Source: Candidatus Eiseniibacteriota bacterium
GTDB lineage: Bacteria; Eisenbacteria; RBG-16-71-46
Assembly: GCA_025360715.1 (NCBI GenBank)
Contig: JANYBS010000007.1
Coordinates: 1-38,649, forward strand
Length of the DNA stretch: 38,649 bases
Reading direction: 5' to 3'
The notes below the pieces were generated by a model that had not been told where the DNA came from, did not search any database, and worked only from the letters and a program-made list of their open reading frames with translations. The translations under genes and the position numbers were made by a program. This document shows positions 1 to 38,649 of the stretch, piece by piece. The number at the start of each line of letters is the position of its first letter. The stretch's first letter is position 1.

Positions 1-145
1 GCGAGCCGAGTCCTCCCGTCGCTTGCCGCGGGCAGCCACACAGTGCCCATAGCGTCTACCGAATCGCTCGCGCCTGGGGTGTACATGGCCCGGATACGAG
101 CCGGCTCCCCGCTCGCTCAATCGCGCGTGATCGTGATCCGCTGAA

Positions 146-2524
146 CTACCGCGCCAGCCAGCATTCGAGCAGCGCTCGCGTCGCGTCTTTGGCCGGAATC
201 TCGCGGGGCGCTTTGATGGTGTCCCAGTCCTGCTGTTGCGCGGGGTTCAATACCGGCAGGCCCACGCACGCGGGGCAGCCGGTGCCGCACGGGCAGCCGA
301 CCAGGTGCGCGAGCGCGGCCTCGGTGAGTTCGTCCAGCCGCGCATAGCCCTGCTCGGCGAAGCCCAGTCCGCCCGGGTAGCGGTCGAACAGGAACAGCGA
401 AGGCCTGCCCAGATTGCTGGAGTCGAGCGTGCCTTGCAGGTCCATGCGGTCGCACATCGCCAGCATAGGCAGCAGTTGCACGAACAGATTGCGCACGCCC
501 GAGAGGGCCTCCCACGGGTTGTGGCCATGCTTGGCGAGGTCGCGCCACGCTTCTTCGCAAGGTGCGAACCACAGGCCGCTCGTATCGAGTGTGAGCCGCG
601 GCAGCGCGAGCGGGTGGTAGCCGATCGCATCGAGTGAACGGTAGCGGACCTTCTTGAACGCGATCGTCTGCCACGAGTACGTGAGCTCCCCGAAACTCAC
701 ATGCTCGCCGCGCCAGGTCTTGTTCTGCAGTTCGCCGCGCACGCGAACGTTCGAGTCCAGCACGGGCTGAGTGTAGTAATCCACCTCGCGGGGCTCGACG
801 GTGGCGATCTTCTGCTCCAGATCGAGCTTGCGCACCCAGTGACTCACGCCGTCATGCAGGTAGATGGCGTCGGGGTAGACGAGTTCCAGACCGCTGATCG
901 CGTCGACGGTGCCGATCACCGCGTTTCCCTTACTTCCGTCCACGATGGTGTACGTGTCATCGCCCATGCTGCGCAGCGACACCTTGGCGCCGGGGAAATC
1001 CGTCTTGGCCCAGTACGCGCGATCGTCGATCACGCGCGTCTCGCCTGCCTCTTCAAGCGCCGCGAGCACGTCGCGCGTCTGCGGGCCGAACGCCGCTTCG
1101 TCGTCCGGCCCGAGCGGCATCTCGTACGCCGCGCACGCCAGCTGCTGCGCCAATATGTAGGGATTGTGCGGATCGATGCAGGCGGCCTCGGCCGAGCGCC
1201 CGAAGAAGAACTCGGGCTTGCGCATAAGGTACTGATCGACCGTGTCGTTGTAGGCCACCAGCACCACCACGCTCGGGCTGCCGCTGCGGCCGGCGCGCCC
1301 CGCTTGCTGCCAGATGCTGGCTAGCGTTGGCGCCGCGCCGATCAAGATGGCGGCGTCGAGCCCGCCCACGTCGATGCCCAGCTCGAGCGCATTGGTGCTC
1401 ACCACGCCGCGCAGCTCACCCGAGAAAAGAGCTTTCTCGATCGCGCGGCGCTCCTCGGGGAGGTAACCCCCACGATAGGGGCGTATGCGTTCATGCAGTT
1501 TGTCGCCGCCACGGCGCCCCGAGCGCTGCAGCTCATCGTGCGCGTAGCGGTAGACCAGCTCGGCCGACACGCGCGACTTGGTGAACACGATCGCCTGCGC
1601 GCCGCGCTGCAACAGGCCGGCGAAGATCGCGCAGCCCTCCACGTTGGAGCTGCGGCGCTCCACATGTGTCTCGTCGCGATACGGCGGGTTCCAGAACACG
1701 AAGTGCTTCTCGCCGCGCGGCGCGCCGTCGTCGTCGACCACCGCCACTTCGCGGCCGATCAGCGAGCCGGCCAGCTCGCCGGGGTTGCGGATGGTGGCAC
1801 TGCAGAGCACGTACTTGAAGTCGCCGCCGTAGTGGCGCACCAGGCGTTCCAGGCGCCGCAGCACATTGGCCACGTGGCTGCCGAAGATGCCGCGGTAGGC
1901 GTGCATCTCGTCGATCACCACATAGCGAAGATTGCGCAGGAATCGCGACCACTTCGCGTGCTGCGGCAGGATCCCTGCGTGCAGCATGTCGGGATTCGAG
2001 AGGATCACATTGGCACTCTCGCGCAGTTTCTTGCGAGTGCTCGCGGCGGTGTCGCCGTCGTACACGCCGGCGTTGAGCACGTGCGAGAGTCCCAGGTCAC
2101 TCGCCGCCAGGCGCGTGAGGCTCTTGAGCTGGTCCTGTGCCAGCGCCTTGGTCGGGAACAGGTAGAGCGCCGTGGCATCGGGCTCCTCGAGGATGCGCTC
2201 GAGTGCGGGCAGGTGGAAGCACAGGCTCTTGCCGCTCGCGGTACCGGTGACGACCACCGTGTCCTGCCCGGCGCGCAGCGCCTCGATCGCGCGCACCTGA
2301 TGCGTATAGAGCTGCGCGATCCCGAGCGAGGCCAAGCCATTGGTGATGGGCTCGGGCAGCGGCGGATACAGTTCACCGAAGCGCGCCGGACGGGCCGGCA
2401 GCGTCTCCCAATGCGCCACGGCACCCCGGTTGTCGCGCTTGCGCGCGAATTCCGCGAGCCAGCGAGCCAGATCGTGATCGTCGGGCGAGTCGTCATCAAG
2501 GAAGTGCGTGGGCTGGGCTTGCAT
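146..2524 (-). CDS. DEAH-box DNA helicase with C-terminal zinc-binding DUF1998 (MrfA/YprA-like)
   Basis: This predicted superfamily 2 helicase of about 792 residues matches the MrfA/YprA family. MrfA in Bacillus subtilis works in mitomycin C lesion repair; the role here is inferred from family. Visible motifs are a Q-like element (YTHQVRAIEAL, about 73-83), Walker A GTASGKS (94-100), DEMH (205-208), SAT (242-244), and motifs V/VI (ALELGIDVGG; QQAGRAGRSG). The C-terminus has a four-Cys cluster (CPCGTGCPAC), typical of the DUF1998/MZB zinc site. I chose the ATG at 2524 (MQAQPTHF). The open frame continues to 2611, but those extra residues look non-coding and would run through an A/T-rich patch (about 2584-2591) that could hold the promoter. 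The gene lies 167 bases downstream of the envelope-protein run and is probably transcribed separately. Confidence 0.9.
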   Translation of the reverse strand: MQAQPTHFLDDDSPDDHDLARWLAEFARKRDNRGAVAHWETLPARPARFGELYPPLPEPITNGLASLGIAQLYTHQVRAIEALRAGQDTVVVTGTASGKSLCFHLPALERILEEPDATALYLFPTKALAQDQLKSLTRLAASDLGLSHVLNAGVYDGDTAASTRKKLRESANVILSNPDMLHAGILPQHAKWSRFLRNLRYVVIDEMHAYRGIFGSHVANVLRRLERLVRHYGGDFKYVLCSATIRNPGELAGSLIGREVAVVDDDGAPRGEKHFVFWNPPYRDETHVERRSSNVEGCAIFAGLLQRGAQAIVFTKSRVSAELVYRYAHDELQRSGRRGGDKLHERIRPYRGGYLPEERRAIEKALFSGELRGVVSTNALELGIDVGGLDAAILIGAAPTLASIWQQAGRAGRSGSPSVVVLVAYNDTVDQYLMRKPEFFFGRSAEAACIDPHNPYILAQQLACAAYEMPLGPDDEAAFGPQTRDVLAALEEAGETRVIDDRAYWAKTDFPGAKVSLRSMGDDTYTIVDGSKGNAVIGTVDAISGLELVYPDAIYLHDGVSHWVRKLDLEQKIATVEPREVDYYTQPVLDSNVRVRGELQNKTWRGEHVSFGELTYSWQTIAFKKVRYRSLDAIGYHPLALPRLTLDTSGLWFAPCEEAWRDLAKHGHNPWEALSGVRNLFVQLLPMLAMCDRMDLQGTLDSSNLGRPSLFLFDRYPGGLGFAEQGYARLDELTEAALAHLVGCPCGTGCPACVGLPVLNPAQQQDWDTIKAPREIPAKDATRALLECWLAR

Positions 2525-2656
2525 CGTGCGCTCGCATGCGCCGGGCGTGACGCGGCGCGATCCGGTGTGGTCGCCATGGGGTGGATATACTGCACACATG
2601 AGCAGTAACACGCGCGGGGCGCGGCGGCCACAGGAATATCGGGAGCCTTGCGGTGA

Positions 2657-2671
2657 CCGCGCCTGGCGCGG
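2657..2671 (-). terminator. GC-rich hairpin downstream of the envelope-protein run
   Basis: CCGCGCC-T-GGCGCGG is a perfect inverted repeat just past the stop at 2692. There is no T-run after it on the minus strand. It may be a weak or factor-dependent terminator between the four-gene run and the helicase, or only a chance GC-rich palindrome. Confidence 0.25.
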
Positions 2672-2691
2672 CTGGGCGCCGGGCGGGCGAG

Positions 2692-3762
2692 CTACTCCAG
2701 ATTACGGTTCGTGGGCTCGAAACCCGCGATCACCCAGTCGCCATCGCGGGGCTCGAACGTGACCCGGTAGGCCTCGTTCTGCCCGCGGAAGAACACCATC
2801 TGCGACGCGGTCTCGCCGGTCGCCGGCGCCACGCGCCAGCGGCCTTTGCCCGGCGACTGCCAGTCGAAGCGCCTCGCGAAATCGATCAAGGGAGTCTCGG
2901 CCACGAGCGGCATCGCGCGTTCGCGGTCGTTGGCTACCAGCGCCCCGATGAACGCCGTGAATGTGGAATAAGGCGAAGGCACCGCGCGGTCATCGAGCCG
3001 CGTGAAGCCCGCATCGCTCCAGCGAAAGCGCCGCGCGCGATACACGTGCGGACACGTGGGGCACTCGTCGAAGTAAGCGGCCGGATGGAACGTGCGCGTC
3101 TGCAGTTCCGCCGACGAATCGTTCGATGCGAACTCGCCCGAGCCTGTGCCGCCCAGCGAGTCGGCGCCCAGGGACTGCAGCAGGTCCCAGCGGCCATGCA
3201 CGTAGCGCCAGACCGTGACCTGCGGCTGCTGCCCGCCGCCCACGCGCTTGCCCCAGAGCACTGCCGTCTGCGAGGAATCCTGCGGCGTGTCGTCGTGTGC
3301 GAACGCGTGCGTGGCCACGTCGGTCAGGTGCAGTCCGCGCGACTCGATCGCCTGCAGGCGCAAGCCGTCCTTCTGGTGCCAGTACAGGTACGGGTACGAG
3401 GGCCCCTCGGGATCGCTGCGAGAGAACATGTTCACCACGGTCGCGCGCGCATTGCCCGCCGCCTCGGCGCCGATGCCGAGCGAATCCAGCACGCCGCGCG
3501 CGCGATCGGGCCACGGGCCATTGGGCCGCAGCGTCAGCGCCTGCACCACGAGCCGTGAGCTCTTCTCGGCCGCTTCGTCGTTCATGCCGCTCTCCCAGCG
3601 ATCGGTCGCCTCGCGCGCGAGCACCGCGAACGAATCCGCAGGCGCGTGCATCGACGAATCTGCCGACGCCGGCACCAGTTCGGTGCGCCGCGTGCAGCCG
3701 GCCGCAGCGCACGCGGCGGCCAACAGCACGAGCCGCGCGAACCCGGGGGAACGAAGGGACAT
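2692..3762 (-). CDS. Predicted lipoprotein of unknown function, paralogue of the next gene upstream
   Basis: This 356-residue protein begins MSLRSPGFARLVLLAAAC and has a lipobox-like AAGC at about residues 20-23, so it is probably a lipoprotein. I do not recognise the family. It shares its layout with the product of 3762..4955: a YLYW motif followed by LRLQ (LRMQ in the other), a middle region describing graded quantities, and a closing DGDWVI (DGRWVI in the other). The sequences are clearly diverged, so the duplication is old. The start at 3762 shares one base with the upstream stop (TGATG), which favours translational coupling. A longer frame to 3984 exists but would overlap the neighbour and precede the signal sequence. 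Probably the last gene of the 8678-2692 transcription unit. Confidence 0.75.
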   Translation of the reverse strand: MSLRSPGFARLVLLAAACAAAGCTRRTELVPASADSSMHAPADSFAVLAREATDRWESGMNDEAAEKSSRLVVQALTLRPNGPWPDRARGVLDSLGIGAEAAGNARATVVNMFSRSDPEGPSYPYLYWHQKDGLRLQAIESRGLHLTDVATHAFAHDDTPQDSSQTAVLWGKRVGGGQQPQVTVWRYVHGRWDLLQSLGADSLGGTGSGEFASNDSSAELQTRTFHPAAYFDECPTCPHVYRARRFRWSDAGFTRLDDRAVPSPYSTFTAFIGALVANDRERAMPLVAETPLIDFARRFDWQSPGKGRWRVAPATGETASQMVFFRGQNEAYRVTFEPRDGDWVIAGFEPTNRNLE

Positions 3763-4955
3763 CACTTGCGCATGCCTCGCAGGGAGTCGGGCAACGACAG
3801 CCCGGGGGTGCCGTGTGGTGGCGGCGGCGCCGAAGCCTGCACCGCGATCCAGTCGCGAATCACCCAGCGGCCATCCTGGATATAGAAGTGGAAGATGTAC
3901 TTCTTGGTGGCGAGCGGCGTGCGGATCTTGACTTCGTACCACTGCGGCCATGGCTGGCCCTCTTCGCCATACTCGATCGTCCACGCGCCGGGCCCACGCG
4001 CCTTGTCCCAGCCGTTGGCCAGCGCATCGAGCATGCGCTCGGGCTTCATGAGCAGGCGCTTCGCGCTCTCGCGGTCGCCACGCTGCAGCATGAGAGCGAA
4101 CATGCGCAGCGCCGACGTCGCCGACGGCACGGGCCGCGCATCGTGTAGCACGAAGCCCTCGTTCGATTCGGTGTACAGGTACTCCGCCAGCAGTTGCGGC
4201 ACGTCATTCGGCACTCGCAGGAATGAATCCGCCTCGGCGCGGTCGAATACCACCAACTCAGGCTGGCCGTCACCGTTCACATCCATGAGGTCGGCCTGGG
4301 CGTGACCGCTCATCCGCGGACCGTGGCCTTCGTAGTCGATCAGGTTCCAGAACGTGCCGTCGGCACTCATGCGGAAGAGCCGAAAGCCCACCGAGTCCGG
4401 CTGCGTGAGCCGCGTGAACAACAACCCGGCCGAGTACGGCGAGCCGTTACGCCCACTCCACCACGAATGCAGCCGCGGATGCTGGGTGCGCGGAAAACTT
4501 GTGCCCTGCATGCGCAAGTCGGGGCCGCGGTACCAATAGAGGTAACCGATCGCATCGCTCTTGGGCCGATAGGGATTACGCACGAGCATGAACACGATTG
4601 CCGGCAGGTTGGGGTCGTTCGTGACTTCCACATCGAGACCGAGCGAATCGAGCGTCGGCTCGATCGCCACCGCCTGCAGCATGTGCTGGCGGCCGAGCGA
4701 GCGCAGCAGCCGCCGGCCGGCTTCGGCGCACATCTCAAAAGCTTCGTAGTTCGGGCCATTCGCGCTGTCGCCGCGCTGGCTCTGGAACCTGACCTTGGCC
4801 TGCGCGGCAAGCGCCCACAACGTGTCGTTGGCGGGCGTCCACGGCTTGACGGTCTGCGCGCACGCGGGCAAAACAGCCCACGTGCTGACCAGCATGACGA
4901 GCGCGAGCAGAAGCGCGAACAGCGACGGGTGCTGAGGGGTCTTGAGAGTCATCAT
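3762..4955 (-). CDS. Secreted protein of unknown function with an FG-GAP-like Ca-binding loop
   Basis: This 397-residue protein has an N-terminal signal peptide (MMTLKTPQHP then a hydrophobic stretch ending in ACAQT). The middle contains DLMDVNGDGQPELVVFD, which resembles the DxNxDGxxE calcium loop of FG-GAP/VCBS repeats. The C-terminus ends in a compact domain with FHFYIQDGRWVIRDW. I do not recognise the family. It is a diverged paralogue of 2692..3762, with a shared YLYW core and DGxWVI ending, and is translationally coupled to it. Adjacent ATGs lie at 4955 and 4952. The upstream Shine-Dalgarno match (GAAGAA) is weak, and 76 bases separate the gene from 5032..6288, so coupling to that gene is less certain. 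Confidence 0.72.
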   Translation of the reverse strand: MMTLKTPQHPSLFALLLALVMLVSTWAVLPACAQTVKPWTPANDTLWALAAQAKVRFQSQRGDSANGPNYEAFEMCAEAGRRLLRSLGRQHMLQAVAIEPTLDSLGLDVEVTNDPNLPAIVFMLVRNPYRPKSDAIGYLYWYRGPDLRMQGTSFPRTQHPRLHSWWSGRNGSPYSAGLLFTRLTQPDSVGFRLFRMSADGTFWNLIDYEGHGPRMSGHAQADLMDVNGDGQPELVVFDRAEADSFLRVPNDVPQLLAEYLYTESNEGFVLHDARPVPSATSALRMFALMLQRGDRESAKRLLMKPERMLDALANGWDKARGPGAWTIEYGEEGQPWPQWYEVKIRTPLATKKYIFHFYIQDGRWVIRDWIAVQASAPPPPHGTPGLSLPDSLRGMRK

Positions 4956-5031
4956 CGGTGATTCTTCAGGCCTCGCCCCGGTCGGGGTCAAGCGCGAATC
5001 GGCGTGGGGTGGGAATCGTGACGGCTGCTTG

Positions 5032-6288
5032 TCATCTGCGGCGCGCGAACCGGGGCGATGCAACGGGCGCGGCCGGGAGCCGATAGTAGTACACCGTCAT
5101 GAGCGGCGGCTTCACAGCCGGCGATGAGAAGGCGATCGTACTCAGCGCGCGCAGCAGGAATCCCTGGCCCACATTGCGGCGCGCCATCTGTTCCACGAAG
5201 GACGTGAGCGTGTCCGAGCGGAAGACCACATGCAATGGGTCGGCGTCCGCATGTCCGAACGCGAGCCCGCCTCCGATGTTGGGATACGGCGGACCCGGAA
5301 AGATGAAGTTGCAAGCGAGCCACGTGTTCTGTGCGGACCACAGCGCGGGTTGCGCGGCCTCGGTGACAGTGGCCGAGTTCACCGTCAGCCACAGCTCGGC
5401 TCTCACGCCAGCCAGCCGCAACGTGTCGCGTGTCCCCGAGATGGACCAGCGGATCCCCGAGTTGTAGATGGAGCCCGCCGTCAGCGTGGCACTCGTGCAC
5501 TGCTGCGGCGCGTTGCGCGTATTCTGGACGCCGCCATAGTCCTGGGTATTCACGGTGAACGAATCGACCGGCGTGCTTTCGGGTAGCACCTGATACTGCG
5601 CGACCGGGCCCTGCAGTACCTCACCCGTCGCCACGTTCAGGCCATCCACCGCCCAGTACACTGTTGCGCCGAGCGGCCACGGGTGGCGCGGCGAGAAGCT
5701 CAGGAACGGCGTGTGCGCGACCGGCAGGATACTGCGGTTCGTGACGGCGTTCACATCCGTCGACGCATACACATCGTACTGGATGCCGGTGACGGGCGGG
5801 CCATTGCCGCTCCACGCGACCGACGAGAACGGCCCTTCCAGCTTCGACGGCGCCGGATAGTCGTACCGGATCCGCCGCAGGCCGTTTGTGGTGAACTGCC
5901 AGAAGTAGGTGTTCCCGAGCAACGTGCCATCCTGCGCCTGGATGCGCGGTGAGAACTCCACGGTGTAGGTGCGACTCAGGTCCAGGAGTGTTCGCGGAAT
6001 CACGCGGATGCGGCGCGTGATGCCTTCGTAGACCACATCCATCGGGATGCGGCGGGTGTCGACCTTGAGGAACACGGTCGTGGAGTCGACTGTCTTGGCC
6101 ACGAGCGGCCGGTCGAAGCGCGCCCAGATCTCGGTGTCATAGATCGTGCGCGGCGAACGCGCGGGCGGTGAGACCTCTTGCACCAGAGGTCCCATCTGCA
6201 CGGCCGGCGGAGTCGGCGAATGCTTCGACGCGCACGCAAGCGGCAGCAACGCCAGCGTGGCGAGCGCGAGTACTCCGAGGCGCCGCAT
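5032..6288 (-). CDS. Lipoprotein with Big_5-like Ig domain and C-terminal DNRLRE-like domain
   Basis: About 418 residues. The N-terminus MRRLGVLALATLALLPLAC looks like a lipoprotein signal with Cys19, although the lipobox is imperfect (P at -3). Residues about 40-135 fit a bacterial Ig-like Big_5 domain (ARFDRPL, VEFSPRIQAQDGTLL, WQFTT). The last third (LRLAGVRAELWLTVN, VGQGFLLRA, PLMTVYYYR) resembles the DNRLRE-type beta-sandwich found in secreted proteins. The role is probably surface or periplasmic carbohydrate or protein binding (inference). The upstream stop and this start overlap within GTGATG: ATG at 6288 gives TGATG, and GTG at 6291 is a possible alternative. This implies coupled translation with 6288..8678. 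Confidence 0.78.
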   Translation of the reverse strand: MRRLGVLALATLALLPLACASKHSPTPPAVQMGPLVQEVSPPARSPRTIYDTEIWARFDRPLVAKTVDSTTVFLKVDTRRIPMDVVYEGITRRIRVIPRTLLDLSRTYTVEFSPRIQAQDGTLLGNTYFWQFTTNGLRRIRYDYPAPSKLEGPFSSVAWSGNGPPVTGIQYDVYASTDVNAVTNRSILPVAHTPFLSFSPRHPWPLGATVYWAVDGLNVATGEVLQGPVAQYQVLPESTPVDSFTVNTQDYGGVQNTRNAPQQCTSATLTAGSIYNSGIRWSISGTRDTLRLAGVRAELWLTVNSATVTEAAQPALWSAQNTWLACNFIFPGPPYPNIGGGLAFGHADADPLHVVFRSDTLTSFVEQMARRNVGQGFLLRALSTIAFSSPAVKPPLMTVYYYRLPAAPVASPRFARRR

Positions 6289-8678
6289 CACCGGATCACC
6301 ACGAAACGCCCGACCTGATGGCCCATCGAGGAATCGATGGTGAACAGGTACACGCCCGAGACCACGTCCTGGCCATTTCGCGAGATCAGGTTCCAGCGCG
6401 CTTCGCCGTCGCCCTGCGCGCCATCGTGGTCCAGACTCTGCACCAGATCGCCCGCGAGCGTGTAGATACGGATCGTCGCACGAGCCTTGGGCAGGCCGAT
6501 GAAATCGATATGCCGGCCGAACGTGTCACCGGCGACCGGTGGGCGGTCCCACACCACACCGCCACGATAGGGATTCGGCACGACCGTCACCAAGCCCGCC
6601 TTCGCACGCGCCGTGTCGTGCGGCGTCACGAGCGAATCGAGGCTGCTCACGATCGGGCTTTCAAAGCGCTGCGTGAGTGTGAGTGCCGGAGACACCTTGA
6701 TGCTGCGCTCCGACACGGTGGTGACCACATAGATGTAGTCGAACCCGTTGTCGACTTCGCGGTCGATGAAGCGGTAGTGCCCCGCCGGATAGAGCTTCTG
6801 CCCGTAGAGCACTTTCAGATAGTCAATCGTCGTATCGGTGATGGCAGAGATCGGCGTCTGGCTCTGCAGCGTATCCAGTGCGAATGCCGCGATCTGCTGG
6901 AACTTCTCGGGGCCTGGCAAAAGGCCCTTCCGGCGCCAGTCGCTGAGCCGATAGACGTTGTAGCCGCTGAAGCGAGTGACGCCGCCGCCCGACGCGCCAC
7001 CGGCGATCGCCACCTCGGGCAGGTTGTCCCACTCCACGGCGATACCATGATCGGCCGCGAGCGCGCGATACGTGGGCGGCGGCGGCACCGACGCCGGATC
7101 GGTCCAGTACGCGTGCGTCTCCTTGCCGTCGAACCCGGTGCAGATGTCGCAGTCGGCATCGACCCAGCGCGGGTGCGCGGCATCGAGTGTGAGCGTGACC
7201 TCGGACGGCGAGGCCGGATACGGCTGTGTCGGGTACTGGCTGAAGCAGCCCTGCTCGATCTGGGTCGTGCCCGCGGACTTGGGCAGCGTGATCAGCGTCT
7301 CGTGCCCGGTCACGCCACTCACCGATTGCGAGGTGCGGTTGAGAAGCGTCGCTGTGGTGTCGGGATACAGATCGAGCCATGAACCGTGATGCAGGATCGC
7401 GGCCAGACCCATACTGGTGACCACCGAATCGGCGTTCTGGCCACAGACGAGCGCCAGGTCGAATGTGTAGCTGCGGCCTGGCTCCATGCGCGGGAAGGGC
7501 CCGCAGCTCACGAGCACCGCGTAGTCGTGCGGCGTCGTGTAATCGGGTGCGCCGGGGTAGGTGCCCACCATGGCCCTGTAGCGATCGGCGTCCACGAGCG
7601 GCAGGCCGCCCTGTCCCGGCGGCAGGTCGAGTGCGAACACCTTGTAGTCGAAATGGCTGTGCGAGGGCGCCGAGAGGAACGGCAACACGCGATTGTCGAT
7701 CTGATTCGTCTCGTACATCTGCGCGAGCGGATCGAGCGTGTGCGCGAGCGGGATCACGCCGAACGCCGGCAGGCCCGAGCGCGGGTTCGCGTCTTGTACC
7801 ACGGGCGCGATGCCGCTGAGCAGGCCGCTACACTGCTTGGAGTAGTACGCCGGCGGCGAGAGCGTGAGGTACCAATCATTGGTGAGCGCCAGACCATCGT
7901 TATAGGGAATGGACCACGGCCGGAACGAGATGATGTCATTCACATGCCCACCCGCGTCGCCATAAGCGCGCGAGTCCAGGTCCACGAGCAGGCCGATGCG
8001 GACATCACGAAGGGTCTGCGTGCCATGGTTGTGCACGACGAAGTGCAGGCCGGCGATGCGGTCGTAGCCGGGCTGCGACCACGCGTAGGCCTCTTGGTAG
8101 ACGTCCAAGCCCATGGCCTGGTGCGCTTCGCCGTTCGGAAAACTGTAGGCGAGCGCTTCGGGCTGGTCGTCGGCGTACTCGGCACCGAGCATCTGCGAGC
8201 TGGGAACGCCCAGGTCTTCGTCGATCTCGCCGTCGCCATCGTCGTCGCGGCCGTTCAGGCGCTCTTCATCGAACTTGCCGTCGCCGTCGTCGTCGAAGAA
8301 CCGCTGCGTCCCGGGCAGGCCGCCGTAAGCCGTACGCACATGATCGTCGGCCGATAGCGTAGGGCGCCACTCCAACAACGGGCCGCCACTCACTCGGTAC
8401 GTGCCGTCCTCACGCCGGGCGCCCACCCACAGGTCGGCGCTCTTCAGGCCCTGGTTACCGGATCCGCGCGGGTACTCGAACGACGGGTCGAACGAGCGGC
8501 CCACGTCCTCGAACGGGTTGCCGATAGCACCGATGTTCGTGATACGCATCGAGAACGCGCCCGCACTCAGGGTCGGACCCTTGTTCTCCACGTCGAGCAC
8601 CGCCCAGGCGCGGGTGGGAACCACCGCCAAGGCGAGCAGGCACAGCAGTATCCGAGGACGGAGCGAAGCGGAGCTCAG
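6288..8678 (-). CDS. Large secreted protein with Ca-binding loops and FlgD-like C-terminal sorting domain; CTG start proposed
   Basis: The mature protein is about 770 residues. After a signal peptide (SLRPRILLCLLALAVVPTRAWA) comes a beta-rich region with two DxDxDG loops, DDDGDGKFDEE (about 129-139) and DDDGDGEIDED (145-155), like EF-hand/thrombospondin-3 calcium sites. A later region (about 525-700) holds an FN3-like segment (FSGYNVYRLSDW). The last ~75 residues (ATIRIYTLAGDLVQSL, ISRNGQDVVSGVYLF, ending FVVIR) form a FlgD-like sorting domain. The frame is open to 8819, but that ATG lies upstream of a good promoter (8725-8753). The best start below it is CTG at 8678, with GGAG about 7 bases before. 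A single-base indel in the nearby AAAA run could instead join an ATG at 8695 (MLRRK). First gene of the envelope run. Function unknown; probably surface-exposed. Confidence 0.8.
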   Translation of the reverse strand: MSSASLRPRILLCLLALAVVPTRAWAVLDVENKGPTLSAGAFSMRITNIGAIGNPFEDVGRSFDPSFEYPRGSGNQGLKSADLWVGARREDGTYRVSGGPLLEWRPTLSADDHVRTAYGGLPGTQRFFDDDGDGKFDEERLNGRDDDGDGEIDEDLGVPSSQMLGAEYADDQPEALAYSFPNGEAHQAMGLDVYQEAYAWSQPGYDRIAGLHFVVHNHGTQTLRDVRIGLLVDLDSRAYGDAGGHVNDIISFRPWSIPYNDGLALTNDWYLTLSPPAYYSKQCSGLLSGIAPVVQDANPRSGLPAFGVIPLAHTLDPLAQMYETNQIDNRVLPFLSAPSHSHFDYKVFALDLPPGQGGLPLVDADRYRAMVGTYPGAPDYTTPHDYAVLVSCGPFPRMEPGRSYTFDLALVCGQNADSVVTSMGLAAILHHGSWLDLYPDTTATLLNRTSQSVSGVTGHETLITLPKSAGTTQIEQGCFSQYPTQPYPASPSEVTLTLDAAHPRWVDADCDICTGFDGKETHAYWTDPASVPPPPTYRALAADHGIAVEWDNLPEVAIAGGASGGGVTRFSGYNVYRLSDWRRKGLLPGPEKFQQIAAFALDTLQSQTPISAITDTTIDYLKVLYGQKLYPAGHYRFIDREVDNGFDYIYVVTTVSERSIKVSPALTLTQRFESPIVSSLDSLVTPHDTARAKAGLVTVVPNPYRGGVVWDRPPVAGDTFGRHIDFIGLPKARATIRIYTLAGDLVQSLDHDGAQGDGEARWNLISRNGQDVVSGVYLFTIDSSMGHQVGRFVVIR

Positions 8679-8724
8679 GGTTTTCTCCGAAGCATGAACA
8701 GGGGGTGTCGAAGCGTGGCCGCAG

Positions 8725-8753
8725 AGTCTAGGCACCACCACCGCCCACCGCAA
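8725..8753 (-). promoter_or_regulatory. Sigma70-like promoter of the 8678-2692 run
   Basis: On the minus strand, TTGCGG (8753-8748), 17 bases, then TAGACT (8730-8725). Transcription would start near 8718, about 40 bases before the CTG start at 8678. The position argues against the longer reading frame beginning at 8819. Confidence 0.6.
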
Positions 8754-8883
8754 TGCCGGAACGCGCAAGAGCGACGAGCGCGGAGAGCGGGCGACGGGCG
8801 AGGGGCGAGCGGCCAGCACCGGGCGCGGCCGGCAGCGGAGTGCAGCCGCGGCTTTTCCCCTCGCCTGCCGCGCGAGTGCGCTC

Positions 8884-8889
8884 TAGAGT
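8884..8889 (+). promoter_or_regulatory. -10 box TAGAGT immediately before an ATG (possible leaderless start)
   Basis: TAGAGT is followed by 7 bases and then the ATG of the NRDE gene at 8897, so transcription would begin at or next to the start codon. I see no convincing -35 box at 16-18 bases and no Shine-Dalgarno sequence. Confidence 0.4.
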
Positions 8890-8896
8890 GGCGCCC

Positions 8897-9652
8897 ATGT
8901 GCACACTCCTTCTGGCTCGTGACGTTCTTGGGGCTGGCACCATCCTGATCGCCGCGAACCGCGATGAGGATCCCAGCCGCCCGAGTGAAGTGCCGCAGGT
9001 GCTCGTCGACTCCCCGCGGATCATCGGCGGCCGCGATGCGCGCGCCGCTGGCACGTGGCTCGCGATCCGCGGCGGCGAGCGCCCCGCGGTGGCAGCGCTG
9101 CTCAACCGCCGCCCGCGCGAAGGCGCGAGCGCCGGCGTACGCTCCCGCGGCGAACTGCCACTGCGCGTGCTGCGCGCCGCAGACGCCCAAGCGGCACGCG
9201 CCGAAGCCGGCGTGATCGCCGCCGAGAACGCGTATGCGCCGTGCACGCTGCTGTTCGCGAGCACGGCCGCGTGCTGGCTGCTCGAGATCCCGCACGAGGG
9301 CGCGCCGCGCATCGTCGACATCGCGCCGGGCTGGCACGCGCTCACGCATGCCGAGATCAACGACATGCACGAGCCGCGAGCGCACTTCCTGCACACCACG
9401 CTGCGCGGCTGGCACCCACCGTCGCCGCACACGGCCATGGCGCGCATGAGCGCGCTGCTCGCGTCCCACGGCGGCGGTTCGCGTCCCGCGGTGTGCCTGC
9501 ACGAGGGCCCGGTGCGAACGGTTTCGTCGTCGCGCGTGTGGATCGGCGCGAACGAGCTTCGCTATGCGCACGTCGAAGGACGGCCGTGCGAGATGGCCTT
9601 CACCGACCAGAGCGCGCTGCTCGGCGAGCACGCACACATGGAGCATGCATGA
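8897..9652 (+). CDS. NRDE-family protein (TANGO2-like, Ntn-hydrolase-type fold)
   Basis: This 251-residue protein starts MCTLLLARD and has the signature AANRDE at about 21-26, which defines the NRDE/TANGO2 family. Cys2 sits where an Ntn-type nucleophile would be exposed after Met removal (family inference). Further matches are the GGRDARAAGTWLA segment and ALLNRR. TANGO2 proteins have been linked to haem and lipid handling in eukaryotes; bacterial roles are not established, and nothing here settles the substrate. The frame extends upstream to 8753, but that stretch is Arg/Ala-rich and non-coding in character. The ATG at 8897 gives the family's usual N-terminus. The stop overlaps the SDR start by 4 bases (ATGA), so the two are likely co-expressed. 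Confidence 0.88.
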   Translation: MCTLLLARDVLGAGTILIAANRDEDPSRPSEVPQVLVDSPRIIGGRDARAAGTWLAIRGGERPAVAALLNRRPREGASAGVRSRGELPLRVLRAADAQAARAEAGVIAAENAYAPCTLLFASTAACWLLEIPHEGAPRIVDIAPGWHALTHAEINDMHEPRAHFLHTTLRGWHPPSPHTAMARMSALLASHGGGSRPAVCLHEGPVRTVSSSRVWIGANELRYAHVEGRPCEMAFTDQSALLGEHAHMEHA

Positions 9653-10380
9653 GCAACATGCTTAAGGGCCGTAGCGCGCTGATCACCGGCGCGAGCCACG
9701 GCCTGGGCCTGGCGATCGCGCATGCGTTGGGCGCGCTGGGCGCGCGTGTGGCGTGCATGGCGCGCGCGAGCGTCGAGCTCGACGGCGCCGTCGCCGAGTT
9801 GCGCGCAGCGGGCGTGGACGCGATCGCCGCCGCGGCCAACGTGACCCACGCGGCCGAGGTCGACGCGGCCGTCGCGGCCACCGTCGCGGCCTTCGGGCGG
9901 CTCGACGTCCTGGTGCTCAACGCCGGCACCTGGCAGGGCGCGCCGATCGCCGAGACCACCGAGGCGCAGTGGGACTTGCTGCTGGACCTGAACTTGAAGG
10001 GTGCGTTCCTTGTGATGCGAGCGACGCTGCCCACCATGACCGCGCAGCGCTCGGGCACCATCGTGGGCATCGCCTCGATCGGTGGCCTGACTGGCCAGCC
10101 GGGCTCCGCCGCCTACGCCGCGAGCAAGTGGGGCCTGCACGGCCTGCTCGAATCCGCGGCGCTCGAGCTCAAGCCCAGCCGTATCCGCGTGACCACACTC
10201 TTTCCGCACAACATCAACAGCGCAGGCAAGACCTACGTACAAGGCACCCCCGAGCGCGACGCGAACCTCGAGCCGGCCGACATCGCCAGCATGGTGGCGT
10301 GGATCGCCGCCGCGCCCGAACACGTGGCCGTGAATCAGGTGAACCTGTGGCCGCTCGCGGCGGGCATCGCCGTTCGTTGA
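9649..10380 (+). CDS. Short-chain dehydrogenase/reductase (SDR)
   Basis: This 243-residue classical SDR has the cofactor motif TGASHGLG (about 13-20), NAG (91-93), the structural Asn in LNLKG (115), and a Ser143-Tyr156-Lys160 catalytic set (IASIGG; YAASK). The substrate cannot be told from sequence; FabG-like 3-ketoacyl reductases share this pattern. Arg39 after the second beta strand (MARAS) suggests NADP(H) preference, which is tentative. The start ATG at 9649 overlaps the NRDE stop (ATGA). A second ATG at 9658 is possible. The frame is open far upstream (to 9055), but that part is antisense-like shadow of the NRDE gene. Confidence 0.9.
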   Translation: MSNMLKGRSALITGASHGLGLAIAHALGALGARVACMARASVELDGAVAELRAAGVDAIAAAANVTHAAEVDAAVAATVAAFGRLDVLVLNAGTWQGAPIAETTEAQWDLLLDLNLKGAFLVMRATLPTMTAQRSGTIVGIASIGGLTGQPGSAAYAASKWGLHGLLESAALELKPSRIRVTTLFPHNINSAGKTYVQGTPERDANLEPADIASMVAWIAAAPEHVAVNQVNLWPLAAGIAVR

Positions 10381-10428
10381 GCCTGCCCCGCGCGCGCACC
10401 CGCGCCGGCAGGGCCGTCGCGAGAGCGC

Positions 10429-10457
10429 TGGACAGCCGGGCGCGACCTGCCGACAAT
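10429..10457 (+). promoter_or_regulatory. Sigma70-like promoter of the zinc ribbon-HAD-nnrDE operon
   Basis: TGGACA (10429-10434), 17 bases, GACAAT (10452-10457), matching the consensus at 5 of 6 and 4 of 6. Transcription would begin near 10464, about 47 bases before the ATG at 10511. A GC-rich inverted repeat, CCTGCC/GGCAGG (10382-10412), lies just upstream and may end the SDR transcript, but it has no T-run. Confidence 0.5.
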
Positions 10458-10510
10458 ACGCATGTCTCGAACGCCGCGCGTCGCGGCGTGGGGCTTGGGA
10501 GGGGAATGGG

Positions 10511-10699
10511 ATGGAGACGTTTCCGATGTGCAGCAAGTGTGGCAAGGGCGTGTTGCTTCCGCTCTCGGATTACGGTCGTGATGGGGCACCGATCACCTAC
10601 AAGGCCTGGGTCTGCAGCAGTCCGACATGCGGGTACAACCTACGCATCGACAATGGCGAGATCAGTCTTGGCCGCACCGTCGGCCCGTCCGCGAAATGA
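10511..10699 (+). CDS. Small zinc-ribbon protein (62 aa)
   Basis: The 62-residue protein has Cys7-x2-Cys10 and Cys34-x5-Cys40, the latter in WVCSSPTCGY, a likely zinc-ribbon knuckle pair. It is followed by the short tail NLRIDNGEISLG. The start is supported by a strong Shine-Dalgarno run (GGGAGGGG, about 10497-10504) 6 bases before the ATG and by a promoter just upstream. The function is unknown. Such small ribbons often bind nucleic acid or act in assembly of larger complexes (general knowledge, not specific evidence). It is the likely first gene of an operon running to 13374. Confidence 0.75.
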   Translation: METFPMCSKCGKGVLLPLSDYGRDGAPITYKAWVCSSPTCGYNLRIDNGEISLGRTVGPSAK

Positions 10700-10742
10700 T
10701 GCGGCGTAGGGCTGCAGAGACCGTCACCCGGAGCTCGCGCGC

Positions 10743-11456
10743 GTGATCCAAGGCATCGTCTTCGACCTGGACAACACGCTCACCGACTTCATGAAAATGA
10801 AGGAGGCGGCGATCCAGGCCGCCATCGACGGCATGATCGACGCGGGTTTCCGCCTGCCGCGCGAGCAACTTCGCGAGCGCGTCGACGCGATCTACCGTGA
10901 GCAGGGTCTGGAGTTCCAGCGCGTCTTCGACGAACTCCTGCAGCGCGAGTTCGGCGAGGTCGATCCCAAGATCCTCGCGAGCGGCATCGTGGCGTACCGC
11001 CGCGCGCGCGAATCCGCTCTGGTGCTGTATCCGCACGCGCAGATGACGCTTCTGGAACTCACCAAACGCGGCATCAAGCTGGGTGTGGTCTCCGATGCGC
11101 CGCGACTACAAGTCTGGATGAGGCTGTGCGCGTTGGGCCTGCAGCACGTGTTCGACGCCGTGGTCACGTTCGATGACACGGGCGAACGCAAGCCCGCGCC
11201 GGCACCGTTCCGCGAGGTGCTGCGGCGGTTGGGCATCGATCCCGCCGAGGCGCTCATGATCGGCGACTGGGCGGAGCGCGACGTCGTCGGGGCCAAGAGC
11301 TTGGGCATGCGTACCGCGTTCGCGCGATATGGTGATACGTTCGACACCAAGGTCTCGGGGGCCGACCACGATGTGGACGACCTGTTGGAATTGCTGCGCA
11401 TCGTCGATGAAGTGAATGGCGCGCCGCCCGCCCATGGCGGTATCCGGAGGGATTGA
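10743..11456 (+). CDS. HAD-superfamily hydrolase (phosphatase-like)
   Basis: This 237-residue protein starts at GTG 10743, with GGAG about 9 bases upstream. Motif I is FDLDNT (nucleophile Asp8, acid/base Asp10). Motif II is VVSDA, the Lys of motif III is in GERKPAPAPF, and motif IV is MIGDWAERDVVGA. The helical insertion between motifs I and II is a type I cap, as in the YjjG/haloacid-dehalogenase and phosphoglycolate-phosphatase groups. The substrate is probably a small phosphorylated metabolite. Its place before nnrDE suggests a metabolite-repair or house-cleaning role, which is inference. Four bases separate it from the next gene. Confidence 0.9.
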   Translation: MIQGIVFDLDNTLTDFMKMKEAAIQAAIDGMIDAGFRLPREQLRERVDAIYREQGLEFQRVFDELLQREFGEVDPKILASGIVAYRRARESALVLYPHAQMTLLELTKRGIKLGVVSDAPRLQVWMRLCALGLQHVFDAVVTFDDTGERKPAPAPFREVLRRLGIDPAEALMIGDWAERDVVGAKSLGMRTAFARYGDTFDTKVSGADHDVDDLLELLRIVDEVNGAPPAHGGIRRD

Positions 11457-11459
11457 AGC

Positions 11460-11798
11460 ATGGCCACGGAGAAGATCCGCGCCTCACGCGCGCATGTATA
11501 CGCCGCGCCGGAAGGCGCCAAGGGTGACGGGCAGATCCACGTCTATACGTACGACGTGTTCAACGACACATTCCTGCCCGGCAAGTCGTTCGAGAATGTC
11601 GAACGCGCCGTTCAGCACCAGCGTCACGAACAAGAACGCATCTTCGTCGAACAAGAGGCCGAACCGGAACTCTTCGACCTGCCCTTTCTTTCGCACGATC
11701 CCGCGCTGATCGAGCACGTGCAGTCGAACGCAGACTACCGCCGCACCCTGAAGCGCGATCTCACGAGCGACGCGCGCAGCCGCGGCCGCCGGCGCTAG
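11460..11798 (+). CDS. Hypothetical 112-residue charged protein
   Basis: The family is not recognised. The N-terminal half is beta-like (HVYAAPEGAKGDGQIHVYTYDVF). The middle is rich in Glu, Gln and His (HQRHEQERIFVEQEAEPE) and likely helical. The C-terminus is very basic (RSRGRRR), perhaps nucleic-acid binding. No signal peptide or Cys. A good Shine-Dalgarno (GGAGG, 11445-11450) overlaps the end of the HAD gene and supports ATG 11460. It is packed tightly between the HAD gene (3-base gap) and nnrDE (4-base gap), so it is a true operon member. Confidence 0.75.
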   Translation: MATEKIRASRAHVYAAPEGAKGDGQIHVYTYDVFNDTFLPGKSFENVERAVQHQRHEQERIFVEQEAEPELFDLPFLSHDPALIEHVQSNADYRRTLKRDLTSDARSRGRRR

Positions 11799-11802
11799 CC
11801 GC

Positions 11803-13374
11803 ATGCTCCTGCTGACCGCCGCCGAGAGTGCGCGCCTCGACCGCGCCACGATCGACGGCGGCCGCGCGACAGGCGATGCGCTCATGGAACGCGCGGGCCG
11901 TGGCGTCGCCGAAGCACTGGTGCGCCACGTGGGTTCGCCGCTCGCCTGGCGCGTGCTCGTGCTGTGCGGCGGCGGCAACAATGGCGGCGACGGCTTCGTG
12001 GTCGCGAGCCACCTGGCGGCCATGGGCGCGCAGGTCCACGTCGGCGTCACCTCGCCGCGTGAACGCATCGCCGGCGATGCACAGACCATGCTCGGGCGCG
12101 CGATCGCTGCGGGCCTCACGCCGCGGTTCCTCGCCAGCGACGCGGAGTTGACCGCGCTGCTGAGCACCGGGCCGTGGGATCTGGGCATCGACGCATTGCT
12201 CGGCACCGGCGCGCAAGGTGAGCCGCGCGGCGTCGTGGCGAGCGCATGCGCGGCGCTGCGCCGCATGCACGAGGGCGGCGTCCGCGTGGTCGCGGTCGAC
12301 GTGCCCAGCGGCGTGAACGCCGACACCGGCGCGGCGAGCGCGCAAGCCGTACAGGCCGATCTCACCGTCACCTTCGGCAACGCGAAGCGCGGGCACTTCC
12401 TATACCCGGGCCGCCTGCTACGCGGCGCGCTCGAGGTGGCCGATATCGGCCTGCTCGCGCCGCACGAGGCCGGTGTGCGCGGCGTATGGCTCGCGCAGCC
12501 GCGCGAACTCGGCGCCGCGCTGCCGCGCCGCGATGGCCGCGCCCACAAGGGCGACGCCGGCCGAGCGTTGATCGTGGGCGCCTCACAAGGCATGACGGGC
12601 GCGCTCGTGTTGGCAGCCCGCGCGGCTTGCCGCGCGGGGGCGGGCTACGTACGCGCCGCCGCCCCGGCGAGCCTGCACGACGCGCTCGCGGCGCAGCTCG
12701 TCGAAGCGATGCCGGTGGCAGCGGGCGAAGGCGTGCATCGCTCGCTCACCACCTCTGCTGCACCCGCGCTGCTCGACGAAGCGCAGCACGCCGACGCCGT
12801 AGCGCTGGGCCCCGGGCTGTCGCGCCACAACGAGACCATCGCGTTCGTGCATGCGTTCGCACCGCAGATCCCGTGGCCGCTGGTGCTCGACGCCGACGCG
12901 TTGTTCGCGTACTCGCCGCCTGCCGGCGGCCTCGAATCGCTCACCGCGGCGCGCAAGGCACCGCTCATCGTCACTCCGCACGTGGGTGAGATGGCCCGGC
13001 TCACCGGCCTCGCCGCCGAAGCGATCGAGACACGCCGCATCGATGCCGCCGCCGAATGGGCGCAGCGCTGGTGCTGCGTGGTCGTACTCAAGGGCGCACC
13101 CACGGTGATCGCCGATGCCGACGGGCGAGTGTGTGTGAACCCCACCGGGAATCCCGGGATGGCCACGGCCGGCATGGGCGATGTGCTCACCGGGATCCTG
13201 GTCGCGCTGCTCGCGCAGGGCATGCCCGCGTTCGAGGCCGCGTGCGCGGGCGCCTTCGCACATGGCTTGGCGGGCGACCTTGCCGCGCGCGAACTGGGCG
13301 CCACGGGCATCGTCGCGAGCGACGTGGTCGACCGCATGCCGCGCGCGTTACAGCTGTTGCGCGAGACGCGCTGA
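11803..13374 (+). CDS. nnrDE: Bifunctional NAD(P)HX epimerase / ADP-dependent NAD(P)HX dehydratase
   Basis: This 523-residue fusion of a YjeF_N epimerase domain (about 1-215) and a carbohydrate-kinase-like dehydratase (about 225-515) has the length usual for bacterial fused NnrE-NnrD. It repairs NAD(P)H hydrates formed by heat or GAPDH. The epimerase has CGGGNNGGDGFVVA (about 56-69) and VDVPSGVNADTG. The dehydratase has LGPGLSR, TPHVGEMARL, and the catalytic NPGMATAGMGDVLTGI with the Asp of GMGD. The ATG at 11803 follows the previous stop by 4 bases. It ends 51 bases before a strong terminator at 13426. Symbols vary between databases (also yjeF or nnr). Confidence 0.95.
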   Translation: MLLLTAAESARLDRATIDGGRATGDALMERAGRGVAEALVRHVGSPLAWRVLVLCGGGNNGGDGFVVASHLAAMGAQVHVGVTSPRERIAGDAQTMLGRAIAAGLTPRFLASDAELTALLSTGPWDLGIDALLGTGAQGEPRGVVASACAALRRMHEGGVRVVAVDVPSGVNADTGAASAQAVQADLTVTFGNAKRGHFLYPGRLLRGALEVADIGLLAPHEAGVRGVWLAQPRELGAALPRRDGRAHKGDAGRALIVGASQGMTGALVLAARAACRAGAGYVRAAAPASLHDALAAQLVEAMPVAAGEGVHRSLTTSAAPALLDEAQHADAVALGPGLSRHNETIAFVHAFAPQIPWPLVLDADALFAYSPPAGGLESLTAARKAPLIVTPHVGEMARLTGLAAEAIETRRIDAAAEWAQRWCCVVVLKGAPTVIADADGRVCVNPTGNPGMATAGMGDVLTGILVALLAQGMPAFEAACAGAFAHGLAGDLAARELGATGIVASDVVDRMPRALQLLRETR

Positions 13375-13425
13375 GCGATGCCGGCTCCGCGCCGCACGCG
13401 GCTCGACATGCACGCTGAAAACGCC

Positions 13426-13460
13426 ACGGCCCCCGGTCGCCCGGGGGCCGTTTCCCTTCG
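13426..13460. terminator. Bidirectional Rho-independent terminator between nnrDE and trxA
   Basis: Perfect 11-bp stem ACGGCCCCCGG (13426-13436) / CCGGGGGCCGT (13441-13451) with a 4-base loop. TTTCCCTT follows on the plus strand, and GGCGTTTTC follows on the minus strand. It serves the two convergent units. Confidence 0.85.
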
Positions 13461-13503
13461 ATTTCGCGAGCGAAGGAGGCGTTTAAGCCTGACGCGAATC
13501 GCC

Positions 13504-13830
13504 CTACTCGATGTGGCGCGACACCATGGCCGCCAGATCCGACTTGGGACGGTTGCCGAGCATGCGATCGACGGCATCGCCATTCTTGAACACCATGAGC
13601 GTGGGGATCGACGTGACTCCGTACTTCATGGCGACTTCGCCCGACTCGTCGGTGTTGAGCTTCACGACCTTGAGCTTGCCCGTGAACTCCGCGGCGATGG
13701 CATCGACGGTCGGCGCGACGGCGCGACACGGTCCGCACCACGGAGCCCAGAAATCGACCAGCACGGGCGTCGAGGCCTTGAGGACTTCGGAGTCGAACGT
13801 GGAATCGTTGACAGGCAGGGAATTCGACAT
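13504..13830 (-). CDS. trxA: Thioredoxin
   Basis: This 108-residue protein has the canonical WCGPC active site (31-35), preceded by VLVDFWAP, and cis-Pro76 in TSIPT. The length and the FKNGD/MLGNRPKSDL ending match cytosolic thioredoxin 1. It reduces disulphides in substrates such as ribonucleotide reductase, methionine sulphoxide reductase and peroxiredoxins, with electrons from thioredoxin reductase (not in this window). No signal peptide. Start ATG 13830 has GGAGAG 5 bases upstream; an open frame to 13908 is leader. It is transcribed alone from the promoter at 13931-13959, with a leader of about 95 bases, and terminates at 13426-13460. Confidence 0.95.
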   Translation of the reverse strand: MSNSLPVNDSTFDSEVLKASTPVLVDFWAPWCGPCRAVAPTVDAIAAEFTGKLKVVKLNTDESGEVAMKYGVTSIPTLMVFKNGDAVDRMLGNRPKSDLAAMVSRHIE

Positions 13831-13911
13831 GACTGCTCTCCGGATGAGATAGAGATGCTCACGGTCGTCGCTCGTGGTTGGGATTCGGAAGCGCCGCCCG
13901 GGATGCATGAA

Positions 13912-13929
13912 GTCTGTGACTGTTCAGAC
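13912..13929. promoter_or_regulatory. Inverted repeat at the predicted trxA transcription start
   Basis: GTCTG-N8-CAGAC, spanning the expected +1 (about 13924). It could be an operator or a 5' mRNA stem. I do not recognise a known regulator site. Confidence 0.35.
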
Positions 13930-13930
13930 A

Positions 13931-13959
13931 AGCATAGGAATACGCAAGGAGAGCGTCAA
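13931..13959 (-). promoter_or_regulatory. Strong sigma70-like promoter of trxA
   Basis: On the minus strand, TTGACG (13959-13954), exactly 17 bases, TATGCT (13936-13931). This is the closest match to the vegetative consensus seen in the window. Confidence 0.75.
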
Positions 13960-14018
13960 CCGGCGAGCGACGAACGCGGTGGCATCGCCCACCGCCTCGC
14001 CGCATCGGACCTGACCCG

Positions 14019-14732
14019 ATGATCCCACTCCGCGACGAGAATCCCACTCACACGACGCCCGTCGTGACACGCGCGTTGATCGCCATCAACGTGCTCGCGT
14101 TCCTCTATGAAGTGTCCATGGGCTCGTACCTGGGCTACTTCGTGCGCGGCTGGGGGCTGATCCCGGAGCGTCTCAGCCTCGCGTTCACAGGCGCGGAGCC
14201 GCTGCCGCCCGCGCTGCTCACCGTGCTCACGTCGATGTTCCTGCACGGCGGCTGGGTCCATCTGATCGGCAACATGTGGTACCTGTGGGTCTTCGGCGAC
14301 AATATCGAAGACCGCTTGGGCCATGTGCGGTTCCTGGGCTTCTACCTTGTGGCCGGCACGGTCTCGGCCGCACTTCACACGCTGGCCAATCCCGGTTCGC
14401 CGATCCCCACCGTGGGCGCGAGCGGTGCCATCGCCGGCGTGCTCGGCGCGTATGCATTCGCGTTTCCGCGCACGCGCGTGATCACGCTCGTGCCGATCTT
14501 CTTCTTCTTGCAGATCATGGCGCTGCCCGCGTTGCTGGTGCTCGGGCTCTGGTTCGTGGTGCAGATCTTCTCGGGCTCGCTGGCCCTGGGGACCGGCGCC
14601 ACGGGCGGCGTCGCATGGTGGGCGCACATCGGCGGCTTCGCCTTTGGCGTGCTGTTCATGGCGATCTTCGGCGGCGCCCCCCCCGTCGGTGGCGAGCCCC
14701 AGGGCGCCTCACGCGCCTGGGTCGAGGAGTGA
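14019..14732 (+). CDS. Rhomboid-family intramembrane serine protease
   Basis: This 237-residue polytopic membrane protein has the rhomboid features: MFLHGGWVHLIGNMWYLWVFG (the Asn85 region and oxyanion elements), catalytic Ser135 in GASGA, and catalytic His203 in WWAHIGGF. About six transmembrane segments are visible. Rhomboids cleave transmembrane segments of other membrane proteins. No substrate is evident, though the neighbourhood is rich in secreted proteins. The stretch FFFLQIMALPALLVLGLWFVVQ matches the bacterial group with an extended loop before the last helices. ATG 14019 gives the normal N-terminus (IPLRDENPT). The Shine-Dalgarno is weak and I could not find a clear promoter, although the 5' region is shared with trxA. 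Confidence 0.92.
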   Translation: MIPLRDENPTHTTPVVTRALIAINVLAFLYEVSMGSYLGYFVRGWGLIPERLSLAFTGAEPLPPALLTVLTSMFLHGGWVHLIGNMWYLWVFGDNIEDRLGHVRFLGFYLVAGTVSAALHTLANPGSPIPTVGASGAIAGVLGAYAFAFPRTRVITLVPIFFFLQIMALPALLVLGLWFVVQIFSGSLALGTGATGGVAWWAHIGGFAFGVLFMAIFGGAPPVGGEPQGASRAWVEE

Positions 14733-14835
14733 AGGCGCTGCACCGCTGCGGGTTGCGGGGTTTCGTACCCCGACAGCCAACGACGGTGCTGCCGAACTTA
14801 TCTGCCCTCGCGGCAACTCTCGCGATGACAATCGC

Positions 14836-14865
14836 TTGAACACGTATTCGCAGGCGCGATAGCCT
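14836..14865 (+). promoter_or_regulatory. Sigma70-like promoter of the HAF-repeat gene
   Basis: TTGAAC (14836-14841), 18 bases, TAGCCT (14860-14865), leaving a leader of about 98 bases before ATG 14970. Upstream, a CGGGGT-TTCGT-ACCCCG hairpin (14756-14772) follows the rhomboid gene. It has no T-run. Confidence 0.5.
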
Positions 14866-14969
14866 TACCTCTCTCTGCGAGGGCGCGCGCCGCTCACCCC
14901 CTCGGAACACGCGCATCCTCCCGATCCTGCTTTGCTCACCTTGCCCGACCCCAGTCGCTGGAGACCGCT

Positions 14970-16307
14970 ATGCCCATTGCGTCCATCCGCCGCTCGCTCT
15001 TCGCTGCCATCGCGCTCGTCGCTGTCACGAGTACCGCGCACGCGGACTACACCATCCAGGAGACCGGCTCCCTTGGCCGCAACAGCACGCTGACGTCGGT
15101 GAACAACAACGGCGTCGCCGCAGGCTGGGCGTTCGTGAACGACTCGCTCACGCATGCGTTCCGCTGGAGCAACGGGAACCTCGTGGACCTTGGTACGTTC
15201 GGTGGCAATTCGAGCTACGCCTACGGCATCAACGACAACGACATCATCGTCGGGCAGTCGAACGCGTCTCAGGGCGGCCCGCTGCGTCCGGTCAAATATG
15301 AGAACGGCGTGTGGACCGATCTCGGTACGCTCGGCGGCCCGACGGGCGCCGCGTTCGGGATCAACAACCTGAACGAGATCGTCGGCCAGACCGATAAGAG
15401 CGGCGGCCTCGTGACCACGCACGGCTTCTTCTGGAAGAACGGCGTGATGAGCGACCTCGTCACGCTGGGCGGCCAGTTCAGCACGGCCTTCTCGATCAAC
15501 AGCAACTCGCGCGCCGCGGGCGTCGCCGCGCTGAGCGGCTTCAATGGAAATCACGCGGCGACGTGGTCGAACGGCGTGGTGACCGACCTTGGCACGCTCG
15601 GCGGCACGTTCGGCGTGGCCAAGGCGATCAACGACCGCGGCGACGTGGTGGGCTACGCGAGCGCGGCGGGCGTCTCGCCCACGCGCGCGTTCCTGCGCCC
15701 GAATGGCGGTGCGGCCAACCTCGCGCTCGGCGCGCTGGGCGGCAGCACGCTCAATAGCCAGGCGAACGGCATCAATCACAACGGCGTGATCGTGGGCTGG
15801 TCCGAAGTCGCCGACGACACGGTTCATCATGCGTTCGTGATCTTCGGCGTGGGCAATACGATGCTCGACCTGAACACGCTGCTGCCGCCCGCATCGGGCT
15901 GGAAGCTGCTCGAGGCCACCGCCGTGAATGATGCCGGCGTGATCGTGGGCAACGGCCAGCACCTGGGCGGCGTGCGCGGCTTCTACATGGTGCCGGTCGG
16001 CACCCTGGGCGTGGAGATCCACGAGAGCGACGCACTCGCGTTCTCCGGCGCGTTCCCGAACCCGGCCGCGGGCCGCACCCAGTTCGCGTTCACGTTGCCG
16101 GCGCCCGGCCACGCGCGCCTGGCGCTCTACGACCTGTCGGGCCGCCTCGTGCGCACGCTCACCGAAGGCAGCCTGAGCCCGGGTCGCCAAGTCGCTTCAT
16201 GGGACGGTCTCGACGCCCAGGGCAAGCCGGCGGGCGTGGGCCTCTACTTCGCGCGTCTCGAAGCCGCCGGCCACGTGGTGACGCGGCGTGTGAGCGTGAT
16301 GCGATAA
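14970..16307 (+). CDS. Secreted HAF-repeat protein with FlgD-like C-terminal sorting domain
   Basis: This 445-residue protein has a signal peptide ending AHA (about residue 25). It then has at least five HAF repeats of about 45 residues, each with the DLGTLGG-type core (about 73, 117, 162, 206, 252) and GINxxxxIVGxS turns, which probably form a beta-propeller-like or solenoid structure. Residues about 360-445 are the FlgD-like sorting domain (NPAAGRTQFAF, ARLALYDLSGRLVRTL, WDGLDAQGKPAG, GLYFARLE, ending VSVMR). HAF repeats are known from extracellular proteins of unknown function. GGAG lies 7 bases before the ATG. It has its own promoter upstream and a terminator at 16328-16366, so it is probably monocistronic. 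Confidence 0.88.
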   Translation: MPIASIRRSLFAAIALVAVTSTAHADYTIQETGSLGRNSTLTSVNNNGVAAGWAFVNDSLTHAFRWSNGNLVDLGTFGGNSSYAYGINDNDIIVGQSNASQGGPLRPVKYENGVWTDLGTLGGPTGAAFGINNLNEIVGQTDKSGGLVTTHGFFWKNGVMSDLVTLGGQFSTAFSINSNSRAAGVAALSGFNGNHAATWSNGVVTDLGTLGGTFGVAKAINDRGDVVGYASAAGVSPTRAFLRPNGGAANLALGALGGSTLNSQANGINHNGVIVGWSEVADDTVHHAFVIFGVGNTMLDLNTLLPPASGWKLLEATAVNDAGVIVGNGQHLGGVRGFYMVPVGTLGVEIHESDALAFSGAFPNPAAGRTQFAFTLPAPGHARLALYDLSGRLVRTLTEGSLSPGRQVASWDGLDAQGKPAGVGLYFARLEAAGHVVTRRVSVMR

Positions 16308-16327
16308 GGATATGGGCGACTTCGATC

Positions 16328-16366
16328 GGCCCTGCGATCCTTGGGATCCGTGGGGCCTTTCGTTTT
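16328..16366 (+). terminator. Two-part Rho-independent terminator after the HAF-repeat gene
   Basis: The outer stem GGCCC/GGGGCC encloses a 3x3 internal loop and an inner GATCC-TTG-GGATC hairpin. TTTCGTTTT follows. It lies 20 bases after the stop at 16307. Confidence 0.75.
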
Positions 16367-16388
16367 CGTACGAGAGATGCAAATCATA

Positions 16389-16418
16389 TGTACAGGGGTT
16401 CGGACGCGCGTGCATAAT
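16389..16418 (+). promoter_or_regulatory. Promoter of the 2063-residue repeat protein
   Basis: TGTACA (16389-16394), 18 bases, CATAAT (16413-16418), in a locally A/T-richer patch. TG lies directly before the -10 box. The expected start near 16425 leaves a leader of about 61 bases. Confidence 0.5.
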
Positions 16419-16485
16419 CATCCAGGATCCCAACCGACCCTGCGCCCCCGCGCCGGCTCTCCCATCCAGCCCGGAGCCCGCCCCG

Positions 16486-19400
16486 ATGAAACGCCCTCGA
16501 TCCTGCTGCTCTCCGATCATGGCGTGCGCACTCGCGCTGGCGTGCCTCGTGCTCGCGGTGACCACGGCGTGCGCCGATGTCAGCGGGATCCGCCTTCACC
16601 AGATCGCGTGGAGTTGCCGCAGCGGCGATGCGAATACCGCGTTCCTCGAGTTCGAGGCGGCCGCGCCTGGCCAGAGCCGCGACGGCACATTGAATCTCGA
16701 GATCGTGAATGCGCTCGGTATGGTGGCCGCCGACATACCGATCGACTTCGGCTCGCACACCGGCGAGCCGTGGCCCGCCGGCACGACATGGCTGCTCGGC
16801 GGGTCCGCGTTCGCCGCGAAAGCAGGGATCGCGGCTGACGGGCCGCTGCCGAACACACTGCAACGCCAAGCCGGCTCCGTCACACTTTACGTCTACGACT
16901 CGACCGGTACGCGGCTCGACCTGGATCGCCTCGAGTGGGGATCGGGCAGTGGGCTCGTGCGCGCGCCCTACGCGGGACAAAGCCTCGTCCGTGTGGACTC
17001 GGCGACCTATACGCTCCAGCGCGCGCCCAACCCGACTTCGAGTTCCGGAGCGACCGCTGGTGGCGGCTGCTATGGCTATGTGCCCGACTGGAATCTCGGG
17101 CTCGACCAATTGTTCCTGGCATGCGGCAGCGGACAGAAGGGTGCACGCTACATCTCGGTCGCGGCGAGATCGGCTACGACGCTCGACCCGAACGTGCAGT
17201 TGCGCCTGTGGGACTTCCGTGGCAATTCCCTCAGCAGGCTCTCGAATCTCTTCGGCGCCAAGGCCGGCACCACGGTCGCCGCAGGAACGAGATTCCTGCT
17301 CGGCTCTACCGGCTTCCAGAGTGCGACCGGCATGGCGGTCGACCGCACGCTCACACCTCTGCCGGATTCTCTCGGTGGTACCATCACGTTGGTCGGACTC
17401 AACGCCGCGGGTGACAGCGCCACGGTCCTGGACGCGATCGTGTACGGCCTCGCCGGCGCCGCGACCGTCACGACGCCATCTCCCGGGCTGGCCGTGCAAC
17501 ACCAGCCGGACGGGTCCAGCACCACGAATGCGCCGGCCACGCCGCGCAATCTCGCCGGCGCCGTCGGTACCGGCAGCTGCCTGCAGCCGAACGCGAACGG
17601 CCTGCTCGTGCGGATCGGCGAAGTGGGATTCGGCTGCCGCATGGGAACGCCGGGACTCGCGTTCATCGAGTTGCTCTCGCGCGCGGACCAGCCCTACGAC
17701 ACGCGGATCGGGTTGCGCGCCTACAACGCGAGTGGCGCCCTACTGTTCGACATGCCGGCCGTCCTCGCGAATCGCACCGGCACGTTCACGGCCGCGAAGC
17801 GGTACCTGCTGGGCTCGAGCGTCTTTGCGACTCTCACGGGCACGAGCCCCGATGGCGTGCTCGCGGCGGCGCTCGATACCACCGGTGGCGTGCTCCAGCT
17901 CTACGCGTCGGGGTCCGTCCTCCACGAGTTCCGCTACGGCGCAGTACCCGGGGGTCTCGCGCTGCAGCCGCCAGGGGGGAGTTGGGAACTCGACGCGAAT
18001 GATGTCTTCCAACCGCGCGCCGCGGCCACTCCCACGAACAGCAGCGGTGTGTCGGCAAGGGCGACGCCCTGCTACACGGGCACTCCCACCGTGACGCTTG
18101 GTATCCAGGAGTTCGCGAAGAGCTGCTACTACGGCACCCCGGCGACTTCCTACATCGAACTGAGCGGAAGCGGCTTCCTCGATGCGGGCTTCTCTCTCGA
18201 AGTGACCGCAGCCGACGGCCATCTGCTCTACTCGCTCCCACAGTTCACCGCCCCCCTCTACGGCACGTTCCTTTCGAACGGTGGGCACGTACTTCTCGGC
18301 GGGCCGCGCTTCGCGAGCATCGTCGGGCTCACGCCCGATGTCGTGCTTCCGGCCGATCCCGACAGCATGGGAGGCCGAATCCGGCTCGTGCGCACCGATC
18401 CGGTGACGCAGGCGATCACGGTGCCGTCCGAACTCGTCTACGGAAGCGCGGGAGGGCCACTGCCACCGCCCGGCGGCTGTCTGCGATTGCAGAATGGCGC
18501 GGGCCCCTTGGGCAGCCCAGGGTTTGTCGCGGTGAGCACACCTGCGCCGACGAATCGTTTCGGCGTCCTCTCCAATTCGAGTGCGTGCTACCCCTATCGG
18601 CCAAGCACAGCCGTGCGCATCCGCGAGTTCGCCACACGGTGCCGGGACGCGTCGCTGTCGGCGTCCTTCATCTCCCTGGAGTTCACCGCGGACCAGTTGC
18701 TCGATCCCGCGATCGGACTGCGGATCACAGACCATTCGGGCAAGGTACTCACGACGGTCGAGCCGCTCTACGGGCCCGATGTGATACGGCGAGTCTCGAG
18801 TGGCCAGTCGTTCTTGCTGTCGAACGCCGGCGCGTCGACGATCGGCGTGGCTTCCGACATCACACTACCTGTTGCCCTCGATCCGCTCGGCGGCACGCTA
18901 ACGCTCTACGTGCATCCGGTGACATCGGCTTCGAGCACCGACTTCGCAAGCACCGCGTATGCGCCGAACACGCTGATCCCCGCCCCGGATCCCGGAGGCA
19001 GTCTCGCACTCGTGGGAGGCATCGGTGCGCTTCGTGACGTGCCGACGCCGAGCAACCTCGCGGGCGAGACGCCCGGTAGCACCTGCTACGGCGTGCCTGA
19101 TGCGCACGTCTTGCTCTCCGAAGCGGGTTTCGCGTGCGCGGGCGCCACAAGTGGCGGCTACGTCGTGATCGCCACGACGCGTTCAGGCGCCGCGATCGAC
19201 GACCGCATCGGCCTGCGTCTGCGTGATGCCCATGGCGCACTGCTCGTCGACGTGCCGCACGTCCTGCACGCGCTGCTGGGACGAAGCTTCAGCAGTTCGG
19301 GACGCGTGCTGCTCGCGACCACGGGATTCTCGTCGACGAACGGCGTTACGCCCGACGTGTACTTGCCGGTGACGCCAACGACGGACGGCGGCACGATCAC

Positions 19401-22400
19401 GCTCTATCAGCGCGACCCCGTGACTGGCGCTGAGACACGCATTCACGAGCTTGTGTATGGCAGCGCCCCTGGCGGCACACCCGCACCGCCGCCCGGCGGC
19501 GCACTTCTCGCTGCGCCGGATCTGGCATTCCATGCGGTGGACACGCCAACACCCTCGGGCCTTTCGAGCGTGATCGCACAGGGCGCCTGCTTCGGCTATC
19601 AACCACCGCTCGGCCTCGGAATGCACCTCGTGGGCCTCGCTTGCCGCGATGGCTCGCCGGCGTCGTACCTCGAACTGCGTGCAAGGTCGGCGGTATTCGC
19701 CGACACGTTGGTCGGCCTGCGTATTCGAGATGCACATGGCGCATTACTCTCGGAGCTGCGTGACCCATTCGGCGCCGCGGCATGGCAGTCCTTCGCGCCA
19801 GGCCATTCGTGGCTCCTCGCCACACCTGAGGGCGCCACAGCACTTGGGATCCTGGCCGATGCGACTCTGCCTGCGGCGCTCGACACCACGGGCGGCAGCA
19901 TCGCGTTGTTCGTGCATCGCGGCGACGGCAGCGAGACCGCGCTCGACTCCCTGTCGTGGGGCGCCGCGACGACGCTCGGCCGCGTCACGCCCGGAGCGGC
20001 GATCCGGGACGGTCGCTTCACAGTCGCCCTGCCCGATGTGCATGACTCGGCAGGCGCACTCGCGACGTCGCCGTGCATCGGAACACCGACGGTGCGATTG
20101 CATCTCGCCCAGCTCGGGTTTGGCTGCGCCTCCACCGTGACTCGCACGGCCGGGCAGTTCGTCGAGGTGGCGAACGACGATCCGCGCGCCACGCTGCCCT
20201 ATGGCGTCGACTTCACGAGCGGTGACGAGCGGTCTCGCACGCCGATCTTCCGGAATCGTGAGGGCTCGGCTTGGAGCGTCGGCGGACGGTGGCTCGTGGC
20301 CGATGCCGCCTTCTCCACCGTCGAAGCCGGACTCGCGATCGATGACGCGTTCGTGCAGCCGCTCGGGAACATCAGCCCGGCCGAGGTGTTGCGGCTCGAG
20401 CAGACGATCGCACCTCGCTATGCACCGGTCGTGATCGACGAATGGGTGCTTGCTTGCAACGGTTCGTGCAACGGCGCCGGCTATGGCAAATCGCTTGTGC
20501 GTGGAGCCGATGGCGTTTTTGTCGCCGACGCTATTCCGACGATTCGCAACTTCGCTGGAGACTCCCGCGCGGACACCGCTTGTTATAGCGAGGGCGCAGA
20601 CCCGCTCGCGACGCGCTTGCTGGGCTTCTCGCCGGGATGCGCGATCGCTCAAGAGGGATCGAGCTTCGTCGAGCTCTACACCTCGAACGGCCTGCCCGAT
20701 GCGACACTTCGGTTACAGATCCGTGACCATGCGGGCGCGCAGACCGCTGATGTCGGCGGACTCTTCACCGGGCATGAACACGACAACCTCACCGTCGGTC
20801 ACGCGTGGCTCATCGGCACCACGGGCTTCTCGCTGGCCGCGGCGTATGCCGCCGATGTGGAACTACCGATCTCGATCGACCCTGTGGGCGGCCGGGTCAC
20901 GCTCTACCATCCCGCGACCGCGCTGCACGGAACCACGATCGCCTCCGATGTCGCGTGGGGCCCGGGAACATCGCTGCCTGCGCTTCCATGGATGAGCGGT
21001 ATCGTCCCCGGCGTCGGCCTCTCCTACACCTTCGCGCCGAACGCCACGCCGTCGAACTACTCAGGCTCCTCGCTGGTGAGTTGCTGGGGCGATGGAACAG
21101 GCACGCACGCTCCCTACGTCAGCGACCTTGCGCCCACGTGCATGAACGGCGATCCGGGCGTGCGAACGATCGACATGTTCGAGGAGCACGGTCAGTACTG
21201 CATCAATGGTGGCGATTGGTACAACTGCTGGCCAATCGAGTATCCGCCCTCGACGACAGGCCGGCTCGTGTCGCGCGATGTGAGCGGCGCACCTATGGAC
21301 TCCGTCGAGTGGCATTACGGTGAAGCCGGGGGCCTCGAGGGCTTCAGCGGATACTATTTCTTCGGCTCACCACTCGCCGAGGCGCTGCTGCATACGTCGA
21401 CGTTCCTTCCCGCGCCGCGCATCGATCCGCGCGGAGGCCGGATCGAATACAGCACGCTCGATTCGCGGAATCGCGCACTGGGTGTGATCCGGTATCATGA
21501 CGTCGATCCCATGAACTCGATCGCGCCTGCACTTCCGAACGCACAACGCAGCAATATCATCCTAGCGAAATCCTGCCCCCCGTGCGGGCTGACGGATCTT
21601 TGGACCGGTATCCAGCGCGAGTCGCGGACGGTGTATGCCGCGCTCGTCGACACGGCATACGAATCCGATGGCGTGACGCTACACGTGCACGCCGACGCCG
21701 CGAGCGGCATCTTCGCGCTTCAGGCCGCCGACGCCGCGCGCGCGCCTTCGCGGATGATCCAGAGCGACGAGTTCACGCTCCACGGCACGCCGTCCGGCGT
21801 GGAGGTCCCCATCGTCGTGACGCTCGTCGTGCACGCGGCTTTCGGTGGCACCGGCACAACCCCCGCGTACGCGCCGCGGGCGATGCTCGACGTCGCCGGA
21901 TCCGGCGGCTGCACGTTGTGGCATGGCTATCCGGGTATCTCCGGGCGGCCGCTCGACGTCTTCGACACCTTGCGCGTCGCCGTGCGAGCCGTCGCGGACG
22001 TGCCGTTCCGGGTCACGACCCGCCTGAGCTTGGGCGAACCGCGGAACTCGGCGCCGGGATCCTTCGACACGCAGCTCTCATTCGCGAACGTGCCCGCGGG
22101 CGGCGCACTCACAAACTGCCGCGGCTACGGTTCACAGGTCGTGCCGACCGCAATCGCACCACAAAGCGCGAACGCGTTCTCCGACCACGTCGACGTGAGA
22201 TGGGTCGGCGGGCAGGTCGGAACGATGTACACGATCGAGCGAAGCGAGGATGAGGGACCCTGGACCACGCTCTCGACCGCTGTAAGCGACCACAACGGCA
22301 CGATCATACTGCGCGATACGAATGTGCATGCCGGTCGCGACTATGGCTATCGGTTGCGCGCGGGCGACCTCCTGCCCGCGACCGAAACGCACACCCGAAT

Positions 22401-22677
22401 ACCTCTCGCACCCCGCTTCGCACTGAGCTTGGACGGCGCGCAGCCGGTGCGTGACGCGCTCGCCGTTCGCTGCAGCGTACCGGGCGGGCGCCCCGCCGCA
22501 TTGTCGTTGTTCGACGTCGCTGGCCGCAGGCTGGGCGAATGGAGCATCGTGCCGCAGGATGGTGTCGAGCAGCGTCGCATACTGCTCGACGGCTCGGCGC
22601 TGCGCTCCGGTTTGTACCTTGTGCGTCTGCGCCAGGGCGACCGGACGATCCACATGCGGGCGCTCGTGGTGCGGTGA
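16486..22677 (+). CDS. Giant secreted protein: ten ~168-residue repeats, FN3-like domain, FlgD-like C-terminal domain
   Basis: The protein is 2063 residues. A signal peptide (MKRPRSCCSPIMACALALAC to TTACA) precedes ten units between about residues 31 and 1708. Each unit runs: short strand ending in Cys (WSCRSG, FGCRMG, LACRDG), an acidic ExxxR or IEL strand, GLRIRDAHGALL-like strand, LLGxxxF strand, DxxLPxxxDxxGGxIxLY strands, PPGGxL, PTPxxxSG, and a closing Cys (CYG, CFG). About 1710-1880 is a beta-rich region of unclear type. About 1885-1970 is FN3-like (VRWVGG, YTIERSE, YGYRLRAG). About 1977-2063 is the sorting domain (ALSLFDVAGRRL, GLYLVRLRQG, ALVVR). The repeat outline recalls lamin-tail-like domains (uncertain). 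The frame is open to 16312, but ATG 16486 gives the signal peptide and has GGAG upstream. Confidence 0.88.
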   Translation: MKRPRSCCSPIMACALALACLVLAVTTACADVSGIRLHQIAWSCRSGDANTAFLEFEAAAPGQSRDGTLNLEIVNALGMVAADIPIDFGSHTGEPWPAGTTWLLGGSAFAAKAGIAADGPLPNTLQRQAGSVTLYVYDSTGTRLDLDRLEWGSGSGLVRAPYAGQSLVRVDSATYTLQRAPNPTSSSGATAGGGCYGYVPDWNLGLDQLFLACGSGQKGARYISVAARSATTLDPNVQLRLWDFRGNSLSRLSNLFGAKAGTTVAAGTRFLLGSTGFQSATGMAVDRTLTPLPDSLGGTITLVGLNAAGDSATVLDAIVYGLAGAATVTTPSPGLAVQHQPDGSSTTNAPATPRNLAGAVGTGSCLQPNANGLLVRIGEVGFGCRMGTPGLAFIELLSRADQPYDTRIGLRAYNASGALLFDMPAVLANRTGTFTAAKRYLLGSSVFATLTGTSPDGVLAAALDTTGGVLQLYASGSVLHEFRYGAVPGGLALQPPGGSWELDANDVFQPRAAATPTNSSGVSARATPCYTGTPTVTLGIQEFAKSCYYGTPATSYIELSGSGFLDAGFSLEVTAADGHLLYSLPQFTAPLYGTFLSNGGHVLLGGPRFASIVGLTPDVVLPADPDSMGGRIRLVRTDPVTQAITVPSELVYGSAGGPLPPPGGCLRLQNGAGPLGSPGFVAVSTPAPTNRFGVLSNSSACYPYRPSTAVRIREFATRCRDASLSASFISLEFTADQLLDPAIGLRITDHSGKVLTTVEPLYGPDVIRRVSSGQSFLLSNAGASTIGVASDITLPVALDPLGGTLTLYVHPVTSASSTDFASTAYAPNTLIPAPDPGGSLALVGGIGALRDVPTPSNLAGETPGSTCYGVPDAHVLLSEAGFACAGATSGGYVVIATTRSGAAIDDRIGLRLRDAHGALLVDVPHVLHALLGRSFSSSGRVLLATTGFSSTNGVTPDVYLPVTPTTDGGTITLYQRDPVTGAETRIHELVYGSAPGGTPAPPPGGALLAAPDLAFHAVDTPTPSGLSSVIAQGACFGYQPPLGLGMHLVGLACRDGSPASYLELRARSAVFADTLVGLRIRDAHGALLSELRDPFGAAAWQSFAPGHSWLLATPEGATALGILADATLPAALDTTGGSIALFVHRGDGSETALDSLSWGAATTLGRVTPGAAIRDGRFTVALPDVHDSAGALATSPCIGTPTVRLHLAQLGFGCASTVTRTAGQFVEVANDDPRATLPYGVDFTSGDERSRTPIFRNREGSAWSVGGRWLVADAAFSTVEAGLAIDDAFVQPLGNISPAEVLRLEQTIAPRYAPVVIDEWVLACNGSCNGAGYGKSLVRGADGVFVADAIPTIRNFAGDSRADTACYSEGADPLATRLLGFSPGCAIAQEGSSFVELYTSNGLPDATLRLQIRDHAGAQTADVGGLFTGHEHDNLTVGHAWLIGTTGFSLAAAYAADVELPISIDPVGGRVTLYHPATALHGTTIASDVAWGPGTSLPALPWMSGIVPGVGLSYTFAPNATPSNYSGSSLVSCWGDGTGTHAPYVSDLAPTCMNGDPGVRTIDMFEEHGQYCINGGDWYNCWPIEYPPSTTGRLVSRDVSGAPMDSVEWHYGEAGGLEGFSGYYFFGSPLAEALLHTSTFLPAPRIDPRGGRIEYSTLDSRNRALGVIRYHDVDPMNSIAPALPNAQRSNIILAKSCPPCGLTDLWTGIQRESRTVYAALVDTAYESDGVTLHVHADAASGIFALQAADAARAPSRMIQSDEFTLHGTPSGVEVPIVVTLVVHAAFGGTGTTPAYAPRAMLDVAGSGGCTLWHGYPGISGRPLDVFDTLRVAVRAVADVPFRVTTRLSLGEPRNSAPGSFDTQLSFANVPAGGALTNCRGYGSQVVPTAIAPQSANAFSDHVDVRWVGGQVGTMYTIERSEDEGPWTTLSTAVSDHNGTIILRDTNVHAGRDYGYRLRAGDLLPATETHTRIPLAPRFALSLDGAQPVRDALAVRCSVPGGRPAALSLFDVAGRRLGEWSIVPQDGVEQRRILLDGSALRSGLYLVRLRQGDRTIHMRALVVR
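16576..21609 (+). repeat. Ten tandem protein-coding units of about 504 bases
   Basis: Units begin near 16576, 17077, 17599, 18083, 18607, 19102, 19610, 20089, 20602 and 21109, so the mean period is about 504 bases. They are conserved in protein pattern but diverged in DNA, so this is an old expansion rather than recent slippage. Units 1-7 are the most alike; 8 and 10 are the most diverged. At each junction two Cys are separated by 16-18 residues (for example Cys195/Cys213, Cys365/Cys384, Cys529/Cys547). Confidence 0.75.
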
Positions 22678-22681
22678 TCGG

Positions 22682-22710
22682 GAGCGTCGCGGCCTCCGGC
22701 TGCGACGCTC
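22682..22710 (+). terminator. Hairpin after the giant gene
   Basis: Perfect 9-bp stem GAGCGTCGC/GCGACGCTC with an 11-base loop, starting 5 bases after the stop. No T-run follows, so intrinsic termination is uncertain. Confidence 0.5.
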
Positions 22711-22730
22711 TGGCCCGCGCCCCCACCCGC

Positions 22731-22759
22731 TTTCCACGCGGGTGCGCGTGGCTTATCCT
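22731..22759 (+). promoter_or_regulatory. Promoter of the M24 peptidase-hflX-mqnD operon
   Basis: TTTCCA (22731-22736), 17 bases, TATCCT (22754-22759), about 85 bases before ATG 22845. Confidence 0.5.
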
Positions 22760-22844
22760 CTGTGGTCCGGCCCCGTGTCTGCGGGCTCCGGCCGCGCGTT
22801 CTGATGACTGCGCCTCCCCTGCCTGACGCTGGAAGGACCCCCGC

Positions 22845-24071
22845 ATGCGATCCGATCTCGACCGCCTCATGCAGCAGCGTGGTCTCGCCGGCTTGGTGGT
22901 CTTCGCGCACGACCGCTACAGCCCGGCGTTCTACTACTGCACCGGGCAGAAGATCCATCACGGCATCTACCTGCGCAGCGCGGACGGCCGCGCGCATCTG
23001 GTGGTGGATCCCATGGAGCGCGACCAAGCGGCCGCCGCGGGCTGCGAGTGGTCCACCTACGCGCAGCATGGTTTCCTGGCCATGATCAAGAGCGCCGAAT
23101 CGCAGACCGTCGCGAACGCCAAGCTCATCGCGAAGCTCCTGGGCGAGATGCAACTCACTGGCCGCATCGCGTTCGCAGGCGAGACGTCGCTGGGCTATGC
23201 GCACGCCATGCTCTCGGCGCTCACGGCCGAAGCGCCGGGCGTGGTCGTCGACGGCTCGCAGCCCGACGTGATCGGCATCGCGCGCGAGACCAAGGAAGAA
23301 TGGGAACTCGATCACATTCGCCAGTGCTCGCGCGCGGCGGTCGCCGCGATGACGAACGTGCGCGCTTATCTGGGCTCGCTCACGCGCGCCGGCAGCGAGT
23401 TCCGCGATCCTTCTGGCGCTGTGGCCAAACTGGGCCACGTGCGCAGCACGCTGCACCGGACCTTTGCCGAACACCGCGTGGCCGAGGCCGGCGGTGACAG
23501 CATCGTCTCGCAGGGCCGCGATGCCGGCGTGCCGCACAACCGCGGCAACGATGACGAGCCGGTGCGCGAAGGCGCGAGCATCATCATCGACATCTTCCCT
23601 GGCGAGGCCGGCGGTGGCTACCACACCGACATGACTCGCACGTTCGTGGTCGGTAAGGCGAGCGATGCGGTGAAGGAGATCTACGCGCACACCGAGCAGG
23701 CGTTCGACGCCGCCATGAAGGCGGCCAAGGGCGGCGTACTCTGCCGCACACTTCAGGACATCACCTGCGACGTGTACGAGAAGTTGGGGCACGCCACGCT
23801 GCGCGTGAACGAGAGCGCACAGGAAGGCTACGTGCACAGCCTGGGCCATGGTGTGGGCCTGGCGGTGCACGAAGGCCCGCGGCTCGGCGGCAACGAACTC
23901 AACACGGCGGTGCTCTCTCCCGGTCACGTGGTGAGCATCGAGCCGGGTCTGTATTACCCGTCGCGCGGGATGGGCTGCCGCATCGAGGATCTGGTTGCCG
24001 TCCGCGCCGATGGCAGCATCGAGAACCTGACACCTGCGCCTTACTCACTGGAAGTGGAGCCCAAAGCTTGA
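22845..24071 (+). CDS. M24 metallopeptidase (Xaa-Pro aminopeptidase family)
   Basis: This 408-residue protein has an N-terminal creatinase/prolidase-like domain (about 1-155) and a C-terminal pita-bread domain. The five metal ligands of M24 enzymes are visible: Asp249 (IIIDIFP), Asp262 (HTDMTRTF), His335 (LGHGVGLAVHEGP), Glu366 (SIEPGLYY) and Glu381 (RIEDL). It probably removes N-terminal residues before proline, in the cytosol since no signal peptide is seen. GGAAGGA 7 bases before the ATG supports the start. It overlaps hflX by 4 bases (TTGA) and is the first gene of a four-gene operon. Xaa-Pro dipeptidase activity is an alternative. Confidence 0.92.
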   Translation: MRSDLDRLMQQRGLAGLVVFAHDRYSPAFYYCTGQKIHHGIYLRSADGRAHLVVDPMERDQAAAAGCEWSTYAQHGFLAMIKSAESQTVANAKLIAKLLGEMQLTGRIAFAGETSLGYAHAMLSALTAEAPGVVVDGSQPDVIGIARETKEEWELDHIRQCSRAAVAAMTNVRAYLGSLTRAGSEFRDPSGAVAKLGHVRSTLHRTFAEHRVAEAGGDSIVSQGRDAGVPHNRGNDDEPVREGASIIIDIFPGEAGGGYHTDMTRTFVVGKASDAVKEIYAHTEQAFDAAMKAAKGGVLCRTLQDITCDVYEKLGHATLRVNESAQEGYVHSLGHGVGLAVHEGPRLGGNELNTAVLSPGHVVSIEPGLYYPSRGMGCRIEDLVAVRADGSIENLTPAPYSLEVEPKA

Positions 24072-25216
24072 AAGCAGCGCCGTTCGATGTCCCGCGTCCG
24101 CCGCGCAACGAGAATTGCGTGATCGTCGGCCACGCTGGCCGCGAGAAGGAATATCTGGATCGCTCCATGGACGAACTCGCGCTGCTCGCGGACACCGCGG
24201 GCGCCAAAGTCGTCGAACGCGTCGTGCAGCGCCGCGGCTCGATCCATCCCGCGACGTTCCTGGGCAAAGGCAAGGTCGAAGAGCTCAAGCAGATCCTGAG
24301 CGATCGCGATGCCGAGGTCTGCATCTTCGATGATGACTTGTCCCCCGCGCAGGTGCGCAACCTGGAAAAGCTGCTCGAGCGCAAGGTGATCGACCGCTCC
24401 GAGCTGATCCTGGACATCTTTGCAAAACGCGCGCGGACCCGAGAGTCGCGACTCCAAGTCGAACTCGCGCAGCTGGAATACACGCTGCCGCGTCTGACCG
24501 GCATGTGGAAACACCTCGAACGCCAGGCCGGCGGTATCGGCACGCGCGGCCCGGGCGAGACGCAGCTCGAGACCGACAAGCGCTTGGTGCGCGAACGCAT
24601 CGCGCGGCTCAAGGAGGCACTCAAGAGCGTCGAGCGCGAGCGCGAGACCCAGCGCGACCGGCGCCGGCGCGAGTACCGCGCAGCGCTCGTGGGCTATACG
24701 AACGCCGGCAAGAGCACGCTCTTCAATGCGCTGGCCAAAGCTGACGTCTTCGTGGAGAACCGGCTGTTCGCCACACTCGATTCGACCACGCGGCAGATGG
24801 TGAGCGCGATGCGCGAGATGGTATTGCTCACCGACACCGTCGGCTTCATCCGCAAGCTGCCGCACCATCTTGTGGCGTCGTTCCACAGCACGCTGGTCGA
24901 GGCCATCGAGGCCGACGTGCTGCTGCACGTGACCGACGCGAGCGACCCCGATCGCGCGCGGCATATCCGCGCAGTCGATGATGTGCTCGACAAGATCCTC
25001 ACCGAACCACGGCCGCCGCGGCTCATGGTGTTCAACAAGGCCGACCGCTTGGACGAGGACGCGATCGCCGCGCTGCGCGCCGAGTTCGAGGGCTGCATCG
25101 TGGTCTCGGCCGTGAGCGGCGAGGGCGTGGCCGAGCTGCGCCAGATGCTTTACGCGAACTCGGCCCTGAACGCCGCGAGCAAGCGTGGCGTCACCGCGCG
25201 GCCCGAGGCCATCTGA
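24068..25216 (+). CDS. hflX: GTPase HflX, ribosome-associated
   Basis: This 382-residue GTPase has the HflX N-terminal domain (FLGKGKVEEL, about 64-73; DDLSPAQVRNLE, 89-100), the GIGTRGPGETQLETD linker (156-170), G1 GYTNAGKS (209-216), G3 DTVG (256-259) and G4 NKAD (323-326). HflX binds the 50S subunit and splits stalled or heat-stressed ribosomes (family knowledge). The start is TTG at 24068, giving a 4-base TTGA overlap with the M24 stop. The C-terminus is short after G5, as in many bacteria. The stop shares one base with the next start (TGATG). Confidence 0.96.
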   Translation: MKAAPFDVPRPPRNENCVIVGHAGREKEYLDRSMDELALLADTAGAKVVERVVQRRGSIHPATFLGKGKVEELKQILSDRDAEVCIFDDDLSPAQVRNLEKLLERKVIDRSELILDIFAKRARTRESRLQVELAQLEYTLPRLTGMWKHLERQAGGIGTRGPGETQLETDKRLVRERIARLKEALKSVERERETQRDRRRREYRAALVGYTNAGKSTLFNALAKADVFVENRLFATLDSTTRQMVSAMREMVLLTDTVGFIRKLPHHLVASFHSTLVEAIEADVLLHVTDASDPDRARHIRAVDDVLDKILTEPRPPRLMVFNKADRLDEDAIAALRAEFEGCIVVSAVSGEGVAELRQMLYANSALNAASKRGVTARPEAI

Positions 25217-25635
25217 TGGAACTGCGCTTCGAGATCGTGACTGCGGCTCCCGTGGGGCGCGTCTTCAAGGCCGTCACCGAAGCCGAGCATCTGGTGCGCT
25301 GGTTCTGCGACACCGCCGAGAGCGAGGCCGAGCAGGGCGGGCGGCTGCGGCTGCGGTGGAACCGCCCCGGCTCCGAACATCATCCCTATGAGGCGCGCTG
25401 GGTGGCGTTCGCACAGAACCAGAAGGCGGCTTTCCGCGGAGGCCACGCCGGTTACCCGCACGGCGACGCGGGCTTGATCGAGTTCACGCTCACCGCCGAC
25501 GGCTTCGAAAGCACCTTGGCTGTCCGGCATGCGATTCCGGACGGAGATGAGTACATTCCCATCATCAAGGCCTTCACCGAAGCATGGCCGCGCGCGCTCA
25601 AGCGCTTGGCCGACTACCTGACCCCGACCTCGTGA
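25216..25635 (+). CDS. SRPBCC / AHSA1-like START-fold protein
   Basis: This 139-residue protein has the Bet v1-like/AHSA1 pattern: FEIVTAAPVGRVFKAVTEAEHLVRWFCD at the N-terminus, central strands (YEARWVAF, IEFTLTADGFESTLAVRH) and a long C-terminal helix (AFTEAWPRALKRLADYL). Such proteins bind hydrophobic ligands in a cavity, or act as Hsp90-activator homologues. No ligand can be inferred. Its start overlaps the hflX stop (TGATG), so translation is coupled. It is 8 bases from mqnD. A link to lipophilic quinone precursors is attractive given the neighbour, but it is speculation. Confidence 0.82.
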   Translation: MELRFEIVTAAPVGRVFKAVTEAEHLVRWFCDTAESEAEQGGRLRLRWNRPGSEHHPYEARWVAFAQNQKAAFRGGHAGYPHGDAGLIEFTLTADGFESTLAVRHAIPDGDEYIPIIKAFTEAWPRALKRLADYLTPTS

Positions 25636-25643
25636 GATTCCAT

Positions 25644-26510
25644 ATGAGCACGCCCACTTCTGCCTCTGCGCTTCGCACCATTCGCTTTGGCCACAGCCCC
25701 GACGCCGATGACGCCTACATGTTCTATGGCTTCCACACCGGCGAAGCGACGATCGAGGGCTGCCATGTGGAGCACGTGCTCCAGGACATCCAGTCGCTGA
25801 ACGTGCGCGCGATCGAACAGGGCGACCTTGAGATCACCGCCGTCTCGGCGCACGCGTACGCGCACATCGCCGACAAGTACGCGGTGCTCGCGTGCGGCGC
25901 ATCGTTCGGCTGGGGCTACGGTCCGGTCGTCGTGGCGGCGAAGCCGATGCGCATCGAAGACCTCAAGGGTAAGCGCGTCGCGATCCCGGGCCCCATCACC
26001 ACGGCGGCGCTGCTGCTGCGCACCGAGTGCCCCGAGTGCGAGACGGTCGAGGTGATGTTCGACCAGATCCCGCAGGCGGTGCTGAGCGGCCAGGTCGACG
26101 CCGGCGTGATCATCCACGAGAGCCAGCTCACCTATGTGGAAGAGGGCTTGGTGAAGGTGCTCGACTTCGGCGAGTTGTGGAAGGAGCGCGACAACCTGCC
26201 GGTGCCGCTGGGCCTGGACGTGGTGCGCCGCGACTTGGGCCCCGAGCTCATGCGCGCGTGCAGCATCGGCTTTCGAGCCAGCATCGACGCCGCGTTCCAG
26301 CACGAAGACGACGCGATCCGCTACGCGCTGCAGTTCGGCCGCGGCCTCGACATGACGCAGGGCAAGAAGTTCGTGCACATGTACGTGAACGACCTCACGA
26401 TCGATATGGGCGAGCGCGGCCGCAAAGGCATCGCGCTGTTGTACGAACGCGCAGTGGCCGCCGGCGCGATCGCGAAGGCGCCGAGCTTCGACGTGATTCC
26501 GTCGGCCTAG
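25644..26510 (+). CDS. mqnD: 1,4-dihydroxy-6-naphthoate synthase (futalosine menaquinone pathway)
   Basis: This 288-residue protein is of the MqnA/MqnD periplasmic-binding-like fold. It begins with FGHSPDADDAYMFYGF (about 15-30), equivalent to the SPxxxDxxxFxAL signature of MqnD, and has GVIIHESQLTY (154-164), whose His158 matches the catalytic His of MqnD. The GPITTAALLL segment lines the ligand pocket. MqnD converts cyclic dehypoxanthinyl futalosine to 1,4-dihydroxy-6-naphthoate. The window also has mqnC, but not mqnA, mqnB or mqnE. MqnA is the main alternative; the IIHE motif favours MqnD. Start ATG 25644 follows the SRPBCC stop by 8 bases. An open frame to 25584 would overlap that gene. 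Confidence 0.85.
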   Translation: MSTPTSASALRTIRFGHSPDADDAYMFYGFHTGEATIEGCHVEHVLQDIQSLNVRAIEQGDLEITAVSAHAYAHIADKYAVLACGASFGWGYGPVVVAAKPMRIEDLKGKRVAIPGPITTAALLLRTECPECETVEVMFDQIPQAVLSGQVDAGVIIHESQLTYVEEGLVKVLDFGELWKERDNLPVPLGLDVVRRDLGPELMRACSIGFRASIDAAFQHEDDAIRYALQFGRGLDMTQGKKFVHMYVNDLTIDMGERGRKGIALLYERAVAAGAIAKAPSFDVIPSA

Positions 26511-26522
26511 AGTCGCGACGAC

Positions 26523-29138
26523 CTACGGCAGCGTCTGGAAGTACGCCTGTACGCTGCGCGACTCGCGGCTGCGCAGGCTCAGGCAGTCGTGGGTGTTGTC
26601 GGCCACGCGCTGCAACGTGCGGTCGATGCCCGGGATGCCGCGCGCGGGATCCGAGAAGAACTCGGTCACGCGCTTGAGGCGCGATTCATCGCAACCACCG
26701 CCGCCCATCATGGGCAGGAACCGCAGCGCCGGCGGCGGCACGTGCGCAGCGACCGCGGTGTAGTTCGAGGTGAGCCAATTCCACAGCCGCAGGCCCGCGG
26801 CGTCGTCCTTGTTGGCGAAACCCATGAACGGCGTGAACGTCTCGCTCGGCAAGACCTTGTCGGTCAGGATGTAGCTGAGCATGCGCGACTCGAGCGTGGT
26901 GTCGGCGAACGCGCCGAGGGCGCCCAGATACCGCCGGCGCAGCGCTGGTACCGTGGCGGCTTCGAAACGCTTCTGCAGGTCCGCGAACATCGCCGGGTCA
27001 CCCTGTCGCGCCGCCATCTGCAGCACGACGTCGGCGATTCCGGGATCCACGCTGGTGGAATCCATCAGGTAGCGCTTGCCGGCGGTCTGCGCCCACGCGA
27101 GCGTCTTCTCGTCCTCCCCGCGCGTGGCGAGCCACATGATGAGTTGCGGGCGGATCGTGCTCACGATCTCGTCCTCGCCGGGCTTCTTCTCGTAGCCCAC
27201 GCGCTCGAGCGTCGGCGCCAACGTGTGCCGCACGTAGCGCGCGAAAAGTGACTTGGCGCTGTCGGGCACGAACGCCTGACGCACACCGCCGAATTGTTCG
27301 ATCACACTCGATACGACCTGCGGCTCGCTATCGTTGCCGAAGTTCGACAGCGCGGCCAGATAGCCATCGCCATGCACTTCGCCCATGTCGAGCAGCATGT
27401 TCAGGTTGCCTACGAATGACACGCGCTCGGCCGGCGTGAGCCACGCCTTGGCGGTCTGGCCGATGCGCACGAGCATGTCCTGCGGCACGCTCCACGCGTA
27501 GTAGCCCTGGCCGCCAGCGTCGGGGATCACCCAGTCGATCGTGCTGGCGCCCGGCAGCGATACGATCTGGCTGGGCTGTTCGATCAGTGCGCTCGTCGTG
27601 TGAACGCTAGTGCCGTCGGAGTACTTGAACGCCACCGGGATCTTCCAAGTGACGGGGTCCTGGCTCACGCCGAAGTGCGACGCGCGGCTCTGTGTGACCC
27701 GCACGCCGCCGGGCGCGGGGACCACGCGCAGGTACGGCACGCCCGGCTGGTCGGTGAACGTGGCCATGGCGGGCGACACCTTGCGGCCACTGGCTTGATC
27801 GAGCGCGACCCATAGGTCGTTCGCGACCGCGTTGCCGCGCGCGTGAGCTTTCAGGTAGCTCTGCACGCCTTTGCGGAAGACTTCGGGCCCCATCCAGTTC
27901 TCGAACATCGACAGCATGGCGCAGCCCTTGTTGTAGACCAGTCCGACATTCTGCAGGCCCGTACCGCTGCCGCTGATCTTGGAGCGGATCGCCTGCGTGC
28001 TTGGCGTGGCGTCGCTGTTCTTGGTGCGCTGGCCACTGTTCATCTGGTCCAAGCCCGCGCGCAGCTCGGGATGCACCTCGTCGACGATCTTCTGCGCCAT
28101 CCAATCGGCGAACGATTCGTTGAGCCACAGGTCGTCCCACCACGCCATGGTCACGAGGTCGCCGAACCACTGGTGCGCCATCTCATGCGCGTGCACCGAA
28201 TCCAAACGGCGCAGCTGGCCCGGCGTGAGCGTGTTCGGATCCACGAGCAGGATGTCGTCGCGGTACGTGATCGCACCCGGGTTCTCCATGGCGCCATACG
28301 CGAAGTCGGGTACCGCGATCAGGTCGAGCTTGTCGAATGCGTACGGAATGCCGAACCAGCGCTCGAGCGCGTTGAAGAGCGCCGGCGTCTCCTTCACCAC
28401 AGTCCCTGTGAGGCGGCTCTGGCCCTGCACCGTCACGATGCGCGTGGGGATGCGCATGCCGGGGACAGGCGTGAACTCGAGCGGGCCGACGGCCAGCGCC
28501 AACAAGTAGCTGGGCAGTGGCGGCGTCTTGGCGTACTCGATGGTCTTCCAGCCGTCGGCGGTGCCCTCGTGCAGTACGGGCGTGTTGGTCAGGCACTGCT
28601 GCTGCGCGGGCACCTCGAGCGTGAACTGGTAAGGGAACTTGAAGCACGGCTCGTCCCAGCACGGGAACGCCTGACGCGCGTCGGTGTCCTCGAACTGCGT
28701 GAAGAGGTAGCCCTTGTTCTCCTTGACCACGCGATACATGCCCACGGCGCGCGTGCCGTACATGTGCGTGAACGCGATCTCGAGCTTGGCTGCGCCGGTC
28801 TTGAGCGACTTGGCCGCCGTGAGCGTGAGCAAGCCGCTCGGGCCGTTCGCACGCTCCACCGCCACGGTGTCGGCGCCCTGCAGCAGCGTGACGCGAGTGA
28901 GCTTCTGGCCATCGGCGTGCAGGCGGATGACGTTCGTGCTCTTCATGACTTCGAGGTCCACGCGCACTTCGCCCGAGTAGCTGCGCTTATCGGGGTCCAG
29001 TCGCAAGCGGATCGACTGGTAGCGCGGCATGACGTCGAAGCCCAGCCGCTGGTCGGGCGCGTCCTCGGCATACGCGCAAACGGCAACAGCACAGAACAAC
29101 GCGGCCGCCAACGCAGCGCGCAGGAAGCGGGGGATCAT
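26523..29138 (-). CDS. Secreted M1-family aminopeptidase
   Basis: The protein is 871 residues. A signal peptide (MIPRFLRAALAAALFCAVAV to AYA, about 25) precedes an M1 N-terminal beta domain, the exopeptidase motif GAMEN (282-286), and the zinc site HEMAH (318-322) with Glu341 in LNES (HExxH-x18-E). The C-terminal alpha-helical ERAP1-like domain follows (about 540-871). It is closer to the PepN/puromycin-sensitive group than to leukotriene hydrolase. It probably releases N-terminal residues from peptides outside the cytoplasm. GGAGGT lies only 3 bases before the ATG. The frame is open to 29297, but that part would overlap the divergent gene's promoter. It ends 12 bases from the convergent mqnD. 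Confidence 0.93.
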   Translation of the reverse strand: MIPRFLRAALAAALFCAVAVCAYAEDAPDQRLGFDVMPRYQSIRLRLDPDKRSYSGEVRVDLEVMKSTNVIRLHADGQKLTRVTLLQGADTVAVERANGPSGLLTLTAAKSLKTGAAKLEIAFTHMYGTRAVGMYRVVKENKGYLFTQFEDTDARQAFPCWDEPCFKFPYQFTLEVPAQQQCLTNTPVLHEGTADGWKTIEYAKTPPLPSYLLALAVGPLEFTPVPGMRIPTRIVTVQGQSRLTGTVVKETPALFNALERWFGIPYAFDKLDLIAVPDFAYGAMENPGAITYRDDILLVDPNTLTPGQLRRLDSVHAHEMAHQWFGDLVTMAWWDDLWLNESFADWMAQKIVDEVHPELRAGLDQMNSGQRTKNSDATPSTQAIRSKISGSGTGLQNVGLVYNKGCAMLSMFENWMGPEVFRKGVQSYLKAHARGNAVANDLWVALDQASGRKVSPAMATFTDQPGVPYLRVVPAPGGVRVTQSRASHFGVSQDPVTWKIPVAFKYSDGTSVHTTSALIEQPSQIVSLPGASTIDWVIPDAGGQGYYAWSVPQDMLVRIGQTAKAWLTPAERVSFVGNLNMLLDMGEVHGDGYLAALSNFGNDSEPQVVSSVIEQFGGVRQAFVPDSAKSLFARYVRHTLAPTLERVGYEKKPGEDEIVSTIRPQLIMWLATRGEDEKTLAWAQTAGKRYLMDSTSVDPGIADVVLQMAARQGDPAMFADLQKRFEAATVPALRRRYLGALGAFADTTLESRMLSYILTDKVLPSETFTPFMGFANKDDAAGLRLWNWLTSNYTAVAAHVPPPALRFLPMMGGGGCDESRLKRVTEFFSDPARGIPGIDRTLQRVADNTHDCLSLRSRESRSVQAYFQTLP

Positions 29139-29184
29139 GCGACCTCCGGTGAGGATGGGCAGGAACCAAGCCAGACCCGCGGGA

Positions 29185-29215
29185 GGTTGCGCCAGCGCAT
29201 GCGTACTGCGCAACC
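29185..29215. promoter_or_regulatory. Inverted repeat in the M1 / GT-C divergent region (possible operator)
   Basis: GGTTGCGC-N15-GCGCAACC with an inner CGCATGCG palindrome at its centre. It overlaps a weak candidate promoter for the minus-strand M1 gene (TTGGGC 29229-29224, 18 bases, TACGCA 29205-29200) and ends 35 bases before the plus-strand -35 box. This position would suit a regulator of both genes. Confidence 0.45.
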
Positions 29216-29249
29216 CACAGGCGGCCCAACGCGGCAGAAACCGCCACGG

Positions 29250-29278
29250 TTGAGCTTCGGCGCGGCGCCGCGTAGGGT
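29250..29278 (+). promoter_or_regulatory. Promoter placing transcription start on the ATG (leaderless)
   Basis: TTGAGC (29250-29255), 17 bases, TAGGGT (29273-29278), then only 6 bases before ATG 29285. Transcription should start at or within a base or two of the start codon. Confidence 0.65.
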
Positions 29279-29284
29279 GAGGGC

Positions 29285-31018
29285 ATGCGCTCGACAAGGA
29301 TGTCGCTCGGTGACCTGTGGGTCGTGCCTGTTCTCTTGCTGGCCGGAACGTTCCTCTGGATGCTGCACGCGCAGGCGTGGGACCTGGGCGGCCGCTCGCC
29401 GATATTGAATTACGATACGGCCCAATATGCGCTCGCCGCCCGCGAGTTGGCGTGGCACCACCACATGGCCACGCCGTTCGCCTTGCCGATCGAGCTCATC
29501 CGCCAGTCGCAGCCGCCGTGGCCGCTGGCGGCCGTGCAGCCCGGCATGGTGCTCGCCGAGGCACTGGTGCTCAAGCTCGTTCCCGCGCGCGGCGCGATCG
29601 CCGGCTCCGACCCGCGCGCGTGGCTCACGCTGGTGCTGCCGTTCTGCTGCTTCCTGATGATCGCGGGCAGCTTCGCGTTGGCCATGCGCCATCTTTTCGC
29701 GCGATGGTGGCCCGAAGCGCCGGCGTGGGGCTGGCGCGTGGCGGGCTTCACACTGGGCATGATGTTCGTGCTCGACCCCGAGGCTCAGCACTTCGCCGTG
29801 GGCGGCTTCACTGAACTGCCGTTCGTGCTCGGGTTGTTATTCGCATTCCTGGGATTGGCACTCGAGATTCCTTCGCACACGCCGCTGTTCTTCGGCATCG
29901 CGCTGGGCCTGACGGGCTTGTTTCGCGCGAACATGCTGTGGCTCGCGCCCGTGTTCGCGTTGGCCGGCGCCTGGGCGGCGCCGCGGCCGCGCATGCTCCG
30001 CACATTCGCGTTGGTCATGCTCGGTTATCTTGCGATGGCGGCGCCCTGGTGGTTCTACAAATACCGCGCGTTCGGTGATCCTGGCTGGGACCTGACCAAG
30101 TTCGTACTATGGGACGGCGTGGGTGGGCGCACGTGGTTCTCGCTCTATCACGTCACCGAGATGCCGCGGTTGCCGCACGGCGCCGAGGCGCTGGCACTCT
30201 TGAGTGCCAAGGCGCTCAAGAACGCGCCGGCGCTCTTGCTCGACATGCTGCTCGGCCCGCGCGGACTGTGGATCGGCGGCGCCGTGTTCTACCTGGCGGT
30301 GATGCGCCCCGCGCGCCCGCTGGCGGCGGCCGTGGGCGTGGCGCTCATCGCCGCGGGCCTGGGCGTGGCCACGAGCGCGCTCAGCATCCCGTGGCTGCGC
30401 TACCTGTTCCCCACGCGCATCATGCTCGAGCCGATCGGCGCGCTGGCGCTGGCGGCGCTGCTCTGGCGCGTGCCCGTCGAGGCGCTGACGCCGCGTTCGC
30501 GCGGCGTGCTCATCGGCTTCGTGGCGCTGCTCGCGCTCCTGTGGGGCGGATGGTCGAGCGTGCGCGGCATCGCGGAGGCGCGCGCGGCGTCGTACGAGCG
30601 CGGCACACCTGCGTCGACCACGCTCACGGCACTGTCGATCACGCTCAATGACCGCCTCAGTTCGGGCGAAGTGCTGATGAGCAATCTTGGCCCCGCGCTC
30701 GCATGGCAGACCAACCATCCGGTCGTCCACCTGGCGCTCGCACCCACCGACGTGGACGCCTGCCGCCGTCGCATCGACTTCCGCCACATCGTGCTCTGCT
30801 TTCGCGACAGCCAGCACGCCTGGGCGCCATGGAGCGAGGTCGTGGCCACCGCCGGCTACGCGCGCACGCTCACCGAACTGCACGTGAGCGCCGAGCACCG
30901 CTTTCACACGGTCGACGGCTTCACGATCGTGTGGCTCGAACTAGCGCCGATGCCGCCGACGCTGGCGGCGCGGCCGGCGCGGGCCGCACCTTCGCTTGGA
31001 GCGCTCGCGAGCCGCTGA
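29285..31018 (+). CDS. GT-C-type polytopic membrane protein (glycosyltransferase family 39-like)
   Basis: This 577-residue protein has about ten hydrophobic segments over residues 10-430 and a soluble C-terminal domain (about 430-560). After the first transmembrane helix is SPILNYDTAQYALAARELA, which has the acidic residue of the GT-C first loop (ArnT/PMT/GT39 type) and aromatic residues. The C-terminal part (LNDRLSSGEVLMSN, RRIDFRHIVLC) resembles the periplasmic domain of such enzymes. They transfer sugars from polyprenyl-phosphate donors to lipid, glycan or protein. The donor and acceptor here are unknown. With so many secreted proteins nearby, protein or surface-glycan glycosylation is possible (inference). 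Apparently leaderless, with no Shine-Dalgarno. It converges on the YncE-like gene with a 10-base gap. Confidence 0.8.
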   Translation: MRSTRMSLGDLWVVPVLLLAGTFLWMLHAQAWDLGGRSPILNYDTAQYALAARELAWHHHMATPFALPIELIRQSQPPWPLAAVQPGMVLAEALVLKLVPARGAIAGSDPRAWLTLVLPFCCFLMIAGSFALAMRHLFARWWPEAPAWGWRVAGFTLGMMFVLDPEAQHFAVGGFTELPFVLGLLFAFLGLALEIPSHTPLFFGIALGLTGLFRANMLWLAPVFALAGAWAAPRPRMLRTFALVMLGYLAMAAPWWFYKYRAFGDPGWDLTKFVLWDGVGGRTWFSLYHVTEMPRLPHGAEALALLSAKALKNAPALLLDMLLGPRGLWIGGAVFYLAVMRPARPLAAAVGVALIAAGLGVATSALSIPWLRYLFPTRIMLEPIGALALAALLWRVPVEALTPRSRGVLIGFVALLALLWGGWSSVRGIAEARAASYERGTPASTTLTALSITLNDRLSSGEVLMSNLGPALAWQTNHPVVHLALAPTDVDACRRRIDFRHIVLCFRDSQHAWAPWSEVVATAGYARTLTELHVSAEHRFHTVDGFTIVWLELAPMPPTLAARPARAAPSLGALASR

Positions 31019-31028
31019 GTCTGCGCGG

Positions 31029-32078
31029 CTACTTCGTGGGCGCCGAGAGCACGATCACGTGGAATGAGCCCGGCACGATGCTCGGCCACGGATGCGGGCG
31101 CTCTGCCGTGGGCGCGGGCGGCGGGCCGAACTTGGCCGTGCACGTGTAGACATCGTGCGTCTTGGTGTCGACTGCCACGGTGCGCGCACCCTTCTCGGTG
31201 TCAAGCACCTGCGAGACCACGAAGTGCAGCTTGCTGTCCTCGCGCGCGATCACCATGGTGCCGCTGCCGCCGCAACTTGCAAAGGCCATGCGCGTCTCGG
31301 GGTCGAACGCCACGCCGTCGGAGCCTTCGCCGATCGGCAGCGTCTGCAGCAGCTTGCCGGTCGATGCGTCGAGGATGGTCATGAGCTTGTTCTCGCACAC
31401 CGAGAAGATGAGCCCTTCGACCGGATCGTACGCAAGGCCCGAAGGCGTCTCGCCCGGGGCGAGCTTCCAGCGCACGCGCGGCTTCTTGTCCTTGGCGTCA
31501 AAGCCCGCGACCCAGCTGCTGTCCTCGTTGTTCACGAAGATCGCGCCGCGGCCGTCGGCGGCCGCGAACTCCGGCTTGCCTTCCAAGTCGACCGTATTCT
31601 TGTACTCACCCGTCTCGCCGTCGAGACCGACACCATTGCGCGTGGTCGCGTTGAAGCTGTAGACCATGTGCGAGGCCGGCTCGTACACGATCGCGTCGCA
31701 GCCGCGGCCGCCGGTCACCGGCAGGTGCTTGAGCACAGCAAGGGTCTTGAGGTCGAACATGACCATCGACGAATCGCGGCCGCTCGTGGCGAAGCCGTGG
31801 TGGTACGCATGCGCCACCGCCACGCCGTGCGCGCCGTTGATACCGGGCACCGTGCCGATGAGCTTGTGCGTGTCCAGATCCGCCACCTGGATCTCGGAGC
31901 CGTGCGCCACGTACAGGCGGCGGTCCTCGGCATCGGTGAACAGGTAGTCCCAGCCACTGTCGCCCGGCAGGTTGAAGCTGGAAGCCACCTTGTACTTGGG
32001 CGCTTCGGGCTTCTTGTCGGCGGCAACAGCAGGCAGGGCCAGCGCAAGAAGCGCGGCGCAGAGAAGGGATCGGCGCAT
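31029..32078 (-). CDS. YncE-like secreted beta-propeller protein
   Basis: This 349-residue protein has a signal peptide (MRRSLLCAALLALALPAVAA). It then has repeated propeller blades with the YVTN/NHL-type pattern (RRLYVAHGSEIQVADLDTHK, VMFDLKTLAVLKHLPV, MTILDASTGKLLQTLPIG, GVAFDPETRMAFASCGG), about seven in total. YncE-type proteins are periplasmic, and some bind DNA or metabolites. I cannot assign a ligand. There is no outer-membrane anchor. GGAGG 7 bases before ATG 32078 supports the start; the frame open to 32306 is the antisense shadow of the neighbour. It has its own promoter, but read-through from the upstream GSDH pair is possible. Confidence 0.87.
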   Translation of the reverse strand: MRRSLLCAALLALALPAVAADKKPEAPKYKVASSFNLPGDSGWDYLFTDAEDRRLYVAHGSEIQVADLDTHKLIGTVPGINGAHGVAVAHAYHHGFATSGRDSSMVMFDLKTLAVLKHLPVTGGRGCDAIVYEPASHMVYSFNATTRNGVGLDGETGEYKNTVDLEGKPEFAAADGRGAIFVNNEDSSWVAGFDAKDKKPRVRWKLAPGETPSGLAYDPVEGLIFSVCENKLMTILDASTGKLLQTLPIGEGSDGVAFDPETRMAFASCGGSGTMVIAREDSKLHFVVSQVLDTEKGARTVAVDTKTHDVYTCTAKFGPPPAPTAERPHPWPSIVPGSFHVIVLSAPTK

Positions 32079-32124
32079 CAGGGTGCCTCCGGAGCGTGCG
32101 GGATGTCGGGGATTCGTAAGGCGC

Positions 32125-32153
32125 ATGCTGCGGCAGGCACGCGAACGCGTCAA
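32125..32153 (-). promoter_or_regulatory. Candidate promoter of the YncE-like gene
   Basis: On the minus strand, TTGACG (32153-32148), 17 bases, CAGCAT (32130-32125). The -35 box overlaps the stop codon of the gene upstream (32150..33817). The -10 box is poor. Confidence 0.4.
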
Positions 32154-33817
32154 CGCACCACGACGATGCGGCGAATGAGCCGAAGGTTCCCGCAGCCGAC
32201 GCGGGCAAGGTAGAGGCCGGGCGGCGCCATGCGTCCGTGGGCGTCGCGGCCATCCCAGCGCAGCGTACGCTCGCCCGCTGCAGCGTCGGTCGCGGCGGCG
32301 CTCCACGCAAGCCGCCCGGTGGCATCGAAGATCTCGAACGTGACGCGCGCAGGCGTGGGCAGCATGAGCGTCAGCGTCACGCTGCCGTGGCTCGGCAGTG
32401 GCGATGCCGCCGAAAGTCGCAGCGACACTGCGCCCGGCACGACGCTTGCGGCGGGCGCCCAGCGGATGCGGCGCACGTGGTCATCGCCGATGCAGGCCAC
32501 GAGCAGGTCGCCCGTCGCGGGATCCACCACCGAATCCACCGGCCCGTTCATACCGGTCGCCAGCGGGGTGGCGTCGACGAAGTGCTGCAACGCATCGAAG
32601 CGCACGCCGTACATGAAGCCGCGATAGAAATCGCCGATGATCAAGCGCCCTTGCCAGGGTTCGGGAAATGCCGAGTTCACCAGGAACGCGCCCGGCACGA
32701 TGCAGTTGCCACGGACCTGGAATGGCGCGCTGGAATCCGCCGACACGTGGCTGATCGCCAGCACGGGATCGCGCATATCGCCGATGCCGCTGCAGCCGCC
32801 GAACGCCGGTGTGAGCGCCGCGTACGGCGCGCACGCCCGCGCGCCTTCGCGGCACGGCCAGCCGAAGTCGAGGCCGCCCGCCGGCACCACATCGAGCTCT
32901 TCCCACTTCTCCCAGCCCACATCGCCCACGTAGAGCGTGCCGGACTGGCCGCTCGCTGCGCTCACGCCTCCGGTGCCCGGACGCACGGTGAAGCGAAACG
33001 GATTGCGCAATCCGTAGGCCCACACTTTGGAGACCACCGCATCGGGATCGCCATTCCAGAACGGATTGCCCGGCAGGCCGTGGCCAGTGAGCGGATCGAT
33101 GCGCAGGATCTTGCCCGCGGGGCAGTCGAGTTGCTGCGCGCGAAACGCACCGCGGTCCATGGAAGGATCGCTGCGGCCCGCAGCGAACAGGGTGGGATCC
33201 TGGCCGCCGGCATCGACGCGGTCCCAGTGCGCGCCTTCGCCCGCCGAGACGAACAGCGTGCCGTCCTCGCCAAAGCGCAACGCGCCCACGTCGTGCGTGC
33301 CCGACGCGTTCGGGATGCCGCTGTGCCATGACGCGCCCAGCAATACGGTGCGTGTCGCGGGATCGATGCGCGTGGGATCGGACGCGCTCACCTGATAGCG
33401 CACGAGACGGCCGAAATGGACGCTGTCGTCATCGACGCCGTTGGAATCGGGATCGACCGAATACAACAAGAAGATCCGGCGGTCGATCGCGAACGCTGGC
33501 GAGAGTGCCATGCCCAGAAGCCCGCAGTCGCCGTCGATCTCGACTTCGTTCTCGGCGGACCACATGGGTGTGGGCAGTTGTACGCCGTGGTCGATCACCC
33601 ACACGCGGCCGGGCACATCGGCCACCAGCAGCAGCCCGCCCGGCGTGAACGCGAGCGCGACCGGGGCCTCGATGTGGCTGCCGGGGATCGCGTCTTCGAC
33701 GACGAAGCCCTGCGCCGCCTGCGGCGTGCACAGCGGTACGGCCTGAGGAGCAAAAGGCATCGCGGCCGCCGCGCCATGGAGCCACGCAGCGGCCGCGAGA
33801 GTGTGAAGCGCAGACAT
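32150..33817 (-). CDS. Secreted glucose/sorbosone dehydrogenase-like protein with FlgD-like C-terminal domain
   Basis: The protein is 555 residues. Residues about 40-445 match the GSDH/soluble PQQ-dependent glucose dehydrogenase beta-propeller: APVALAFTPGGLLLVAD, GTHDVGALRFGEDG (His175 at the position of the conserved catalytic His), KILRIDP and YGLRNPFRF. The end (about 470-555) is a sorting domain (FEIFDATGRLAW, WDGRDAHG, GLYLARVGCG, IVVVR). It could oxidise sugars with PQQ, but many such homologues lack proven activity. The N-terminus lacks basic residues, so its signal peptide is atypical. The start lies inside GTGATG: ATG 33817 (TGATG with the upstream stop), or GTG 33820. It is a close relative of 33817..36984. 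Confidence 0.85.
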   Translation of the reverse strand: MSALHTLAAAAWLHGAAAAMPFAPQAVPLCTPQAAQGFVVEDAIPGSHIEAPVALAFTPGGLLLVADVPGRVWVIDHGVQLPTPMWSAENEVEIDGDCGLLGMALSPAFAIDRRIFLLYSVDPDSNGVDDDSVHFGRLVRYQVSASDPTRIDPATRTVLLGASWHSGIPNASGTHDVGALRFGEDGTLFVSAGEGAHWDRVDAGGQDPTLFAAGRSDPSMDRGAFRAQQLDCPAGKILRIDPLTGHGLPGNPFWNGDPDAVVSKVWAYGLRNPFRFTVRPGTGGVSAASGQSGTLYVGDVGWEKWEELDVVPAGGLDFGWPCREGARACAPYAALTPAFGGCSGIGDMRDPVLAISHVSADSSAPFQVRGNCIVPGAFLVNSAFPEPWQGRLIIGDFYRGFMYGVRFDALQHFVDATPLATGMNGPVDSVVDPATGDLLVACIGDDHVRRIRWAPAASVVPGAVSLRLSAASPLPSHGSVTLTLMLPTPARVTFEIFDATGRLAWSAAATDAAAGERTLRWDGRDAHGRMAPPGLYLARVGCGNLRLIRRIVVVR

Positions 33818-36800
33818 CACGGAAGTAGCACGAATCGCCGCGTCAGTTCCTGGCCGTTCACGCGCACGCGGGCCATGTACACGCCCGCCGCGGCGCGGCT
33901 ACCCGACGCATCGGTGCCCGGCCACTCGAGCGGCCAGCGGCCTGCGCCCAGGCTGCGCGCGCCCTGATGCCAGACGGCGCGGCCCTGCAGATCGTGGATC
34001 GCCAGATCGACCGATGCTGGCGCAGGCAGTTCGAGCGCAAAGCTCGCGCGGCCCACCGCCGGATTCGGCCAGGCGTTCGAGAGCGCCAGCGCGCGCGGTG
34101 CGCCATCGCCCACCGCCAGCGTCGCCGCAACGCTGAAGCTGAGCGTCGAGGCGTTATTGTTCTCGTTCGTCTCCACGTTCGGGCTCGAGAATCCGGCGTT
34201 CGAGAGCGTATCGAGCACCACTCGCGCCACGTGGTTACCTGCCGCAAGCGGCGCGGGCGAGGCCCACACGAACGCGCAACTGTCGGAGCCCGCCTCGAGC
34301 GTATCGCCCTGCGCCGCGATCGCACCGTCGAGCAGCAGCACCCAGTGATGATAGTGCGACGGCATGCGGCCCAGATTGCGCTCGCGGAATGACAAGACGG
34401 TCGGCTGTGTATTGACCGGATTCGCTGGCGTGAGCGAGATCGGCGACGGCGAAAGATCGATCTCGGGGAAAACGTACACGGAATCGCGAGTGGTGAGGTT
34501 GCCCGTGTCGGTCACCTTGAGCTTCCAGACAAAGTAGCAGCCGGTGCCGTCATCGTGGTTGATCATCACGTACTTGCACGTGGGCAGCGTGGACGTATGC
34601 ACGCTGGGATGGACGTGGTTGTTGTGCTGGATATCGATATCCCAGCGGTATGTGAGCGAAGAATCCGGGTCCTGGTTGTCGTGGACGAGCGCCGAGAAAT
34701 TCAGCGTATCGCCCGCGACCGCGAACGTGGTGTCGGCGCGCTGGATCTGTAAGGTGGGCGGCGTGTTCGTGGTCAGCACCACATCGCCGCCGCCGAAGTC
34801 GTCGATCAGGCTGGAGCTGGCGCCCGTGATCGTCAGGCCCAGGCGCCCACCATTGGCGTTGAAGTCCCAGCCTGAGCAATCGCCAGTGCCCAGTTGCACG
34901 CCGTTCTTGTAGACCACCACCAGTCCTGTGGGGTACGCGCGAGCGCCCAACTGGTCGCCATCCTGCAACGTGCCGGGAATGATCGACGAGCGGCCCACCC
35001 AGCCCTGATTCGGCGAATAGGTGGAGACGAAGAGGCCGCCGGCCTGGCCGTCGTAGCGCACCTCGATGTGTCCGGTGTCCCAACTCAGCCCTTGCACCTT
35101 GAGCATGAGGTTGTGCTCGGGCGCGTTGGGCGTCATGCGCGCGATGCGCACGAACGCCTCCTGGGTGGGCCCGAACGGGGCGGTGCCGAGCACGAGCGAA
35201 TTGCTCAGGCTGATCTGCTGCAACTGCCCGCTCACGATCTGCAAGCCGGTGATGTCGCCCGCCCACAGGCCGCCGATCGGGCCGTTCGCACGCTCGAAGT
35301 CGTCGAGCACGCCGGTCGTGGGGAAGTTCGATGAGACTGCGACCGAGATACTCATCGAGACACTCGTCACGCCGCCGTTGTGATCGTCGACCGTGAGGGT
35401 GGCCGTGTATTCACCCGGGATCGTATAGAGGTGTGTGGGATTCAGCAGCGGCGAACCCGTGCCGTCGCCAAAGTTCCAACTGTAGGCCAGTGAATCGCCG
35501 TTGGAATCGTACGTTCCAGCGCTCGTGAAGTTCACCGTGAGCGGCGCGACGCCCACGTCGGGAAGCGCTTTGCCCTTGGCCACCGGCGGCAGGTTGCCGC
35601 CGCTGCCACCACCGATCCAGCGGATACGGCGGATCTGGCCGGTGTAGATCGACACATAGACGATGTCGCCCGTGAACGGATCGACGGTCATGTCGACCGG
35701 ACCTTCGACTTGGTCGGCGAAGTCCGTGATCGAGACCAGGTTCCCGAGCGTGTCGATGTCGGCGATCTTGATCCAGTTCTGGCCGAAGTCGATCGCGTAG
35801 TATTTGTTGCGGAACTGAGTCGGATAAAGGGTGCCGCTGTAGAACGTCCCGCCCAGCGCGGTATTGCCGACACCGAACTGCGGCGTCGACAAGCCAACGG
35901 TCGTGTGGTGCGTGATGATGGGCGCGGTCGTGAATGTCGTCGCGGGATTGCGCGACGTACCCAGTGAGTCACACAGCCAGCGTTGCGACTGCGGCAGCCC
36001 GCCGTACTGTTGGGTGGGCATTAGGCCCTCGTAGCACGGCCAGCCGAAGTTCTCGCCGCCATGCGCGGACACGTTGTGCTCCTCGTACGTGTACCAACCC
36101 ACGTCGCCGATCATGAGTTCGCCGGGCTTGCCCGCAGCGGCATTCGGATTGCCTGTACCGGGCCGCACCGTGAAGCGGAACGGATTGCGCAGGCCGTACA
36201 CATAGACTCGCGAACGCACCGACACAGGATTCCCGTCCCAGTACGGATTACTGGGCACGCCATGGCCGTTGCTCGGGTCCAAGCGCAGGATCTTGCCGCA
36301 GAGGCTGTTGATGAGTTGCGAACGATAGGCGCCGATGTCCTCGGTGATCGCCGTGCGGCCGGGAAGGAACGCGTTCGGGTTGTTGCCACCACCGTCCACG
36401 TAGTCGAACTGCGCGCCGTCGCCCATGGACGCCAGCAGCATGCCATCATTGCCAAAGCGCAGCGCGCCGATCGTGTGCGACGGCGAGGAGATCAGCGGCC
36501 CGTGCGCCCAGTCGGTGCCGAGCAACACCATGCGGCTGCCCGGGACGAGCTGCGTGCTGTCGGCGAAACTCACCTGGTAGCGGACGATGCGGCCGAAGGC
36601 CTCGGGCGATGTGTCCAGGCCTGCGGAATCCGGGTCCACCGTGTACATGAGATATACATAGTGATTCTGCGCATAGTGGGGATCGACCGTCAGCCCCAGG
36701 AAGCCGCGGTCGTGCTGATCGAGCACCTCCATGCGGCCATCCCAGATGGGGAACGCATCGCGGACGCCATTGGTGACGCCCCAGAGCCGGCCCGCCTTCT

Positions 36801-36984
36801 CGGCGACGAACATGCGGCCGGTCGGCGTGAACGCGATCGCGGTCGGAGTGTCGAACTGCGTGCTGGGCACGACAGAGTCCACGGTGAAACCCTGCGGCAC
36901 GTTGATCGCGAAGGCACTCCCCACGCACGCGATGAGCGCGACGAACATCGTGGAAAGCATCAGACGAATGGCACGAACGGACAA
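33817..36984 (-). CDS. Multidomain secreted GSDH-like protein: PKD, concanavalin-like, CARDB-like and sorting domains
   Basis: The protein is 1055 residues. The start is TTG at 36984, because the strong GGAGGT lies 6 bases before it and inside the longer frame that begins at GTG 37005. A signal peptide (VRAIRLMLSTMFVALIACVG to SAFA) is followed by the GSDH propeller (about 30-465; His170 in SHTIGALRFGNDG; YGLRNPFRF), a PKD domain (about 470-555; NFGDGTGSP, YTATLTVDDH), a concanavalin-like region (about 560-715; DDFERANGP), a second PKD-like stretch (about 730-840), a CARDB-like domain (about 850-960; NETNENNN-type motif) and a sorting domain (about 970-1055; LAIHDLQGRAV). Enzyme activity is uncertain. 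The stop overlaps the start of its paralogue (TGATG), so both are made together. Confidence 0.88.
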   Translation of the reverse strand: MSVRAIRLMLSTMFVALIACVGSAFAINVPQGFTVDSVVPSTQFDTPTAIAFTPTGRMFVAEKAGRLWGVTNGVRDAFPIWDGRMEVLDQHDRGFLGLTVDPHYAQNHYVYLMYTVDPDSAGLDTSPEAFGRIVRYQVSFADSTQLVPGSRMVLLGTDWAHGPLISSPSHTIGALRFGNDGMLLASMGDGAQFDYVDGGGNNPNAFLPGRTAITEDIGAYRSQLINSLCGKILRLDPSNGHGVPSNPYWDGNPVSVRSRVYVYGLRNPFRFTVRPGTGNPNAAAGKPGELMIGDVGWYTYEEHNVSAHGGENFGWPCYEGLMPTQQYGGLPQSQRWLCDSLGTSRNPATTFTTAPIITHHTTVGLSTPQFGVGNTALGGTFYSGTLYPTQFRNKYYAIDFGQNWIKIADIDTLGNLVSITDFADQVEGPVDMTVDPFTGDIVYVSIYTGQIRRIRWIGGGSGGNLPPVAKGKALPDVGVAPLTVNFTSAGTYDSNGDSLAYSWNFGDGTGSPLLNPTHLYTIPGEYTATLTVDDHNGGVTSVSMSISVAVSSNFPTTGVLDDFERANGPIGGLWAGDITGLQIVSGQLQQISLSNSLVLGTAPFGPTQEAFVRIARMTPNAPEHNLMLKVQGLSWDTGHIEVRYDGQAGGLFVSTYSPNQGWVGRSSIIPGTLQDGDQLGARAYPTGLVVVYKNGVQLGTGDCSGWDFNANGGRLGLTITGASSSLIDDFGGGDVVLTTNTPPTLQIQRADTTFAVAGDTLNFSALVHDNQDPDSSLTYRWDIDIQHNNHVHPSVHTSTLPTCKYVMINHDDGTGCYFVWKLKVTDTGNLTTRDSVYVFPEIDLSPSPISLTPANPVNTQPTVLSFRERNLGRMPSHYHHWVLLLDGAIAAQGDTLEAGSDSCAFVWASPAPLAAGNHVARVVLDTLSNAGFSSPNVETNENNNASTLSFSVAATLAVGDGAPRALALSNAWPNPAVGRASFALELPAPASVDLAIHDLQGRAVWHQGARSLGAGRWPLEWPGTDASGSRAAAGVYMARVRVNGQELTRRFVLLP

Positions 36985-37041
36985 CGGACGACCTCCGAAG
37001 GTCACGGGGGGAGAGCCAAGCTGGGTCGGTCGGAACGTGGC

Positions 37042-37070
37042 ATCTTGGGCCCGTCCGGACGTGGGGTCAA
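37042..37070 (-). promoter_or_regulatory. Promoter of the GSDH-like pair
   Basis: On the minus strand, TTGACC (37070-37065), 17 bases, CAAGAT (37047-37042). The -35 box is good and the -10 box poor. The leader is about 50 bases to TTG 36984. Confidence 0.45.
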
Positions 37071-37275
37071 TGCATTCTCATGCACGCTCCGGGCCAAGGC
37101 GCAGCTTCCGGGAGAAAGCGCGGGGCAAGGGTTTACCGGCCTTGCCGGGAGCGCATTCCCGAAGGCGCTGCCGACATGGGGGTTCTGCCCCGCACGCCAC
37201 GCGTGAAGCCCCGTTCGTGCGTGATGCGCATGGCACTCGTGCAGCACGACAGGAGTTCCGGCAGGGCGACGCGGC
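37071..37275. other. Unassigned intergenic stretch with hairpins
   Basis: No gene is supported here. The 7-bp inverted repeat GGCAAGG-N9-CCTTGCC (37124-37146) is the clearest structure. A 74-residue Arg-rich frame on the plus strand (37080-37304) has no plausible start context or family and is rejected. I do not recognise a riboswitch or tRNA. Confidence 0.5.
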
Positions 37276-37301
37276 GAAAGAACTGTCAGCTGCGCCGACA
37301 G
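37276..37301 (-). terminator. Rho-independent terminator of mqnC
   Basis: On the minus strand, CTGTCGGC-GCA-GCTGACAG, an 8-bp stem with one G-U pair, is followed by TTCTTTC. It begins 20 bases after the mqnC stop (37321). Confidence 0.75.
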
Positions 37302-37320
37302 TAGTCGCGGTGGCGGGACA

Positions 37321-38532
37321 TCACTTCGGCATCACCAGCTTGTCGCCCGGCTCCTCGCCCTCGAGCTGCGAGGGATACTCCGCGGGCAGCTCGCGCAGGC
37401 TCTCGATGAACAGCGGCACGTCGGCCGAGAGCGTGGCAAGCGCCTCGGGGCCCTCGCCACGCTTGAGGATGTGATACTCGGTGTCGCGCTGGGCCGGCGC
37501 GTAGCCGGCTTCGCGGATGATCGCTTCGATCTCGGCGATGGTGGTCTTGTTCAGGTGGCCGGTCGCCAGGTGCACGTTCTCCTCGAAGAGCGTGCCGCCG
37601 AAATCATCGGCGCCGAAGTGCAGCGCGATCTGGCCCGTCTTCTTGCCTTCGCTGAACCACGTGGCCTGGATGTGGTCGAAGTTGTCCAGATAGAGCCTTG
37701 AGGCCGCGAGCACGCGGAAATACATCGACGCACCGGCGATGTGCGGGACCTTGGCTTCCATGGGCGTGTTGCCGCGCTTGTACGACCACGGCACGAACGC
37801 GGTGAAGCCGTGCGTCTCGTCCTGCAGCGCGCGGATGTGGTCGAAGTGCTCCACGATCTCGGCGCGCGACTCCACGTGGCCGTACATCATGGTCGCGGTC
37901 GAGCGCATGCCCACCTGATGCGCGGCGCGATGCACGTCGAGCCACGCGTCGGGGCCGCCCTTCTTGATCGAGATGCGCTTGCGCACCCGCGTGGCCAGGA
38001 TCTCGGCGCCGCCGCCGGGCAGCGTGCGCTGGCCGGCTTCGTACAGCGCCTCGAGCACGCCCTTGATCGAGAGCCCGCTCACTTCGACCATCTGGTGGAT
38101 CTCGGGCGCAGAAAAGAAATGCGGCGTGATGTGCGGATAACGCTTGCGCGCCTCGCGCACGATAGTGGTGTAGAACTCCCACGGGATCTCGGGATTGAGA
38201 CCACCCTGCAGCAGCACCGTGGTGGCGCCGAGTTTGTCGGCAGCGGCCATCATGTTCATGACGCCGTCCACGTCGTGCGTGTAGCCATCGGCCGCGGGCT
38301 TACCCGGCTTGCGATAGAAAGCGCAGAAGTGGCAATCGACCGTGCAGTAGTTCGTGTAGTTCGGATTGGTGTCGATCACGTACGTGACCGCAGTGCCGTC
38401 GGTCTTCTGGCGGCGGACCTGGTCCGCGAGCGCGCCCATCTCGGTGAGCGGCGCATCGGTGAGCAGATACACACCTTCTTCGGTGGTCAGGCGCTCACCG
38501 CGCTCGACCTTCTCGGCGATCCGGTTCCACAC
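37321..38532 (-). CDS. mqnC: Cyclic dehypoxanthinyl futalosine synthase, radical SAM (menaquinone)
   Basis: This 403-residue enzyme has the radical SAM cluster motif CTVDCHFC (Cys-x3-Cys-x2-Cys) in NYTNYCTVDCHFCAFYR. Typical MqnC segments follow: VLLQGGLNPEIPWEFY, LPGGGAEIL, STATMMYGHVE, FTAFVPWSYKRGNTPM and FGADDFGGTLFEENVH. It closes the ring of dehypoxanthine futalosine ahead of MqnD. The start is GTG 38532, with AAGGAG 8 bases upstream. An ATG at 38610 is in frame but would fall on the predicted promoter (38602-38630). MqnE, the other radical SAM enzyme of the pathway, is the alternative, but the NYTNxCxxxCxFCAFYR form and the TVLLQGG segment favour MqnC. It is transcribed alone. Confidence 0.92.
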   Translation of the reverse strand: MWNRIAEKVERGERLTTEEGVYLLTDAPLTEMGALADQVRRQKTDGTAVTYVIDTNPNYTNYCTVDCHFCAFYRKPGKPAADGYTHDVDGVMNMMAAADKLGATTVLLQGGLNPEIPWEFYTTIVREARKRYPHITPHFFSAPEIHQMVEVSGLSIKGVLEALYEAGQRTLPGGGAEILATRVRKRISIKKGGPDAWLDVHRAAHQVGMRSTATMMYGHVESRAEIVEHFDHIRALQDETHGFTAFVPWSYKRGNTPMEAKVPHIAGASMYFRVLAASRLYLDNFDHIQATWFSEGKKTGQIALHFGADDFGGTLFEENVHLATGHLNKTTIAEIEAIIREAGYAPAQRDTEYHILKRGEGPEALATLSADVPLFIESLRELPAEYPSQLEGEEPGDKLVMPK

Positions 38533-38601
38533 GGGCGTTGCTCCTTCGGGCTGGATAGGCGTTCGCGGCGCGGGAATCCCCACGCGCCGGCGGCGGCTGC
38601 A

Positions 38602-38630
38602 AGGATACAACGCGCCGCGACGTGGCTCCA
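38602..38630 (-). promoter_or_regulatory. Candidate promoter of mqnC
   Basis: On the minus strand, TGGAGC (38630-38625), 17 bases, TATCCT (38607-38602). The -35 box matches only 3 of 6, but spacing and position suit a leader of about 65 bases before GTG 38532. Confidence 0.4.
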
Positions 38631-38649
38631 GCCGCGCCGGGCGCGGGCC

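Follow-up and report, generated by a model that had tools for sequence, protein, structure and literature searches.

An earlier note proposed that four adjacent minus-strand genes in a Candidatus Eisenbacteria contig form one envelope operon. The genes, here called A to D, were read as encoding a sorted calcium-loop protein, an Ig-like lipoprotein and two paralogous exported proteins, all driven by a single promoter and perhaps assembling into one complex. Two questions follow. Do the four genes travel together in relatives as a unit? And if their products do act together, what might they build? We addressed both in the window, by which we mean the whole 38,649-nucleotide stretch of DNA analysed, and in related genomes. 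The host is Candidatus Eisenbacteria, and all 12 relatives that come from named genomes carry that name. We find that the locus is a real, conserved and lineage-restricted envelope cluster with C and D at its core.

The four open reading frames are present where the earlier note placed them (Table 1). Two of the three junctions read TGATG: between A and B the stop codon occupies 6290-6288 and the ATG begins at 6288, and between C and D the stop occupies 3764-3762 and the ATG begins at 3762. B and C are separated by 76 bases (4956-5031). The overlaps would allow coupled translation of A with B and of C with D. They leave the stoichiometry free, so the proposal that TGATG fixes it goes too far. 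The proposed promoter at 8725-8753 fares no better. A scan of positions 2400-9000 returned no sigma-70-like site, with 0.7 expected in shuffled sequences, and no terminator. By our own count the claimed element, TTGCGG-17-TAGACT, has seven of the 12 consensus bases. Of its two halves only TAGACT recurs in a congener, as TAAACT, and the other congener lacks it; we rejected the upstream alignment as support for a promoter, because the three congeners are too divergent apart from the TAGACT/TAAACT common to two. The start of A is likewise uncertain. Position 8678 is a CTG with GGAG six bases upstream, and the nearest in-frame standard starts upstream of it are GTGs at 8735-8741; either is a candidate.

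Table 1. Features of the four-gene cluster and its downstream neighbour, in window coordinates.
Feature	Position	Strand	Basis
Gene A, exported protein of ~796 aa, mature start ~8600	6288..8678	minus	ORF call
A: two acidic DxDxDG-type loops, probable calcium sites	8214..8294	minus	invariant in 8-row alignment (A6)
A: C-terminal FlgD_ig/T9SS-type module, last 112 aa	6291..6626	minus	same module in other ORFs of the own genome
Gene B, Big_5 (Ig-like) probable lipoprotein, 418 aa	5032..6288	minus	Pfam Big_5
Gene C, exported protein, 397 aa, paralogue of D	3762..4955	minus	signal end by eye, profile comparison
C: FG-GAP/VCBS-like putative calcium motif	4257..4283	minus	invariant residues, FG-GAP_3 match
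Gene D, lipoprotein, 356 aa	2692..3762	minus	lipobox, alignment, model
D: E-C-x-x-C-x-H motif, predicted third blade	3046..3066	minus	invariant in 18-row alignment (A1)
D: conserved C-terminal tail, [ILV]-E at the stop	2692..2712	minus	family alignment (A1)
MrfA/YprA-type helicase downstream of D, outside the four-gene unit	146..2524	minus	DEAD, Helicase_C, WHD_HRQ1 and MZB over cut-off

How constant is this arrangement? A simple gene caller supplied the gene order at the relatives' loci. C turned up in 20 of 59 genomes, which make up the whole of the window's family, its own genome included. D matched in 21 of the 59: the family and a distant homologue in genome G020. In one family genome (G013) the contig stops inside C, and what scores there as D is a cross-match to the C gene. 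The other 19 of the 20 family genomes have C and D side by side in one direction. At 17 of 19 testable loci the stop codon of C is overlapped by an ATG or GTG in frame; G005 and G012 lack the overlap, the frameshifted G011 is left out of the count and G002 is counted twice. When a joint C/D profile was run against 385 genomes, it matched all 20 family genomes and G020, which belongs to the same order, plus one negligible further match (E 0.0095); no C/D relatives were found outside the order. The D profile, likewise, matched none of the 26 genomes of the class that lie outside the order. We asked whether the open reading frame that precedes the distant D in G020 (L132:5976-7196) might be a divergent C, and at an hhalign probability of 0.2 rejected this. 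By distance correlation C-D (r 0.55) does not stand out from the other neighbours.

Strong B matches occur in 13 of the family genomes (G000-G003, G005, G006, G008, G009, G011-G013, G017 and G019), each with B adjoining C on its upstream side; in G017 a further B sits on a different contig (C380). A lies directly upstream of B in seven (G000, G001, G003, G009, G011, G013 and G017), and the two genes overlap in all seven. Elsewhere its position shifts. In G006 a broken or cut piece of A comes before B. A is about 2.9 kb upstream in G005, past two genes of opposite strand in G012 and downstream of D in G015, G018 and G019. The contigs of G002 end upstream of B. In that assembly there are apparently two B-C-D copies on separate contigs (L010 and L029), which could represent two strains.

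The expectation that the four families would lie side by side in relatives is therefore borne out strongly for C-D, well for the B-C pairing and no more than partly for A. A contiguous A-B-C-D order is found in six of the 20 family genomes, two of which (G011 and G017) have frame breaks in C or D. Since C and D are adjacent in 19, C-D is the core and A-B an optional module. What stands of the proposed four-gene unit is its core; A and B are variable, and a gene for an MrfA-like helicase often follows D.

Such variability raises the possibility that there are two independent modules here, one envelope pair made by C and D and another by A and B, adjacent by history and sharing no complex. C-D occurs without a neighbouring A or B in five genomes (G004, G007, G010, G014 and G016), and B-C-D without an adjacent A in G008. 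A-type proteins are moreover widespread (52 of 59 genomes) and multi-copy: the own genome holds 14 matching stretches; a copy of A, 47 percent identical, lies on a different contig, and there are several partial relatives. A tree that included outgroups places the A genes preceding B and those following D in different lineages, separated by well-supported branches; for the downstream copies in genus g12 these branches force two label changes. Either A-type genes reached their places beside C-D by two or more histories, or an older double arrangement was lost in different ways. That an A-type gene should stand beside C-D through two histories argues against independent modules, as does the fact that B adjoins C in every genome with a strong B, the extra copy in G017 aside. 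We consider independent modules somewhat unlikely, and still the most serious competitor of a common assembly.

Among the A-type genes found elsewhere, often beside a family of about 720 residues (f14), five such copies form a group of their own in the tree. The f14 proteins have no clear Pfam match, and their genes adjoin A-type genes in several genomes in differing orientations (L133:10124-12292, L138:9728-11866, L139:2376-4547, L135:9561-11744, L137:4766-6949 and L116:5777-8029).

What kind of proteins are C and D? Their paralogy, proposed earlier, is confirmed by BLASTP (E 2e-5) and by profile-profile comparison (probability 99.8, E 1.5e-27). None of the curated models searched gives the family a name. 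The two differ at their N-termini. D looks like a lipoprotein: its lipobox cysteine is invariant in 11 rows (alignment A3), with LSGC or LAGC in several relatives and AAGC in the window protein. The signal of C, judged by eye, has a signal peptidase I type end, AxA followed by Q. Together with the signal of B described below, the family-level signal in D bears out the suggestion that two members are lipid-anchored, in the case of B probably so.

Each paralogue has its own set of fixed residues. In C, D225, D229 and E233 are invariant in 16 rows (alignment A2), and the region matches FG-GAP_3 just under the curated cut-off (3.1e-5; 24.9 bits against 26.9); at lenient E, 12 of 16 C members match. 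No FG-GAP repeat passes its curated cut-off in C, and none matches D. In D, E233, C234, C237 and H239 are invariant in 18 rows (alignment A1). An ECxxCP version of this motif is kept in some relatives of C and is absent from the window C. D also terminates in [ILV]E in all 17 family rows, an unusually conserved ending that the distant row (L132) does not share.

A structure model of D from a 22-row alignment (mean pLDDT 87.8, pTM 0.79) has helices at residues 43-94, twelve strands from 98 to 260 and then an alpha+beta domain. The strands appear to form about three four-stranded, propeller-like blades, and from the order of its elements the C-terminal domain gives the impression of an NTF2-like fold. 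Propellers are the best structural matches of D, all of them weak (TM up to 0.28, Z up to 8.4), and in a second structural search the matches cover residues ~77-336. Because the matches are weak, we take them to indicate a common arrangement and assign no family. A sequence search of the PDB with the C and D profiles gave nothing at E up to 1. Between the paralogues, hhalign pairs the corresponding segments (C1-D1 66, C2-D2 22, C3-D3 94 and the C-terminal domains 99 percent); within D, blades D1 and D2 match at 18 percent, and all other segment pairs fall under 2 percent. Sequence comparison thus does not establish propeller repeats.

The closest known counterparts would be the FG-GAP/VCBS propellers of the integrin alpha type. 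C resembles them in its DxNxDG motif and FG-GAP_3 match, but the latter is under the cut-off. D resembles them in that integrin alpha is among its best Foldseek matches, but it has about three blades, a TM of ~0.25 and extra helical and alpha+beta domains. A propeller arc joined to a small alpha+beta domain could also suit C and D as a pair of lipoproteins that senses or binds something, as opposed to a structural scaffold. The propeller matches of D, its invariant ECxxCxH and its conserved C-terminal tail would all fit such a pair; the weakness of those matches counts against it, and among the identified neighbours we recognised no transporter, kinase or sigma/anti-sigma gene. We regard a sensing or binding role as very unlikely. 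A SusCD-like reading was rejected, there being no recognised TonB receptor gene beside the cluster.

The description of A as a sorted calcium-loop protein holds up, in that a DxDxDG-rich stretch is invariant in eight rows and the C-terminus is a module of the sorting type. By eye, the N-terminus in the window and in relatives has a hydrophobic stretch ending in AWA before VLD, with the start codon uncertain as described above. The last 112 residues recur exactly at the stop in four other open reading frames of the own genome, and the module lies within about seven residues of the end in two more. Matches of A to FlgD_ig (Pfam) and to T9SS (NCBIfam) are weak, those to T9SS below the curated cut-offs; TIGR04183, for example, scores 12.6 bits against a cut-off of 23. 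The structure model of A is poor (pLDDT 52).

These features recall the type A cargo of the type IX secretion system (T9SS), known from Bacteroidota, where cargo is shuttled by PorV and passes the SprA translocon. A shares with such cargo a hydrophobic N-terminus, as read by eye, and an FlgD_ig-like module at the extreme C-terminus. The module is common to otherwise different proteins of the own genome, which also carries genes of the SprA, PorV and C25 families, C25 being the family of the sortase-like peptidase. SprA exceeds its cut-off in 20 of 23 genomes and the PorV and C25 families are present in all 23; the own genome has 12 PorV-family matches. A differs in scoring under the TIGR04183 cut-off, in having no PorV gene noted beside it in the window and in belonging to another phylum, Eisenbacteria. 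In Bacteroidota, according to one report, PorV recognises or handles type A cargo, and type B cargo genes often adjoin the genes of their own shuttle proteins (PMC12618676). Three open reading frames of the own genome that end in the A-type module lie directly upstream of a PorV-family gene (contigs C127, C138 and C14). In the open literature searched we found no report on Eisenbacteria with type IX secretion or FlgD. The earlier statement that the four proteins have no known function holds for their biochemistry; for the C-terminus of A, by contrast, homology suggests an export route already known.

B, called Ig-like before, is indeed so: it matches Pfam Big_5 at 4e-9, with 37.6 bits against a cut-off of 23.6, and all seven aligned B rows match. 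It is probably a lipoprotein. The N-terminus of the window protein reads LPLAC, non-canonical at -3, two of the aligned rows are called short of their N-terminus, and a canonical lipobox is present in two relatives (LTAC in L143 and IAAC in L150). Surface lipoproteins of the Big_5 / DNRLRE kind offer a partial parallel. B shares with them a Big_5 domain over the cut-off, and one relative has a weak DNRLRE-like end; that end scores far below the cut-off, however, and is not seen in the window protein.

Could the core belong instead with the gene that follows it? The neighbour has the features of MrfA, namely an SF2 helicase core and an MZB zinc domain, with an exonuclease of the MrfB type following in relatives. 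MrfAB (YprAB) is described as a repair operon of Bacillus subtilis (PMC11194089; PMC12458937). In the window the helicase gene lies 167 bases from D on the same strand. It directly follows D on that strand in nine of the 13 loci that reach that far; three have genes in between (G005, G010 and G019) and one has another gene (G011). The distant D of G020 also lies directly upstream of an MrfA-like helicase. In relatives a methyltransferase and an RNase_H_2 (MrfB-like) exonuclease follow; the window contig ends before the exonuclease.

These neighbours, with no terminator found between, would suit a model in which C and D are the envelope part of a response to damage or toxic compounds, encoded in an MrfA-MrfB type repair operon with A and B as passengers. 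Yet elsewhere in the class C/D precedes the helicase at none of the 18 loci with a recognised helicase (20 fetched), nine of which by eye show DinB and DUF72 genes instead, and D itself is confined to the order, as noted above. The gaps between D and the helicase run from 48 to 272 bases, never overlapping. Position is all that A to D have in common with the repair genes, and we see no known reason to link an envelope lipoprotein with excision repair. We judge this model improbable. Co-transcription of the helicase gene with the envelope genes is possible.

The reading we favour, tentatively, is a lineage-specific envelope assembly in which A is displayed by the T9SS and C is held with D, kept vertically in one family of Eisenbacteria. 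That all four proteins form a single envelope complex is plausible. In the proposed core, two paralogues made from overlapping genes would be produced together, D lipid-anchored and C released by signal peptidase I. D, and C by homology, would begin with helices, continue into a propeller-like arc of three blades and end in an alpha+beta domain. We infer that C and D most likely bind each other, because of their constant overlap, their common restriction to one family and their paralogy; the lipid of D would then tether the pair to a membrane. A would cross the outer membrane through the T9SS for display at the surface, with B as its Ig-like lipoprotein partner. Together the four proteins may form a calcium-dependent surface scaffold or adhesin, membrane-held by B and D.

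A bolder version, which we think has little chance of being right, makes C and D half-propellers that close into a six-blade heterodimeric propeller, held by the lipid of D and serving as a docking site for B and T9SS-delivered A. If so, the constant C-D overlap would serve co-translational pairing. The locus brings out an envelope gene pair kept across a whole family of an uncultured phylum, and it ties a paralogous family, unnamed by the curated models searched, to a T9SS-type surface protein outside Bacteroidota. C with D is a concrete pair to test.

Three more window proteins (14970-16307, 32150-33820 and 33817-37005) end in FlgD_ig over the cut-off. Two of them match GSDH (glucose/sorbosone dehydrogenase), one with PKD domains. 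Between the first and second of the three lies a 2121-residue open reading frame (16312-22677) with no Pfam match at E 1e-4.

Follow-up and report, generated by a model that had tools for sequence, protein, structure and literature searches.

Lamin tail domains (LTDs; Pfam PF00932) are found in bacterial as well as nuclear proteins, and the occurrence of several tandem LTDs in one bacterial protein was noted by Mans et al. (2004; cited in PMC6085458). The role of the domain is unresolved, although targeting to membranes or membrane-associated structures has been suggested (PMC6085458). Here we describe a gene from a Candidatus Eisenbacteria genome, located in a 38,649-nucleotide stretch of contig JANYBS010000007.1 (the window), whose product, P0001, resembles bacterial PF00932 proteins in its profile similarity across most of the domain, in its order of motifs and in its predicted extracellular setting. 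It differs from them in that its units are missed by the Pfam model and are about 168 aa long as compared to 109 model positions, in that nearly every unit of this type carries a cysteine after the first strand and another at its end, and in that P0001-type proteins chain ten to twelve copies into 2000 aa or more. ExeM of Shewanella oneidensis is likewise an extracellular protein with a lamin tail domain, but has one N-terminal LTD together with nuclease domains (PMC6085458), whereas a search of the whole of P0001 against Pfam returns nothing but a sub-threshold sorting tail, with no enzymatic domain.

The gene runs from an ATG at 16486 to a stop at 22677 and codes for 2063 aa. The frame is already open from 16312, and the start was put at 16486 because the signal peptide position fits there; a basic n-region is followed by a hydrophobic core and small residues at the cleavage site. 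Codon-position G+C (0.66/0.57/0.79) agrees with the forward frame and with the neighbouring genes; open reading frames antisense to the gene were dropped, as codon-position G+C there mirrors the coding pattern of those genes. With a repeat HMM, precisely ten units of some 162–172 aa are recognised between residues 27 and 1700 (Table 1), so that the 2063-residue protein of ten repeats described in an earlier note on this DNA is borne out. Beyond the repeats there is a segment that starts in a CPPC motif (1697/1700) and ends at Cys1878, with both positions kept in the paralogues, and that matches no family in a Pfam scan. Of the FN3-like and sorting domains also assigned earlier, the first is recognised by reading, with no Pfam match, and the second is a weak match (18.3 bits).

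Table 1. Features of the P0001 gene, with positions numbered from the first nucleotide of the window.
Feature	Residues	Position	Strand	Cysteines and remarks	Basis
P0001 gene		16486..22677	+	signal peptide, ten lamin-tail-like units, Cys-bounded segment, FN3-like segment, T9SS-like sorting tail	ORF, repeat HMM, codon-position G+C
Signal peptide	about 1-29/30	16486..16572	+		direct reading
Unit 1	30-195	16573..17070	+	Cys44, Cys195	repeat HMM, Cys list
Unit 2	196-365	17071..17580	+	Cys213, Cys365	repeat HMM, two-unit AF2 model
Unit 3	366-529	17581..18072	+	Cys384, Cys529	repeat HMM, two-unit AF2 model
Unit 4	530-701	18073..18588	+	Cys547, Cys701; extra Cys665	repeat HMM, Cys list
Unit 5	702-867	18589..19086	+	Cys719, Cys867	repeat HMM
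Unit 6	868-1035	19087..19590	+	Cys884, Cys1035; AF2-modelled singly, pLDDT 87.7	repeat HMM, AF2
Unit 7	1036-1197	19591..20076	+	Cys1053, Cys1197	repeat HMM
Unit 8	1198-1366	20077..20583	+	Cys1214, Cys1366; local Cys1324/1328	repeat HMM, Cys list
Unit 9	1367-1533	20584..21084	+	Cys1385, Cys1533	repeat HMM
Unit 10, divergent	1534-1697	21085..21576	+	Cys1552, Cys1697; local Cys1572/1581	repeat HMM, Cys list
Segment	1698-1878	21577..22119	+		direct reading of P0001 and paralogues, Pfam scan
FN3-like segment and T9SS-type-A-like sorting segment	about 1884-1980; 2001-2057	22120..22674	+	TIGR04183 below cut-off	TIGR04183

The relationship of the units to LTDs is evident from profiles rather than from direct family assignment. 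PF00932 matches none of 49 units (those of P0001 and four homologues, described below) at E-values up to 10, with no plausible match to another Pfam family, and a PF00932 search of the same genome places five regions above the cut-off, all of them outside P0001. Searching the same taxonomic family with a profile of the unit gives weak matches in other proteins (E 1e-9 to 1e-4), and seven of the eight matched proteins that were scanned carry a Pfam LTD; in five of these seven the highest-scoring Pfam stretch spans the same residues as the unit-profile match, and in L045 and L046 it is a second LTD further on. Profile–profile comparison by hhalign gives a probability of 96.4 (E 1.2e-9) against the LTDs found with the unit profile, and 91.4 (E 9.1e-7) against the five LTDs of the same genome, a set that escapes the circularity of the first because it was picked by Pfam alone. 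The units and the LTDs also share an order of motifs that extends from the first strand to a P-x-P tail.

Structural comparison points in the same direction more weakly. An AlphaFold2 model of one unit with its flanks, built from a 15-row alignment of P0001 and L081 (a five-unit relative) sequences only, has a pTM of 0.81 and a pLDDT of 87.7, with nine strands and one helix; confidence is low at the very start of the chain and just past the end cysteine. The most probable of the Foldseek matches listed for this model is the mouse nuclear lamin tail 1ufg (probability 0.99; TM 0.39/0.49; E 0.029), although several other beta folds outrank it by E-value and none of the listed matches has an E-value below 0.001; a sequence search of the PDB with the unit profile gave one chance-level match only. 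These E-values, together with the failure of direct Pfam scans on 49 units, are what might be expected if the units were an unrelated beta-sandwich that had converged on the outline of a lamin tail, but this seems unlikely given the profile–profile match to LTDs picked independently of the query, the coincidence of unit-profile and Pfam matches on the same residues, and the common order of motifs. We conclude that the P0001 units are divergent relatives of LTDs and not formal members of PF00932, and the previous description of them as lamin-tail-like only in outline was an understatement.

In the same taxonomic family, the ordinary LTD proteins (L045–L048, L050, L053 and L085) have cysteines of their own, mostly a conserved one just before the first strand (e.g. 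CAPP) and mostly a second, in an EYxCG motif, after the last strands of the domain; these are possibly a different staple of the same fold.

The boundaries between the P0001 units are marked by nine cysteine pairs (195/213, 365/384, 529/547, 701/719, 867/884, 1035/1053, 1197/1214, 1366/1385 and 1533/1552). Nine is also the number of pairs spaced at i,i+17 to i,i+19, whereas 20,000 shuffled sequences average 1.2 such pairs and never exceed 7, and the regular spacing that had been reported, including every pair quoted, is thus confirmed; the spacing alone does not decide which cysteines pair. To the earlier note it suggested that one disulphide spans each junction (Cys-x16-18-Cys), which would lock each unit to the next and make the stalk rigid or ratcheted, and the short, regular spacing and the position of both cysteines near the unit boundary are consistent with this. 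Such spacing follows equally, however, from an end cysteine followed by a short linker and by a first strand whose length hardly varies. Each unit has one cysteine following its first strand and another at its end, and in an alignment of 15 units (from P0001 and the five-unit relative) these two are the only invariant columns. Cys44 of unit 1 is a post-strand cysteine with no junction partner in mature P0001, and Cys1697 of unit 10 is an end cysteine with no unit after it, so that pairing over the junctions leaves both of them unpaired, as it does the corresponding residues of the five-unit relative, in which start and end cysteines each number exactly five. Pairing the two cysteines given for each unit in Table 1 leaves no conserved cysteine over, and terminal units need no junction partner because each unit has its own start and end cysteine.

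Comparison across homologues distinguishes these arrangements. The sample comprises 49 units and 44 junctions in five homologous proteins: P0001, three paralogues in the same genome (L009, L010 and L011, with 10, 12 and 12 units) and the five-unit relative (L012, the same protein as L081). Scored as both present, first only, second only and neither, the two cysteines of a unit give 44/1/0/4 over the 49 units and the two at a junction give 38/1/5/0 over the 44 junctions, six of which are discordant. The within-unit table has a Fisher value of 2.4e-5, in which the paralogues are not independent. All three paralogues lack both cysteines in unit 1, where the sites read GWATRAG or GWSDRAG at the start and ISYGY, IGYGY or TAYGY at the end, and retain both in unit 2; unit 9 of L009 (contig C19) also lacks both while the adjoining units retain theirs. 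The sole within-unit discordance is unit 11 of the paralogue on contig C210, which has the first cysteine and lacks the second. The absences in unit 1 concern three paralogous genes and probably go back to one event, so that the support amounts to about two independent co-losses. The two cysteines of one unit are therefore kept or lost together and those of a junction are not, and the proposal of one disulphide per junction is not supported by this evidence.

The stalk fares no better in structure prediction. Units 2 and 3 modelled together with AlphaFold2 give a pLDDT of 85.0 and a pTM of 0.54, which we take to mean that each domain is well defined and that their placement with respect to one another is undefined in the model; this does not prove flexibility, nor does it back rigidity, and a pTM of 0.54 therefore lends no support to a rigid junction. 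Taken with the covariation and the partnerless terminal cysteines, it makes locking across the junctions improbable. It is also improbable that the cysteines are mostly unpaired or have another chemical role, for instance in binding a metal or in linking one fibre to the next, since, although isolated extra cysteines occur in the paralogues and the bond within the unit is itself something that we infer, the strict one-plus-one content of the units and its joint loss agree with a bond inside a secreted domain, and no CxxCH or similar metal-site motif was seen on reading these positions.

The C-terminal tail of P0001 resembles the sorting domain of TIGR04183 (T9SS type A) proteins and scores 18.3 to 18.8 bits against this model, below its cut-off of 23, whereas that of the five-unit relative scores 27.5 bits and is above it. 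The tail region recurs at about twenty other places in the genome, which also encodes a member of the SprA family TIGR04189 (396.3 bits; cut-off 200) and has Peptidase_C25 at four places. The Peptidase_C25 family includes the PorU sortase. Export of P0001 by a type IX route with attachment to the surface is plausible because of the signal peptide, the sorting-like tail, SprA, C25 and the recurrence of the tail. The former view of P0001 as a long cell-surface fibre is supported insofar as it is a long, secreted and probably surface-attached repeat protein; we infer its role as a fibre or in adhesion, as we do its attachment and the formation of the disulphides.

Two other regions of the window contain genes that may be noted here. 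The gene directly upstream of P0001 (14970–16307, forward strand) encodes HAF repeats (TIGR02913, six stretches) and a T9SS sorting tail above the cut-off (32.1 bits), and judging from these matches its product is a probable second type IX cargo adjoining P0001. The adjoining reverse-strand genes at 32150–33820 and 33817–37005 encode proteins that resemble glucose/sorbosone dehydrogenases; both have a FlgD-like C-terminal domain and one of them also has PKD.

P0001-type arrays are patchily distributed. A related-locus search with the whole of P0001 found no relative, and a search with a six-unit subset found one, the five-unit protein, in a Ca. Eisenbacteria MAG. Repeats at E 1e-9 or better are present in two of 47 genomes of the phylum (the source genome and a genome from a second genus of the same family), four genomes of the same genus have no such repeats, and the 47 contain in addition two weak single-domain matches; a wider sample of 385 genomes yielded one further weak single-domain match, in the same family. 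Single-domain relatives from other genomes of the phylum (L043, L044, L071 and L072) match the unit profile, with E-values of 7.5e-12 to 1e-9 for L071, L072 and L043. They start roughly with FHxMxIxQ and by eye have no cysteine at the start position of the unit; L043 has no LTD match in a Pfam scan.

Units within one protein are mostly 24–40% alike, and units in the same position are mostly best matches between paralogues (48–74% for unit 1), which argues that the array was already long before the gene was duplicated. An exact overlap of 141 bases between the end of C19 (reverse strand) and the beginning of contig C169 places L009 and L010 head to tail, and the first bases of contig C210 lie within the signal peptide of the third giant paralogue. 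Because of this overlap and this truncation, the paralogues are likely to form a tandem cluster that was broken by the assembler.

We therefore favour, with a probability of about 0.75, the reading that P0001 is an exported fibre of ten divergent lamin-tail-like domains, each with its own disulphide, that uses a type IX-like route. Ten tandem beta-sandwich domains of this kind would make up a cell-surface or extracellular fibre in which one disulphide per domain would join the cysteine just after the first strand to that at the C-terminal end. Closed by its own disulphide, each domain would be stabilised singly, and the linkers joining the domains would be short and not demonstrably rigid. P0001 would be exported first by Sec and then by a type IX-like route via its C-terminal sorting tail, and the N-terminal array would then serve as a spacer, an adhesive or a matrix fibre.

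The P0001 units extend the lamin tail domain family past the reach of its Pfam model, and one staple per domain would be a simple way to stabilise a long exported array. They also suggest that giant repeat proteins may be exported by a type IX system in an uncultured phylum. More tentatively, P0001 and its relatives could be lineage-restricted giant fibres of Ca. Eisenbacteria, in which disulphide-stapled lamin-tail-like domains missed by Pfam have been amplified in tandem and exported by a type IX system as an adhesin or matrix scaffold. Because their distribution is patchy, with four genes in the P0001 genome, a single gene in a different genus and none in four genomes of the same genus as P0001, these proteins may represent a strain-level surface trait.
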